Of a stretch of DNA of 64,000 nucleotides, positions 1 to 64,000 are shown piece by piece. Made by a program: the position numbers and the translations under genes. Within the stretch, counting starts at the first letter, position 1. Each line of letters begins with the position of its first letter. The notes beneath the pieces are model-generated. The model ran no database searches. It worked only from the letters and a program-made list of their open reading frames with translations, and was not told the origin of the DNA. The stretch is taken from assembly GCA_948567375.1 (NCBI GenBank), contig OX419762.1, forward strand, positions 32,369,465 to 32,433,464, written 5' to 3'. The stretch is from Lunularia cruciata. Taxonomy: Eukaryota; Streptophyta; Marchantiopsida; Lunulariales; Lunulariaceae.

Positions 1-51
1 TTTGATTTCTTAACTATTTTCTTATAACTATGGCAGTCTTTTTCTTCCATC

Positions 52-1880
52 TTGTCTCCCTATCAATTTGCCATGGCTACTCTAGAGGGTTGTGAGATGG
101 TGATTGTGGGCATTTATGCATCCTTGGACATTCATCTAGATTGGGTAGTGGTGCAAGTTGATGTCTCCAATGCCTTCAATACCATCTCTTGTCTAGCATT
201 ATTCCATGCTCTTTGCTCAGCTAGCAACCAAATCCCCCCCTTGATCCAATTTGTCCATGTTTTTATGGGATTGAGACACCTTTATTGTACAACCATCATA
301 CCGCTCTATGCAATTTCTTATAGTTGACATTTGTAGAGGGTACACAATAGGGCCTTGGGGGACCTCTCTTTTCCATAGCACACTACACTACTTTATGACA
401 TGTGGTAGTAGCTTTTGAGTCTTGTCTTTTCTCTTCAATCTCAGACAACACTCATATTGTGAGCCCTTTAGAGAATGTTGTTAGGGTAGTGTATGCTTTC
501 ACACACAACTTAGAGGCCTTGGGTTTACAAGTCCAAACTTGCAAATATATAGTTTGGAGCCTACGTATGAGGCCATCACTCCCTCTAACTTCTCACCAAG
601 ATTCGATATCCTCTAGGTGGGTTGAGAGTTTGGGCTCTCCTTTGGGACAAGACAATTTTTGTAGTTCATTCTTATCAGACACCTTAGTACAACCATAGCC
701 CATGCTCACCTCCTCCTCCAATTGAGGAATACCCAAGTGGTGTATTCCATTCTTAGTAGGTGTTACCTTTCCAAGGCCTCATATTTGGCATGGACTTTTT
801 GGCCTATAGATGCACTATTGCCACAATTGTGGATTTTTTACAGTACTATCCGCCATAGTTGCCCTATTCTATTAGGGATAGGCATGCTCCTACATCTATC
901 AGATGAGTTGTGTTGGCAAGAAATATCTCTTCCTATAATCATAGGCTGATGTGGCCTCATAGGGCAAGCAGTCACAACACTAGTAGCATATCTCAGAGCA
1001 TGAGTTCTAGTGGTCTCTCATTTAGGAGACAAGTTCTTATATGAGGATCATTCTTTTCTATTGGGACCTATCATGATAGTGGATTTCAAGCACTTGCGCC
1101 TTCTAGGTATTTCTTTGGTTGGCTTGCAACTTGTTGCCAAGCCCGGCATGTAGATCACTCCCTGAGTTTGCTGACTTTGTCTCTCTAGACTCCAAGAAGC
1201 TCCAGGCAGGTTTTAGTGAGTGTATGCATACTCACACACTTACTAGCATCCTCACTGATGTGCCTCTACCCAACATAGTTAGGATTCTATCTTGTCGTGA
1301 AAAAGGCTTTGGAGCTTGGCTCCAAGCTTCTCCCTTGATTGATGACTTTTGGTTTACTTTTGAGGAGTTTACCACAACACTCCAATTGAGGTTGGGTCTC
1401 CCATATCTAGCTTTTATAGAGGCATCCGGATGATTGTGCACGTGGTGCCCCATATGACACATAGGGGATACACTTTTTATTGTGTGAAATGGGATGAGAG
1501 ACCACTAGAGTCCATGATGCAATTGATGATACCATGGATTAGATCTTATGCCCTACATGGGCCTAGGTTTAGATTGAGCAATAGTTGGACCCACCAAGAC
1601 CATCTATCCATTGGGTGCAAGTGGATGTTGTTACTATCATGGACGGTTGTTGCACCTTGCATGATGTGGTGGTGGTTGCAAACCCCATACAAGTAGAGTC
1701 ACTGGTATGGGCAGGGGTACAGGCGGGAGCAGAAATAACCATTTGCCTCTACGGGTAAGGAGGACCACTACATGCCCTACCTATCCTCAAACACCTTTGT
1801 CCCCTTGGTCATTGAGATTTTTGGGCACGTTCACCACCACTTTGATAGCCTCCTCAAGGAGGCAGCACAAGGTCCTTGGA
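52..1880 (+). pseudogene. decayed non-LTR (LINE-type) reverse transcriptase, C-terminal part
   Basis: Several plus-strand frames in series read as the second half of a non-LTR reverse transcriptase. Around 150-200 is VDVSNAFN, the usual Asp-containing palm motif of LINE RTs. Around 330-360 is a remnant of the GTxQGxxLGGPLF block. At about 437-448 the catalytic [FY]ADD position reads ISDN, so the second aspartate is lost. The segment at 480-580 matches the LGLxVQxxKCxxWS block. Downstream, 1119-1433 and 1430-1880 carry the conserved tail seen in some plant and moss LINE-like ORFs (AWLxxxP, LRLGLP, then FVPLxIEIFG near 1797). Stops and frame changes occur every 200-300 bp, so it is dead. The N-terminal endonuclease and a poly-A end are not visible. 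Family assignment is from motif memory. Confidence 0.7.
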
Positions 1881-2268
1881 GAGGAGAGGGGCACTGGGTA
1901 CCTCCCCAGCCATGCTTACTTCCTACTATTGACAGCACGTATTTGTCACCTTACACCTTACAACGTGCTCAGGCTTTGAGTCTTCACCAACACAGCTTGA
2001 GTAGAAACGTCCAGCACAGCTAGGGTCCTCCACTCAATTTCCAAACACGCCTTTGGAGGACCTCTACCACACAATTCAGGAGTAGACTTTGCTTGGCTTC
2101 CCTCTCTTTTGCTTCATTGGGAGCTTGTTTTTAGCGCACTTTTCCAAGAGTGCCTTTGGGCCTTGTATATGTTCCTTTCTTTCTTGCTTGGGACTGGTGT
2201 GCCTCGTTCTCTTTTTCCTCCTTGCACTTGGTTGTGCTTACTTGTATTGCTTTCCCATTTTGTTGGGG

Positions 2269-2271
<3 letters not shown>

Positions 2272-2300
<29 letters not shown>
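2272..2300. repeat. (TA)n microsatellite
   Basis: Uninterrupted TA dinucleotides. It lies about 390 bp after the last recognisable LINE coding sequence. Confidence 0.95.
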
Positions 2301-3646
2301 AGAGTAGGTGAAATTTGACCACAATCCATTTGCTAACTATAACACGAGGGGGTTTTAATCATTGTGTTAATAACTAAACTTGGTTTATAGGCAAACGATG
2401 TATATCCCATAGAAGGTAAATATATCAAACTCTGTTACTAGATGAACAGGAGAGGTGATTGATCATATCTGAAAACCTTACTTGAAGAGAGCCTCCGCAG
2501 AATGGTCAAAAGCTATTACGTGTTATGGAATCTTCAGTGAATTGATCACCACATAAAGTGTGGGACCTTCGGTTAAGCCTTATGAACAAGTGGAAAAGTA
2601 GTGATACTATTGGGGTCTAGCCCCATTTTACTTCTTGTGTTTTATTCTTGTACGGGCTTGATGGGGCCTCCTCATCGTTCTTGTTATCCTACGGTCGCCT
2701 CTCATTATACTTCCAAATCTACGCATAACTTATCGACACTACCTATGCTCTAATATGAATCCATGAGATTACGGTAATACTGTAGACTCCACTGATAGTT
2801 AAACATATCAGACAATCACTTCCTACGTGCGTTTTGCTACACGTGGCAAGCAGCAAGTATTAGTAAATATAGCAGGGCCTCTTGAAGAAGAATGATCAGA
2901 TGATATGTTAAATTTTCATATTGTGAATAATACTTTGGATTGGCCACCCGTTTCCTCAAAATGATGGTGAAGCATAATTGTTGAATCATTTTGATTACAA
3001 ATGGCAGTATTGTCAGCGTTACAGGAAATATACCTTTATTTTAGACAGCAATATCTTTTAAGAATCTTGAAAGTCAAGCATTGACAAACTGCTACAAACG
3101 GGATCTTATGCCAGTTTCATCCAACTCGTGTCTTTCTTTCATGTAGATATGTCAACGTGATCTTCGGATGCCAACAAATTAGTGGGAATCTTGAGGTAAT
3201 ATGGAACCATGTGGTTCAATTATCGTCTCACAAAAGAAAAGTTTATATACTCCACCAAAATATGTGGGTGGAATCTTAGATAGTTTGGTGATATTCTGAT
3301 AGATTTGGGTACCTTAGGAAGAATTGCATTTTAAATATCAGTCACTGTCACCATATTGCGGAACAGTTACCTTCTTCGAATAATAAGACTCGAAAACTGA
3401 ACAAACAGGAACCAGATGCGTATCACTTTGATGCTCGAAGTAATCTTTGACAATTATAAAGAACAATACACCGATTGAAGTACAAGGTAGCATTAATTCA
3501 TGTAGATCCTCTGATCCTCCTCTGAGCCAACAAAATTTTATCGAGTACTGTTTGTATTTAACTTCCAGATTTCTTGAAACAAGATCCTGGTTACCATGTC
3601 CATTACTTGTATCTAATAACTAATAATACCTGTATCTTATATATTC

Positions 3647-3652
<6 letters not shown>
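2301..3652. other. no gene or element recognised
   Basis: AT-rich sequence with no ORF above 60 codons that looks real, no LTR-like ends and no similarity to the other families in this window. It may be old intergenic DNA. Confidence 0.5.
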
Positions 3653-3680
<28 letters not shown>

Positions 3681-3704
3681 TCATATTCTATTCTATTCTA
3701 TTCT
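3653..3704. repeat. (AT)n microsatellite followed by TTCTA pentamers
   Basis: About 28 bp of alternating AT runs into three or four copies of an ATTCT-type pentamer. Confidence 0.9.
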
Positions 3705-4924
3705 GTCATCTGCAACCGAAAAGAAAGACATTGACACTTTAGTTGAAAGTTAACAGAATACAATCACAATTTTATATATTAGAGGTGCGGAACACTAACT
3801 ATACACCAAGTTGAATCCTTGGAAGGCTTCTCGTCTATGTAGATACTGTCCTCGTTTATACGTTGGGGTCAATATCCTCTGCCGCCTCAAAACGGAGTGG
3901 AGGGACAGAGTAGCGTAATTTGAAGTAACCATAAAGGTCTTCCAACGCAGCTGGCAAATGCAACTGTTGTATCTCGCTAGGATTGCACGTGGAATCAGAT
4001 GGAGGAAATTTGCAGATGGAGGAAATTTGCAGCTGCATGCATATGCTGGTTCTGATCATACGTTCATATGCACAAGTTCTTCCAAAGTTACAGTAGTAGG
4101 CCCTGTCTCTTACATAATCGCATCCTAGATGAACTCATCTTCAAACTGGTGAGTTCACAAGTCAAAGTTTCTACGATTATCATGATTATTCTAACTGTTA
4201 TATTTTATATCTGGATATCTTAAGAGTGGTGGCCTAAAACCTTATATCCTTATTATAAAGATGAGTCCTCTAGATGAATTTTAGACATTCTTTCTAGTAA
4301 TGCGTGCATTGAAGATCTAATCCGGTGGAGAAAATACCGTTTCCTTGGTCGCAAGATCATACTAGGGGGTTATCATATTTTGAAAAAAAGGAATTATCAT
4401 ATTTGGCAAGTTTTTATGCAAAGAAAATGGGAGCTTGTCGAGAGACACCCTCTATGTCTTTGATTGGCAGACACATGTGATATTATGTTGTTTATGGTCT
4501 TAATCAAGAATTCATACAGGTGTCAAATATATATATAACTAAGCCATTTCTTCTCTTTAACTTCTTCCCATGCTCTTCTTGAATAGTACTCTCTCTAACT
4601 TCTTCCAAACTCTTCTGGAATTGTCCGCACCTCTTTGTAATCTATTGCACTCTATTATAAAGAGCTTTACTTGCATTGGGCAATAAAGAATAATAGACAT
4701 TATATTCAACATGTTCATTCAATCATCACCCTAGACCTTATATCCCACTCTTCCAGCTGCATAGGAAGCTATGCAAGCCTTGGCATGCAACAAGGTTATA
4801 GTGTTAAACATCAAAGCTCCAAAAGTCAAAAGGAGGAGAACTGTACAAACTTTGGTTTGTTTGCTATCTCGAAAGGATTTATAAGAATAATCACCCTTAC
4901 CTAACAACTCTTTGCAAACAAAAC
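3705..4924. other. no gene recognised; flank of LTR A1
   Basis: No supported coding sequence. A 17-bp perfect tandem duplication (gatggaggaaatttgca) sits at 3998-4031. The short ORFs at 3856-4059 and 4671-4904 show no recognisable motif and no family resemblance. This is the outer flank of the A1 LTR. Confidence 0.5.
3998..4031. repeat. 17-bp tandem duplication, two perfect copies
   Basis: gatggaggaaatttgca at 3998-4014 is repeated exactly at 4015-4031. Confidence 0.95.
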
Positions 4925-5586
4925 TGTGACAACCCAACAAGTATCACTTTTGCAGTAATCAGTAAGTAAAAATTGTTCCCACAGAGATATGATTCAAAAA
5001 TGGTCAAATGCAAAGTAAAATGTCACACAAAGTTTTTATTGGTTGTGGCTTTAATCTCTCAAGTAGAAACCACACCCAGAAGAGAGTAACAAGCACTATA
5101 TTGCAGTCTTGTCACAAATTAGGAACACCCATAATCACAATACTTCAAATCTTTCCAAACAAACTTGATTTTGATGATTCAGTTTTTCCCAAAGAAGTCC
5201 ACTTTGCTATGAAACAACTTTGCCTTAGAATTGTAATCCACTCCTTCACTAAAGGCACAACTTCATCGATCAACGTTGCTTCGCTTCAATCCAATGCTGT
5301 GCTCACCAATGCAGAATACTAAGAACACTACAATTCCTCTTAGATTTGTCAAGGCATTGATGTGATTGCTATCCACTCAAGATCAAACACAAAAATCAGC
5401 ACTACGGAATCTAACATCCAACAAGCTCACTGATTTGCACTTCAAAATTCTCCAAACACTCACAAACACACACAAAGGATTGATACTTCGAAATTAAGCT
5501 GAAACAACAAGCACTGAGTAACAACACTTTGCTTTACTCAACTTCAGAAATATGAATATTGAACAACAACAAATTGCAAATGCTTC

Positions 5587-5595
5587 CTTTAAATA
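5587..5595 (-). promoter_or_regulatory. TATA-like box of LTR A1
   Basis: CTTTAAATA on the plus strand (TATTTAAAG in sense). The same motif is kept at 11818-11826 (A2), 20016-20024 (A3) and 60737-60745 (A5), always downstream of the ORF and about 650-670 bp before the LTR end. Confidence 0.6.
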
Positions 5596-5711
5596 AGCAG
5601 AGCACTTGAAAATTACTAACTAAAATACTATTCCCTAACAATCTCCAAGTCCAAAATGGCAACCCACTCTTCATATTTGTCAATTCAGATCTCAAATTTG
5701 TTATGAATTTG

Positions 5712-5935
5712 ATCCAATTTCTACCTCTTCTTGGTCCTCTACACCCAATGTAACTTCCTTTGTATCTTGTACTTTAGACTTATTTACTACTACCAATTCT
5801 TCATCTGTTTCTATAATCTCTTCATCCAATTTCTACCTCTTCTTGGTCCTCTACACCCGATGTAACTTCCTTTGTATCTTGTACTTTAGACTTATTTACT
5901 ACTACCAATTCTTCTTCTATTTCTATAATCTCTTC
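5712..5935. repeat. 112-bp tandem duplication inside the A1 ORF
   Basis: The segment starting atccaatttctacctc at 5712 is repeated from 5824 with only a few differences. The 112-bp period is not a multiple of three, so it shifts the frame at the ORF end. Confidence 0.9.
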
Positions 5936-6873
5936 AGTATGAACTGAAATTGAGGTCATGGGTAGTCTATGTACATCTCTATTCTCTAATCCAACATCTC
6001 TTAATGTCTTTAGCAACTCACCCAAAGACACTTGCACTCCTACTTCTACTACTTTGCCTCTAGCTCTTACCTTCAATTACCTACAAAGTTCATCTACTTC
6101 TGATTTGACTAAATCTAGTCTGAGATAGATGTTATCTCCTACTTCTAACATCTTTTGATCCATTCTCTCTCTCAAGCAAATCAATAATTTATTCATGTCT
6201 GTGTCCTTTTCCTTTCTCTTCCTCATCTCTTGCACTAACAATTTCAACTCATGCAATCTTAGTTCTTCTACTTTGACTTTTTCTTCCATCTTCAACATCA
6301 CTTTGAACTTCTCAACCACTTTTCCTACCTGCTCCAATGTATGGTCTTGAGTTTGCTCCACATAAAAATCTTCATAATACATCTTCAGTGCATCTTCAAA
6401 CTTTACTTTCAATGCTACCTTCTCCTCCATATATTGTGCAAGTTGGGCTTCTATGTTGATGACAAGTCTTTGCAATCTCTCTTCTTCTCTATTCTTCCTT
6501 GCTAACTCACATTGCTAGGCTTGATCCTTCTCTATTGCACATGACTTTAAATTCTCCAATTCTTGTTCCATTATTGTTGCAATTGCTTTTGAGTGTATGG
6601 CTTCAATACAAGCTTCATCAAATTCTCCTTTCAACTTCTCAAAAGATGTCTTTTTCTTACTCAGTTCTCTAGCTTGATTTTCAAGCTCACCTCCTTGCGT
6701 CCAAAAGCATTTTGCAAGTTCTTGAGCCTCTTCTGCCAAAGTACTACATCAACCCAAAGTTTCTTGGCTTGCTTCTCTTCCGGGTTAACTTCTCCTTCAA
6801 CTTCACTATCTCATCAATCAGATACTTCACTTTGTGCAGTTCATCTTTTACTTCCAGATGATCTTTCTTTAGC

Positions 6874-6907
6874 TCCTTCTTCTTCTTCTTTTTCTTCTTC
6901 TTCTTCA
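6874..6907. repeat. (CTT)n microsatellite coding a lysine run
   Basis: Nearly pure CTT trinucleotides; read on the minus strand as AAG codons, they give a run of lysines in the A1 coiled-coil protein. Confidence 0.9.
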
Positions 6908-7726
6908 GCTTTAACAGTAATGAAATGACAATTTGTGACAAGTATGCTACTCTACTAAAATCTTCTATGTCTTCTTGGTCTTTATACTCTACTTTCATTG
7001 GTGCCTCTTCAATAGGTCCCTTACCCCAAAGTCTTAATCTTCTCACCTTCAGAGTAACCTCTTCCGAGCTCTCTTCTTCATCTTTACTTGCTTGGCTTGG
7101 TCTTGCAATTGTAGATTGCAGATTCTTCTTTGTTCTTGTTCCTCACTGGAATACTACCTTGCCTCTTCTTCTTAGTGCTCTTCTATCTCAACCGCAGGCA
7201 ACTCCAAACAAGGAATATCTCCTCCTTCCATCCAGTCAATTGCCGCATGGAACTCTCAATCTTCCTCCTCAGCCACTTCTTCCACCTACTGCTGAAATTT
7301 GGGTTCTCCCTCACTCTTGCTGCTTGATTCCTCACTCTACAAAGTGAGTTTTGATTCTTCTTCTTTGCTTGAATTTTCTGACTTGTACTCACCTTTTTCT
7401 TCCAACTCTTCTCCCAACGACGGGTCTTGCAAGACTACTTCGTTCACTACAATGGCATGAAGTTATGTGGAAGCAATTTTTCTCTCCAATTCTAGATCAT
7501 TTTCCTTGTTTGCTGGTGAAAGCACTTCACCCAATTCACCGGTTGTCCTACAAACATTTGATGGAAAAATACCGCATGGTGCTTCATTATGTAAGTGGTT
7601 TGCTCTGGCTTGAAGATTGCCATCATCATCATCATGATGCTTTGCATTATTGGGTCTCAATATGTATCCACTTTGTAATCCTTCTTTGTATGAGGACTTC
7701 TAGGAATGGCTCCTACAAGATTCTAC

Positions 7727-8640
7727 TATGGGAATGGTTGCAAAAATGGCTCATTTTGAGAATGTATCCTATAAGAAGTTGTGATAATAGATCCTATGTG
7801 TGGGAATTTGTGAACTATTGTGTATTAATTAATACTAGATAATCTATTATTAAATATAAGATCAATTTGCACCACACATTCTAGAACTAGATAAGGGATT
7901 ACAAGTGCAAGGGTATATATTCTTCTACAATCAAGAGATCCAACTAATAAAATCTATCACCCAATATTCTTCTACAATCAAGACATCCAACTCATGAAAT
8001 CTATCACCCAATTTTCCTCTCAAATCTGCATTAGTGAAGCCTTCTAAAATAACATTTGTGTGCTTGAAGCAAAGTCCCTTGTCAAAGGTACCTTTCAAGT
8101 AGCATAACAACCATTTTTATTGCTTCTCAATGCTCTCTTCTTGGGTTTAATAAGAATTTGCTACAAATTCCATTGCATGAGCAATTTTTGGCCTAGTGCA
8201 TACCGTTACATAAATCAAGATTTCAACTATTGATGCATAAATAACTCTAATCATGTACTCTTTATCTAAATTTGTTCTTTGTGATTGCTAGTTAAAGAGT
8301 TTGTAGGACTTCCAAATGGAGTGGTTTCAATTGTAGCATTTTGTAGACCAAATTTGCCCATCAACTTCTTGATATACTTCTCTTGAGACAAATTCAAAAT
8401 ACTTGCACATCTATCTTTGGTAGTTCTTATTCCAAGTATCTATTGTGAATGACCTAGATCTTTCATTTTAAATACATCAAACAATTGGAGCTTTAGCTTG
8501 TTGATTCCTTCATGTTTGATCCAACAACAAACATATCATCAACTTAAAGTATCAAGCTGATTTATGAACCAACAAATGACTTAATGTAGCAACAATGATC
8601 TATATTGCATCTATTGTAACCATTTTTGGTCATATAGCCA
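7727..8640 (-). pseudogene. Ty1/copia reverse transcriptase fragment
   Basis: The minus strand reads as the C-terminal half of a copia RT. The order is a degraded YVDDM near 8550, then KLKLQLFDVFKMKDLGxSQxILGI, then SQEKYIKKLMGKFG, TPFGSP, and the start of the RNase H linker (ADLRGKLGDR near 8030-8000). Stops and frame changes are frequent. A 47-bp tandem duplication (7920-8013) lies in it. The sequence at 7727-7910 has no clear copia motif and may be LTR remnant or filler. Both flanking elements cut it off. Confidence 0.7.
7920..8013. repeat. 47-bp tandem duplication
   Basis: tcttctacaatcaagagatc at 7921 recurs at 7968 as tcttctacaatcaagacatc, and the remaining 27 bases also repeat with few differences. 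Confidence 0.85.
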
Positions 8641-8666
8641 TCAAATATTTAGTACAACTATATTTA

Positions 8667-8697
8667 GTTCTTTATCTTTTCAATAAAGATAAAGAAC
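8667..8697. repeat. 13-bp perfect inverted repeat
   Basis: GTTCTTTATCTTT (8667-8679) and its exact complement (8685-8697) are separated by 5 bases. The sequence marks the border between the copia fragment and the family D fragment. Confidence 0.85.
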
Positions 8698-8699
8698 AC

Positions 8700-9850
8700 T
8701 CTTCCCAAGATGGGCCTTGAAGACTTTGATCTTTGGAAGACCTTGTCCTCATCTTTCAAAGATAAAGATAATATTCAAAAGAGTGGGAAAAATCTTTAGT
8801 CAAGAAGGATGGTGGTTCACGAATTTCACGAACATGCAAAGATTGCCACCAAGATGATTCACACAAGTGGAGAATGATGGGGGATTTAAGACCATTACAA
8901 TTGAAGACCATTACAAGCAAGGATAGAGGAAGTTCTTATTAACTCAACATTTTTGTAGAAAGAGTGTTTTTGCAATTCTTCAGCCTTCCACTATTCATAA
9001 GTTTTGATTCTTGCATAAAGAGAAATGGAGTGCAGAATAGGAGAAGAGCAAGTGGATAGCAAAATCTAAACAATAATTATCTATTTGGTATGTTTCTTTG
9101 AAAGAAGTTGAAGAAGAGAACCATTTGGGGAAGAGTCAATTTGAGACTCTTCAAAAGACAACAAAAGATCTTTAGAAGGTGGTAGCCAAAGAGATGGAAA
9201 AATCCAAGGAGCATATCCTACAATTCAAAGCAGAATTGAGGCAATTGATGACTGACAAAGCATTGGTGGCCATCATGAAGGCAAGTTATGAGGAAGTAGC
9301 AACTGCATACAAGAGAGAGTTCATTCTTTGTATTACCAATACCAAGAAGCAATGAAGGATATGTAGGACAAGCTAAAGGTGATGCATCAAGAACTCATCA
9401 ACATTACAATTTGCTTGAATGCAAAGAAGCACAAGAAGCTTTAGCTCTTGGGAGTAGTAACTACTCTTGCACTAACCAAGGTTCTTCAAGATGGTGAAAT
9501 GATGGTACAAATAATTTTGAAGGGGTTGAAGGAGGAGAAATGTCAAAATATTATCAAACAAGTATGTGCTACCATGTTGTAGATATGGAAGACATTGTGG
9601 ACACCAATATTCATCTTCACAAAGTGCATAATCATGGAGCCACTTGAAGATCAAATATTGGAGCAGATTTCACTAGGACTTAGAACTAGAATAGATAAAA
9701 AATTTAGGGAGCTAAGGAAGAGCTTGCGGATGACCTTGTAGAGTCTCCATAGCCAAAGGAGAAATTCAAGGAGGCATTGGACTCAATAGATAGTGAGGAA
9801 GCACAATGATCCAACTATACTCTCTACATACCCTAGGGCTATAGACCCAA
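8700..9850 (+). pseudogene. family D LTR-proximal coiled-coil ORF, copy D1 (fragment)
   Basis: This plus-strand segment matches 50640-51610 over about 800 bp: QFETLQKT, then EVATAYKREFILCI, then LEDQxLEQI, then KTRIDxKFxELKxSLRM. The protein would be charged and heptad-rich, like the ORFs of A and E. At least ten stops or frame changes interrupt this copy. It is cut at about 9950, where chromovirus C' begins without its 5' part. It may be the 5' LTR portion of the D element whose pol lies at 21184-28732, but that link is inference. Confidence 0.6.
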
Positions 9851-9964
9851 TAATGGCTATCATTGACTGTTAGGTATTTCTTATCAATGCTTATTTTTTA
9901 AGTTTCTTTGTTGTATTTTTGAACATATGAAACTACTTAAGCGCAACATTTGAAGTGTTGTGTT

Positions 9965-10560
9965 GTTCACTATACTAGTGGTGAATAAAGTGAAAGTGCT
10001 TCAACTAGGACATCCCATTTCCAAATGTCCAACTAGGAATGAACAACCTCAACCCATTGCCCAAATAGAGTTCTTGGAACATGAGGATCAAGGAACAAAT
10101 CTTGATAGGAGATATCTAGCCACTTATTGGGAACTTGATTTGTTCTAGCATGATCAAAGGCTCAATCTATGCAAGTTTGATACACTTGCAATGTATGATA
10201 TTTGATCATTACTATAATATTTTGGTTGATTATGAGAGTTTTAAGAATTGAATGTCTATGCAATTAGCAAAGGAATTATGTATTCCTATCAAGGTAATAT
10301 TTGGTAGCAGATTGATGATGGCAGATGGTAGAAAAGGGTTTTGCATGCTGTACCTCACATTCTATTACATTCAAGATTGGGAAGGAGTATTTTGAGTGTG
10401 TGTGAAGTTTGTAGTAGTTCTGTTACACTATGATGTCATTCTAGGTCTATTTTGGCTTGAACAGAATAAGGTTCAGTTGATTGGACTTGACAAGAAATTA
10501 AAATACACCAATGTTATAATTACTAATTAGATTTTGTTGGCACCTCTAAGTAAGACACTT
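9965..10560 (+). pseudogene. C' gag end and aspartic protease remnant
   Basis: Begins in the gag zinc-knuckle tail (LGHPISKCP, compare VGHRIVECP in C). The protease follows: ILVDYESFKN at about 10217-10245 stands where C has ILVDSGSSEN, so the catalytic Asp-Ser-Gly triad is Asp-Tyr-Glu here. Next come AKELCIPIK, LMMADGRKGF and YDVILGLFWLEQNKVQ. Stops separate these blocks. The C copy at 26397-26789 served as the guide for this reading. Confidence 0.7.
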
Positions 10561-10689
10561 AAGAATAGTCAATCCCAAGATGAGAATTTTGTTAGAAAAG
10601 TAACTATAAAGTAAGTTTTGGAAAGATATATTCTTATTATTGCTATTTGGATCAAGCCAATTGCACAATGAGAATCTGACAAGTGTAAC

Positions 10690-11159
10690 CAACCTCAACA
10701 AGCAATGGTATATCAGATCGTATAAGAGTTTTTTGATATGCTTTTGGATGATCTTCCAAAAGGATTACCTTTTGATTGAGGTATGCTCTTCAAGATCAAA
10801 CTATTGGTAGGTAGTAATCCTATGAGTAGACCAATCTATAGGCTCTCATAAAAGGAGTTAGAAGAGCTTTGAACAACACTGACCAAGTTGTTGAAGAAGG
10901 ATTTCATACAACATAGTATATCTCCTTGGGGAGCACCAATACTTGTTGTACCAAAGAAGGATAGAGGACTTTGATTATGTGTTGACTATCGTGGCCATAA
11001 TAAACAAACCGTGAAGAATACATATCCCTTGCCTTGGAATTTATGACTTGTTGGATCAATTGCATGGAGCAAAACATTTCTCCAAGTTGGATCTTCAAAA
11101 TAGTATTGGAAGATTCCTATTGATAAGGAGGATGTGAAAAAGATTACCTTTTGCACAAG
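10690..11159 (+). pseudogene. C' reverse transcriptase, N-terminal part
   Basis: Reads [10 protein letters not shown], then MSRPIYRLS, EELxTTLTKLLKKDFIQHS, SPWGAPILVVPKKD and CVDYRGHNKQT, the fingers and palm entry of a Ty3/gypsy RT. Several sense codons have become stops. It breaks after ITFCTR at 11159, exactly where A2 is inserted, and continues at 15262. Confidence 0.8.
11155..11159. repeat. A2 target-site duplication (left)
   Basis: ACAAG at 11155-11159 recurs at 15262-15266. Removing A2 and one copy restores a continuous RT reading (about FCTRYGYFE), which matches FRTRYRHFE in C. Confidence 0.85.
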
Positions 11160-11817
11160 AGTGACAACCCAACAAGTATCACTTTTGCGGTAATAAGTAA
11201 GTAACAGTTTGTTTCCATAGAGATACGAGTAAAAAATGGTCAAATACAAAGTAAAATGTCACAAAAAATTCTTCTTGGTTGTGTCTTTAATATCTCAAGT
11301 AGAAACCACACCCAAAAAAGAGTAGCAAGCCCTCAATTTTCAATCTTGGTACAAATCACAACACTTATAATCACAATTCATCAATATCTTCCAAATCAAT
11401 CTTGATTGTGATGATTCAATTCTTCTTGAAGAAGGCTACTTCACTACAAAACAACTTTGCCTTGGAATTGCATTCCACCCCTCCATTGAAGGCACAACTT
11501 CCTCAATCAAAATTGCTTTGCATCAATCCAACACTATGCTCACAAATGTAGAATACTACCAACACAACCAACACTACAATTCCTTTGAGATCTGTCAAAG
11601 CATTGCTTTGATTGCTATCCACTCAAGATCAAGCACACAAAATAGAATTAGCACTACAGAATCCAACATCCAACAAGCTCACTAACTTTCACTTCAAATT
11701 TCTCCACACAAGATTGATACTTGGAATTAAACTAAAATGATAAGCATTGAGTTACAACACTTTGCTTTACTCAACTTCAGATATGAATACTAAACAACAA
11801 AATAATGCAAATACCTC

Positions 11818-11826
11818 CTTTAAATA
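11818..11826 (-). promoter_or_regulatory. TATA-like box of LTR A2
   Basis: TATTTAAAG in sense, in the same place as in A1, A3 and A5. Confidence 0.6.
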
Positions 11827-11949
11827 GGTAGAGCACTAGACAATTACCTAAGAAAATACTATTCTATAACAACTTTACCAACCTGTAGATCCAAAATGGC
11901 AAACCATCTCTTCATATCTACCTCTTCATATCTCAAAATTGTTACTAGT

Positions 11950-14900
11950 CCAATCTGATATCTACTTTGACTTAAACTTCTAATCCTGATGTTCCTACAA
12001 TCACTTCCAATTCTTTGGGTTTATCTATTATTAGCATTTCTTCTTCCACTTCTATCCTATCTTGAGCATGAACTAAAATCAAAGTCATGGAGATGGTAAT
12101 TAATTCTTCATTCTCTACACTGACGACTTCCAAGGTCTCATGTAACTCACCCAAAGACACTTGCACTCCTATGTTTGCTACTTCATATCTAGCTCCTTCC
12201 TTCACACTACTCCAAATTTTATCTCATTTTGATTTTACTAATTCTAATCTAGGACTCATATTGTCTCCTATCTCCAACATCTTCTTATCTACATGGTCTC
12301 TCAAAACAACTTGTTCATGTCAACATCATTTGCCTCTCTTCCTTGTCTCTTGCACTAGCAACTTCAATTTATGCAGTCTTGACTCCTCCATTTAACTTTG
12401 GCTTCAATGCTCAACATCACCTTCAACTCCACAATGACTTCTCATATTAAATTTGTCTCCCTCCTTGAAACTGTCTTCTCTCAACTCCTCTATGCATCCA
12501 ACTCATTCTGGAACATCTTCAACTTGTCCTTAAAGTCCACTTTAATGCTTCCTTCTCTTCCACATACTGGACCAATTGAGTCTCCATGCTTTTGAGTAGC
12601 CCTCACACTTTGTCTCCCTCCTGATATCTCTCTACCAACTCCCATTGGAAGGATTGATCCTTCTTCTCTATGCTCTTTCTAAGGCTCTCTAGTTCTTGTT
12701 CCATCACCAGTACCATCACCTTTGATTGTAGCACCTCCTACCATGCATCAACAAATTCACCCTTCAATTTCTCAAACACTGCCTTCTGCTCCTTCAATTC
12801 TTTTGTTTGTTGTTTGAGTTCTTCACTCTGCTTTACACAACACTCCTTGAGCTTATCAAACTCTTCCTATGAAATCAGCTTTAACTCAAAGTTCTTTAGC
12901 TTCCTTCTCTCCTTGAGTTAACTTACTCCTCAACTCCAAGTTGCCTTTATTCAAGAACTTGAAAACATCAAACTCATCCTTCACTTCCGGATGGTCCCTC
13001 TTCAACTCTTCTTTCCTCTTCTACAGCTATGATAACAAAGGATAGACAAACTTTGAGAGATAGGTGAACCCATTGAATACTCCTTCATCTTCACATTTTT
13101 TTGCTTTGGTCGGTGCTTCTTTGATTGGTGTCTTATCCCAAAGTCATGATCTTCATACTTTCAATGTCACTCTGTCCAAGCTTTCTCCCTCCTCTTTGGC
13201 TTTGGTCGGCCCTGCAGTTATAACATGCATATTCCGCTTTGATCTTGCTGCCCTTGGAAACACCAAGGTAGGCTTTCCTACTTGTTCTTCCTCCAACTCT
13301 ACTGTAGGTAACTCTAGACAAGGCCTGTCTCTTCCTTCCATATAGTCAATCGCAGCATGGAACTCCTCATCTTTTGCTCCTACGATTTTGTCCACCAATT
13401 GTTGGACTATGGGTTCTCCTTCACTCTTGATGTTGGACTGCCTACTCTATAAGGTGAACTCTTCTTCCTCTTCACACTTCAAATCAACTTCTCCTTTGGA
13501 CTCTTCCTCTAAAGACTGGATCTTCACCACCTCCATCTCTGGCTTTGAATTCAGCCTTCTTGTCTATTGTGGTGGCATTGGTGATATTTTTCCTTTGGGT
13601 TTACTTCTCTTCCTTGGCCTTGGGATTTCTACGGACACTATCTTCTCCTTCCCGCTCTTGATGTAGTGGTCATTGCCTACATAGACTTGCCTGATGTAGT
13701 ATTGCTTGTCCGCATCCACTACTTGTTGTAAATCAGGGTGAAAGTGGGACACCATCCTTCCTCTCTCCTTCAAGCTAAGTAGGTTTTGTCCAAAGTAGAA
13801 ATGGGCTCCAAAAGGTACAAAGTAATGGGGTGGTAGGTCCATTCTCCAACTATTGATCATCTGTCCTACTTGTTGGAGCAAGCACTTTGTCCAATTCACC
13901 GCTTTGCCTACAAAACATCTAGTGAAAGAATAGAGTTTTTTGCATCATCACATAGGTAGTTCTATGAGCGGGCCTGTCTCTCACTTAGGATGAACCTCTG
14001 ATGGCTATGATGGTAGTGCACTATGGACTAAGAAGGTACGGAACCCCAAGAAGGCAAGGAACCCTAAACTCCATCAACACACTAGAATCCAAAATAGTGG
14101 TGCTCATCTTTTCCACTTCCTCTAAAGTAACGTCCCAACTATCTTAGCTATGACTAACTTTAGCTAATCATGACTAATGTAGAACCATCTTTTACCTCTA
14201 TATAAATCATATCTCTCAAGTATTTGTAATACTAAGCTAAATATCATAATACCACACACATGCAAAAATAGGTGTTGCATTTAACTTTGACTTAAACATG
14301 GCTATCATCATGCTGACTATACCTCTTTGTATTGGGTCCCTATAGCTATTCACCTTGTACTCGTTATTGGTTTCAGGTGTAAGGAATGAATTCCTCACCT
14401 TGGCTGTTTCTTCTGAAAAATCATACTTCCGATAAAATGTGACTCCTCCCACTTCTCTTCCCAAGACTAGTCTCCAATCCAACTTGGTCCACCGAGCCAG
14501 ATTTCCTCTCTCTTTCCGTCTATCTTGGGACTATCTTTGCAATTGCTAGCAATAATTTCTACCATTAACCATGGAAAGCTCAAATTCCAATTCCATGCCA
14601 AAAAAGTGATGCAAAGTCTGCTCAAGACTGCAATCCTTGCTATTATGTCTAATTGGAAATATATGTCTAATATTTTAATCGGAAAATTGCAAGAGAAGCA
14701 ATATCACTACACTCTACTTATTACTCTTTGGTGACATCATGTGCTTCCTCACTCTTGGTCTTTGAAAGATCAAACTCTCTCCAAAGCCCAAGATTCTAAC
14801 TCCTTTGGGACTACTATTGAGAGGCATAGGATATTGTCATGACATTTTAGAACTCCCTTGACAAAGTCTCAATCTTATAGTTTTTTGCTACAGGGCCATT

Positions 14901-15107
14901 CTTCAATTGATGTTCAATTGACATGCAAATTTTGCATCTACTTTTTGTCATTCTCAATGTCATCTTGATCCCAAGGTATTTTTTTACTTCACACATACTT
15001 TCTTGATTGGCTAGACCCGAGGAAAAGTTGTTATAGGTCCTTTGGATGGGGTTGTGTATTCTGATGCAAATTCTCCTTACTTTAAATCCATACTTCCATA
15101 AGTCCAA
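11950..15107 (-). pseudogene. LTR-embedded ORF of family A (copy A2)
   Basis: Sense order: N-terminal part at 15107-14850; DWRLVLGREVGGVTFYRKYDF, compare DWRLVLGRELGEE in A3 (14482-14400); NEYKVNSYRDP and MMIAMFKSK (14380-14285); B solo LTR; TYVMMQKTLFFH (13955-13910); NWTKCLLQQ, then PPHYFVPFGAHFYFGQNLL and HFHPDLQQ (13899-13735); acidic region and zigzag of coiled-coil frames (13666-12400); VQVSLGELHETLE block and acidic C-terminus (12205-11950). Multiple stops and frame changes make it non-functional. The HFYFGQNLL block is the same motif seen in A3, A5 and family E. Confidence 0.7.
13963..14279 (-). mobile_element. family B solo LTR with internal deletion, inside A2
   Basis: Both ends match the B LTR: minus-sense start TGCAACACC (14279) and end GGCCCGCTCATA (13963), against TGTAACACC and GGCCGGCTCACA in the full copy at 54084-54773. 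It is 317 bp rather than about 690 bp: a block of about 370 bp is missing between ccatca and acacactag. No clean target duplication could be read (flanks agttc and tttaa on the plus strand). Confidence 0.75.
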
Positions 15108-15261
15108 CCCAAGTCCTTCAGACTCTGACCCAATGTTGACTTCTTTGGGACTATGCTAAACACATGATTTTTCTCTTTTCTTCTTCCTTATGCCTTAATA
15201 TAGCTTCAAAAATTCACCTCTTCTTTAAAACTTGTCAAAAATGAAAAATGTGTGTACCACA

Positions 15262-15930
15262 ACAAGGTATGGGTATTTTGAGTGTAGACTTTTACCATTT
15301 GGTTCACTAATGCTCTAGAAATTTTTATGGATCAAATACATAAGGGGTTGGACAAAATATTAGATCAATATGTGATAGTCCTCTTGGATGATATTTTAAT
15401 CTACAATAAGATGGAGGTAGAACACAAGAATCACATATGAGAAGTCCTAAGATGATTACACTAATTGAATTTTTAATCGCAAGAAGTTGAAGTGTAACTT
15501 TTGGCAATAGGAAGTTACCTTCTTGGGTCATAATATCTCATCAAAGGGAATCAAGATAGAAGAGAAAATCAAGGCCATTGTCAATTGGCCTACTCCTAAG
15601 TATTTCATGGAAGTGCGGGCATTTAATGGCTTGGCAAGTTTTTACTGATGGTTGATCTACTACTATGTTCATGTGGTTGCACCATTGACCAATCTCTTGG
15701 AAAAGACATTAATCTTTTAGTGGACCACCAGGCACAAAGAAACATTCAAGAAACTAAAGCATCTTCCAACCATATGATCCTCAACTACCTTGTGTGGTTG
15801 ATTTTGATGCTTCAAAGTTTACCATTTGAGTTATGTTGTAGTAAGCATTTTTAGATGGATAACATTCTTATTGCCTCTATGTCTTGCCAACTAAACACCA
15901 CAAAAAGGAATTATTTTGCTTGAGATCAAG
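15262..15930 (+). pseudogene. C' reverse transcriptase end and RNase H start
   Basis: After A2 the RT resumes with TRYGYFECRLLPFG. LLDD at 15381-15392 keeps both catalytic aspartates, followed by ILIYN. Then come VTFLGHNISSKGIKI, IKAIVNWPTPK and AFNGLASFY, the connection domain, and WTTRHKETFKKLKH leading into RNase H. Frame changes and stops are common, and the remainder of RNase H is too damaged to follow beyond about 15930. Confidence 0.75.
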
Positions 15931-15949
15931 AACAATTGAGAACACAAAA

Positions 15950-16903
15950 CATTCTTCGTCAAGGATGGTTTTAAATTCTATGCGTACCAAATTTATGGTC
16001 CAACCAAGGTAATCTACAACTTGTATGGCTTCAAGAGGCCCATGACTTACCAATCATTGGTCACATGGGTGTGGAAAATACTTTGGGTACCCTGCAATGT
16101 TAGTGGTGGTGGCCCAATGTAGTACCAGAGGTTCAAGAGTCTGTTTGATCTTGTAAGAGCTACTAATGCATCAAACCAAGAACCAAAAGCTGAGTGGACT
16201 CCTTCAACCACTACCAATTCCATCAACCCATTGGGAACATGTAAGCTTAGACCTCATCACATCCTTACCAAAGTCAAATTGGGGCAATAAAATGATTGTA
16301 ATGTTTGTTGATAAGCTCAACAAGTAGATTTGGCACCTACCATGGATACAAATGATGCTCCAACATTAGCCTAGATCTAGTTTAACAACATCTTCAAACA
16401 CCATGGGATGCCAAGGGTTCTCATTGTTTATCAAGATCCTTGCTTTATTGATACATTTTGGCAAGTGCTTTCTAAACTACTTGGTACCAAGCTTGTGTTG
16501 TCTATAGCTCATCGTCCTCAAATTGATAGACAAAAGAATGGGCAAACCACACTTTGGAGGAGATATTATGGACCTTTATCAATGTTCATCACATTACATA
16601 AGATACTTGTCTTGTAGCTGCCAAGTTTACCAATGATAATTCAAAGCAAGCAAGTCCTGGCTTTTCTCTTCTTTTCCTTAATTATGGGCAAGATCCACTT
16701 GTTCCAAATTCTCTTCTTGCTCCTTTTCCATCTTAGGTCCCACATACCTCCACCTTCTTGTTCATATTATCTAAATCCCTACACCAAGCCAAGTCTCATC
16801 TTCTTGTTGCTCAAAATTGGCAAAAACAATATGGTAATAAATCTCATTGTGATCTCAACTTTAAACTAAGTGATAAGGTCATGCTTTTTTCTAATAACCT
16901 TCT
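15950..16903 (+). pseudogene. C' integrase, N-terminal and core part
   Basis: Matches the integrase of C in order: the LQEAHDLPIIGHMGVE zinc-binding start near 16020, a broken CxxC, LTSLPKS near 16260, MFVDKLNK, IFKHHGMPRVL near 16400, LVLSIAHRPQIDRQKNGQT (the A-H-P-Q-T-D-G-Q block with D kept and T to I) and HFxLSDKVML near 16860. Stops interrupt it. A3 cuts it at 16903 and it resumes at 20694. Confidence 0.75.
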
Positions 16904-17276
16904 TATGGTACCCACATTTTTTTTGGGTTCTATTTTGAAGAAGAAGTGTACACATGAAGTCGTATTGAACCCAAATGGTGTAAAAAGAAGAAGAAATGTG
17001 TCTTTGGATTGAAACCCAAAGTAAATTGACAGACATGTCAAGACAGAAGTACATAGATTGGACCTGTCATAGAGAAATCCAAAGTAAGGAAACTTTGCCT
17101 CAGGGTGATCAACCCAATGCAAAGATGGTCTAACAAATTTCCTTCAACTTTGTCAATCAAGAAAGTACAAGTAAGAAAATGGCTAAGGCACAAACAGCTA
17201 AACTTGATAGTGCTAGAGGAAGAACTCTTGCAGAATGTGTGATTTTGGTGAAGAGTGACAAAGGAATGACCACAAA

Positions 17277-19889
17277 ATGAAGAACTATAAAATTGAGACT
17301 TTGTGGAGGGGGTTTGAAATGTCAAACAAGTATCCTAAGCCACTAAGTAGTCAACTCAAAGGAGTGCTTGTAGAGAAGCCATTTGATAATTTGATGTTTA
17401 ACAATCTTGAGGGAGTTAGGATCTTGAGACCAAGAGATAGTAGATTTATCATCCAACTACCACAAGTTAGAGATTGCATGATGCCAAAGAAGGGTGACAT
17501 GATAGCCAAGATTGAAGTTCTAAAAAGACTTCAGATCATGTTTCTGGCCTAAAATTGGAATTTGAGTTTTCTAGGGTTCATGGCAGAAGTAGCTTTGAGT
17601 GATTGTGAGGAGAGACTTGAGAATGAAAAGAAGAGAGGTTGATGGGCAGAGTCAGACTGGAGATTGGTTCTAGGGAGAGAGCTTGGTGAGGAAACTAGGG
17701 CCACATTCCTTGGGAAAGGAGAGTCTATGGAGGAGACTAAAGAAATCTTTAATTGCTTCATTGTGTTGCATACAAAGGACGGGTATAAGGTTGATACCTA
17801 TCGAGACCCGGCAAGGCAAAGTATTGTCCGGGCAATGATGGCACTTTTCAAGCCTGATCAAACCACATATGTGATGAAGCATCAAGTGGTGTTCTTCCAT
17901 CAGATGTTTCCAGGAGCGTTGATGAATTGGGCTCAGTGTTTTCACCAAAGAACATGGAAAATGGTGTGGCGTTGGAGAGATCAAATCGCTCCCCACTATT
18001 TGGTGCGATTTACTGCACATTTCTACTTTAGGTTGAACCTGATGAAGGAGGTAGAGCAAAGAAAGATGGGGTCTCACTTTCATCCGGATCTACAAAAAGA
18101 AACAAATGAGGAGGAGCATAGTACATCCAACATATTCAAAGTAGTGATGAGCACTATGCCAGAATGAGCCAACATATGAAGGAAGTAGTAAGTATCCCAA
18201 GACAAAGAAGAGAAGTCTCCTTGTGGAGATGGTATCACATATTTAGTCTCAAAAGATGAGAAAAGTGAATCCAATGCACAATGTTGTGGTAATCAATGAG
18301 TTATCAAGAGCAAAAGAGTCAAAAGGCAAAGCCAAGTATAAGTCAAAAGACTCGGGAGAAGAAGAAGAAGAAGAACCAGAGCTTATGCTGCAAAGTGAAG
18401 AGTCAAGCAGTGGAAGTGAGAACAAGATGGAAGTTCAGTAATAGGGACAAAATGATGCTAAAGATGAAGATCAAGAGTTTGATGCTGTGATTGACCGCAT
18501 GGGAGGTAGAGATAATTGCCGAGGACGGAGATAGAAGAAACTCAAGAAGTTGAGCAAAAGTTGGGGTTTCAAAAAGGTAGGAGAATCAAAGAGAAGTATG
18601 CCTACTGCCAATGTGGAAATGAGCAAAGCAAGCCCAATAGAGGAAGAAGGAGAAAGCTCAGATGAGATGCCACTAGAGTGAGGATATTGAGACTTTGGAG
18701 TAAAGCTCCAATAGAAGAAGTGAAGAGTGCAAATCCCAAAGAACCAAAGACTTGAGGAGTCTTTGATGGGGTAGAATACTTGTCAAAGATTGTTTGTCCA
18801 TTGTTGTTGCAGCTCAAGAAGAAGAGAGAAGAATTAAGAGGCAGTCAGGTAGAGTTTAAAGATGAATTAAAAGTAGTACAATACATGAGTGAAAGAAGTT
18901 TAGAGTTGAGAAAGAAGTAAATCCATGGAGAGAGGGAAGTAGAAGAACTTTGGAGTGAAGTATAGCTTAGGAGGAAGGAGATTGAGAGCTTGACTGAAGA
19001 TTTTGTAAGAGAGGCAAAGCAATGACAAACCAAGAAGAAGAAATAAGGGAGCAGATGGCAAAGACTGAGACCTTGAGGGCAGAAGAGCATGAAGCACGAG
19101 TGGAATTTCTTCATTTGAAGGATATGGCAGCAGTCATGGGACAAGAGTTGGAGAGCTTGAAGACAAGTGCAGCTGAGAAAGATCAAGCTTGGAAAAGAGA
19201 GTTAACTATGCAAAGTCATGAGAAGGAGAGATTGCGTGGTTGATCAGAGGAATGTAAGTGCAACTAAGGCAAAATCCAAAGGAGAAGTAAGCATTAAAGG
19301 CTGCATTGGAAGATGAGGTTAAGATGTATAGGGAGGAGTTGTAGGCAAAGAGAGAGAAGCTAAAGATACACCTAGGCCAGAGACAGCCAAGGAAGTAGTA
19401 GTGAGAGTGAAGGTGCTGCTGAGCACGGTATCAAAAGTTCAGTTGGAAGGGGCAAGATTGCATGAACTGAAATTGCTAGCGCAATAGACAAGGAAGAAGA
19501 AAGCAAAGGATGTACAATTGAATAAGTGATTGATTAGTGTGAGAGATGGAATAGATACGAAAATGTTAGAGGCAAGAGAGAATGTTTGTCTCAGATTAGA
19601 TGTAGCAAGAAAGGAGTTAGATGAGAATCTCAATCCAAAGAAGAATATTTGAGGCAAAGTAAGAGAGGTTGGGATGCAAGTTACTTGGGATGAGCTTTTT
19701 GAGACATTACAAAAGAGTGGGTTAGAAGATACATATGTAGATAGAATACCCATGAGTGCAATTGTAGTCCAGAGTGAAGAAATATTAGAATTAACAGAGG
19801 ATATAGTAGTATTAGATAGACCCAAAGAAGGGGAAATTATTGAAGGAGCATTGGGTTTGGAAGCCAAAGTTGAGGTGGATATTGGATAG
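17277..19889 (+). pseudogene. LTR-embedded ORF of family A (copy A3), best preserved N-terminal half
   Basis: N-terminal frame 17277-17552, then NWNLSFLGFMAE, then a 167-codon open frame (17664-18167) containing LGRELGEE, GYKVDTYRDPARQS, MMALFKPDQTTYVMKHQ, FFHQMFPG, NWAQCFHQRTW, PHYLVRFTAHFYFRLNLM and HFHPDL. An acidic linker (18256-18441), a heptad-rich region in broken frames (18780-19640) and a conserved C-terminus follow (VTWDELFETLQKSGLED, DRIPMSAIVVQ, ending KVEVDIG at 19889). Total about 870 codons. No signal peptide or membrane segment is evident, and I see no enzyme motif. The function is unknown. It lies where envelope-like ORFs sit in other plant gypsy elements, but inside U3. Confidence 0.75.
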
Positions 19890-20015
19890 GAGTAGTAATA
19901 ATTTTGAGATTTGAAGAGGCAGATATGAAGAGATGTATTGTCATTTTGGATCTATAGGTTAATAAAGTTGTTAGGAAATGGTGTTTTAGTTAGATAACTA
20001 TAAGAGTGCTTTGCC

Positions 20016-20024
20016 TATTTAAAG
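20016..20024 (+). promoter_or_regulatory. TATA-like box of LTR A3
   Basis: TATTTAAAG, 127 bp after the end of the ORF and about 665 bp before the LTR end. Its position downstream of the ORF places the ORF in U3. Confidence 0.6.
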
Positions 20025-20693
20025 GAAGCATCCACAATGTACCATTATTCAGTATTTATATTTTCAAAGTTGATATTCATAGTGAAGTGAAGTGTTGTAA
20101 TTCAGTGCTCATCATTTCAGCTTAATTCCAAGTATCAATCATGTGTATTTGTTTGGAGAAATTCAAAGTGCAAGTCAATGAACTTGTTGGATGTTGGATT
20201 CTATAGCACTAATCTTCATTTTGTTTGTTTTATCCTGAGTGAAGTGCAATAGAAGCAATGCCTTGATAGATCTGAGAGGAATTGTAGTGTTGGCAGTATT
20301 TTGCATTTGTGAGCATAGTGCGGGGTTGATGCAAAGCAATTTTGATCAAGGAATTTGTGCTTTCAGTGGAAGGGTGGAATAAAATTTTGAGGCAAAGCTA
20401 TTTTGTAGTGAAGTAGTCTTCTTTGAGAAAATCTAAATCATCACAATCAAGATTGTTTGGAAAGATTTGATGGAGTTGTGATTATGAAAGTGTTAATCAG
20501 TGAGGAGACTATGATCAGTGTTTGTTACTCTCTTCTGGGTGTGGTTTCTACTTGAGAGATTAAAGATGCAACAAAGAAGAACTACACTGTGATTGTTTTA
20601 CTTTGTATTTGACCACTTTTGACTCATATTTTTGTAGAACAAACTTTTACTTACTAATTACCATAAAAGTAATACTTTCCGGGTCACACCTTC

Positions 20694-20944
20694 CTCTCCC
20701 ACTTGATACCCAAGTCCATAAACTTACTCCCAATTGGATAGGTCTATGTGAGACTACGTAGATCATTTCTCTTGTTGTTTACCAACTTGCTCTCCCTAGT
20801 CATATGTGGTTCCATCTTGTCTTCCATGTCTCAAAGTTAAAACCCTCTTGTTTCTAACCCATCTTCCTTGTCTACTCATGTCCAACCCACTTCTCCTCTC
20901 ATCCTTGTCACCAATCATGAGGATATGATTGGTGACAAGGAATA
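20694..20944 (+). pseudogene. C' integrase C-terminus, chromodomain mostly deleted
   Basis: Resumes the integrase after A3 with PLSHLIPKSINLL (LPLDTQVHKLAP in C) and PIG, then CLPCLKVKTLL (VFHVSKLKP in C). C continues into a chromodomain of about 55 residues, but here only the sequence before and just after it is left. The junction contains a 16-bp perfect hairpin (20903-20940). A short purine tract (aaggaata, 20937-20944) ends the internal region at the place of the C polypurine tract. Confidence 0.65.
20903..20940. repeat. 16-bp perfect inverted repeat with 6-base loop
   Basis: CCTTGTCACCAATCAT (20903-20918), loop gaggat, then the exact complement (20925-20940). It lies at the chromodomain deletion of C'. 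Confidence 0.95.
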
Positions 20945-21183
20945 ATTTGTATGCCAAGCTAATAGCTAGCTTAGCTTGTACATCAAGGAAAAAACTAGCT
21001 TAGCTTGCACTCCAAGTAAGGCGGCTCTTAGAAAGAAGCTTCCTTGGGAGTCTTGACCTAAGTTACCTACAAAAAATTGAACCTAGTTCAAGCTAGGCAT
21101 TTAAAGTTTTCCTCACTTGAGAGTCCTTATGTGTTTTTCCACTACAATTTTCTATTCTCCTATACTCTCCTTGGTCTTTTACA
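20945..21183 (+). repeat. C' 3' LTR, shortened
   Basis: Shares with the C LTR the order: CTAGCTTAGCTTGC-type blocks, GAAGCTTCCTT, a CTAGGCATTTxxAGTTTTCC block and the terminus CTCCTTGGTCTTTTACA at 21183. It is about 240 bp against 364 and 423 bp in C. It keeps one GAAnnTTC heat-shock dyad (21035-21042) rather than the arrays of C. Confidence 0.75.
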
Positions 21184-22826
21184 TCAACCACCCATGATGA
21201 GCCCTTGAGTACAATTTGTTCCAATAGTACCTACCACTAAAGTTACCTCCAACATCCACTCCATCACTTTGGAGAAGATCAACCCAAAGGATGGATTATC
21301 ATTTAAGGATGGGATTTGGCCAGATTAAGAAGTAAACCAGGTAGAAACAAGATCACACAAAGGTGATTTGTGAAGAATCTTGTTTAGACTCTTCATCCTC
21401 TTTAAATGCAAGGTCTAACTAATGATGCTGAAAGGAAATCCTATCAAAAAAAGAACAAAAACTCCTCAAAAAGCTTAGAGAAAAACACCTTGCAAAGATA
21501 GAGGAAAATCTACATCTTTGTAAGAAGACACCTTAAAACAAAGACACACATAAACCACTCACCACAACTTTTCCAACAGATAGTTACAAGTAGTTTGAAG
21601 ATTTGATCTAGAGATAAATACAAAAGATACTAAAGGAATTGATTCTTGTGGTGGTCCCAGAGAAGCACCAATGATAACCACATTGTCAAGTGACATGTTG
21701 TCTCCTTGAAAGACTGCATCTTTGGAAGATGTGATCTTGCCACCCAATCTTCAAAAGGAAGGACTTTCAAATAAAGACCTTCTAATAGAGGAAGATCATC
21801 CAAAGGAGAAGAAACAAATTGTGACCATGGGAGCACCTCAATATGATATTGTGGTGGACCTCACTTTAGCTAAGGCCATTATTTAAGCAAATATGAGAAG
21901 ACAACAATTGACATTGCATTGGCTCTCAAGAAAGTAAGCTAGATAAAGCAACATGAGTTGCCCACCATCTACTAAATAGAGCAAGAAGACATTGGCTCAC
22001 CAAAGATTGAGGTAGATATTGAAAGATGTGTCATAAATTTTGTTCCCATTGACTTAGGATCAAGCATCAATGTAATGAGAGAAGACATAGCTCACAAGTG
22101 GCAATATAAAAATTTTCAGCCAACTCCATGTGCCTTACAATTTGTAGACCAAACTCGGAGATGAACTTTGGGAAAATTAATAAATGTGTTGACTATGATA
22201 GGTGGGTTAGCCTTCTGCTTGAACTACATTTTCCTAGAACCTATTGCCAAGAATGAGTATCCATTACTCATCAGACGACCGTAGTTGTACAATGCCAATG
22301 TATGGATTAATTGGTATTATTATATGATGAAGTTCAAACAAGGGAAGCCAAGAACATATCACAATCAATTGGAAGAAGATCCCACATCTTGGGGAAACCC
22401 TATCCTCAAATGAAGGATATACCACTAATTCTTTTGAAAATTCCTCTAAAGAGATCTTTGGGAATTACCTTGAGTGGTATGAGATTGATGAAGTAAATCA
22501 AAGTTCAGTATCCAAAATGCACCTCAAAAGAGAAAGAGCCAAGGGGACTCCTTTGCAATGCCAAGCATGAGCTAGGTAAGTCATGAGAATTGGATTATCA
22601 AGCTTCATGAATGCCAAAAGTTGTCATTGAAGAAGGGAAGGCCGTGAAGATTTTTGAACACAAATCTTCGAAAGAGTACGAGTCTTATGTTGCCCAATTC
22701 AAGGAATTCATGACATCTTTGCATGGTCTATTGATCTGATGGCTAGCATACCTCAACTATTTGAGGAGCAGTACTAGTTTGAAAACATCAATATAGGTTG
22801 AACCCAAAATACTCATTTTTAGTTAA
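21184..22826 (+). pseudogene. family D gag-pol part: protease and start of RT
   Basis: Plus-strand Ty3/gypsy remnant of a different clade from C. The protease is recognisable at about 22030-22100 (FVPIDLGSSINVM), with Asp-Leu-Gly in place of Asp-Ser/Thr-Gly; family E has the same DLG form. Downstream, 22690-22826 is the pre-RT stretch (FKEFMTSLHG, then NPKYSFLV). Before the protease, 21190-22000 has only scattered readable blocks with many stops. The element is split at 22826 by chromovirus C and resumes at 28415. Confidence 0.65.
22822..22826. repeat. target-site duplication of chromovirus C
   Basis: GTTAA at 22822-22826 pairs with ATTAA at 28410-28414 (one transition). Taking out C and one copy lets the D reading frame run on without a shift. 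Confidence 0.8.
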
Positions 22827-22930
22827 TGTAAAAGACCGAAACCAAGGAGAGAAATAGGAGAATGGAAACTCACATTGGGACACTTGAATGAGGGAAAACT
22901 CCAAATGCCTAGCATGAGCTTTGGCCTTGG

Positions 22931-22939
22931 TATTTATAG
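22931..22939 (-). promoter_or_regulatory. TATA box of the C 3' LTR
   Basis: CTATAAATA in minus sense, directly downstream of the heat-shock-element arrays. It is identical in the 5' LTR at 28091-28099. Confidence 0.75.
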
Positions 22940-22957
22940 GTAGCATACAAGACTCTT

Positions 22958-23120
22958 GAAGCTTCTCAAGAAGCTTCCTTCGAGAAGCCGCCTACTTAGC
23001 ATGCAAGCTAAGCTAGTTAGAAGCTTCTAGAAGCTTCCTTCTAGAAGCTACCTGCTTAGGGCGCAAGTTAACTAGTTGGAAAGCTTCCCAAGAAGCTTCT
23101 TAGATGCTTCTAGAATATTC
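22958..23120 (-). promoter_or_regulatory. heat-shock-element arrays in the C 3' LTR
   Basis: Heat-shock factors bind alternating nGAAn and nTTCn units. A perfect four-unit array GAAGCTTCTAGAAGCTTC lies at 23020-23037, followed by a TTCnnGAA dyad at 23039-23046. A perfect three-unit TTCnnGAAnnTTC lies at 23108-23120. Dyads occur at 22958-22965, 22970-22977, 22979-22986 and 23092-23099. The nearest dyad is about 18 bp upstream of the TATA box in sense. Binding is inferred from the consensus. Confidence 0.75.
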
Positions 23121-23190
23121 TAGGCTATTTTGTCTTATTCTCTCCTTCGTAAGCCCAACTAACTTCGTCTCTAAACTCCATATTGTTACA

Positions 23191-23202
23191 TATTCCCCCG
23201 CC
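23191..23202 (-). other. polypurine tract of C
   Basis: GGCGGGGGAATA in sense lies directly against the 3' LTR start TGTAAC. This is the expected plus-strand priming site. Confidence 0.8.
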
Positions 23203-23234
23203 GCTAGTTGGTGACGTCCTCATTGCCAGTAAAG

Positions 23235-24735
23235 CTTCGAAGTCCTTGATGGCCATATGTGCATTCTGGAGGTGAGAAAGAGGTTCCCATGTGGCATCAT
23301 GAAGGGGATACCCTTTCCAAATGACCTTGTACTCTGTATGTTGGCGACGGCCTTGTTGAATATGGCGACGCGCAAGGATACTATCAACTTTGTACTCCTC
23401 ATGATCATTGATAGGGATAGGAAGAGGGGGAGGTTGGACTCAAGAGGAAAAGGAAGAAGGGTTAGGAACAAAGGGTTTTAACTTGGAAACATGAAAGACA
23501 GGATGGATACGCATGTGAAAGGTAAGGCAAGTCAATAAGCAACAGGAGAGATAATGTGGGTGATATCAAAGGGTCCTATCCAATTAGGAGCAAGTTTATG
23601 AACTTGGGTATCAAGTGGGAGAGGGAGGTTACTAGAGCATAGCATGACTTTATCACCAACTTCAAAGGTGAGATCATGACGATGATGGTCCGCATATTGT
23701 TTTTGGCGATTCTGAGCAACAAGGAGGTGAGATTTGGCTTGTTGGAGAGATTGGAATATAGTGGTCAAGAATGTAGAAGTATGAGGAACCTGAGAGGGAG
23801 GGGGAGCAAGAAGAGAATCGGGAACAAGTGGATCTTGGCCAAAATTGAGAAAGAAGGGAGAAAATCCGGTGCTTGCCTGTTTGGAATTGTTGTAGGCAAA
23901 TTCTGCAGTTGCAAGACATTCATCCCAATTGGTATGGTGGACATTGACAAAGGCCCGCAACATATCCTCCAATGTACGATTGGCGCGTTCGGTTTGTCCA
24001 TCAGTTTGAGGATGATAGGCCATGGATAAAGCAAGCTTGGTGTCGAGTATCTGGAAGAGTGCTTGCCAAAAATTCTCGGTAAATCAAGGATCTCGGTTGG
24101 AGATGAGTACACGTGGCATCCCATGATGCTTGAAGACATTGTCGAAGTAGATTTGCGCTAAAGTTGGAGCATCCATGATATCACAGGTTGGTGCCAAGTG
24201 GATTTGCTTTCTAAGCTTATCCACAAACACCACAATTGCGGTGTGTCCTTGTTTTGTCTTTGGCAAGGATGTGATGAGATCCAAGCTCATATGCTCCCAA
24301 CGAGCGGATGGGATGGCAAGTGGTTGAAGGAGTCCACTCGGCTTTTGGTTGCTGGCCTTGTTCCGTTGGCAACTTTCACATGATCGAACAAAGTCACGAA
24401 CATCTTGTGTCATGTTGGGCCACCACCATTGGCGTTGGAGGGTGCCCAAGGTCTTGTCCACTCCCATGTGACCAGCTATTGGTAAATCATGGGCTTCTTG
24501 AAGGCACACAAGTCGAAGATCACCTTTGGCTAGAACATAGATCTGGTCTGCATGGAATAAAAAGCCTTCCTTGAAAGAGAAGGTGTTGTACTCCTTGTCG
24601 CATGCTGTCAGACGACCGTGTACCATTTGGAAGAAGGGATCTTGTTGTAGAGCTGATTGAAACTCATTATGGACCTTAGGGTCAATGGACACCATTGTAA
24701 TTGCCACCGTGATGAGAGGAAGATCCTTCAAATCA
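23235..24735 (-). pseudogene. C integrase with C-terminal chromodomain
   Basis: Sense order: EAHDLPIAGHMG and CESCQRN form the HHCC zinc domain (about 24520-24360). The DDE core has LDLITSLP (first Asp), ISNRDP (second Asp) and QTDGQTERANRTLE (Glu). The C-terminal GPFDITHI block follows near 23560, and a chromodomain sits at about 23400-23235 (EYKVDSIL, YKVIWKGYP, ATWEP). Chromodomains of this type direct integration into marked chromatin in related elements. It is not intact: stops occur after RDP near 24083 and after SPVAY near 23530, both readable as CGA to TGA, and the chromodomain is in a shifted frame. Confidence 0.9.
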
Positions 24736-24737
24736 GG

Positions 24738-25442
24738 TCATCGTGATAGAGCATCGGGGATAACATAGAACCGACCTGGTTTGTACTCAAGTTTGATGTC
24801 AAACAATTGGAGTTGCTCTTCCCATCGATGATGTTGACTCTTCATGTGCTCCAAGTGTAAGGTCTGCAACAATGGTTTGTGATCAGTTTGCATGATCACT
24901 TGTTTCCCCAAGAGATAATGCCTCCATACCTTGGGTTGCATATACATTGCAAGTCGTTCCCAATCTTGAGCAGAGTAATTTCTTTCAGCTGTATTTAGTC
25001 GGTGAGACACAAAGGCAATAGGATGTAGTCCATCTAGAAATTCCTATTGCAACACAGCTCCAATTGCAAAGTTAGAAGCATCAAAATCAACCACACAAGG
25101 TAGTTGAGGATCATATGGTTGAAGAAAAGGTCTTGAAGACACCATATGCTTTAACTTCTGGAATGCTTCTTCATGCTTGGTGGTCCACTGGAAGCTCGAG
25201 TTCTTTCCCAAGAGGTCAATCAATGGTGCAGCCACGTGAGCATAATAGTGGATGAACCGTCGGTAAAAACTGGCCAATCCATTGAATGCTTGTACTCTTG
25301 TAGCATCCTTCGGGGTAGGCCAATCAGTAATGGCCTTGATCTTCTCTTCTCCCATCTTGATCCCCTCTGATGAGATCTTATGACCCAAGAAGGTAACCTC
25401 CTTCTGCCAAAAAGCACACTTTGACTTCTTGCAATAAAATTT
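24738..25442 (-). pseudogene. C RT connection and RNase H domain
   Basis: Continues from RT with EVTFLGHKISSEG, AFNGLASFYRRFI, and WTTKHEEAFQKLK. RNase H shows VVDFDASNFAIGAVL (catalytic Asp), VSHRLNTAERNYSAQDWE (Glu) and QTDHKPL (Asp), ending at YVIPDALSR. Two stops interrupt it: one after AVLQ near 25041 (CAG to TAG type) and one after LSR near 24735 (CGA to TGA). Confidence 0.9.
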
Positions 25443-25445
25443 CCA

Positions 25446-26090
25446 CTATCGTAGTCGTCTTAGGACTTCTCGCACATGATTCCTATGTTTTGCCTCTGTT
25501 CTACTATAGATTAAGATATCATCTAAGAACATTATCACAGACTGATCCAATAGTCCCTCCAACACCCAATGCATCTGATCCATGAAGACTGCTGGAGCAT
25601 TAGTGATTCCGAATGGTAGAACTCTCCACTCAAAATGTCTATACCTTGTGCGAAAGGCAGTCTTTTGCACGTCCTCTCCTTCAATAGGAATTTGCCAATA
25701 GCCGCTATGAAGATCCAGCTTGGAAAAGTAGCATGCTCCACTTAATTGGTCAAGCAGGTCATCGATCCGAGGCAAGGGATATGCATTCTTCATGGTTTGC
25801 TTATTAAGCCCACGGTAATCAATACAGAAACGAAGTACTCCATCCTTCTTCGGAACAAATAGTACCGGTGCTCCCCACGGAGAGGTACTATGTTGTATAA
25901 AATCCTTCTCCAACAACTCTGTAAGTGTTGTTCGCAACTCCTCCAACTCCTTTGGTGAGAGCCGATAGATTGGTCTACTCACTGGAGTACTCCCTGGCAA
26001 TAACTCAATCTTGAAGGGCATACCTTGATCAGAGGGTAATCCCTTTGGCAGATCATCCGGAAACACATCTGCAAACTCCTAAACTATCTG
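25446..26090 (-). pseudogene. C reverse transcriptase
   Basis: An open frame of 206 codons (26066-25446) covers most of the [91 protein letters not shown] and the catalytic FLDDILIYS (FLDD at 25518-25529). Both active-site aspartates are kept. A stop follows LRRLR near 25443. This domain alone looks undamaged, so the family may have been active fairly recently. Confidence 0.9.
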
Positions 26091-26180
26091 ATCAATCGTT
26101 GCTTGATGCGGCACCTAGCCCTCCTCAGATTGTTCTTGTGCAATTGGCTTGATCCATACCGCGAATACAGACTTATGTTC

Positions 26181-26355
26181 CTCCAAAGCTTGCTCTATGG
26201 CTGCTTCATTAACAAACTTCCCTTCTAGGAACTCATCTCTCTTCCAAGCTTGCTCCATGGTTGCCTTCTTGGAAAACTTCCCATCTTGGGACTCATCTCC
26301 CTTCCAGATTTGCTCTATGGCTACCTTCTCAACAAACTTCCCATCTTGGGACTGA
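26181..26355 (-). repeat. 60-bp in-frame tandem repeat, about three units, in the C protease-RT linker
   Basis: tgctctatgg at 26191 recurs at 26251 (one change) and 26311, an exact 60-bp period. On the coding strand this gives a 20-residue unit of the type EQAWKRDESQDGKF repeated about three times. C' has only one such unit at the same place. Confidence 0.85.
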
Positions 26356-26396
26356 CTATTCTTAGGTGTCTTACTTAGAGGTGCAAGACAACCTAA

Positions 26397-26789
26397 TCAG
26401 AAATTCCTACCTTGGTGTTGTACTTGAATTTGACGTCGGGTCCAATCGAATTGAACCTTATGATGTTCAAGCCAAGGTAGACCCAGAATGATATCATAGT
26501 GTAGAGGTGCCACTACAAACCTCATACACTCCAAATACTCCTTCCCAATCTTGGAGGTAATAGGATGCAAGGTGCGGAATGCAGAACCTTTTCTACCATC
26601 CGCCATCATCAAACTACTTCCAATCACTAGCTTGATAGGAATACCCAATTCCTTTGCTACTTGCATAGATATGCAATTCTCTGAACTTCCAGAATCAACC
26701 AAAATCCTACAACCCCGATTAGATATTATACCTTGCAAGTGAAGCAAACTTGCATAAGTCGAGCCTTCAATCCCATTGGCACTAATCAA
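26397..26789 (-). pseudogene. C aspartic protease
   Basis: A 130-codon open frame with ILVDSGSSENCIS (catalytic Asp-Ser-Gly), AKELGIPIKLVIG, MMADGRKGS and YDIILGLPWLEHH, the usual retropepsin-like arrangement of chromoviruses. It lies between gag and RT as expected. The catalytic residues are present. Stops separate it from gag and from RT, so the original polyprotein is broken. Confidence 0.9.
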
Positions 26790-26879
26790 GCTTCCAGTAG
26801 ACGGCTCGAAATCTCCTACTGGGATTCTTCATTTCCCTGATCATTCTGTTCCACAAACTCCATCTGGGCAACTTGTCAA

Positions 26880-27715
26880 GGTCGCCTATTCCTAAGTGGA
26901 CATTCAACAATGCGATGTCCAACTTGGTGACAATAAAAGCAACCTCCATTTTGTCGTAATCTTTCTCTATCTACTGTGCCAAGTGGTCTTCATTGGATAG
27001 CATCAATCTCCATTGGTATCGGTTCTTCCACTTGTGGTAATGGTAGGTTTTGTGTAGGTCGAGGTCAAGACCAAGTTGTCGCAACTAAGGAATCAAAACG
27101 ATCAGCCAATTGCATGGCTTCTTCTACATTTTGTGGCTCTTGCATGGTCACCTCCAATCTGGTTCGTGACTTCAATCCTCGCACAAATCGATCCAGAACT
27201 TCACCTTCTTGGATATCTAGAATTTGCAAGATGATATTCTGAAATTGTGTGATGTAGCTTCTCACTGAGCCAATCTGCCTCAACTCCGCCAATTTATCTT
27301 GTGCAGCTTGGGTGGCATTTATAGTCTAAAATTGACCAAGTATTGCATCCTTGAATTCTGCCCATGTCAAAATTGGTGTAACAATTTGTCGTTTAGCTCT
27401 TTTTACTCGGAATCGCCACCAAAGTTTTGCCATGCCATCCAATTGGCTAGAAGCCAAGAGAATTTGTTTCCACTCATCTTGAAGATTGGTGGCTTCAAAG
27501 TAACGTTCACAGTCAAACACAAAATTCTCCACTGTGCTTGGAAGATTCTTGCCTTCAAACACCTTGGGTTTTGGAAATCAAATGCAATCTTCTCCATCTT
27601 GAACTGGCGCTCTGTCTATCTGTTCTAGTCGTTGCTGGTCTCGTTCATCCAACAATTGAGTAAGATGCTCGATTTGTTGTTGCATTGCAAGGATAACATC
27701 CGGTATTGCCTCCAT
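26880..27715 (-). pseudogene. C gag
   Basis: The likely start Met is at 27713-27715 (MEAIPDVILAMQQQIEHL). The capsid-type domain follows, with FDCERYFEATN, QLDGMAKLWWRF, TWAEFKDAI, LRQIGSVRSYITQFQNI and DRFVRGLKSRTR, then a zinc knuckle CFYCHQVGHRIVEC (CX2CX4HX4C, about 26950-26909). Stops occur near 27577, 27325, 27064 and later, several consistent with C to T change. The protein would coat the genomic RNA in the particle. Confidence 0.85.
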
Positions 27716-27970
27716 CGCTACTACTCTATTCCACTACCCTCAATTTATCTAGTTGATTAACACATAGATACAACACGTCCACCGTTCTCCATAAGTTACA
27801 ACTGGAAGTATCAAGGGTTCCTCTGACACGATGATCATATGTAGAAAATCCTGCCCAAAGCGTGAGGTGATGAATTGTGTGAAATGATGCTTTGGTAATA
27901 TCTGGACATGAAAGTCCCAATGGTTTGGCGGAAGTGGATTTGGGGATCCATAAATTCCATCCATCCCATT

Positions 27971-27985
27971 CCTGCTTTGATACCA
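27971..27985 (-). other. primer-binding site of C (initiator Met tRNA type)
   Basis: TGGTATCAAAGCAGG in sense, one base after the 5' LTR. It agrees with the common plant TGGTATCAGAGC site except for one G to A. Confidence 0.85.
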
Positions 27986-27986
27986 A

Positions 27987-28409
27987 TGTAAAAGACCAAA
28001 ACCGAGGAGAGAAATAGGAGAATTGAAACTCACATTAGGACACTTGAATGAGGGAAAACTCCAAATGCCTAGCATGAGCTTTGGCCTTGGTATTTATAGG
28101 TAGCATACAAGACTCTTGAAGCTTCTCAAGAAGCTTCCTTGAGCCGCTTTCTTGGAGTGCAAGCCAAGTTAACTAGGAAGCTTCTCAAGAAGCTTCCTTC
28201 TAGAAGTCGCCTACTTGGCGTGCAAGCTAAGCTAGTTAGAAGCTTCTAGAAGCTTCCTTCTAGAAGCTACCTGCTTAGGGCGCAAGTTAACTAGTTGGGA
28301 AGCTTCCCAAGAAGCTTCTTAGATGCTTCTAGAATATTATAGGCTATTTTGTCTTATTCTCTACTTCGTAAGCCCGATTAACTTTGTCTCTAAACTCCAT
28401 ATTGTTACA
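27987..28409 (-). repeat. chromovirus C 5' LTR (423 bp) with an extra heat-shock array
   Basis: Same design as the 3' LTR. The perfect four-unit GAAnnTTC array is at 28239-28256, the TATA box at 28091-28099. An additional block (about 28141-28200) carries another GAAGCTTC...GAAGCTTCC group with a TTCnnGAA dyad at 28198-28205. The third unit of the distal array (28327-28339) has decayed from TTC to TTA. Confidence 0.9.
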
Positions 28410-28414
28410 ATTAA

Positions 28415-28732
28415 AGATCAAATTGCCAAGTACCTTTAGGTAGAGATCATTTATTATGTATTGAATAGTGTGAGGGTTTCTCTTATTTGTGATTGTGCCA
28501 AAGAAGAAGAATAAGAAAATCTATGTATGTCAAGACTTCCAAAGGCTCACTGCAATCACAAAGAAGGATCATCACCCAATGCTATTTTTATAGACACCAT
28601 TTTAGACCAAGTGTCGGGACATGGGCACTACAACTTTTTAGATATATTTTTGAAGGTATAATCTAGTATCTATTTGTGAACAAAACAAAGACAAGACTAC
28701 CTTCACTACTAAATAGGGGACATATGCCTACT
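28415..28732 (+). pseudogene. family D RT, continued
   Basis: Continues the D frame beyond C with DQIAKYL, VLNSVRVSLI, CDCAKE, the degraded CVCQDFQRLT block, KKDHHPM, DTILDQVSGHGHYNFLDI and a KTTFTT-GTYAY block. The last codon is at 28730, directly before the E LTR end. The catalytic box and everything after it are missing, as E starts here. Confidence 0.75.
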
Positions 28733-31700
28733 ATAACAACCCAATTTCAACATATTAATAGTAAAATGGTAAGAACAAGTCAATCCCACAAAGGATATGG
28801 GGGAAATGGGTAGAAGCAAAGGGAAAGTGTGACAAGTTGTAGTTCATTTATTTTTTGCTGTTTAACCTCTTGGTCAAGAACCACTCCTAGTACAAGAGTA
28901 AAAGCACCCACTATAGTGCTTATAGTGCTTATAGTACAAAACCCAAAAGATCCTAAATCACTCTCTAATCTACTTGTAATCAAAGTTACCCTAAAGGTGA
29001 TGGTGCATTTTCCTCAAGCCTCCAACCTCAATAGCATGTTATACCCTTCTCCAAAGGCCCACCACCAAAGGGGCTTAACTAGCAACCAAATGTCCTTGAA
29101 TTTTTATCCCATGTTATTGATGGCACTAAGGACTGATCAAATCCATCATCTAGCCACCTTCCACATTTAGCTCCAATTGCCATCCCTTCCTCTAGGATTC
29201 AACAATTGCAATTCTTCAGCAAGATGCCCACCTCTATAATCAGATTGGACTTTGGTGTGATACAAAGTTGTATGGAAAAGTAGACTTGTTCAATAATAGG
29301 CCAAAGCCTTATGTATAGTTTCCTACTACTACTCCACTTTGCTCCAAAGGGTGTTGGATGGCTAAGCCAATTCCTTGCCAAACCTAATTACTCCATTGGC
29401 ACCAATTATGGTCTTCATTTCTCTCTTATCATCCTCTACCTACCTAATTAAGCTTCTGAAAAATATATGAGGGAAGGTGTCAATCCTTCTCTATGCATGC
29501 ACTACAAGTAATGCATGTCTACCTAAGCTACCACATCAAAGGATTATTCAGCAAAAAACTTGGCCAAATGGCATTCAACCCAAAAATTTTACCAAGCCAA
29601 AGCCTTTAATCTTGTTCTTAAATTAAATACAAAGAACTTCCACTACTAAGAGGCTGGGTTGGGAGTTCTTGCAAGTAACTATCAAATCATTTGTACAATT
29701 GTTGGAAAAGATGAGAGAATGTAAGCTTATCTAACATTATGGTTCCTTTTGGTACTTTGGCTATCTTTGGCTTCATGCTTTGGTGGGAAGAACATCCTTT
29801 GCCTTCAAATTGTCAAAGGACTTCTTTGGTGCACTATTGGTAGTCAACAATCTTCAATAGGTAAGAGTTGTGAAATTCATTGAAATTTTGATTGGCATGA
29901 CCTCAAAGTCAAGGAGAAAATTGGTCCATCTTCTCATCCTCATTTTTCCTCCCTTTCAGCTTCTCAACTTGAAACCTCAGTTCATAGATCTGGTAATTGT
30001 TAGCTCTCCCTTTGGCTTCTTCCTAAAGCATCTCCACAAACTGAGCGTAGACTTCTTTGAATGGTTGTGATTCCTCCTTCTTTGTCTCATGTATAAGCAT
30101 CTTGCTTAAAAGTCCAAGGTCTTGTGTAGGTGCTCTTGTTTGGCTTCCTTCTCCATTGCCACTACTAGTTCCTTTGCTCAGGCTTCCAATTGGGCTGCTA
30201 CCTCCTTCCAATACTTGAGCATCTGGAGATTCAAAGATGCATTGTTGACCTTGGTGTTGTTCAGCTCTTGGTGCAGGCTATACACCTCATTGTCTTGAAG
30301 CTGATCCTCATAGTTGAGTTCCTTCTCCTCCTTCTCCATCCAATCCTTTCCCAACTCCAGCTATACTTTGCCAAGTTTCTTCTCCTGACTTTAGTGAGCA
30401 GAAGCAAGAGAGGCCTTCTGCTTCTTCTCTTTGAACAACTCCTATACCAAGGAGTTCACCTTCTTTACTTCCTCCTTGAAGTGATCTAAGCTTTGGGTAT
30501 TTCCTCCTTGGATCTTGTTTCTTGGGCCTTCCTTGTGTAGATTTCCTTGTGCATCCTCTACACCAAGGTAGTATAATCTACAATCTCCCAACACTCCTAT
30601 TGGTATTGTGGCTGGAGGATTTCCATCAATAGCAAAACTGCCCCCACCAAATCAATAACAAAGTGGGCCTCTTCCAAAACTTGATTGGTGGTTCAACTTG
30701 ATCCATCCTCCTATTGAAAAATAAGGACTTTCAGTTTTTTTCAATTTGCATTTTAGTATTCTCTACCTAAACATCTCCCTCTTCTTCATGTTTGGCCTTG
30801 TCCTTGTCTTTGGGCCAAATGTTATCTTGAACTTTGGGCCAAATTTCCATTACTTCCTTTGAGTGCCTAACCTTCATCTCCAAAGATAGGGATTAGAGAG
30901 CGGGGTTGAGGGGTTTGGGTTTTGGTCTGGTTATCTCCTCTTGCACTTCATCTACCTTCTCTCTTTCATCTTCCACTTCTTTGGCCTCTTTCATCATTGG
31001 TGGTTTGTGGGCAGACTTTGCATCCTTATATTGTTCTTCTTCTTCATGGTCCTCCTCCTTAGTTTGTAGAGTGAAAGTACCTCCTTCCCCTTCCTCAGTC
31101 TCTTCCTCCAAAAAAACTTCTTCTTCTTATTTGGTATCAAAGGTCACTTTGATGACCAAAGGGTTCTTCTTTGCTTGCTTCTTGGTTGGTGTAGCGGCTC
31201 GGCTTGGCAGTGCTTGTTCCTACTTTGTCTTGGTAATCACCACATCTTTGCCAACAAGCACAAGTTTGCCTTTCTTGGCAAATTCCTCATTTGCTTCCTA
31301 ATATTTCTTGATCACCAACTTCCCCTTGAGCTAGGAAGCAAAATAATCTATAGCATGGTAGTGAATTGGAAAGCTCATGTGCTCCTCCTCATTTAGCAAA
31401 TTAAGACCTATGTAGAAATGAATAGCAAATGGGCTACGTTGGTGGCTCTTCTTTCCTCTAAGAAGTCTTGGTGAACATGCAAGCCCAATTTATAGGTTTT
31501 TTCTCATGCTCTTGTGGCAAAAGATGTCATGGGTATTTGTTGAGTAAGTTTTCCATTTGTGACATAATATTTTGAAAACTGCTTCTACAATTGGGTTGGG
31601 TTTTTATAGCTAAGAACTTGTCAATCATTGCTGTGGTTAAAAGGTTCTCCAAAGGTGTCCTTAATCTCTTGGATCAATTTCCAATCATAAAACTTGGTAT

Positions 31701-32700
31701 CAATCATCATTCCTCTTGATGGGCCTGCACCTAGACCAAGGAAATTCTTCCAGTGCTCCACTGTTTAGCCCATGGGGTTCCCTTTCATATCCCTTCTATT
31801 TGTCTCCTTTCTATTCATCATCTTATGGACGATTTCAAAATCTATTGCATCCCAATCCTTGAGCATAAAACTCATATCCTTGCATTGAATCACCTTTCTC
31901 CTATAATACACCACCCAAGCATTCAATGTTCGCTGTCAAAGGTGACTTTTCTATTCTATGCTAAGGAACAAAAGCAAAGGTTGGTACAACTTCAAAAGCT
32001 AGAAGTACAATAGCAAATGATCAAATTCAAGATCAGGTTGTGCTTAAACAATCACTTGTAAAGCAAAAAGTGGAAATGGCCATTCCCTACTTTATTTTAT
32101 AGGTAAAATGTTCAGTCAATCTTTAACCAAAAAGTGGTTGGGTTGTCCTTTTCCTTGTCACTCATTTAATGCTAAGTATTGCTTGCACATGCAAACCATC
32201 CCTTGCGCCAATAGTCTAGGTTCCAATCTATGCATTGGGCCAAATACCAAACATCCTTCTTAGAATTCAAACCAACCTTCTTGAATAGAAATAGCTATAT
32301 TGAATTGGTTGACGGTGGATTCAAATTGATGTATGGTGGTTGCCATGTGTTGGGTCTGAAAAGAAATGTAGTTGGAGCAAAATCATTTGGCTGAGTTTTG
32401 ATTGTCAACCAAAGTTCTTCTAGGCCAAATGCCATTCTATATGGAGATCTTTGGGCCAAAGTCCTCCCCCAAACCATTCATCTTTGAGCACCCTATGGTC
32501 CCAAGTTTTTTTCCTTTATTCTTCCCTCAGATTTTCCTCCAACCCTAGAACTATCATTTGGGTTAATAGGTTAGGAGGCACCACTCCAAAGAATGTTATA
32601 TCTATAATTTTTCCTATCAAAATTGTACAATAGGCTAGTACTTCCTTACAAACAAAGTTGAAATAAAAAAACCAATTAACACAAAAAGGTGGGCACAACA
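28732..32700 (-). repeat. family E 3' LTR, about 3.97 kb, containing an ORF
   Basis: In sense it starts TGTTGTGCCCACCTTTTT at 32700, resembling the A start TGTGGTACCCACATTTTT, and ends GGGTTGTTATA at 28732 (TG/CA terminus mutated). A polypurine tract abuts its start. 28732-31960 aligns with 38872-42850 across both the R-U5 part and the ORF, allowing for the replaced segment in the right copy. Confidence 0.8.
29900..31965 (-). pseudogene. LTR-embedded ORF of family E, 3' LTR copy
   Basis: Sense order: WKNFLGLGAGPSRGM near 31740, WKLIQEIKDTFGEPF near 31660, PFAIHFYIGLNLLNEEEH near 31400 (the A motif is PFAAHFYVGLNLLNVAKR), an acidic region at 31111-30893 (EEETEEGEGG, KPPMMKEAKEVEDE), then charged heptad-rich sequence to about 29900 (KELVVAMEKEA, QPFKEVYAQFVEML). 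Stops and frame changes throughout. The layout (globular part, acidic linker, coiled coil) matches family A, so the two are probably homologous. The function is unknown. Confidence 0.7.
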
Positions 32701-32715
32701 CATTCCTCCTCAAAT
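32701..32715 (-). other. polypurine tract of E
   Basis: TTTGAGGAGGAATG in sense ends directly at the LTR start TGTTGTG (32700). It fixes the LTR start upstream of the ORF. Confidence 0.7.
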
Positions 32716-32721
32716 GTGTAC

Positions 32722-32757
32722 ATCCACATGAACATAAGACCTTGTGTTCATGTGGAT
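32722..32757. repeat. 13-bp perfect inverted repeat before the E polypurine tract
   Basis: ATCCACATGAACA (32722-32734) and its exact complement (32745-32757) with a 10-base loop. It lies between the integrase end and the polypurine tract. Confidence 0.9.
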
Positions 32758-32829
32758 TAAGCTTTTGTTCAATTAGCTTTTGTTGGTTACTTGGAGTTAA
32801 GTGTGATATTTCCTTACTCACCATTCATT

Positions 32830-33960
32830 GACTTGGATAGCAAATATGTTACCTTTGAGTTTGGCTAGTTGTATGAAATTGTTATCATTAACTCTCTTTA
32901 TTTGGTATGGTCCCATCCACCTAAGATGTAGCTTCCTAGGAAACTGCTTGTGTAGATGGCCAGACAACAACACAAGTTCTACTTTTGACTATTTGCACTT
33001 GCTTGACCTTCTTGTTGTGATGCTCCTTCCTTTGTAATTGAGCAGCCTTGTTACATTTGTTGGAGTCATTCTGCTCCTCTTCCAAAAACATCAATTGTTG
33101 CAGTTGAGTACTTTGGCTTTCTTCTAACAACATCCTCAGCTCCAGTGAGATTTTGTAAGTTGGCACTTTGAATTCCACTAGAAGGATCAGGTGTAGACCA
33201 AAGATAAAAAAAAGTAGGGCATTTTTTTGGTAGGGATCTTTTCCATGGTATGGTAAGCCCATAAAGCTATCAGTAATTTTTTGTCCCAATCATAGGTATA
33301 GTTGATGGTTACCTTGTTTAGAATTTTGCATAGAAGTACATCCAGCTTCTTAGTCAAGTCATTTGCCTTTGGGTTGTAAGGAATGGTTTTTCAATGTTTG
33401 ATCTAAAAGTATTCAGTGAGGGATGCCACCAGGCCATTTAGGAAATGCACTCCCTTGTCACTCACTAGTTCAAGTGGACACCCATACCTTGAGATGATAT
33501 TTTAAAAGAAAAATTTGGCTATGGTATCAATGTCATCTTCATGGGTGGCTTTTGCTTCTACCATCTTTGCTGCATAGTTGGTGCAAACCAAGATGTATCT
33601 TTGGTGTGTTTCTTTTGTAGCAGGTTGTATCAGACCAACAATATCTATGCCCTATTTCTTGAATAGTGCCAAACATAGGATAGGTTTCAAGGGCCAATGC
33701 ATGTTGGGCATAGGTCTCCTTGTGCATTGACAAGCATCACACTTCTTGATCTAGTCATATACATCCTTGTAGATGGTTGGCCACCAAGAACCCATCATCA
33801 AATTTTTATTTTTATTTTATAAGTTAAAGTGTCCTCCTATGGCATCTCCATGCAAGGACTATATCAATGTATCACTCCTCCTATTTTTTGACTTTCCAAA
33901 CAACATTCCAAATTTTCATTTCCTCCTAGTTTGAACATATTTTTCCCCTTGAGTTGGTAG
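32830..33960 (-). pseudogene. family E integrase
   Basis: Sense order: a zinc-domain remnant (DACQCT near 33730), WGIDIVGLIQPA (core start, Asp kept), ILVCTNYAAKMVEAKAT, a second block SxYGCPLELVSD near 33480, then a C-terminal part KVPTYKISLELRMLLEE and EEQNDSNKCNKAAQLQRKEHHNKKVK (33180-33000) and GELVLLSG-type residues. It ends near IQLAKLKGNIFAIQ at 32840. No chromodomain was found. Stops are frequent. Confidence 0.75.
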
Positions 33961-34199
33961 GGACTCATTTTATGAGGAAACACCACTCTTTGTTTAGGGT
34001 TCATTACTTCAAAGATGGACATTGTTTGAAGGTACTGGTACTCCACCAAATAATGGGTCCTCTTTGCAATTGTAATGTAGAACGTGACTTTGTTTGGAAA
34101 GTCATCCACCAAATCCTTGTTGTCTTTGGTTTTGAGTCTGAGTTGTATGTTCTCACAATGTATTTCCTTCCAAACTTGCACAATGTACATGAATTCCTG

Positions 34200-35250
34200 C
34201 AAAAGTTAAATCCATTATGCAATTCTTTGTGATAAACCTACCTTGTTCACAGGGTATTGCATTGCATAGTGATCTATATGACAAAAAAATTCATAACCTA
34301 GCAAGTAGTGGTGAAACTTCTTGCAAGTATAAACCATTCCTAACCTAGCAAATTTGGTGAAACTTGTTGCAAGCATAAACCATTCCTAATGCTTCCCTCT
34401 TTGGAGTGGTAAACTTCCTCTTTGCCTCTAGAGCTTCCTACTTGCAAAGTATATTGGGTAGTCCTTTGTCCTATCATCTTTCTAACTAAGTACTACTCTT
34501 ATGGCTATGGATGAGGTGTCTATATACACATGGAAAGTCTTGTCCCAATGAGGGAGTGCATCATTAGAGTCTCTACTAAGATTTCTTTGGAGTGCTTGTT
34601 CTTGTGTCTTTGTTAATTGTATCCTTTGGCTTTCTTCAATAATTTGGTGAGGAGTGTGATAAGGATTGCATAGTTAGATATGAATTGTTTGTAATAACTC
34701 ACATGGCCCAAAAGGGCTCAAAGCTCTCTTGGGTTATTTGTGACTCTATAGCTTGGATCACCTTCATCTTCTTAGCATCCACTTCCACTCCTTGTCTTGA
34801 ATCTTGGTGACCAAGGAGAATTCCTTTGATCATTGCAATGAAACATTTCTTTGGGTATAGCAATAATCCTATTGCTCTACACCTTTCAAATTTCATCTTC
34901 AAAAAAAAATGATCAATTCTTTGTCCAAATAAATAGAAGTCATTAATGAAGATTTCCATGGACTTTTACAAGTAGTCCTTGATGATGGTGGTTGTCATTT
35001 GCTAGAATGTAGCAAGAATGCATTTCATAGGCCAAATGCATTTGGTTATGAGCAAAGATACCTAAGTTGGTGGTAAAGGTTTTCTTGTCCATATCTTCTT
35101 CTTGAATAGAGACTTGGTTATATCTCAAAAAGCCATCTAGGAGCTCATATCCTACAACTTGGTCCAGGATAGTATCACTGAATATCAATGGATGATAATC
35201 CTTCCTTATAGCAACATTTAGATTGCAAGAACCTTGGCAAACTCAGATCC
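34200..35250 (-). pseudogene. family E reverse transcriptase and RNase H
   Basis: Sense order: DTILDQVVGYELLDGF and YNQVSIQEEDMDKKTFTT (35180-35080), IFINDFYLFGQR with the active site FIND at 34939-34950 (first catalytic Asp changed to Asn), GILLGHQDS near 34815, KVIQAIESQ, then RNase H blocks VYIDTSSIAI and LGMVYTCKKFHHYLLGYEFFCHIDHYA (34340-34250). A 46-bp tandem duplication lies at 34294-34386. It is inactive by both active-site change and stops. Confidence 0.75.
34294..34386. repeat. 46-47 bp tandem duplication in the E RNase H
   Basis: taacctagcaagtagtggtg at 34294 recurs at 34341 as taacctagcaaatttggtg. Both copies end in ataaaccattcc. Confidence 0.85.
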
Positions 35251-35879
35251 TTATCTTCTTCTTTGGTACAATTACAATTGGAGAGACTCATTTGCTACTG
35301 AGTACCAAAAAAATGATACCAACCCAAAGATACTTATCAATTTCCTCCTTCATTAGCACTAAGCACTTTAGGTTTAGCCTGTTTTGTCAATGCCTTCTTC
35401 TAGATCAATGTAGTGCTCTCCTAATTGATGCTAAATACCAAGCATATACTCAATTTTCCAAGCAAAGATGTCTTGGTATTCTCACAATAGAAGTCTATAC
35501 TAGTCAAGTTCCTTTTAGATACCTCTAATATTCTTCCTGTAGCCATGCTTACTTCTTGGCAATCATCAAGGTTAACAATCCCTTCTACATGACTCACATG
35601 GCTTGTCTCAAGCAATGTTGGGTTTTCTAATCCTTTGTCTGAGTAGGTGCTATCTTTGGCTTCATCCTCAATTTTGTAACATTCCAAGTAGTTGACTTCA
35701 TCCTCTTCTTTTGAAAGGATATTAGGATCATCCATTGTGTTGTTAATTTATCCTTTGTATGATGACATTGTCTCTTCTAGGTGGAGAACCTTCTTCTAGC
35801 AAACCGTGACAATCATATGGTTGGTGACAATCATATGCTTAGATATATCCATGACCTTAGGATCTAGGGATCTAAGCAT

Positions 35880-36230
35880 ATGCTCATGCCAATCTAGATT
35901 GACTTGAGCACGATAAAACCAAGGTCTTCTAATAAGTGTAGAACACCCAGTCTTGGTTACAAGCTAGAGAATGATGTAGTCTAGGATAAATTCCATGCCT
36001 CTTATGGTGGTCCAAACCTTGGATAACATTACTAGGAGCCTCTTGCAAGTTTGGTTGGTGAAAATAGGATTTGCAAAGTAGGCTTCAATGGCATATACTC
36101 CAACTTTAGCATGGTCTCCTCAATCATTACATTGACACCTAATCCTAAATCTAGTGGGATAGACTAGGTCATAGAACCATTGATCTCTATTTCCACCTGA
36201 GGAGATCACAAGTTTTCAAGATCAATTCAA
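35880..36230 (-). pseudogene. family E aspartic protease
   Basis: Sense reading MEVDINGSMTxxIPLDLGLGVNVMIEETMLKLEYMPLKPTLQ. The active site is Asp-Leu-Gly, like the D protease IDLGSSINVM. The shared NVM and the following ExM block suggest D and E are sister lineages. Between it and RT (35250-35880) only broken frames are seen, including an acidic stretch at 35735-35421. Confidence 0.6.
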
Positions 36231-36679
36231 CACACCGCAAGTAGGTTTGGCATTTTGTGGTCTAAGTTCTATGGAGTGCTATGAGTAACTATTGTTTGTA
36301 TAGCTTGTTATCCTCCCAGAATTGTTTAAAAGTTAGGTCTACTTTGGAGAAAGCTAGGTAAGCCATCATATCATACTCAATAACTCCCAAGATGGTACTG
36401 GCCTTCTTATTCTTCTTTTCTTTTTAGGCCTTCTTTGCTATTTTGCTTCTAGGCAAAAGGCTGTAAAAGTTTGGATGGGTTTGTCATTTGGCTTCTTGTC
36501 TGCATTTGTTTCCCATTAAAGTGGGGTGAACTTGGGGCCTTCTTCTCAATATATGTATGGGGTGTAGAATGGTCTTGATTTCCACTGATCTCCTCCTCCA
36601 AGAGTTTTTGTAGCTTGTTATGGATGTCAACTTGAAAGTTGGAAGTAGAGCCTTGAAGTGGAGTACTTTGAATAATGGT

Positions 36680-38330
36680 CCTTAGTGCAAGTGGGTCAGC
36701 ATTTGTGGTCGGTTAGGTGCCTCTCTTTGAGTATTAAACTCACTATCTTTGTACTTTACCTTCTCCAAAAACTTCAGTTTGGGTTTGTAAAACTCCTCAT
36801 GAGGACAAACCATCCTTTGTTGGGTCTTGCCGGAATCAAAGGAATCCAAGGAAGAAGAGCCATTTGCCTTTGTGTGATTTGAGTGAGTAACCATTTGGTT
36901 AATTTCCAAATCTGGCTATCCTCCTTTGTCTTACATTGGAGCTTTGTTAGAAATTGTCTCTTCTAAGTTTACATAGTGAACATTTGCATCCACCTTACTT
37001 GGGGTGGAATAGAGACAAACCTGACCAATGGTTAGAGTGCCAAAGGTTGGGGGCAATTTGATTGCATATGTTATGGGGCTTTAAAATTACCACACCACAA
37101 TGCATAGGGGTATGGTATTCTAGATTCCAAACAACTTGAAACTTAGTGTTAAATGGCTCCACAATTACCTCTCCAAGTGGCACATATTGGGGAATAGTGA
37201 AAGAAGGACAAGAGATTGGGCTGGTAGTTACTTCTTGCATTGCAATGACTTGATCTTCCTCCTCCACATGATATTCAGGCTTTTTCCCTTCAGGTGCCTA
37301 TTCCATTTGATGTACCAAGGAAGAGGGACGGTTAGAAAAACATTCCAATATAAAATGTTCCAGCATCCCACAAGTGGTGCACCGAATGTTGGGTCATACT
37401 TACAATGGGATCTTCTCCTCTCTTTAGCTCTGACCAGATGAACCTTAAATTCAGCAAGTCCTTGATGAGCTCTTCTAACTTAGTTCCTAGCTCTCAAGTG
37501 CTCTTTGGAGTTGGCTTGGTTTGAGGTCGACAAACTTTCTTCTTCTCCTTATGGTAATTTTTCTCATCTTTTGACAAAGATCACTCTAAAGGAATTGTAG
37601 CATATGACTCTAACAAAGAAGAAGGTGGCCATTGAGTTACCCTCTTGCTTGATTTGGCCTGGTTTCACTTTTCTTGTGGGATTTATCTAGGAAGATTTGT
37701 ACATTGATTTGATCACCTAGTTCAATTTTTCATGGTCAAACTCATTAGCCAAAATGCAAAATTTAGCAAGGATTCCTCTTGGGAACCCCGCTACTAATTG
37801 AGCATCCAGGTATCCTAAGGTGGCACCACAAGTGTGTATTCATTCCAACAAACTTTATAACCATTTGGTGTAATCTCACATTTGAATTTCTTTCTTCCTT
37901 GCCAGACTATTGAGGGTAGCAAAGACATTTGACTCATAGTCTAGTTCTCAAAAGCATTCCAAGAACTTACTTCTTATAGTCAACCAACCTTTGATGTTGG
38001 TAGGGTTTTGACTGGCATATGTGTACCTGTCCATGGCTCTTTTTCTTAGCAAACTTGGGAAAATCCAAAGTTGGTCCCCATTGGCATCTTCTTTATTCAC
38101 TACCATGATGGTCTTGAATTTCTTGATGAGGTATTTTGGTCTTTGTCCTCATCCTTCCCCTTGAATTTTTGCTAACTTTGTTGAGTGAAGGGGGTATGGT
38201 TTGCCATTCTGGTAGAAATGAAGCCAAACTAAGATGAATGTTTACTCTCTTAGGCAAGTAATAGAACAATCTAGGAATATACCAAGAATTCCTTCTCCAT
38301 GTTTGACAAGGAATGTATTATGCTGGAGTG
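36680..38330 (-). pseudogene. family E gag with intact-looking zinc knuckle
   Basis: The capsid-type domain (38330-37600) is readable only as short blocks. The zinc knuckle CTTCGMLEHFILEC at 37340-37381 is a perfect CX2CX4HX4C. A long, proline- and charge-rich region follows (37267-36995 and 36909-36682). Stops are frequent. The zinc knuckle would bind the genomic RNA. Confidence 0.65.
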
Positions 38331-38844
38331 GATTTCTTTGGCTTTGTCTAAACTATGAATTGTAAGCTAAACCTCTAATAGAATACCAAATTTTAAATAT
38401 TTGGTGGTAGTCCTTGGGGCATCCACAACAAAGGTCCTCCCACGGTATGCACACCAGGTTGAACTTCACATTGGGAATATTTTGCAAGCTTGCCCTAGGA
38501 TCTTCTCCAAAGTTCCTCCTCTTGTCCAAGGCACAATCTTCCTTAGTGCCTTTGAATTCTTTGACACAAAAAATTTGAATTTTTATTGATTGTATAGACA
38601 CATTCTTGATTCCAATGTCACCTTCCTACAAGATTAGTTGCTGAAGGTTCAGTTCTATGTCTACTGCTATTTTTCTCCCAAGATGACAAAAGTATTCTTG
38701 AGCTTTTCCTCATTTGACTAAGCTCTTCTGATTTCTCTAGTAAGGTCACTGGTCACAAGGCATCTGAGCATCCCCTGGTCCTGAATTCCCCAACCACATT
38801 CATCATTTTTCCTAATTTCACTTTGGGCCCCTCTGAGGAATTTA

Positions 38845-38862
38845 TTTCCGGCAATGGCACTA
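38845..38862 (-). other. primer-binding site of E (Asp tRNA type)
   Basis: TAGTGCCATTGCCGGAAA in sense, 9 bases after the 5' LTR. It differs from TGGCGCCGTTGCCGGGGA, the complement of the plant Asp-tRNA 3' end, at five places, all C to T or G to A. Confidence 0.75.
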
Positions 38863-39870
38863 AAAAGTACATGTAACAACCTAGTGTCAACATATTGATA
38901 GGAAAGTGGGAAGAACAAGTTGATCCTACAAGGATACTGCTTGGAAATGGATAAAAAAGAGGGAAAGTGTCACAAGTTGCAATTTTTTTATTATTTGTTG
39001 TTTAGTCTCTTTGGTAGGAACCACTTCCAATGTAGAGGTAAAGGTACCTACTACAACACTTTATGGAAAACTAAAAGGATCCTAAATCACTCTCAAATCT
39101 ACTTGTAACCAAAGTTATTTTGAAGGTGATGGTGCATTTCACCCCAAAGCCACCAACCTTGATAGCATATTCTACCTTTCCCTCAAGGCATGCCATAAAA
39201 GGAGCTTAACAAGCAAGAAAATTTCCCTAAGTTTCAATTTTGTGTTATTGATGGCACTTAGGACTTATCAAATTGATCATCAAGCCACCCTCCACATTCA
39301 AACTCCAATTGCTAACCCTTCCTCGTGGATTCAAAAATTACAATCCTTTAGCAAGATTCACACCTCTACACTAGCAAGGGCATTTGAAGCCAGACATTAG
39401 GTGAATATAAATGGATCCGATTGGACTTTGGTGTGATCCAAAATTGTATGGAAAAGTGGATTGTTCATTATCAAGCCAAAGCCTTATGTATGGCCTTATG
39501 TAAATACTACTTCTACTCCACTTCATCCCAAAGGGTTTAAGATGGCTAAGCAGGTTCCATGCCAAACGTAACTACTCCACCAATTATGGTCTTAATTTCT
39601 CTCTTATCATACTCTAACTACCTAATTAAGTTTTTGAAAAATGTATGAAAGAAAGTTTGAATCCTTACTCAATGCATGCATTCCAAGTTATGAATGTTTA
39701 TGTATGCTATGGCACCAAAGGGTTCTTTGGTTGGAAACTTGGCTGAATGACATTTGCCCCCAAAATTATACCAGCCCAAAGCCTTTGGTCTTGTTCCAAA
39801 ATTCCAAACTTACAAAGAATATCCACTTCTAAAAAGATAGGTTGGAAGTTCTTGCAAGTAATAAATAGAG

Positions 39871-39878
39871 CTTATATA
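39871..39878 (-). promoter_or_regulatory. TATA box of the E 5' LTR
   Basis: TATATAAG in sense, between the ORF end (about 40100) and the LTR end. The 3' LTR copy has lost it. Confidence 0.55.
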
Positions 39879-40099
39879 CACTTGCTAGAAAAGATGAAGA
39901 ATGTAAGCTAATCTAAAAATATAATTTCTCTTGGTACTCTGGCTATCTTTGGCTTCATGTTGTGTTGGGAAGAACATCCTTTGCCTTTCAATTGTCAAAG
40001 GACTTCTCTGGTGCACTCTCAATAGTCAACAAAGGTAAGAGTTTTGCACCTCATTGAACTTCCCATCAGGCTAACCCCAAAGCCAAAGAGCAAGCTGGT

Positions 40100-42800
40100 C
40101 CATCTTCTATTCCTTGTATGTCCTCCTTTCTTCTATACTTGAAACCTCAGTTGATGGATCTTGGAATTTGTGGCTTTCTGTTCATCTTCTTCCTAGAGCA
40201 TCTCCATGGATTAAGCAAGGACTTCTTCCAAATGTTGTTGTTCCCCCTCCTTCATTTCAATCTGCAAACATCATGCAAAAATTTGTCATCCAAGGTCTTG
40301 TGTAGGTGCTCTTGTATAGCTTCCTTCTCCATTGCCATTGCTAATTCCTTTACTTAGGTTTCCAATTGAGCTGTGACCTCCTTCAAATACTCAAGCATAT
40401 AGAGATCTAAAGTTTCATTCTTGACCTTGGTATCATTCAACTCTTGGTGAAAGCTATGCACATCCTCATCTTGAGCTTGGAGTTGATCTTCATAATTGAT
40501 CTCCATCTCCTTCTTCTCCATCCTCAACTTTCCTAAATCCAGCTATACTTTGCCCAATTACTTCTCTTGACTTTGGTGCACGGAGGCAAGAGAGGTCTTT
40601 TGCTTCTATTCTTTGAACAACTCCTATACCAAGGAGTTCACCTTTGCTTCCTCCTTGAAGTGATCTTAGCTTAGAGTAACTTCTTCTTGGAGTTTGATGT
40701 CTTGGGCCTTCCTTATGTAGATTTTGTTGTGCATCCTTTGCACCAAGGTATTATAATCTATTACCTTTGGACACTCATGTTGGTATTGTGGTAGTAGGAG
40801 TTCCATCAATTGTAGAGTTGCCCCCACCAAATAAATAACAAGAGCTCCTTCCAAACCTTGGTTGGTGGTATTTTTTCTTGATCCTTCCTCCTTTTCTTGT
40901 GAGACATGGACTTTTTCTTCTTTATCAATTTGCACTAGAGTGTCCTCTGCCTTAAAGTCAACTTCTTCTTCATGTTCAACCTCCAAAGATGGGGATTGAG
41001 GGGTCAAGTTTGAGTATGGTTATCTCCTCCTACACTCCATCTACCTCTTCTCCTCCATCTTCTACTTCTTTGGCCTCTTCCATCATTGGTATACCTCCAA
41101 AGGCAACATAGTTTCATGCACAGTAGTGTACTACAAGGTCTTAGTCCAAATATATCATTGGCTAGGATGGAATGATGTGAAGGAAGAAAGTGCCTTCAAC
41201 TCTTTTGGTTTGGAAGTCAAGAACACTATCTTTGTATATTTGGTCCAACAAGCTAACATGTGGGGTTGTGGACTTGGAAGGACCCTAGAGTTAGCTCATA
41301 GGGATAGGTTCATTGATGTATGGGATTCAAGCTTTTGGGACTAACAAGAGAGAGATCATATGGAGATCATATGCCTTCTATCATATGAGGTCCCATTTTC
41401 TTTGCTTGTGCTAACAAAGGGAAGAAGAAAAGGTATCAACTTACTTAGAGTGCAAGGTCTTAAGAGAGACCTATGTTGTGGAGCAAAGTGCAAGAATCCT
41501 TTAGCAAGAACCCATAGGCAAGAATTCATATGCTAGAAATCCCAACTTAAGATTGTAATTAAGAACCAATAGTACACTATCAGGTTGTTTAGGATTATCC
41601 AAGGAAAACATGTAACAGAGGGGATATAAGTAGCATGAAGACAAGTCACATTGAAGCCGGTTGCTGCCTACTATAATTTATGATTATGAGTAAAATTTAT
41701 GATAGGGTTAGCCTAGGTATTTAAGAGAGATAGAACTTCATAGTAAGGGCTGGCTTTTGTCTTGAAGGTCCTAGAGGTTGGCCTTTCCCACCTATGGGAA
41801 TAGAGTAATAAGAGACTACAAGAGTGACTATAAAAAGCCAAACACACCCCTGTCATACAGTCCCGGGGCCTTAATGAAGGATTAATGCAACAGCTGGTAA
41901 GCCGTTACGTGCCCTTCTCCTTCATTTGGACTTAACCACTATACCCTGGATGTTGTATTAGGATTGGTAGTAGAGAAGGCTCAAGCTATTGAAAGACAAT
42001 AAAAGGGAAATTCAATCTTACTATTGGAAATGGGTGGCTGAATGTATAAAAATGCTTGAGTCAATACAATTTTGTTCATGGCATAGTACTCTTTGCTCCT
42101 TCTCACACTATTGTCTTGATTAATTGGGAAGACAATAAGTGATATATATCAATATATCACTATATCAATTGGTTATTCAGAGATTGGGTGACATACTACA
42201 AAAGGCCAAAGGGTTCATGGGGGTGATAGACCCTTGAACCATCTTCAAGATAAGTGTCTACTGGAACTTCCTATGCCCAATGAGACACACCCAAGTATGG
42301 GATTTTGGACTATCACCTCTCCCCAAGCCAAATCAAAGGCTGGCCATGTATAAGACTATGTAAGTTACCTTTCTTACTTCCCATAGCCCATTGTCCCTCA
42401 ACTGTGGGACTGGTTTTTTGCACATGACATCCCCCAAAAGTGTCCTTAATCTCTTGGGTCAACTCTCGCTAATAAAACTTGATATCAGTCATCATTCATG
42501 CTAATGGGCTTGCATCTAGACCAAGGACATTCTTCCATTTCTCATTTGTCCAACCCATGAGGTTCTCTCTCATATCTCCAGTATTCTTCTCCTTTCTACT
42601 CATCATCTCATTGATAATTTCAAAATCTGTAGTGTCCCAATCCCAAGGTATGAAATTCATATGCTTGATATGAGCCAACTCTCTTCTATAGTACACCACC
42701 CTAGCATTCACTACTAGGCTTTGGAGAGCAGCTCTAAGGGCCTTCATCATGGGTTCTGAAAAGAAATCTATTCTATCACGTGCTAATGAACAAAGGCAAA
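40100..42800 (-). pseudogene. LTR-embedded ORF of family E, 5' LTR copy, interrupted
   Basis: 42800-42430 matches 31965-31650 (N-terminal part). 41095-40100 matches 31010-29900 (acidic region and coiled coil, e.g. EVEHEEEVDFKAEDT near 40980 and MELLLPQYQHECPKV near 40790). The middle, which includes the HFYIGLNLL motif in the other LTR, is absent and replaced by 1.33 kb of other DNA. Stops and frame changes occur in both parts. Confidence 0.65.
41095..42425. other. unidentified 1.33-kb segment replacing part of the E 5' LTR ORF
   Basis: It has no counterpart in the other E LTR or elsewhere in the window. It contains a 72-codon plus-strand frame (41126-41344) without known motifs, TATA-like sequence near 42047 (tgtataaaaat) followed by tcaatacaattttgttc, and a short palindrome gtgatatat...atatatcac at 42139-42160. 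The promoter-like part could belong to a solo LTR of another family, but I cannot define its ends. Confidence 0.4.
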
Positions 42801-42889
42801 GGTTGGTTTGGCTACAAACACTACAAAAGAACAACAACAAATGATAATAGTAGAATATTGACAATATAGCAGTAAAATACCAACAGTAA

Positions 42890-43213
42890 AGTAAGACAAC
42901 AATACTAAAATTCTGAAGTTGAGTAAAGCAAAGTGCTATAACTCAATGCTTGTTGTTTTAGTTTAATTTTGAGTATCAATCTTGTGTCAATGTTTGTGAG
43001 TGTTTGGAGAAATTTGGAAGTACAAGTAAGTAAGTTTGTTGGATGTTGGATTCTACAGTGCTGATTTTTATTCTTTATGTTTGATCCTGAGTGAATAGCA
43101 ATCAAGGCAATGCCTTGATAGATCCATGTGGAATTGTAATGTTGATAGTATTTTGCAATTGGGAGTGCAACATTGGATTGATGCAAAGCAATTTTGATTG
43201 AGGAAGTTGTGCC
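42890..43213 (+). mobile_element. family A LTR fragment, copy A6
   Basis: Plus-sense R-U5 part of the A LTR (ctgaagttgagtaaagcaaa through gaggaagttgtgc), closely like 20080-20360 and 60790-61080. The start is joined to E-related sequence and the end is cut by the B 5' LTR at 43214. Confidence 0.8.
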
Positions 43214-43900
43214 TAAAGCACCCATTTGTGCTTGTGTGTTATTTTGATATTTAGTTTGGTATTATAAGTACATATGAGATATTGTTTATATAGAGATAAA
43301 GGATAGTTCTACATTAGTCATGATTAGTTAAATTTAGTCATAGCTAAGATAGAGTTGACCTTACTTTAGAGGAAGGTGAAAAGATGAGCACCACTATTTT
43401 GGATTCTAGTGTGTTGACTTAGTACTATTCATATGCATTTGACTTTGAGGAAAGAATTGAGAACTCTTGGATCCACAAGCCTTTTTGTTTTGGATTCTTT
43501 TATAGTCCAAGGATAGCACATGTGAAAGAATCCTTGACTTAGTGGTTGGGTCAAGATAAGACCACATGTTTAGGAAAATATTCCCATGAGTATGGATATT
43601 CTTTTAGCTTTTTGACTTTGTTTGACTTTTAGCCTAGTAACTTGAGTTACTCCAATAAATAATAACTTTGGTGCATAAATATATCATAGTATATGAACTA
43701 GGGTGAGGAGGTACTCATCATCTTTTCATTTACAACTATCTCTCTCTCATTGAGCTCTCTAGTGAGCAATGTCTTGAGTCTTGGAGTATTAGCCTTGGAG
43801 GAGTATGATAGAGTTGGTATTCTTTATCTTCTTAGTCTATGGTGTGCTACCATAATAGCCATTAGAGGTTCATTCCAAGTGAGAGATAGGCCAAATCACA
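43214..43900 (+). repeat. family B 5' LTR
   Basis: Matches the reverse of 54084-54773 over its whole length and ends GGCCAAATCACA at 43900. The first bases read TAAAGCACCC instead of TGTAACACCC. The following TTTTTGGTTATGTTTCAAGGA is at most a very decayed primer-binding site. Confidence 0.8.
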
Positions 43901-45459
43901 TTTTTGGTTATGTTTCAAGGACATATCTAGAAGGCAAGATAATGTCCTACATACAATTCTATATTAGATTAGGAGGTTATAAGAGTTCACTTGGAAAGAA
44001 CATTAAGGGAGGAGAGAGCTAAACTTATGTTAGAGAACCAAGACCCATTTTTTTACCCTGTAGTTCATCATGATGTCTTTGAGATGATAATGTACATCTT
44101 GTACACATGAGATGATTTGGAGAGATTGTGTGAGGTGGATTGCATATTTTGGGGAGTACGATGATTTTGGGAAAAATCTCAAGTTTGACATTTGGACTTG
44201 AAATTTCTACACATGATATCTTGGATTATGCTTCAATTATCACATTTGAAATTATTTTGAGAGATAATATACGCACTAAGCTAAAAATTTTGAAAGTTGA
44301 TAGGGTAAACTACTCCCAAAACTGCATGCTCTTTGGAAATTTGTACAGAATCTACAATTCCTTCAATTTTCAATGTATTAATTTTAAACCTTACAAGAAA
44401 ATTTAGTGTTTATTATTCTACCTTTTGCCCAAAGAATTAGAGAGAGATTGTTCATACACATAAAGTTATGAGTTTTTAGTAAAGGGGTGGTTTTTAGACC
44501 AAATCTGAAATATGTGTGATAGAATAGAAAGATATATAGGCCAAATGGCTCAATGAAAAAATGTGAAATTTTGTAGAGAAAGACACCCTAAATTCTTAAT
44601 CAAGTGTACAAAATTCAAGAGGACTATGACATACCAATTGAGAGCATTGAGTGATAGGGTCAATTTTGGAGAGTGCAGGTCTCATGCATGAGGAGTGTGA
44701 GAACAACCAAAAGCATATTTGAGTGTTTAGACTCATCTTGGGAACAAGGAGGGTCACCAAGAGTGGAAGTTGAGGCTATGAAAGGTTCCTCAAGGGTTTG
44801 AGATGATTGTAGGGGGATATTTGTGGAAAAGAGAGTGTAGAATAGAATTTGAAGAGAGTTTTGAGAGGATCCAAAAACATACACCACTTGGAGGAAAGAA
44901 TAAGTCAAAGTGCTTTTTATTTGGAGAGATGGGACATAAGGCATGTTCATAATGGTTGACCTTTAAGAGCAAGAGATTGAGGGAAAGGAGAGGTTTACGT
45001 GACTTGGGGTTGCATGTTGGACCTTCTTCACCAAGATTGGGAGGAATGAGGTCTAAGACCAAGGAGTTGTGTGAGGTTTGTGGAATGGAAGGACTTCCAA
45101 AAAGGCATGAGTGCAGTAGAGTAATAGCACCTTTGGAGACTTTGGTGATTGATCTTAGAGAGAGTCTTAGTAAAACTACAGAAATACTATCACCTTCATC
45201 AACTAGTTTTTAAGATTAGTGATGGAGATAATCATTCAACTTATGGATAAACTATCCATGAGGGTTTGTTTAATATGCACTCTAGGATTTGATATTGCCT
45301 TCAAAATATTGGAGCAACCTGAACCTTTTGTTTCCCCAAGGTGGATTATTCTTATTCTAAGTTGGATTATCCTAGTCATGTTCATACTTTATTAGTTATA
45401 GAGTGAGAGAAAAGAACAAGAAGAAAATAAAAAGATTGAAAGAAAAGAGAAAAATAGTG
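43901..45459 (+). other. family B 5' leader region
   Basis: 1.56 kb between LTR and gag. ORFs here are short. At about 44909-44950 the reading KCFLFGEMGHKAC resembles a zinc knuckle with one Cys changed. The 86-codon frame 44956-45213 carries KELCEVCGMEGLPKRHEC, another Cys/His cluster. Their relation to gag is unclear; they may be the degraded start of gag or sequence from another element. Confidence 0.45.
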
Positions 45460-46480
45460 AGGGGCTAAGATAAGGAACTTCCAGTTTTCTTTGGAAAGGA
45501 TGGAGAAGATGTGGAGCCCTTTGTGAGAGACTTTAAGAGAGCTTGCATAAGAGACAATGAGAGGAGGAAGAATGAGTTGGCTTCATTATTACTGGATTTC
45601 ATTGAGGATACAACACTTACATGGTATGAGTCAGAATACCAAAAGAGAGAGAGGAGAGATGGGCAAGAAGAGTCTTGGGAAAGTTTGACTTCATCACTCA
45701 TTGAGAACTTTCCTCTAGATAAGATTTTTGGGAGATTGATGAGTGAGGTAAACTTCCTCAAACAAGGAGATGGAGAGAAAATGAGAGTCTATGTAGAAAG
45801 AGTGGAGAAGTAAGAGTCTAGATTTTGCATAATGTTGAGGAAGAGTGGGGATGATATGGAGACTACTATGATTGGCATAGGAGCCATGCTCACCAAGAAT
45901 TTTGTGAGAGGGTTGAGACCATAGTTTAAAAGCAAGGTGAGATATGAAAAACTTTCTTCCAAGGTTGAAGCTATCAAGATTGCAATTTGTATGGAGGAGA
46001 GTTTGGAAGGAGATGAAAGTGATTTGGTTATCAAAGAGGTTTTTATCCTTCTCAAGACTAAAATTATGGTGGAACCTCTAATACTTTGGTGGCAAGGGTT
46101 GCACCACAAGTAGTAGTTTCTCTGGTTCTTGCACCTCTACCAAAAGATCCACTTCAAACCGTCATAGAACAACTAGATCTCAAGATCAATGTAGTGCAAC
46201 TATGGGAGAAGAGAGAGGTGGATCAGAATGTGGAGAGAGTGCTTAGGAGTTATGAAAGCTATCCATATAGAAGAGGTCAATTAATCAACAATTCCAACAA
46301 TTTCAAGAAATTGTTTTGGTTGTGGAGGAAGAGGTCACATCCAAAGGAATTGCCCAAATTCCACTTACCATACTGGAAGGGTTATGAAGGAGCCAATAGA
46401 GAGAAAGAGGAAGGTAGTGAGACCCAAGTGGCTCCTAATCCAAACAAAGGTTAAGAAGATAGCATTAATAGATGTGGTTG
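45460..46480 (+). pseudogene. family B gag
   Basis: ELPVFFGKDGEDVEPFVRDFKRAC opens the capsid-type domain, with a 100-codon open frame at 45511-45813 (LASLLLDFIEDTTLTWYESEY, LIENFPLDKIFGRLMSEVNFL). After two stops it goes on with AMLTKNFVRGL and KVEAIKIAICMEESLEGDESD, then a zinc knuckle CFGCGGRGHIQRNC at 46312-46353, a perfect CX2CX4HX4C. The minus B copy at 63459-64000 has the same domain without the knuckle. Confidence 0.8.
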
Positions 46481-46732
46481 AGAGCAAGTATGAGAAGGGA
46501 GAGTGATCAAACTTCAAGGTCTTAATTTGGAGCTTTTGGCACAAGAGAGGAAGGTAGCTTGTTTTGTAGAGGATGTCCATTTTCTCAAGGATTTACTTCT
46601 ATCAAGGATACTCTTATGCTTACTAGGAGCACTTACACTAGTAGCTCAACACCATCAACAACAAAGACTCCAAGGAAGAAGTTGGGGATGGAGGACTTCT
46701 TGATGTCAAAGCAACAATGGAACTAAAATTTA

Positions 46733-47220
46733 TTGGAGGATGTTGGTAGTCACAAGGTTTATATAACAGTGGGTCAACTGATTGCTTTGAATCCTACCTT
46801 GAGTGAGGAGCTTAGAGGTGGTTTGAGTTCTTTTAGGAGCAAGAGGAAGAAGAAAGCAAAAACTCCAATAATAATGGGTTTAATGGATGCCAAACTAGCA
46901 CCATGGGAGGCTTGTGAATATGCCTCCAAGATTGATGTGAGAGTGAATGGTCATAACATCAAGGATGCACTTGTTGATGGAGGATCTGCAATGAATGCCA
47001 TGTTAGAAAGGTTGATGAAGAAGTTAGGTATGATACCCTCTAGACCGTTAGCATTTGTGGTGAGCATGGCAAACAAGCAACAAGTTTGACCAATAGGGGT
47101 GATAGATAAGGTGGTAGTTTCAGTTATGGGAGTTCATAATCTCATGAGGTTCCAAGTCTTGAAGGATTTCAAGCTACAATTTATTTATTAGGAGGCCATG
47201 GTTGAGGGTAGCATGCAAAA
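46733..47220 (+). pseudogene. family B aspartic protease
   Basis: A 118-codon open frame (46733-47089) contains YASKIDVRVNGHNIKDALVDGGSAMNAM (Asp-Gly-Gly instead of Asp-Ser/Thr-Gly), KLGMIPSRPLAFVVSMAN and, after a stop, VVVSVMGVHNLMRFQVL. It has the usual arrangement of a retropepsin-like fold but would need the active-site change to be tolerated. It stands between gag and the truncated pol. Confidence 0.75.
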
Positions 47221-47363
47221 TTGATTGATGGCATAAAGGGTGCTTGAAGATTGGGTCATCAAACCATAGAGTCACAGTTCTTGTCACTAAAACCATCAAG
47301 ACTTCACATTCATATACACCATCTATTGATTATTGGGAATTAAATTCATAAGGAGCTTTAGGT

Positions 47364-48720
47364 GTGGACACAAGCATGGAGGGAGAGATTTCTATGGAAG
47401 AGGATAAATTTCAATTTGATTCAGATGTATATCCTTTGTGTGCTATAACTTTTGCACCAAAACCAAGGGTTGTGAAGGACCCAAATAAATCACCATTGAC
47501 ACTTGAGGAGATAGAGAGGAGGTTATCTACCCTTAAGTTTGGTCTAAATGTTACCAAGGAGGAGAAAGAGAAGAACTACTCTATCACAAAGAAAGAAGGG
47601 TTGGTAGTGATCTTTGGTCTCAAGAAGTTTAGACACAACTTGATTGGAGGGAAAGCTAGCATTTTCACAAATCACATGGCTTTTGAAGTACATCTTCACC
47701 AAGCCTAATGTGGAAGGAGGCTAGTAAGGTGGATGATACTCTTGTCTCAGTATGACTACACCATTGAGGATAGTCCAGAGAAGAAATATGCAAATGTTGA
47801 TTTGTTATCTAGGGGCCTATAGTGATGATGGAGATGAGCTAGTGGATGATACCTTCTTGGATGAGGAGCTAATAACAATCTCAGTCACTCAAGAGGTTCC
47901 AATGGAGTACAAGGAGATTGTGGACTTTGTTACAGGAGGTAACTATCCAAAAGGGATGCATGCTATGGAGAGGAAGGCCATTGTAGCAAGATCTAGACCT
48001 TACACAATGGTGGAGAATATTCTTTTCACCAAGGAGCAGATGGTCTACTTTGAAGAGCAGTGGGTAACAAAGAGTCTAGCTTTCTCAAAAAGGAGTTTCA
48101 TGAAGGTTTAGTAAGTGGAGGACATTTTGTATGAAAGGTAATTGCTTTCAAGATTCTAGATGCAGGTTACCATTGGAGGAGGATTTTCAAAGATTGTCTT
48201 GATTATTGCAAAAATTATCATGTTTGTTGAGCTTTTGCTAGAAAGTATACTTTCACTCCACCACTTAGATCAATTCTATTGCTAGGACCTTTTGAGAAGT
48301 GGGGGATTTATTTTATAGGTCCTCTCAATAGAACCCCAAGGAACAATTGGTACATTGTGGTAATTACTGATTATCAAGTGGGTTGTGGCTAGACCATTGA
48401 GGGACAAGAATGAAGATGAAGTTGGGATATTTCTTTATGAATGCATTATCACTAGGTTTGGGTACCTTTGGAGTTGGTTTCTAATAGAGGAGAAGAGATT
48501 ACTAGAAGCATTACTATAGCCATGCTACAACATTCCTCTATCTCACATAAAGTAACTATATCCTATAAGCCAAATTCCAATGGCTTGGCAGAGATTACCA
48601 ATCAGACCTTGTACATGATGTTGGCCAAAGATATAGAAATGGAGGGGGTTAAAAATCATTGGAACAAGAGGATTCATGCAGTTTTTTGGGAGTATAGGAC
48701 AACCATGAAGACTTCCACCA
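47364..48720 (+). pseudogene. family B RNase H and integrase, RT missing
   Basis: The open frame 47364-47708 fuses post-protease sequence (MDTSMEGEISMEEDKFQF, TLEEIERRLSTLKFGLN) to RNase H (KNYSITKKEGLVVIFGLKKFRHNLIG, FTNHMAF). 47710-48110 continues with RWMILLSQYDYTIEDS, the linker, and VPMEYKEIVDFVTGG. The integrase has FKILDAGYHWRRIFKDC, YCKNYHV, FEKWGIYFIGPLN (core Asp replaced by Tyr-Phe context), ELVSNRGEE and SHKVTISYKPNSNGLAE (core Glu). It ends at RTTMKTS near 48720. Confidence 0.8.
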
Positions 48721-48739
48721 ACCATGAAAACACCAACCT

Positions 48740-49990
48740 CCTCCAAAGCTATCAAGGGAGCCAATTATTTAGAAGAATTTGTTTCTGAGAAGGCAACACA
48801 AATTTTGATGAAAGAAGAGTGTCAATATATCTTACACATGATTCCTTAACTAATTTGAAGGGATCCTAAAGAGCAAACTGACAATATTGAACCTCTTTCT
48901 CCAACTTGGGTTGAAGTTGATATACTCTAAGAAAAAAACCTATCAACAAGAACCCAACTTTGAACTTGAAAAATTGGAACCCTTAGGCTAACATTGAAGC
49001 CAAATCACCAACCAGTACCTTGGGTCCATCAAGTTTTGCACCACTATAGCCTACTTATTAGCCTTGTAAAATGACTTTGACCCATCACTGGACATGCATA
49101 CCTGAAGTACAAGAGGACGGAACAAGATGAAGATCCTGATGAATTCATTGAGGAATTTGAAGTCATCTCCTTTGCCAATAAGGAACATGCCTTTCCTGAT
49201 TGGCTGTGGATTTTCCCAAGTCTGTTGTAAAAGAAGGCAAGGAGCTGGTATACCCATGTGACTCCAAAGGTATTTGAACCAGCAGACTGGGCAGACTTGC
49301 AAAACCACTTCCTAGAAAAATTCCAAGAAGTTGATTATGATATGAGTGTTTTTTGCGGCACCCAATGATTTGGAATAGGGAAAGAAGGATAAGTTGAGGG
49401 ACAACTGTGAGCACTTCATGGCCTTATTGAACCAAGTGCCAAAGCAATCTTGTGTGGTGGGTTACTCCAATGCCCAAGCCATCACCTGGCTTCTTGGTGG
49501 ATTGTCACCAGAGATACACATCTTTGCTAGGGAGAAGAATGTAACTTCTCTAGACAAGGTACTCAAACATGTTGCCCAATATAAGGTGGCACACTCTCAC
49601 TCTTTTGGTAACCAAAGAAATTGGGAGAAGAAAGGAAAAAAGCTTAAACAAATAGCTTCTTGTAGTACCTTCTCTTCTTTGGAAGAATCCTCCACATTTT
49701 ATAGTCCTTCTTTTGAATCTGATGATGGCTCCAAGCTAAGAAGAATCAGAAGGCAAGGAGGAAAGAAAATATCTACACCCTAGCCAAAGTTTTAAATAAG
49801 ACTAACATTGAGCTAGAAACTCTAATTAAGGAGTTTGTGAATTTCAAGATCCAAATGATTGGGGCAAAGGACCAAAGAAAACCCCCTTTTTTGGAAGACC
49901 AGATGTATGGTGCACTACATGTGGCAAGTCAAGTCTTGCCAACATGGAGTGTTTGACCCAAATTTTATACTCTAAGTATGAGCAACTAGG
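48740..49990 (+). pseudogene. family D gag
   Basis: Begins AIKGANYLEEFVSEKATQIL, similar to PKAIKEVKFINKFVQEKTTQTL in the A5 internal region. The capsid part: EDPDEFIEEFEVISFANKEHAFPDWLW, ARSWYTHVTPKVFEPADWADLQNHFLEKFQ, and the open frame 49394-49783 (EHFMALLNQVPKQSC, QAITWLLGGLSPEI). The zinc knuckle CTTCGKSSLANMEC near 49930 has Leu in place of His. Two frame changes and several stops are seen. Confidence 0.7.
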
Positions 49991-50359
49991 TGCATGGTGC
50001 ATTCTCAAGACCATACAATCCCCGCAACACCAGAAATTCATTTGCCAACCACTTTCTCTTGTGCCACACTTGCCCACCAAGTTCTAACTATTGCCTTGTT
50101 GGTAATAGTCCTTGGTGACAAGTGCCATTGGAGGTAAGTGCTATTGGTGGAAAATTCAAATTGTGGTGGCACTTTCATTCAGGTGCCAAGGTGGCACTTG
50201 GCACTTGTGCCTATATGTCTCACCTACCAACACTTTGAGTGCTACATCTCTTGTAAGCATTCCCAATGATCCCATAACACTCTCAGTGTTGTTCCCTCAT
50301 TTGGCACTTGGGGTCATTTTACACCTCTTTGAGTGCTTCTCATCTCCTTTGTGACACAA

Positions 50360-51617
50360 CTTTGCTTACCCTCACAAAAGGTATCACAACAAGAAGACAC
50401 CAAGCTACCCATAGACATAGGAAGAAGGTTGACCAATGACGAGGAGAGCTTCATTATTTGGGAGATGCTTGGGGTGAGATATACTCACAATATCTTGTTG
50501 CCATTGATGATGGTCTTGGATTCTCATTAGTCCACATACCAAAAGAACCATCCATAGGTATCCGGTTATTCATATATAGTAACCAAGGTGCATTCTCAAC
50601 TAGAGAGGCAAACATTTGAGGTGAATTCCTTGAGGAGTGAAGTCTTGTATTTTCATGAAGAACAAAAGGAAAAAGGTGTAGAGTCAACGTCCTTACAAGA
50701 AGAGCTCAAGGTCTTGAAGAATTTGCATGAAGATTAAGAGAAGAGTGAGAGGATAATAGAATTGGAGAAAGAATTGTTTGCTTTGAAATTTTCTTTGTAA
50801 GAAGTTGAGGAAGAAAATTGTTTAGTGTAGAGTTAATTTGAGACTCTTCAAAAGACAATGAAACATCTTTGGAAGCTGACAGCAAAAGAAAGAGGCAAAA
50901 TCCAAGAAGCATATTCTACAATTCAAAGTGCAAGTGAGGCAATTGATGACTAACCAAACCTTGGTGTCCATCCAAAAGGTGAGTTACAAAGAAGTGGCAA
51001 CTCCATATAAGAGAGAGTTCATTCTTTGTATTAGCAATTACCAAGATGTGGTGAAGGATTTGTCGGATAGGCTAAAGACAAAGCATCAAGAACTCATCAA
51101 CGTAAAGGTCTGCCTAAATTCAAAAGAGTATGAGAAGATTCAGCTCTTGGTGGTAACAACTACTCATGCACCAACCAAGGTTCTTCAAGAGGGAGGATTG
51201 ATGAGGCAATTAATTGTGAAGAGGTCAAAGGAAGAGAAATGTCAAAATACCATCAAAACTACCATCAAGTATGAACTGTCATGCTTCATATGATGGAGGA
51301 TTTTGTGGACACAAATACTTACCTCAAAGAATTGCACACACTTTGATTAATAAAGCAAAAACTCATGGAGCCACTTGAAGATCAAAAATTGGAGCAGATT
51401 GGACATAAAACTAGAATAGATGGAAAGTTTAAGGAGTTAAAGGAGAGTTTGAGGATGATCTTATTATTCATTAAAGCACACTTTAATCAAGCAATAGAGT
51501 CTCTAGAGCAAAATGAGAAGTTCAAGGAGTCATTGAAGTCACTAGAACCATTTGAGGAGGTAGTGTGGAAGCACAATGCCTCAACCGTATCCTCTCCATA
51601 CTCTTTGGGACCATAGA
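50360..51617 (+). pseudogene. family D LTR-proximal coiled-coil ORF, copy D2
   Basis: Readable blocks: KLPIDIGRRLTNDEESFI (50400-50460), YFHEEQKEKGVESTSLQEELKVLKNLHED (50650-50735), RIIELEKELFALKFSL, TPYKREFILCISNYQDVVKDLSDRLKTKHQELI (51000-51100), LEDQKLEQIGHKTRIDGKFKELKESLRM (51370-51460) and a C-terminus FEEVVWKHNASTV ending at 51617. The heptad pattern of charged and leucine residues suggests a coiled coil. Placement next to the LTR 3' part resembles A and E. The HFYxGLNLL motif was not found here. Confidence 0.65.
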
Positions 51618-51740
51618 AGATTTTAGGTTGTAGTGTTGTAAGTAATCAAAGTTTGAAGAATGAACGGATAGATTGTCACAAAGATCCTAAGTCTTTCAAA
51701 GATCAATTTTTTAGAGATCATCATGTCACAAAGATTAAAA

Positions 51741-51806
51741 GGTGTTTTTCCTTTTGAAGAGTAAAACATGAAACATGGTATTTTGCTCTTCAAAAGGCAA
51801 AACACC
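51741..51806. repeat. long imperfect hairpin in the D LTR
   Basis: Arms of about 30 bp (51741-51770 and 51774-51806) around a 3-base loop, with a few mismatches: GGTGTTTT, CCTTTTGAAGAG and AAAA are matched in the other arm. Confidence 0.85.
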
Positions 51807-51819
51807 ATGTTTTGGTAAA

Positions 51820-52090
51820 GATAATGCCTTTTGAAGGGTAGAACATCATTTTGAGAAGATACTGTCTTCCAAGGAGTATGTCATTGGGCTTTAGGCAAGG
51901 ACTATGCCTTTGGAGGCATAAAACATTGGTCTAAGGAGAAGATGATGCATTCCAAGGGATGAGATATTGAAGCTGGCTAAAAACAATGCCTTTGGAAGGG
52001 TAGTATGTTATTTTTGGTGAAGATGGTGCCTTCAAAGGGGAAGTACAATGACTTTGGGGAAGATGGTGCATTTGGAAGGGTAGTACATTA
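51820..52090. repeat. degenerate tandem repeat in the D LTR
   Basis: A phrase of the type aagatggtgcctttggaagggtagtacattg recurs about six times at 35-60 bp intervals (near 51825, 51863, 51910, 51947, 51993, 52027 and 52063) with variable spacing. Confidence 0.7.
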
Positions 52091-52296
52091 TCTTTAGAAT
52101 ATTGTAGACCAGATCTTTGGAAGGAGAAAGGATTTTTAGGGAGGTAAGGCCTTCCAAAGAAGGAACGGTCTTCATTGAGAAGACCACACCCCTCCTCTTT
52201 GGACAAGTGGGGTATTTATCTTCAGAGGATCTTTAGGAGACCTTTGGAGAAGAGGAGCACCTCTTGTACTAAATCATCACTTCTCTAAATTCATTG

Positions 52297-52307
52297 GAAT
52301 TATATAC
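52297..52307 (+). promoter_or_regulatory. TATA-like box of the D LTR
   Basis: ATTATATACTT follows the tandem repeat and precedes the conserved R-U5 block shared with A and E. Confidence 0.45.
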
Positions 52308-52531
52308 TTTAGTGTAGTTGATTATTGTTGTTATTTTGATAGTGTGCCTTCTTGGTGTTGTTGTCCTTGTTTGGGAGTTGTCTCTATCCAAGAGGTTAAA
52401 AAATAAGAATAAAGGACTCAAATGTGACACTTTCCTTTGTATTCAACCATCTCTGACCCATATCCTTGTAGAAATGACGTTTTACTTACTAGAATGCATC
52501 AATTTTGTATGTTTTGGGTTGTTGTATTGCT

Positions 52532-53035
52532 TCATTTGTGCTAGCCTTAGTGCCTTTCTACAATGAATCCTTTATATGCTTCTCTTTGATTGAAGGGGAT
52601 TCAATGAGTGGACTACAAGGCACTTGAATCTATATTTCAGTGTGTATTGAAACTCACTATAGGTTGTCTATGGTGAGTTTCAATTTCACCTTGATTTGGC
52701 AATTAGAAGCTATTTTTTAAGACTTTGAGCCATAGAACAATTAATGGAACTATGGATTATAGAGATCAATGTGGTGAAGTGTTGTTTGAGCCCAAGCACA
52801 CTATCAAAACAAATCAAGTAGGTAAGCCAAAGCCTTAGAGCTACCTTAGAGATACCTTAGAGAGCCTAATCTCTTCACTTTCCAACCTCTTGAGTATACT
52901 AAGCCAGTCAAAGATTCCTAAATATAAAGTACATTCCTATCTAGAGTTTTTATGTGCTTGCATAAAGGGCTTTGAGCTCCGGAAGTTTTCATTAGTCACC
53001 AAAGCTCAAGTAGCTCAAAACTTGTACCAAACCAT
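52532..53035. other. no gene recognised; contains an inverted repeat
   Basis: This is the 0.5-kb stretch between the D LTR end and A4. A 17-bp inverted repeat with one mismatch lies at 52646-52662 and 52668-52684 (ATTGAAACTCAC arms, 5-base loop). There is no primer-binding site directly after 52531. Confidence 0.6.
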
Positions 53036-54083
53036 TGTGGTACCCACATTATTCATTTTCTGTTGGTTTAAGGGGTTTTTCAAAGAAGAAATATACATTT
53101 GAAGGGGAATTGAGCGTGAAGGATGGAAGAAAGAGGAAGATTCAGGTTTTTATGTCAACCCAAAGAAAGTTACCACAGGTTAGTTATTGTCAGTACTCGG
53201 ATCAGATTTGTCAAATTTCAACCCGAAGTAAGGATACTTCGCCTTGGGTTGATCAACCCAATGCAAAGATAGTATAACAACTTTCCTTTGGGATTGGAAA
53301 TTCAAGATTGTACTGCACACAAAACGGCTAAGGCATGAGTGGGAGAAATTGACAGTGACAAGAGAGGTGCATGGATGTGATTTCCTAATAGATGAGCATT
53401 TGAAGAATGATTGAGAAATGTCAGACTATAAAGTCAGGTTTCAAATTAAGAGAGAGACAAATGACAAGTGAATTTCCTTTGCCTTTGCAAAGTCATCTAG
53501 AGGGAGACCAAGGGAGAAGAGTGGTAGTGAGTGAACTTTTTGTGAATCGAAAGGGATGTAGAATTGCATGCCCAAGAGACAAGAGAACTGTCTTTCAAAA
53601 GCGTAGCACAAAGGAGAGTAGAATGAAAGGAATCAAGAAGTGCACTACACTGATAGTGAGGAACCCATTGATTGGGAGGTTAGACTTTATGGCCCACATT
53701 GAAGTTCTTAGTAAAATTTGTATTACTTTCCTTGCATGGAATTGGAACTTGAGCTTTCCCAATTTCATGGTAGAGATCACGGCCAGTAAAGTGTGTAAAT
53801 GGGCCGGCAACGGTAGGGAAAAGAGGCAATCTGACTTGATGGACAGAGTCGGATTGCAGATTGGTGTAAGGAAGAGAGAGTGGGGAAGAGCATGGAGCTA
53901 TATTCTTGGGAAAGGAGAAGTTGCAAAAGAAACCCAAGAAAATTTTTCACCTCAAATTGTACAAAGAATGGGTACAAGGTGGAAACCTATTGGGACCTAG
54001 TGCAGAGAAGTGTCATAAGCGCAATGATGGAATTGTTTAAATCCAAGTGCACCATCTACATTACAAAGTAGAAGGCGGTGTTT
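53036..54083 (+). mobile_element. family A LTR, copy A4, 5' part
   Basis: Starts TGTGGTACCCACATTATT at 53036 and runs through the leader into the ORF. It is cut at 54083 in the VMKHQAVF region by the minus B element. The remainder should lie beyond the window end if the nest is intact. Confidence 0.8.
53407..54083 (+). pseudogene. LTR-embedded ORF of family A (copy A4), N-terminal part
   Basis: A 197-codon open frame (53407-54000) reads LQSHLEGDQG, GRLDFMAHIEVLSKICITFLAWNWNLSF, FMVEITASK and LGKGEVAKETQENF; after a frame change, NGYKVETYWDL and AMMELFKSKCTIYITK. It gives the best view of the N-terminal region. The FLAWNWNLSF block is nearly the same in A3, A4 and A5, so this part was under constraint before decay. 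Confidence 0.7.
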
Positions 54084-54773
54084 TGTGAGCCGGCCTGTCT
54101 CTCACTCAAGATGAACCTCAGATGGCTATTATGGTAGCGCACAATGGACTAAGGAAACAAGGAACCCCAACTCCATCACACTCCTCCAAGGCTAACACTC
54201 CAAGACTCAAGACATTGATCTAAAGAACTCAATGAGAGAGAGATAGTTATAAATGAAAGGATGATGAGTACCTCCTCACCCCTTGTTTATATACTTGTGA
54301 AATAGTTATGAACTAAAGTTATTATTGACCATAGTAACTCAAGTTACTAGGTTAAAAGTCAAGTAAAGTCAAAAAGTATAAAGGAATATCTATCCACATA
54401 GGCATATTCCACTAAGCATGTGATCTTATCTTGACCTAACCACTAAATCAAGGATTCCTTCACATGGGCTATCCTTGGATCATAGAAGAATCCAAAACAA
54501 AAAGGCTTGCTGGCCCAAGAGATCTCAACTCTTTCCTCAAAGCCAAACATCTAGGAATAATACCAAGTCAACACACTAGAATCCAAAATAGTGTTGCTCA
54601 TCTTTTCCACTTCCTCTAAAGTAAGGTCCCCACTTTCTTAGCTATGACTAACTTTAGCTAATCATGACTAATGTAGAACCATCATTTGTCTCTATATAAA
54701 TAATATCTCTCAAGTATTTGTAATACCAAGCTAAATATCATAATGCCACACACATGCACAAATGGGTGTTACA
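54084..54773 (-). repeat. family B 3' LTR (690 bp)
   Basis: In sense TGTAACACCCATTTGTG at 54773, TATA-like GTTTATATA (54285-54293 on the plus strand; TATATAAAC in sense), ending GGCCGGCTCACA at 54084. It follows the integrase immediately and contains no large ORF. Confidence 0.85.
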
Positions 54774-54785
54774 TTTACCCCTGGA
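54774..54785 (-). other. polypurine tract of B
   Basis: TCCAGGGGTAAA in sense, directly before the 3' LTR TGTAAC. Confidence 0.75.
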
Positions 54786-55605
54786 CTAAGTTTTCACTTG
54801 TCCTCAAAGTGAAGGTCTCTCTACCTTTTATGATACATTTTCAACTTATCATGGTTAATCCTATCAAAGTGTCTTCCTCCCAACTCCTTGAGATCAAAGG
54901 TGTAATTGCCCCACACCTTCTCCACTATGAAAGGTCCAAAGTATTTAGGCAAAAACTTCTTTTGCACTCTCCTGAATCAAATAGAATCAAACAACATTAC
55001 TCAATCACCTTTCTTTGAAAGGCTCTACCTTCTTCTTGCCTTGCCTCTTGTCATAGCTCTCCTTTTGTTTCCTTTGGGCTTGCTCCACTCGAACCATAGC
55101 AACTGCTCTTGCCTCTTCCAACTCCATGAGTTGATCCTACTTTGACTTCTGTGCATCACCTCCTTGTGCTTTCTTCAATCTCCTATGAATGCTTTGGAAG
55201 GTAGGAAGATCAAAGTGAATAGGTAAGGTAGGCTCAATACCATATACCAATTGAAATGAAGAATATCCGGTGTAAGTCTTCATGGTTGTCCTATAATCCC
55301 ACAAAATTGCATGAATCCTCTTGTCCCAATGATTTTTAGCCCCCCCCCTCCCTCCATTTCTGCATCTTTGGCCAACATCATGCACAAGGTCTGATTGGTT
55401 CTCTTTGCCAAGCCATTGGATTTTGGCTTATAGGATGTAGTTACTCTATGTGTGATAGAGAAATGTTGTAGCATGGCTATAGTGATGTTTCCTATCAAAT
55501 ATCCTCCTCTATCAGAAGCCAACTCCAAAGGGCATCCAAACCTAGTTATAATGCTTTCATAAAGAATCTACCCACTTCATCTTCATTCTTGTTCCTCAAT
55601 GGTCT
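54786..55605 (-). pseudogene. family B integrase, C-terminal half
   Basis: Sense order: MELASDRGGYLIGNITIAMLQHFSITHRVTTSYKPKSNGLAKRTNQTLCMMLA (55528-55370; D and the P-x-x-N-G-L-A block in place), NHWDKRIHAILWDYRTTMKT, FQLVYGIEPTLPIHFDLPTFQSI (55385-55137), KKKVEPFKE, then KYFGPFIVEKVWGNYTFDLKELGGRHFDRINHDKLKMY (54970-54820). It has no chromodomain. Two frame breaks occur, one at a run of C at 55341-55348. Confidence 0.85.
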
Positions 55606-55973
55606 TGTGGTACCCACATTTTTGTTTTTTCTTATTTTTGGAAGAAGTGTACAAATGAAGTCATATTGTGCCCATATGGCATCATAAGGCAAAGAATGGT
55701 GTCTTTGGGTTGTAACCCAAGGTAAAGTGACTTTGTGTCAAAGGACAAAGTACTCAGATTGGTCCTATCAATATTCAACCTGAAGTAAGGAGACTTTGGC
55801 TTGGAGGTGCTCAACCCGAGGCAAAGATAGCATAACAACTTTCCTTGGGGGTTGAACATTCAAGAAGGTACCACACAAAAAAAAACAGCTGGCCCACGGG
55901 CGGGGGAAAATTGACAGTGATAGGAGCATGCAGGAGGTGTGATTTCTTGGTAGAAAACTTTAAGTGAAGAAAG

Positions 55974-58148
55974 ACGGAGGAGGCACGCTGTCATGTTGTG
56001 GTTTGTGCGGCCCGTAAAAAGTGACTTATCATAGTTTATCTCCATGTTAGTGGGGTAGGTTGCATGCTAGATCCAACGGATGAGATGTTGCCATGTGAGC
56101 CATCTATGTACATCTATGTGATTGGCCACATGGGTTACAATCTTATCATGTTTGAGGGCTCTAATGAATAAAGATGAGGGCGAGTAGAGAGACGGGTGAG
56201 TTTTAGTTTGGAGAGTCTCGAGGAGAGAAGGAAGTTGGGAGAGAGTTGTAGCAAAGAGCAATTGTTAGAGCATCGAAGGAAGCATTCAAGCATGAGAAGT
56301 CCCATGCTCCCGATCTGCCACTCCAAATCCTTTTCTCATCAAGCTTCAAATTTTACACCGTGACGACTTATGGGATTGGTTGGTAGCACATTTCGGGGTG
56401 GTGTTTGTGGAGTCGGTGATGGGAAACCCAGATCCTATCATCCTTCTGGTGCTTACTTATGGGACTTGAAAATTTATGTCCTTCTATAGTTGGGGAATGT
56501 CTAAAATTTCGCTCATAAGCTTCAAGGTGGAGTTATGGGGTCCATTTGTCAAAAAGTAAAAAGAGTAAAGGACAAATGTGCAAGAACTTGACCATCGGGG
56601 GAGTTTGGTGAAACCATTTGGGGAATAGAGGATATGGTTAGAAAGAAGAGATGACAGGCTACAATTTGCAGACAGAAATCATGCAATTTGAGCTAAGTAT
56701 GAGAGGGATATGATCAATTGAGTGAAGGGGGGTTGAATTCATACCCATGAGCACAAAGTAGTCAATTGAGGGAGCTTCTTGAGACTTTTTCACTGTCTGT
56801 CAGTGCAATTAGAGAGTAGAAAATGTTATTACAGTACTGAGCTTAATAAATTCCAGTTTTGAGTCAATCTCAAATCAGATCCACTTGATTGAAGTTGAAG
56901 CTTATGGGATGTAAGGTGTTGGAGAAGAGCTAATGATCAAGTTTGGAGTTTTGGTCACTTCCCAAGTTGCAGTTTGAATTTTCTCATGAAAATTTCCAGA
57001 GTTGTTGGTGGATGGGTTTAGCTCCTTTGTGTGAAAGTTTCATGTAAATTATTCAAATAGAGAAATCAGGGTCTTGGATCAAGTAGACCTGTAGAGCTCA
57101 CAAGTTAGCCCAGCTCAGAATTGATCCACATCTAAAGACTGGAGTTTGATAAGGCTACAAAAATTTGCAGGAGTTTAGACAAAAACACAACCAACTATTG
57201 TGGAAAATTTCGTTGGTTCTAGATCTATGAAGAGTGAGATCTGATGCAAAACATCCTGCTGAAAATACTGTCATAAGCTCGGTAGAGCAAATTTTCCTTT
57301 CATCTTGATTAATTATCAAGTCTCATGTCTTGTGACTATGATTGAAATTTCCAGGTTGCCAGAGAGTTTGTGAGGATCAAGTGTATTTCTGAATCAGAAA
57401 TCTGGGGAAAATTTGCTAAGAACCAGGAGCAAACCCTAAAAAGAAGATTTCAAAATTAGGGTGAAGTCAAAAAAAACCCTGGCCAACTTTGAGAGATTTT
57501 CAGGAGAGTTGTAGTGATCTGACTGAAATATATTTTTATATCATTGGAAAGCTTATCTTATAGGCTTTCCATTGAATTCTAGATGATTTGAATCCAAGAT
57601 ATGTAGAAATAGTTACTTGCATATGAGCTGCGCATAGTTTTCCCTATCAAAAAAGACATAGGAAATCCCCACATGAAGTAGGAATCTGTTGAGATTGGAA
57701 GTACAGATGGGAGGAGGCTTGGAGTACAGATTGAAATGAACTTGATGACAGAGCACAAAGGCTCTAAAGCTCTTTCTTAACAAAAAGTATAGAGAGTTGT
57801 TGCCTTTTTCTTGTGATTGTATCCTCTCTGTACTTGTATGCCTGTTTGTACGCCCAGTTGGCTTGGATTGGTGTGCGGGCGTTGCGCTCAGATTATTTCC
57901 TTCTAGGAGTGCTGTGTATTTCTACTTGGTTATGTTGGAAGTGATGACCAGCAGACCAGCAGTGCATGTTGTGATGATAGGCCAGGTTGCACGGTACTAT
58001 CCTTCCCAAAAGTAAGAATATTAGTCATGAGAAAGGAGGGTTCCGGCAATAAGGGTCACACGCGTGTTTTGTCGAGTCATTACGGGTTTACCTCTAGCCT
58101 CTGATTTGTAGTCTCCACAGCTAGCCACCTTTTGTGTTCCCATAGAGA
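55974..58148. other. 2.17-kb insert in LTR A5, unidentified
   Basis: A3 and A4 run straight from the leader (like 55606-55973) into the ORF (like 58149), so this segment is extra. It has no convincing ORF; the best is 72 codons at 57797-58015, without motifs. Style and composition recall LTR or untranslated leader sequence of another retroelement (e.g. ggaaagcttatcttataggctttcc near 57547). The ends are not TG/CA and no target duplication is certain; short gaaa-rich flanks are present on both sides. Confidence 0.5.
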
Positions 58149-58159
58149 AAAAAGGAAAG

Positions 58160-60617
58160 TACGACAATGCCACTATAAGATTTGGGATAGAGACAAAGAG
58201 ATGACAAGTAATCTTCCATTACCATTATAAAGTTGTCCTCAGGGAGATCATGGAAAAGGGAATGTAAAAGACGCATTGGTGCCTCGAGAGGAAGTTAGGA
58301 GAGTTAGTCCGGGAGTCAATCGGAAGAGTGGTCACCCACCCGTAGTGGAGGAGAGTAAGATGGGAGGTGGAAAGAAGAACTCTAAATTTGTAGTGAGAAA
58401 TCATGCAATCCGGCAATTAGATGTGATTGCAAGAATCAAAGTCTTGAGTAGACTTTGGATCACTTTTTTGGCATGGAATTGGAACCTTAGTTTTCTAGGT
58501 TTCATGATCGAGATCATCGAGAGTAAATGTCTTGATGGACCTGAGGCAGAGGGTAAGAGAGGAAATCTGGCTCAATGGATAGAGTCAGATTGGAGGTTAG
58601 TACTCAGAAGAAAGGTGGGTGAGGAGCAAGGAGCCACATTCTTGGAGAAAGGAGAAGTAGCTAAGGAAACCCAAGAATTGCAAGATGCCTTTTCTTCAAA
58701 GCGCACAAAGAATGGTTCTAAAGCTGAGAGTTACAAAGACCCTATGAGGAGAAGCATTGTAGGAGAAATGATGGTTATCTTCAAGCCGGAGTGAACTACT
58801 TATGTGATGAAACATCAAGCGGTGTTCTTCATAAGATGTTTGCAGGGAAACCAATTAATTAGGTGAAGTTCTTCCATCAACGCACAAGACAAATGGTCTA
58901 GAACTTGTGGGACAAGTTGCCTCCGCACTATATTGTGCCATTTGCAGCCCATTTCTATGTCGGACTAAATTTGCTAAACGTGGCAAAAAGACACAAGATG
59001 GTGTCGCACTTCCATCCTGACTTGAGAAGAGATGCTAATGCAAAGGAGCAATTGTACATTCTACAAAAAAAACGCAATGATGAGTCCTATGCACAGACGG
59101 GGCAGAGCGTGCATTTGGGGCTGAATACTCCAAAGTCAAAGAAGAGGAATCAAAGAGGAGGAGAAGAAGAAGTAGCTGTAACAAGACCTCGGAAGATCAA
59201 AAAAGTAAACCCGAGGAAGGACCTGGTGGTGATCGCATCATCGAGAGAAGAATTAGAGGAGGAAGCCGAGTACAAGTTAGAAGACTGGGAGAAGGAGGAA
59301 GAACCTGAACTCACGTTGCAAAGTGGTGAAGCAAGTAGCAAGAGTGAAGATGGAGTGGAGATGCAGCCTGTACTAGAGGATGAAGAAAGAAAGATAGAAA
59401 TGGCAGAAGAAGGTAACCCAAGTCAAGACAACAAAGTTCCAGAGAAGAAGGAGAAGAGGGTGACCATTCAGAGAGGTGTCCATTCTAGACAGAAGGTGAT
59501 GTATGAGGCGGGGCCAAGTAGAAGAAGAGAAGTGGAGAGTGGAAGTTCAGGAAGTGAAGAATCCATCCCAATCAAGCGACTGTGGCTGAGAAGAAAAGTG
59601 TCAAGTGAAGAAGGGTTAGAAGAAGAGAACTTGAAGTTGAAGAAGATCATAACCCGAGTAGAGGAGCAGAAGGAAGTACTACAAGTAGATGCAGTAGTAC
59701 AAAACCAAGTTATTGAGAATCTAAAAGAGGAAATGGGAAATAAAGAGCAAGTAATAGAGCAAAATGTCATAGCAAGGGAAAGACATGTAGCTGAGTATGA
59801 AATCTTGAAACAATAGTTTGTGATTCATAATTAGAAATCATTCTTGTTATGGCAAGAGTAGCAAAGAAAGAGCAAAAGCTCAATAAAGTGATAGAGAGTG
59901 TAGAAGAGAAGAAGCAACTTTGGAAAAGAGAGCTAACAATGAGATATAGAGAGGAAGAGAGGTTAAGGGAGTTACTTTGTAATCTGGAAGAGAAGATTGT
60001 TCAGAAGGAGAAGGAGACGGTGAAAGCCAAATTCAAGGTAGAACTAGCAATGTATAGAGAAGATTGGCAGGCGGATCGAGAACAAGAGAGAAGGATGAGG
60101 CTTGAGCCACTAAGGAGATCATAATCAAGATGAACGTGATGTTGAGTACAAAAACCAATGTGCAGATTGAAGAAACAAGATTACACAAGTTAAGGTTGTT
60201 GGTGCAAGAGACAAGGAGGAGAAATGCAAAGGATAAAGATTTGAACACTTTGTTGATTAGTCTCAAAACGGTGTAGGTAGGAAGATATTGGAAGTGGAAG
60301 ACAATATCATGAATAGAGTGGATTTAGGTAAGTTAGAGATAGATAAACTTTGGAAGGATGTAAGAGCGAAGCCCGAAGTCAATGAGATAGGAGTACAGAT
60401 ATCTTTGGAGTTACCATTGGAGATATTAGAGAAGAGTGGGTTGGGAGATCAAGAGTTAGGAAGGTTACCCATGGCGGGAATTGTAGATCAGGAAGAAGAA
60501 GTGTTAGAATTAGTAGAAGAGTTAATAGTTGTGAAACCCAAAAATAGAGTAGTATATGAGGTTACTTTGGGATTGGGTTTAGAAGCCAAAGTTGAGGTAG
60601 ACATTGGGTTGGATTAG
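58160..60617 (+). pseudogene. LTR-embedded ORF of family A (copy A5), best preserved overall
   Basis: The open frame 58276-58794 covers FLAWNWNLSFLGFMIEI, SDWRLVLRRKVGEE and MRRSIVGEMMVIFKPE. A stop and short deletion follow. The open frame 58905-59816 (303 codons) has PPHYIVPFAAHFYVGLNLLN and HFHPDLRRD, an acidic linker (SREELEEEAEYKLEDWEKEEEPEL), basic and serine-rich parts and the start of the coiled coil. The coiled coil continues at 59849-60124 (ELTMRYREEERLRELLCNLEEKIV), and 60288-60617 is the C-terminus (NEIGVQISLELPLEILEKSGL, ending KVEVDIGLD). The intact protein would have about 800 residues. No enzyme motif, signal peptide or membrane segment is seen. The role is unknown. Confidence 0.75.
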
Positions 60618-60736
60618 AAACAGATTTGAGATTTGAAGAGGCATATATGAAGAGGTGCATTGTCATTTTGGATCTGTAGGTAGGAAGAGTTGTTAGGAAT
60701 TGGTATAGTTGTTAGATAATTGTTTAGTGCGCTACC

Positions 60737-60745
60737 TATTTAAAG
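60737..60745 (+). promoter_or_regulatory. TATA-like box of LTR A5
   Basis: TATTTAAAG, 120 bp after the ORF end. Confidence 0.6.
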
Positions 60746-61419
60746 GTGGGATTTGTAGTATGTTGTTGTTTAGTGCTCATGATTTTTAAGAATAGATAAA
60801 GCAAAGTGCTGATTTTAGTGCTTGTCGCTTGAGGATGATTCTGAGTATCAACATTGTGTGTTTGTGAGTGTGTGAAGAATTTCAAAGTGAAAAATCAGTG
60901 TGCTTGTTGGATGTTGGATTCCATAGCTTTGATCTTCATTTTGTGTGTTTGATCTTGAGTGAAGTGCAATCGGAGCAATGCCTCAATAGATCTGAGAGGA
61001 ATTGTAGTGCTGGTAGTATTTTGCAATTGTGAGTACAATGCAATGTTGATGTGAAGCAATTTCAAGCAAGGAAGTTGTGCGTAGAGTGGAGAGGTAGAAC
61101 ACAATTTTGAGGCAAAGTTGTTTTGCAATGAAGTGCCATTTTTAGGAGAGATTGAATCATCACAATCAAGATTGTTTGGAAAGATTTGATGGAGTTGTGA
61201 TTAAGTGTGACAACTTATTGTGATGAGACTGTGAGTCAGTGTTTGTTACTCTCTTATGGGTGTGGTTTCTACCTGAAAGATTAAAGATGCAACCAGGAAG
61301 AACTACTTGTTACTGTTTGACTTTGCATTTGACCAATTCTAAATTGTATCTCTATGGGAACAAACTTTACTTACGTGATTACCACAAAAGTGATATTTGC
61401 TGGGTTATCACATGATTTT

Positions 61420-61437
61420 TGGTGCCGCTGCTAGGGA
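61420..61437 (+). other. primer-binding site of A5 (Asp tRNA type)
   Basis: TGGTGCCGCTGCTAGGGA, against TGGCGCCGTTGCCGGGGA expected for plant Asp tRNA. All differences are transitions. It is preceded by TGATTTT, as the E site is preceded by TGTACTTTT. Confidence 0.8.
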
Positions 61438-61860
61438 TAAAAATCTCAGAAGTGGGAGAATACAAAGCCAATTTCAAAACTTGGTGTCAAAGCAATATGA
61501 ATGTTTGCATTAAGAGAACAACAAGAAGACAGAGTTCAAAGACGAATGTTGCATCGTGAAGAAGAAGAATGCCTGAAGATCCAATCCACTTTTGACAAAA
61601 CCAAATAGGAGGTGTTTGACTTTCAACTTCTTCATGAAGTACAAGAAGCCTTGTGAGAACTTGATCAAAAGAAATGCAAAGGCGGTTGCCAAGGCAATTT
61701 CTTGTCTCTCTCTGTCAAGAAGAAGAAAGACTCAAGCGGGCAGATATATTCATTATGACCTAGTACACCAACTTACCCTAAAGCTATAAAGGAAGTCAAA
61801 TTTATCAATAAATTTGTGCAGGAAAAGACAACACAAACACTAACAGAAGAATCCTTGAAA
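61438..61860 (+). pseudogene. family A internal region: leader and gag start
   Basis: After the primer-binding site, short frames appear, ending with PKAIKEVKFINKFVQEKTTQTLTEESLKI near 61770-61855. This resembles the family D gag start at 48745, which places A close to D. It stops at about 61860, where the minus B integrase resumes. The rest of the A element is deleted. Confidence 0.6.
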
Positions 61861-61864
61861 ATCT

Positions 61865-62500
61865 CTCTCCAATGGTAACCTACATCTAGAATCTTGAAAG
61901 CAGTTACCTTTCCTACAAAGTGTTCTCCACTTACTAAACCTTCATGAAACTCCTTTATGAGTAGGATAGACTCTTCCTTACCCATTGCTCTTTGAAGTAG
62001 ATAATCTACTCCTTGGTGAAAAAGAATATCCTCCACCGTTGTGTAAGGTCTAAATCTTGCTACAAGGGCCTTCCTCTCCCTACCATGCATCCTTTCTAGA
62101 TACTTTCCTCTTGTCACAAAATCCACAATCTCCTTGTACTCCATTGGAACCTCTTGAGTGACTGAGATTACCATGAGCTCCTCATCTGGGAAGGAATCAT
62201 CCACTAGCTCTTCTCCATCATGATCATAGGTCCTAGATAACAAATCTGCATTTGCATGCTTCTTCCTTGGCCTATCCTCAATGGTGTAGTCATACTCAGA
62301 CAAGAGTATCATCCATCTTGCTAGTCTCTCTTCCACATTTGGCTTGGTGAAGATGTACTTCAAAGCCTTGTGATCTGTGACAATGGTGGCTTTCTCTCCA
62401 ATCAAGTAGTGTCTAAAGTTCTTGAGACCAAAGATCACTGCCAACCCTTCTCTCTCCGTGACAAAGTAATTCTTTTCTATTGAAACCATTTGCCAACTAG
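61865..62500 (-). pseudogene. family B RNase H and integrase N-terminus
   Basis: A 238-codon frame (62489-61773) of which about 62489-61865 is B: NYFVTEREGLAVIFGLKNFRHYLIG, VTDHKALKYIFTKPNVEERLARWMILLSEYDY (RNase H, with TDHKAL intact), then PRKKHANADLLSR, the linker VPMEYKEIVDFVTRG, and FKILDVGYHWREIFKDS at the integrase zinc domain. The last 30 codons of the frame are antisense of A internal sequence, so the frame is chimeric at the A5 junction. Confidence 0.85.
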
Positions 62501-62699
62501 CATAAGCTATTGGATGATCATTCCCATCTTGGTCTAACTGACTAAGATTGCATCCTATAGCAACATTGGAAGCAACATTGGAAGCATCAATGAAGAGGAT
62601 GAAAGGCTTACTCCAATTAGGTTTAGCAAGAATTGGAGCTACAACAAGGGATTACTTGAGCTCCTCAAAAGCTTTAGGAGCCTCCTTGTCTTCCAAAAT

Positions 62700-63484
62700 A
62701 CCATTTAATCTACACTCTTCTTCATGTAGATGGTCAATGCATAAGCCTCATTGGAAAATGAGAAGATGAACCTCCTATAGTACTCAACCATCCCCAAGAA
62801 TTGGCATAACTTTGTCAAGCTTGAAGGGAATGAAAGGTCTGGATTTTCCTTACATTTTTAAGATCAACTGCTATTCCATCCTTAGAGATGATGTGCCCCT
62901 AAAGTAAAGCTTCTTCACTTCCGAAAATGCAATTCTCTGGGTTGAGTGATGCATTTACCTCATCCAAGCATTGCAAGACCTTGATTAGGTGCTCAAAGTG
63001 CTCCTCCTTACTTTCATAAACACAAAGTCATCAATGAAGTCTCTCATAAATTTCCCAATGAAAGGTTCAAATACCTTGTTCATGAACCATTGGAATGTGG
63101 CTGAAGCATTGCAAAGCCCAAAAGGCATGACCTTGAAAGCGTAAGTTCCCCAAGGTGCGGTGAATGTGGTGAGTTGTTTATGCTCTAGTGCAATCTTGAT
63201 TTGGTTATATCCACTATAACCATCTCCAAAACTATACCTCTCATGACCTACAACCTTCTCCAAGATCTGATCAATGAATGGTAATGGATGGTAGTCTTTC
63301 TTGGTAACAACATTGAGTTTCTTGTAATCCACACATACCGAAGCTTGCCATTCTTTTTCTTCACAATCACAATAGGAGACACCCATTCTGAATTCTCTGC
63401 CTCAAAGATAAATCTAGTCTCCTTGAGCTTATCAATCTCCTCTATATGGATAACTTCCTTAACTCCTAGGCCCTCTTCCCACAT
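62700..63484 (-). pseudogene. family B reverse transcriptase
   Basis: Sense order: EWVSPIVIVKKKNGKLRY (63400-63340), VCVDYKKLNVVTKKDYHPLPFIDQILEKV, YSFGDGYSGYNQIKIALEHKQLTTFTAPWGTYAFKVMPFGLCNASATFQWFMNKVFE and DFIDDFVF with FIDD at 63027-63038. Both catalytic aspartates are present. It follows gag sequence directly, so the protease and zinc knuckle are lost. A stop or frame change follows the FIDD box. Confidence 0.85.
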
Positions 63485-64000
63485 TCTGATCTACCTCTCT
63501 CTTCTCCCATAGTTGCACCACATTGATCTTGAGATCTACAAGTTGTTTTGTGATGGTTTGAAGTAGATCCTTTGGTGGAGGTGCAAGAATTGGAAGAACT
63601 ACTACATGTGGTGCAACCCTTGCCACCAAAGTATAAGAAGTTCCTCCATAGATGTAACCTTGAAGAGGATGCACAACCTCCTTCACTACCAAATCACTCT
63701 CATCCCTTTCCAAACTCTCCTCCATACAAATTGTGATCTTGATAGCTTCAACCTTGGAAGAAGGTTTCTCATATCTCACCTTGCTTCTAATTTGTAGTCT
63801 CCACCCTTCCACAAAGTTTGTGGTGCTCATGGCTCCTATGCCAATTATAGTAGTCTCCACATCATCTCCTCCCTTCCTCAACACTATGCAAAATCTGGAC
63901 TCTAACTTTTCCACTCTTTCCACATAGACTCTCGCTTTCTCTCCATCTCCTTGCTTGAGAAATGTTACCTCACTCATCAATCTCTCATAACTCTCATCTG
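63459..64000 (-). pseudogene. family B gag, C-terminal part, at window edge
   Basis: The 173-codon open frame (63980-63459) starts inside the capsid-type domain: MSEVTFLKQGDGEKARVYVERVEKLESRFCIVLRKGGDDVETTIIGIGAM, KVEAIKITICMEESLERDESDLVVKEV, VDLKINVVQLWEKREVDQNVGRGPRS. The plus copy at 45740-46230 is its counterpart. The zinc knuckle and protease expected next are deleted. It continues beyond the window. Confidence 0.8.

What the first reader, a model, noticed from the sequence alone, without database searches (positions are those of the whole stretch)
28732..42860. Gypsy family E carries a coiled-coil ORF inside both LTRs (U3)
Seen: the ORF-bearing region 29900-31965 recurs at 40100-42800. 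A primer-binding site (38845-38862) abuts the inner end of the right repeat, and a polypurine tract (32701-32715) abuts the start of the left repeat upstream of the ORF. Those two sites define an LTR of about 3.97 kb that includes the ORF. The TATA box lies after the ORF, so the ORF is in U3. Known: a coding U3 is rare; mouse mammary tumour virus sag and the foamy virus accessory genes are the usual examples. Inferred: each reverse transcription cycle would duplicate the ORF, which could act in trans in transposition or regulation.
Basis: partly seen in the sequence, partly recalled or inferred. Interest (0 to 1): 0.87.

Follow-up and report, generated by a model that had tools for sequence, protein, structure and literature searches.

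The report
Retrotransposon with gene inside its LTR
A large, old family of Gypsy retrotransposons in this genome, probably a plant, carries a conserved protein gene of about 860 codons inside its terminal repeats, so a full-length copy holds two of these genes and even a leftover single repeat keeps one.

Summary
The core of the finding holds. E lies on the minus strand. A tRNA-Asp-like PBS follows the right (5') LTR; a polypurine tract precedes the left (3') LTR, which runs 32700-28732 (3.97 kb) and spans the ORF region. In both E copies the ORF is broken. Sister LTRs in this window (A1-A4) and elsewhere in the genome carry a homologous ORF. Two are solo LTRs whose empty sites are seen in a paralogous element (A2, A3). 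A C10 element has the ORF at both LTR positions. Of nine A-type LTRs, two keep a frame of about 860 codons with 6 and 7 stops against 61-64 expected. Between insertions the ORF shows codon-position bias (40 of 40 ordered comparisons, p<=0.001; dN/dS 0.16-0.43), the tail almost none. So the ORF evolved as a protein gene. Not supported: "TATA after the ORF, hence U3". A TATA there is in 2 of 10 E rows. A TATA before the ORF recurs in 3 of 3 E and 10 of 11 A copies, but very close to the ATG in A, so placement in R/U5 is favoured, not shown. "Coiled coil" is only suggested. Function is unknown.

The parts
28732..32700 (-). 3' LTR of element E (3.97 kb), whole
   Evidence: aligned to the right repeat and to other E copies; PPT directly before it
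38872..42860 (-). 5' LTR of element E; first ~0.68 kb missing, 41091-42433 not homologous to the left copy
29900..31943 (-). remnant of the LTR ORF in the 3' LTR, broken by stops and frameshifts
40100..42752 (-). remnant of the LTR ORF in the 5' LTR, ATG at about 42750; interrupted by 41091-42433
38844..38862 (-). PBS, tRNA-Asp-like (14 of 19 against the recalled sequence)
32701..32715 (-). polypurine tract
32095..32101 (-). TATA-like box before the ORF, shared by 3 of 3 E copies that keep this part
34946..35242 (-). reverse transcriptase piece of E
   Evidence: BLASTP to two RT frames of the window
34191..34598 (-). RNase H domains of E
   Evidence: Pfam
33370..33873 (-). integrase H2C2 and core (core below Pfam's cut-off)
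   Evidence: Pfam
11160..15260 (-). A2, solo LTR of the sister family with the ORF; empty site in a paralogous element at 25645-25649
16901..20687 (+). A3, solo LTR of the sister family with the ORF; empty site in a paralogous element at 23626-23629
4926..7708 (-). A1, LTR of the sister family, ORF and tail; start not found
55603..61412 (+). A4, 5' LTR of the sister family, interrupted at about 55946-58220
58201..60640 (+). LTR ORF of A4 in pieces; 58902-59813 is an open frame of 304 aa
61420..61438 (+). PBS after A4, tRNA-Asp-like (15 of 19)

Best explanation
E and its sister family A are Ty3/Gypsy retrotransposons with a tRNA-Asp-like primer site whose 3.8-4.0 kb LTR carries a protein gene. 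LTR order: a short 5' part (about 0.4 kb in A, 0.6 kb in E) ending near a TATA-like box; an ATG and a sense ORF of about 860 codons in A (about 2 kb of LTR in E) with a conserved N-terminal domain and a highly charged C-terminal half; then a non-coding tail of about 0.8-1.1 kb that ends at the PBS. Shown: the ORF is inside the LTR, is carried by solo LTRs and found at both LTR positions of one element, and was under purifying selection between insertions. Inferred: the TATA before the ORF belongs to the LTR promoter, so the ORF lies in R/U5 near the head of the element RNA rather than in U3; each LTR, solo ones included, was once an expression unit; the protein acts in trans as an accessory or regulatory factor of transposition. 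All copies read here are decayed.
For: Empty sites of two solo LTRs that contain the ORF; PBS after E-R and A4, PPT before E-L and L044; second E element whose 5' LTR starts at the base matching 32700; C10 element with ORF starts 10.18 kb apart on one strand and a PBS-bearing tail beside the upstream one, the two being sisters in a six-sequence tree, support 0.97; C8 3' LTR of 3786 bp by coordinates with the ORF start inside; 6 and 7 stops against 61 and 64 expected in L043 and L029; codon-position bias in 40 of 40 ordered A-type comparisons, 12 of 12 among A1-A4, five of seven E loci against E-R; tails almost flat; TATA before the ORF in 3 of 3 E and 10 of 11 A copies and ATG in 11 of 11 A copies.
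Against: No transcript or protein evidence. In A the TATA-like box is only 27-34 nt before the shared ATG, which leaves almost no leader, and in part of the copies the frame stays open through the box. The three E copies with the TATA come from two elements. E-L and E-R do not decay quite evenly (dN/dS 0.24-0.46 against 0.55-0.67 in the tail; p 0.02-0.79 over six tests). A4, a separate insertion, is as close to the C10 5' LTR as the C10 3' LTR is, with equally even codon positions. Tail dN/dS by the same method is 0.33-0.71, so dN/dS alone is not decisive. L004/L005 have an E tail without an alignable ORF. 5-mer repeats at LTR ends: 6 of 9 against 15 of 72 in the control.
Confidence: 0.72

Rival explanations
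1. One reading: the ORF lies in U3 with the promoter after it, so it is read from the 3' LTR at the end of the genomic RNA or from another promoter, as MMTV sag is (recalled).
For: PPT lies directly before the LTR start and upstream of the ORF. TATATA after the ORF in E-R and L008. The tail after the ORF is the best conserved non-coding part between subfamilies. The short TATA-ATG distance in A speaks against the box before the ORF as the start for this ORF.
Against: The TATA after the ORF is in 2 of 10 E rows and 0 of 9 A copies (TATAWAW); no TATA-like site other than the one before the ORF is shared by 3 or more of 11 A copies.
Confidence: 0.3
2. The ORF is a passenger: a gene kept for its own sake or for the host, which rides in the LTR and gives the element nothing.
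For: No relation to known retroelement proteins was found; solo LTRs keep it.
Against: Two sister families with different ORF sequences keep it at the same place in the LTR, and first-look candidates run to 18109, which fits a gene of the element better.
Confidence: 0.1
3. E-L and E-R are not the two LTRs of one insertion but copies brought together by recombination between elements of one burst.
For: E tails form a star 19-25% apart, and E-L and E-R are not sisters in that tree; some codon bias remains between them (p 0.02 in one of six tests); no target duplication can be tested because the right LTR is cut.
Against: E-L is the nearest of the nine other rows to E-R (20.8%); PBS, pol and PPT lie in order at the normal spacing.
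Confidence: 0.15
4. There is no gene: a purine-rich strand gives the look of a charged coiled-coil ORF.
For: The E copies are full of stops; strand skew is strong; reverse frames also have fewer stops than expected (17-48); heptad periodicity is weak.
Against: Frame openness of 6-7 stops in about 867 codons and codon-position bias between copies.
Confidence: 0.01

Closest known systems
Plant non-chromovirus Ty3/Gypsy elements (Athila, Tat, Ogre, Retand, Grande, RIRE2) with extra ORFs
   Same: Gypsy pol, tRNA-Asp-type PBS among the known types of this group, very long LTRs (up to about 5 kb) and extra ORFs without clear relatives (PMC6317226, passages and section 13; PMC7264820, parts 1 and 2 of 3).
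   Different: There the extra ORFs are described in the internal region, between LTR and gag or between pol and the 3' LTR; here the ORF lies inside the LTR. No match to PMD, Transposase_28 or Athila ORF-1 Pfam models was listed.
Mouse mammary tumour virus sag; foamy virus accessory genes (recalled; for MMTV a search listing only)
   Same: A protein gene lies in the LTR and is doubled by reverse transcription.
   Different: Those lie in U3; here a TATA-like box before the ORF favours R/U5. No sequence relation was found. Those are vertebrate retroviruses.
Gymny of pine (PMC2633040, passages)
   Same: Athila-related Gypsy family with very many copies.
   Different: Only a portion of a putative 5' LTR was obtained, and its numbered ORFs are placed after the LTR.

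Membership tests
Ty3/Gypsy LTR retrotransposon | order RT - RNase H - integrase | tested here: met
   RT 35242-34946 (BLASTP), RNase H 34598-34191, H2C2/core 33873-33370, in this order on the minus strand; Pfam RVT_1 itself gave no hit
Ty3/Gypsy LTR retrotransposon | direct LTRs with PBS after the 5' LTR and PPT before the 3' LTR | tested here: met
Ty3/Gypsy LTR retrotransposon | target-site duplication | tested here: inconclusive
   E: right LTR cut, not testable. A-type: repeated 5-mer in 6 of 9 copies, control 15 of 72; empty sites of A2 and A3
Plant OTA group (Athila/Tat) | non-Met PBS such as tRNA-Asp | tested here: met
   14 and 15 of 19 matches against a recalled sequence; group feature from PMC6317226
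Plant OTA group (Athila/Tat) | place in an RT-RH-INT tree | not tested
   no reference set was at hand
Tat clade | additional RNase H domain | tested here: inconclusive
   none listed in nine frame translations, but the element is badly decayed
Internal extra ORF of plant Gypsy elements | ORF between the LTRs | tested here: not met
   ORF inside the LTR
MMTV sag-like coding U3 | ORF upstream of the LTR promoter, in U3 | tested here: inconclusive
   shared TATA lies before the ORF; no transcript data

The most novel reading that the evidence does not exclude
The ORF is the first gene on the element RNA and lies in R/U5, so every LTR is a promoter-plus-gene unit. Solo LTRs, very many of them, would then have been stand-alone genes for a trans-acting retroelement protein (helper or repressor), and the R-U5 strong-stop DNA would be over 3 kb. 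LTR-LTR recombination would remove gag-pol but keep this gene on its own.
Probability: 0.35. Interest if true: 0.9.

Novelty: new variant of a known kind. Interest (0 to 1): 0.76.

Why it matters
The reviews seen place accessory genes of plant LTR retrotransposons in the internal region. A conserved gene inside the LTR means that reverse transcription doubles the gene at each insertion, and that solo-LTR formation, usually seen as removal of the element, keeps the gene. Annotation that treats LTRs as non-coding would miss such copies. It makes a clear question testable: do solo LTRs supply, or titrate, a factor needed by full-length elements?

Tried and rejected
Rejected: (a) ORF in U3 as the leading model, kept as a rival. 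(b) dN/dS on the E pair alone: LTRs of one insertion should decay neutrally, so between-insertion tests were used. (c) Stops shared by E-L and E-R as proof that the ORF was dead at insertion: other E copies have glutamine codons at several of these places and some have stops there too, so repeated cytosine decay is an alternative (CpG o/e 0.05-0.07). (d) Fold of the N-terminal domain: pLDDT 41, pTM 0.26, so no fold search was made. The second job (C-terminal part) had not finished at the last look. (e) Homologues: protein collection, solved structures, Pfam, Rfam: none of note. One search was a poor query (55 aa), as only proteins of similar length are candidates. The viral-contig scan could not use the alignment. 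(f) One search had five of seven loci in the wrong orientation; one search replaces it and drops L050 as the same LTR as L002. (g) fetched the wrong flanks of the C6 element; the right ones. (h) Literature: nine answered searches showed no plant LTR-encoded ORF among the listed papers; the library holds open-licence papers only.

Full report
Observation. Self-comparison gives direct repeats 28734-32021 and 38874-42845 in three blocks of 71-83% identity. The element lies on the minus strand. The right repeat ends at 38872 and is followed by a PBS-like site at 38862; the left repeat starts at 32700 directly after a purine tract. Scanning the whole window, both strands, with the recalled tRNA-Asp PBS gives two sites with 14 or more of 19 matches: this one, and one directly after the LTR end of another element, A4. 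RNase H and integrase domains and an RT piece lie in order on the minus strand between the repeats. The 3.97-kb LTR is seen whole only on the left. The right copy lacks the first ~0.68 kb and carries a 1.34-kb segment not homologous to the left one, so its similar length is coincidence. In E the ORF is broken: no stop-to-stop frame of 150 aa lies in the element. CpG o/e is 0.05-0.07 and CWG o/e 0.39-0.44 in the element, the mark of long methylation decay.

The ORF is in the LTR. A translated piece of E's ORF matched an open 304-aa frame at 58902-59813 and a frame at 13567-13944 over 30 residues each (E 2.6e-6 and 2.3e-4). These belong to copies of a sister LTR family, A1-A4. A2 (11160-15260) and A3 (16901-20687) interrupt one pol element at places where a second copy of that pol element is uninterrupted. 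They are single insertions of about 4.1 and 3.8 kb, without internal region or PBS, that contain the ORF: solo LTRs. A4 is followed by a PBS. In six 28-kb stretches fetched around other ORF copies, seven more LTRs align end to end with A3 at 3.68-3.80 kb; one of them, L044, is preceded by a PPT-like tract. Of nine A-type LTRs, six have a repeated 5-mer at their ends in a lenient search, against 15 of 72 mismatched pairs, so the two empty sites are the stronger proof.

Paired LTRs. For E, a second element on contig C6 has a 5' LTR that starts at the base matching 32700 and ends at a PBS; part of its ORF is deleted, and its 3' LTR is cut at the start. On C10, ORF starts lie 10.18 kb apart on one strand and a PBS-bearing tail lies beside the upstream one, as in a full-length A element; the far ends of its LTRs were not read. 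The two ORF pieces are 88% identical over the main block, sisters in a tree of six sequences (support 0.97), and differ evenly over codon positions (0.113, 0.095, 0.124; p=0.37). A4, a separate insertion, is about as close to them (0.111 and 0.135) and as even (p 0.76 and 0.84), so evenness marks a recent common source and not one insertion alone. On C8 a PBS-bearing tail and a second tail lie 9969 bp apart; the 3' LTR measures 3786 bp from coordinates and holds the ORF start 441 bp inside. The ORF of the C8 5' LTR was not among the 40 listed hits. First-look candidates number 18109 for the ORF protein (130 scored), 10722 for the tail (40), 7818 for the ORF start (40) and 4339 for the first 343 bp (40), so the copy number is large but not counted.

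The ORF evolved as a protein gene. In nine A-type LTRs the best forward frame over LTR positions 350-2950 has 6 (L043), 7 (L029), 16, 19, 24, 25, 34, 42 and 48 stops against 61-68 expected from composition; reverse frames have 17-48. The two lowest counts are in the two copies with the most CpG (0.52 and 0.47). For 40 ordered comparisons (30 distinct pairs, not independent) of five reference copies with the eight others, differences fall unevenly on codon positions (p<=0.001, lowest 4e-25). NG86 dN/dS is 0.16-0.43 in the 38 where it could be computed (two saturated), against 0.57-1.16 in shifted frames. The tails show p>=0.1 in 38 of 40 (the others 0.02 and 0.05). Tail dN/dS by the same method is 0.33-0.71 and in three comparisons about equals the ORF value, so the codon-position test carries the weight. 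A1-A4 agree: 12 of 12 ordered comparisons with p 0.015 to 5e-10, dN/dS 0.19-0.37 against 0.62-1.16 in shifted frames, tails p 0.16-0.92.

For E, seven other loci compared with E-R give p 0.0001-0.02 in five; in L004/L005, a near-identical pair, the ORF does not align (p 0.6). With E-L as reference, five of the seven have p<=0.05 apart from L007 (0.1), counting L004/L005 (0.05) once. Pooled p is 3e-11 and 5e-12; the tails give pooled p 0.04 and 0.06 without a third-position excess. E-L against E-R gives p 0.79 and 0.059, 0.2 and 0.59, 0.2 and 0.02, with dN/dS 0.24-0.46 against 0.55-0.67 in the tail: compatible with neutral decay but not clean. Apart from L004/L005, E tails are 19-25% apart and form a star in which E-L and E-R are not sisters, though E-L is the nearest row to E-R, as an old burst would give.

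Where the promoter is. Before the ORF, TATAAAA stands in 3 of 3 E copies that keep this part (two elements; E-L at 32101, LTR position 600), and a TATA-like box in 10 of 11 A copies at LTR position about 376, followed by an ATG in the same column in 11 of 11. No other TATA-like site is shared by 3 or more of 11 A copies. In A the distance from box to ATG is only 27-34 nt, which leaves almost no leader, and in part of the copies the frame stays open through the box. So this is evidence, not proof. If it is right, the ORF lies near the head of the element RNA, in R/U5.

The protein. There is no Pfam match of note, none in the protein collection or among solved structures. A conserved N-terminal domain is followed by a charged half (42-43% D/E/K/R, 3-5% P/G in four long pieces). 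Heptad periodicity is only weakly above shuffles (35-97 of 500 shuffles reach it), so 'coiled coil' is a suggestion. The N-terminal model has pLDDT 41 and says nothing about the fold; the model of the C-terminal part was not finished.

Reading. An accessory or regulatory protein encoded by the LTR itself is the most likely role, because selection acted on it between insertions. Which step it serves is unknown. The literature seen (PMC6317226 passages and section 13; PMC7264820 parts 1 and 2 of 3; PMC11963269, PMC8775202 and PMC2633040 passages) places plant extra ORFs in the internal region. The viral comparison (MMTV sag, foamy viruses) is recalled, with a search listing for MMTV. That the genome is a plant's is an inference from the element type and the CHG depletion; the record is unnamed.

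Noticed in passing
L043 against L029, L032, L035, L044: Between subfamilies the ORF differs more, even at second codon positions (0.36-0.40), than the non-coding tail (about 0.2). The tail may be constrained, or ORFs may be swapped between LTRs by recombination.
   Followed up: no
L004 and L005 (C6, about 22.6 kb apart): Two copies 99.9% identical in the E tail, with sequence before the tail that does not align to E's ORF: a segmental duplicate of an E LTR with another or no ORF.
   Followed up: no
window 42911-43214: A fragment of an A-family LTR lies directly beside the cut end of E's right LTR.
   Followed up: partly
window 41091-42433: A 1.34-kb segment in E's right LTR has no counterpart in the left LTR; its origin was not traced.
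   Followed up: no
window 61412-63401: After A4's PBS the pol frames run on the opposite strand (RNase H-like 62651-61776, RT-like 63401-62988), so A4's internal region seems replaced or invaded.
   Followed up: no
window 23535-24083: The pol element that hosts the two solo LTRs has a Tf2-1-like SH3 match (1.3e-6, just below Pfam's cut-off) after integrase, so it may be of another, chromovirus-like lineage.
   Followed up: no
window 28118-28412 and 22825-23194: A short tandem repeat of about 60 bp beside E's left LTR recurs at 88-95% identity 5 kb away.
   Followed up: no
whole window: CpG o/e is 0.04-0.29 and CWG o/e 0.34-0.71 over 8-kb windows: strong loss of both, as after long CG and CHG methylation.
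   Followed up: partly
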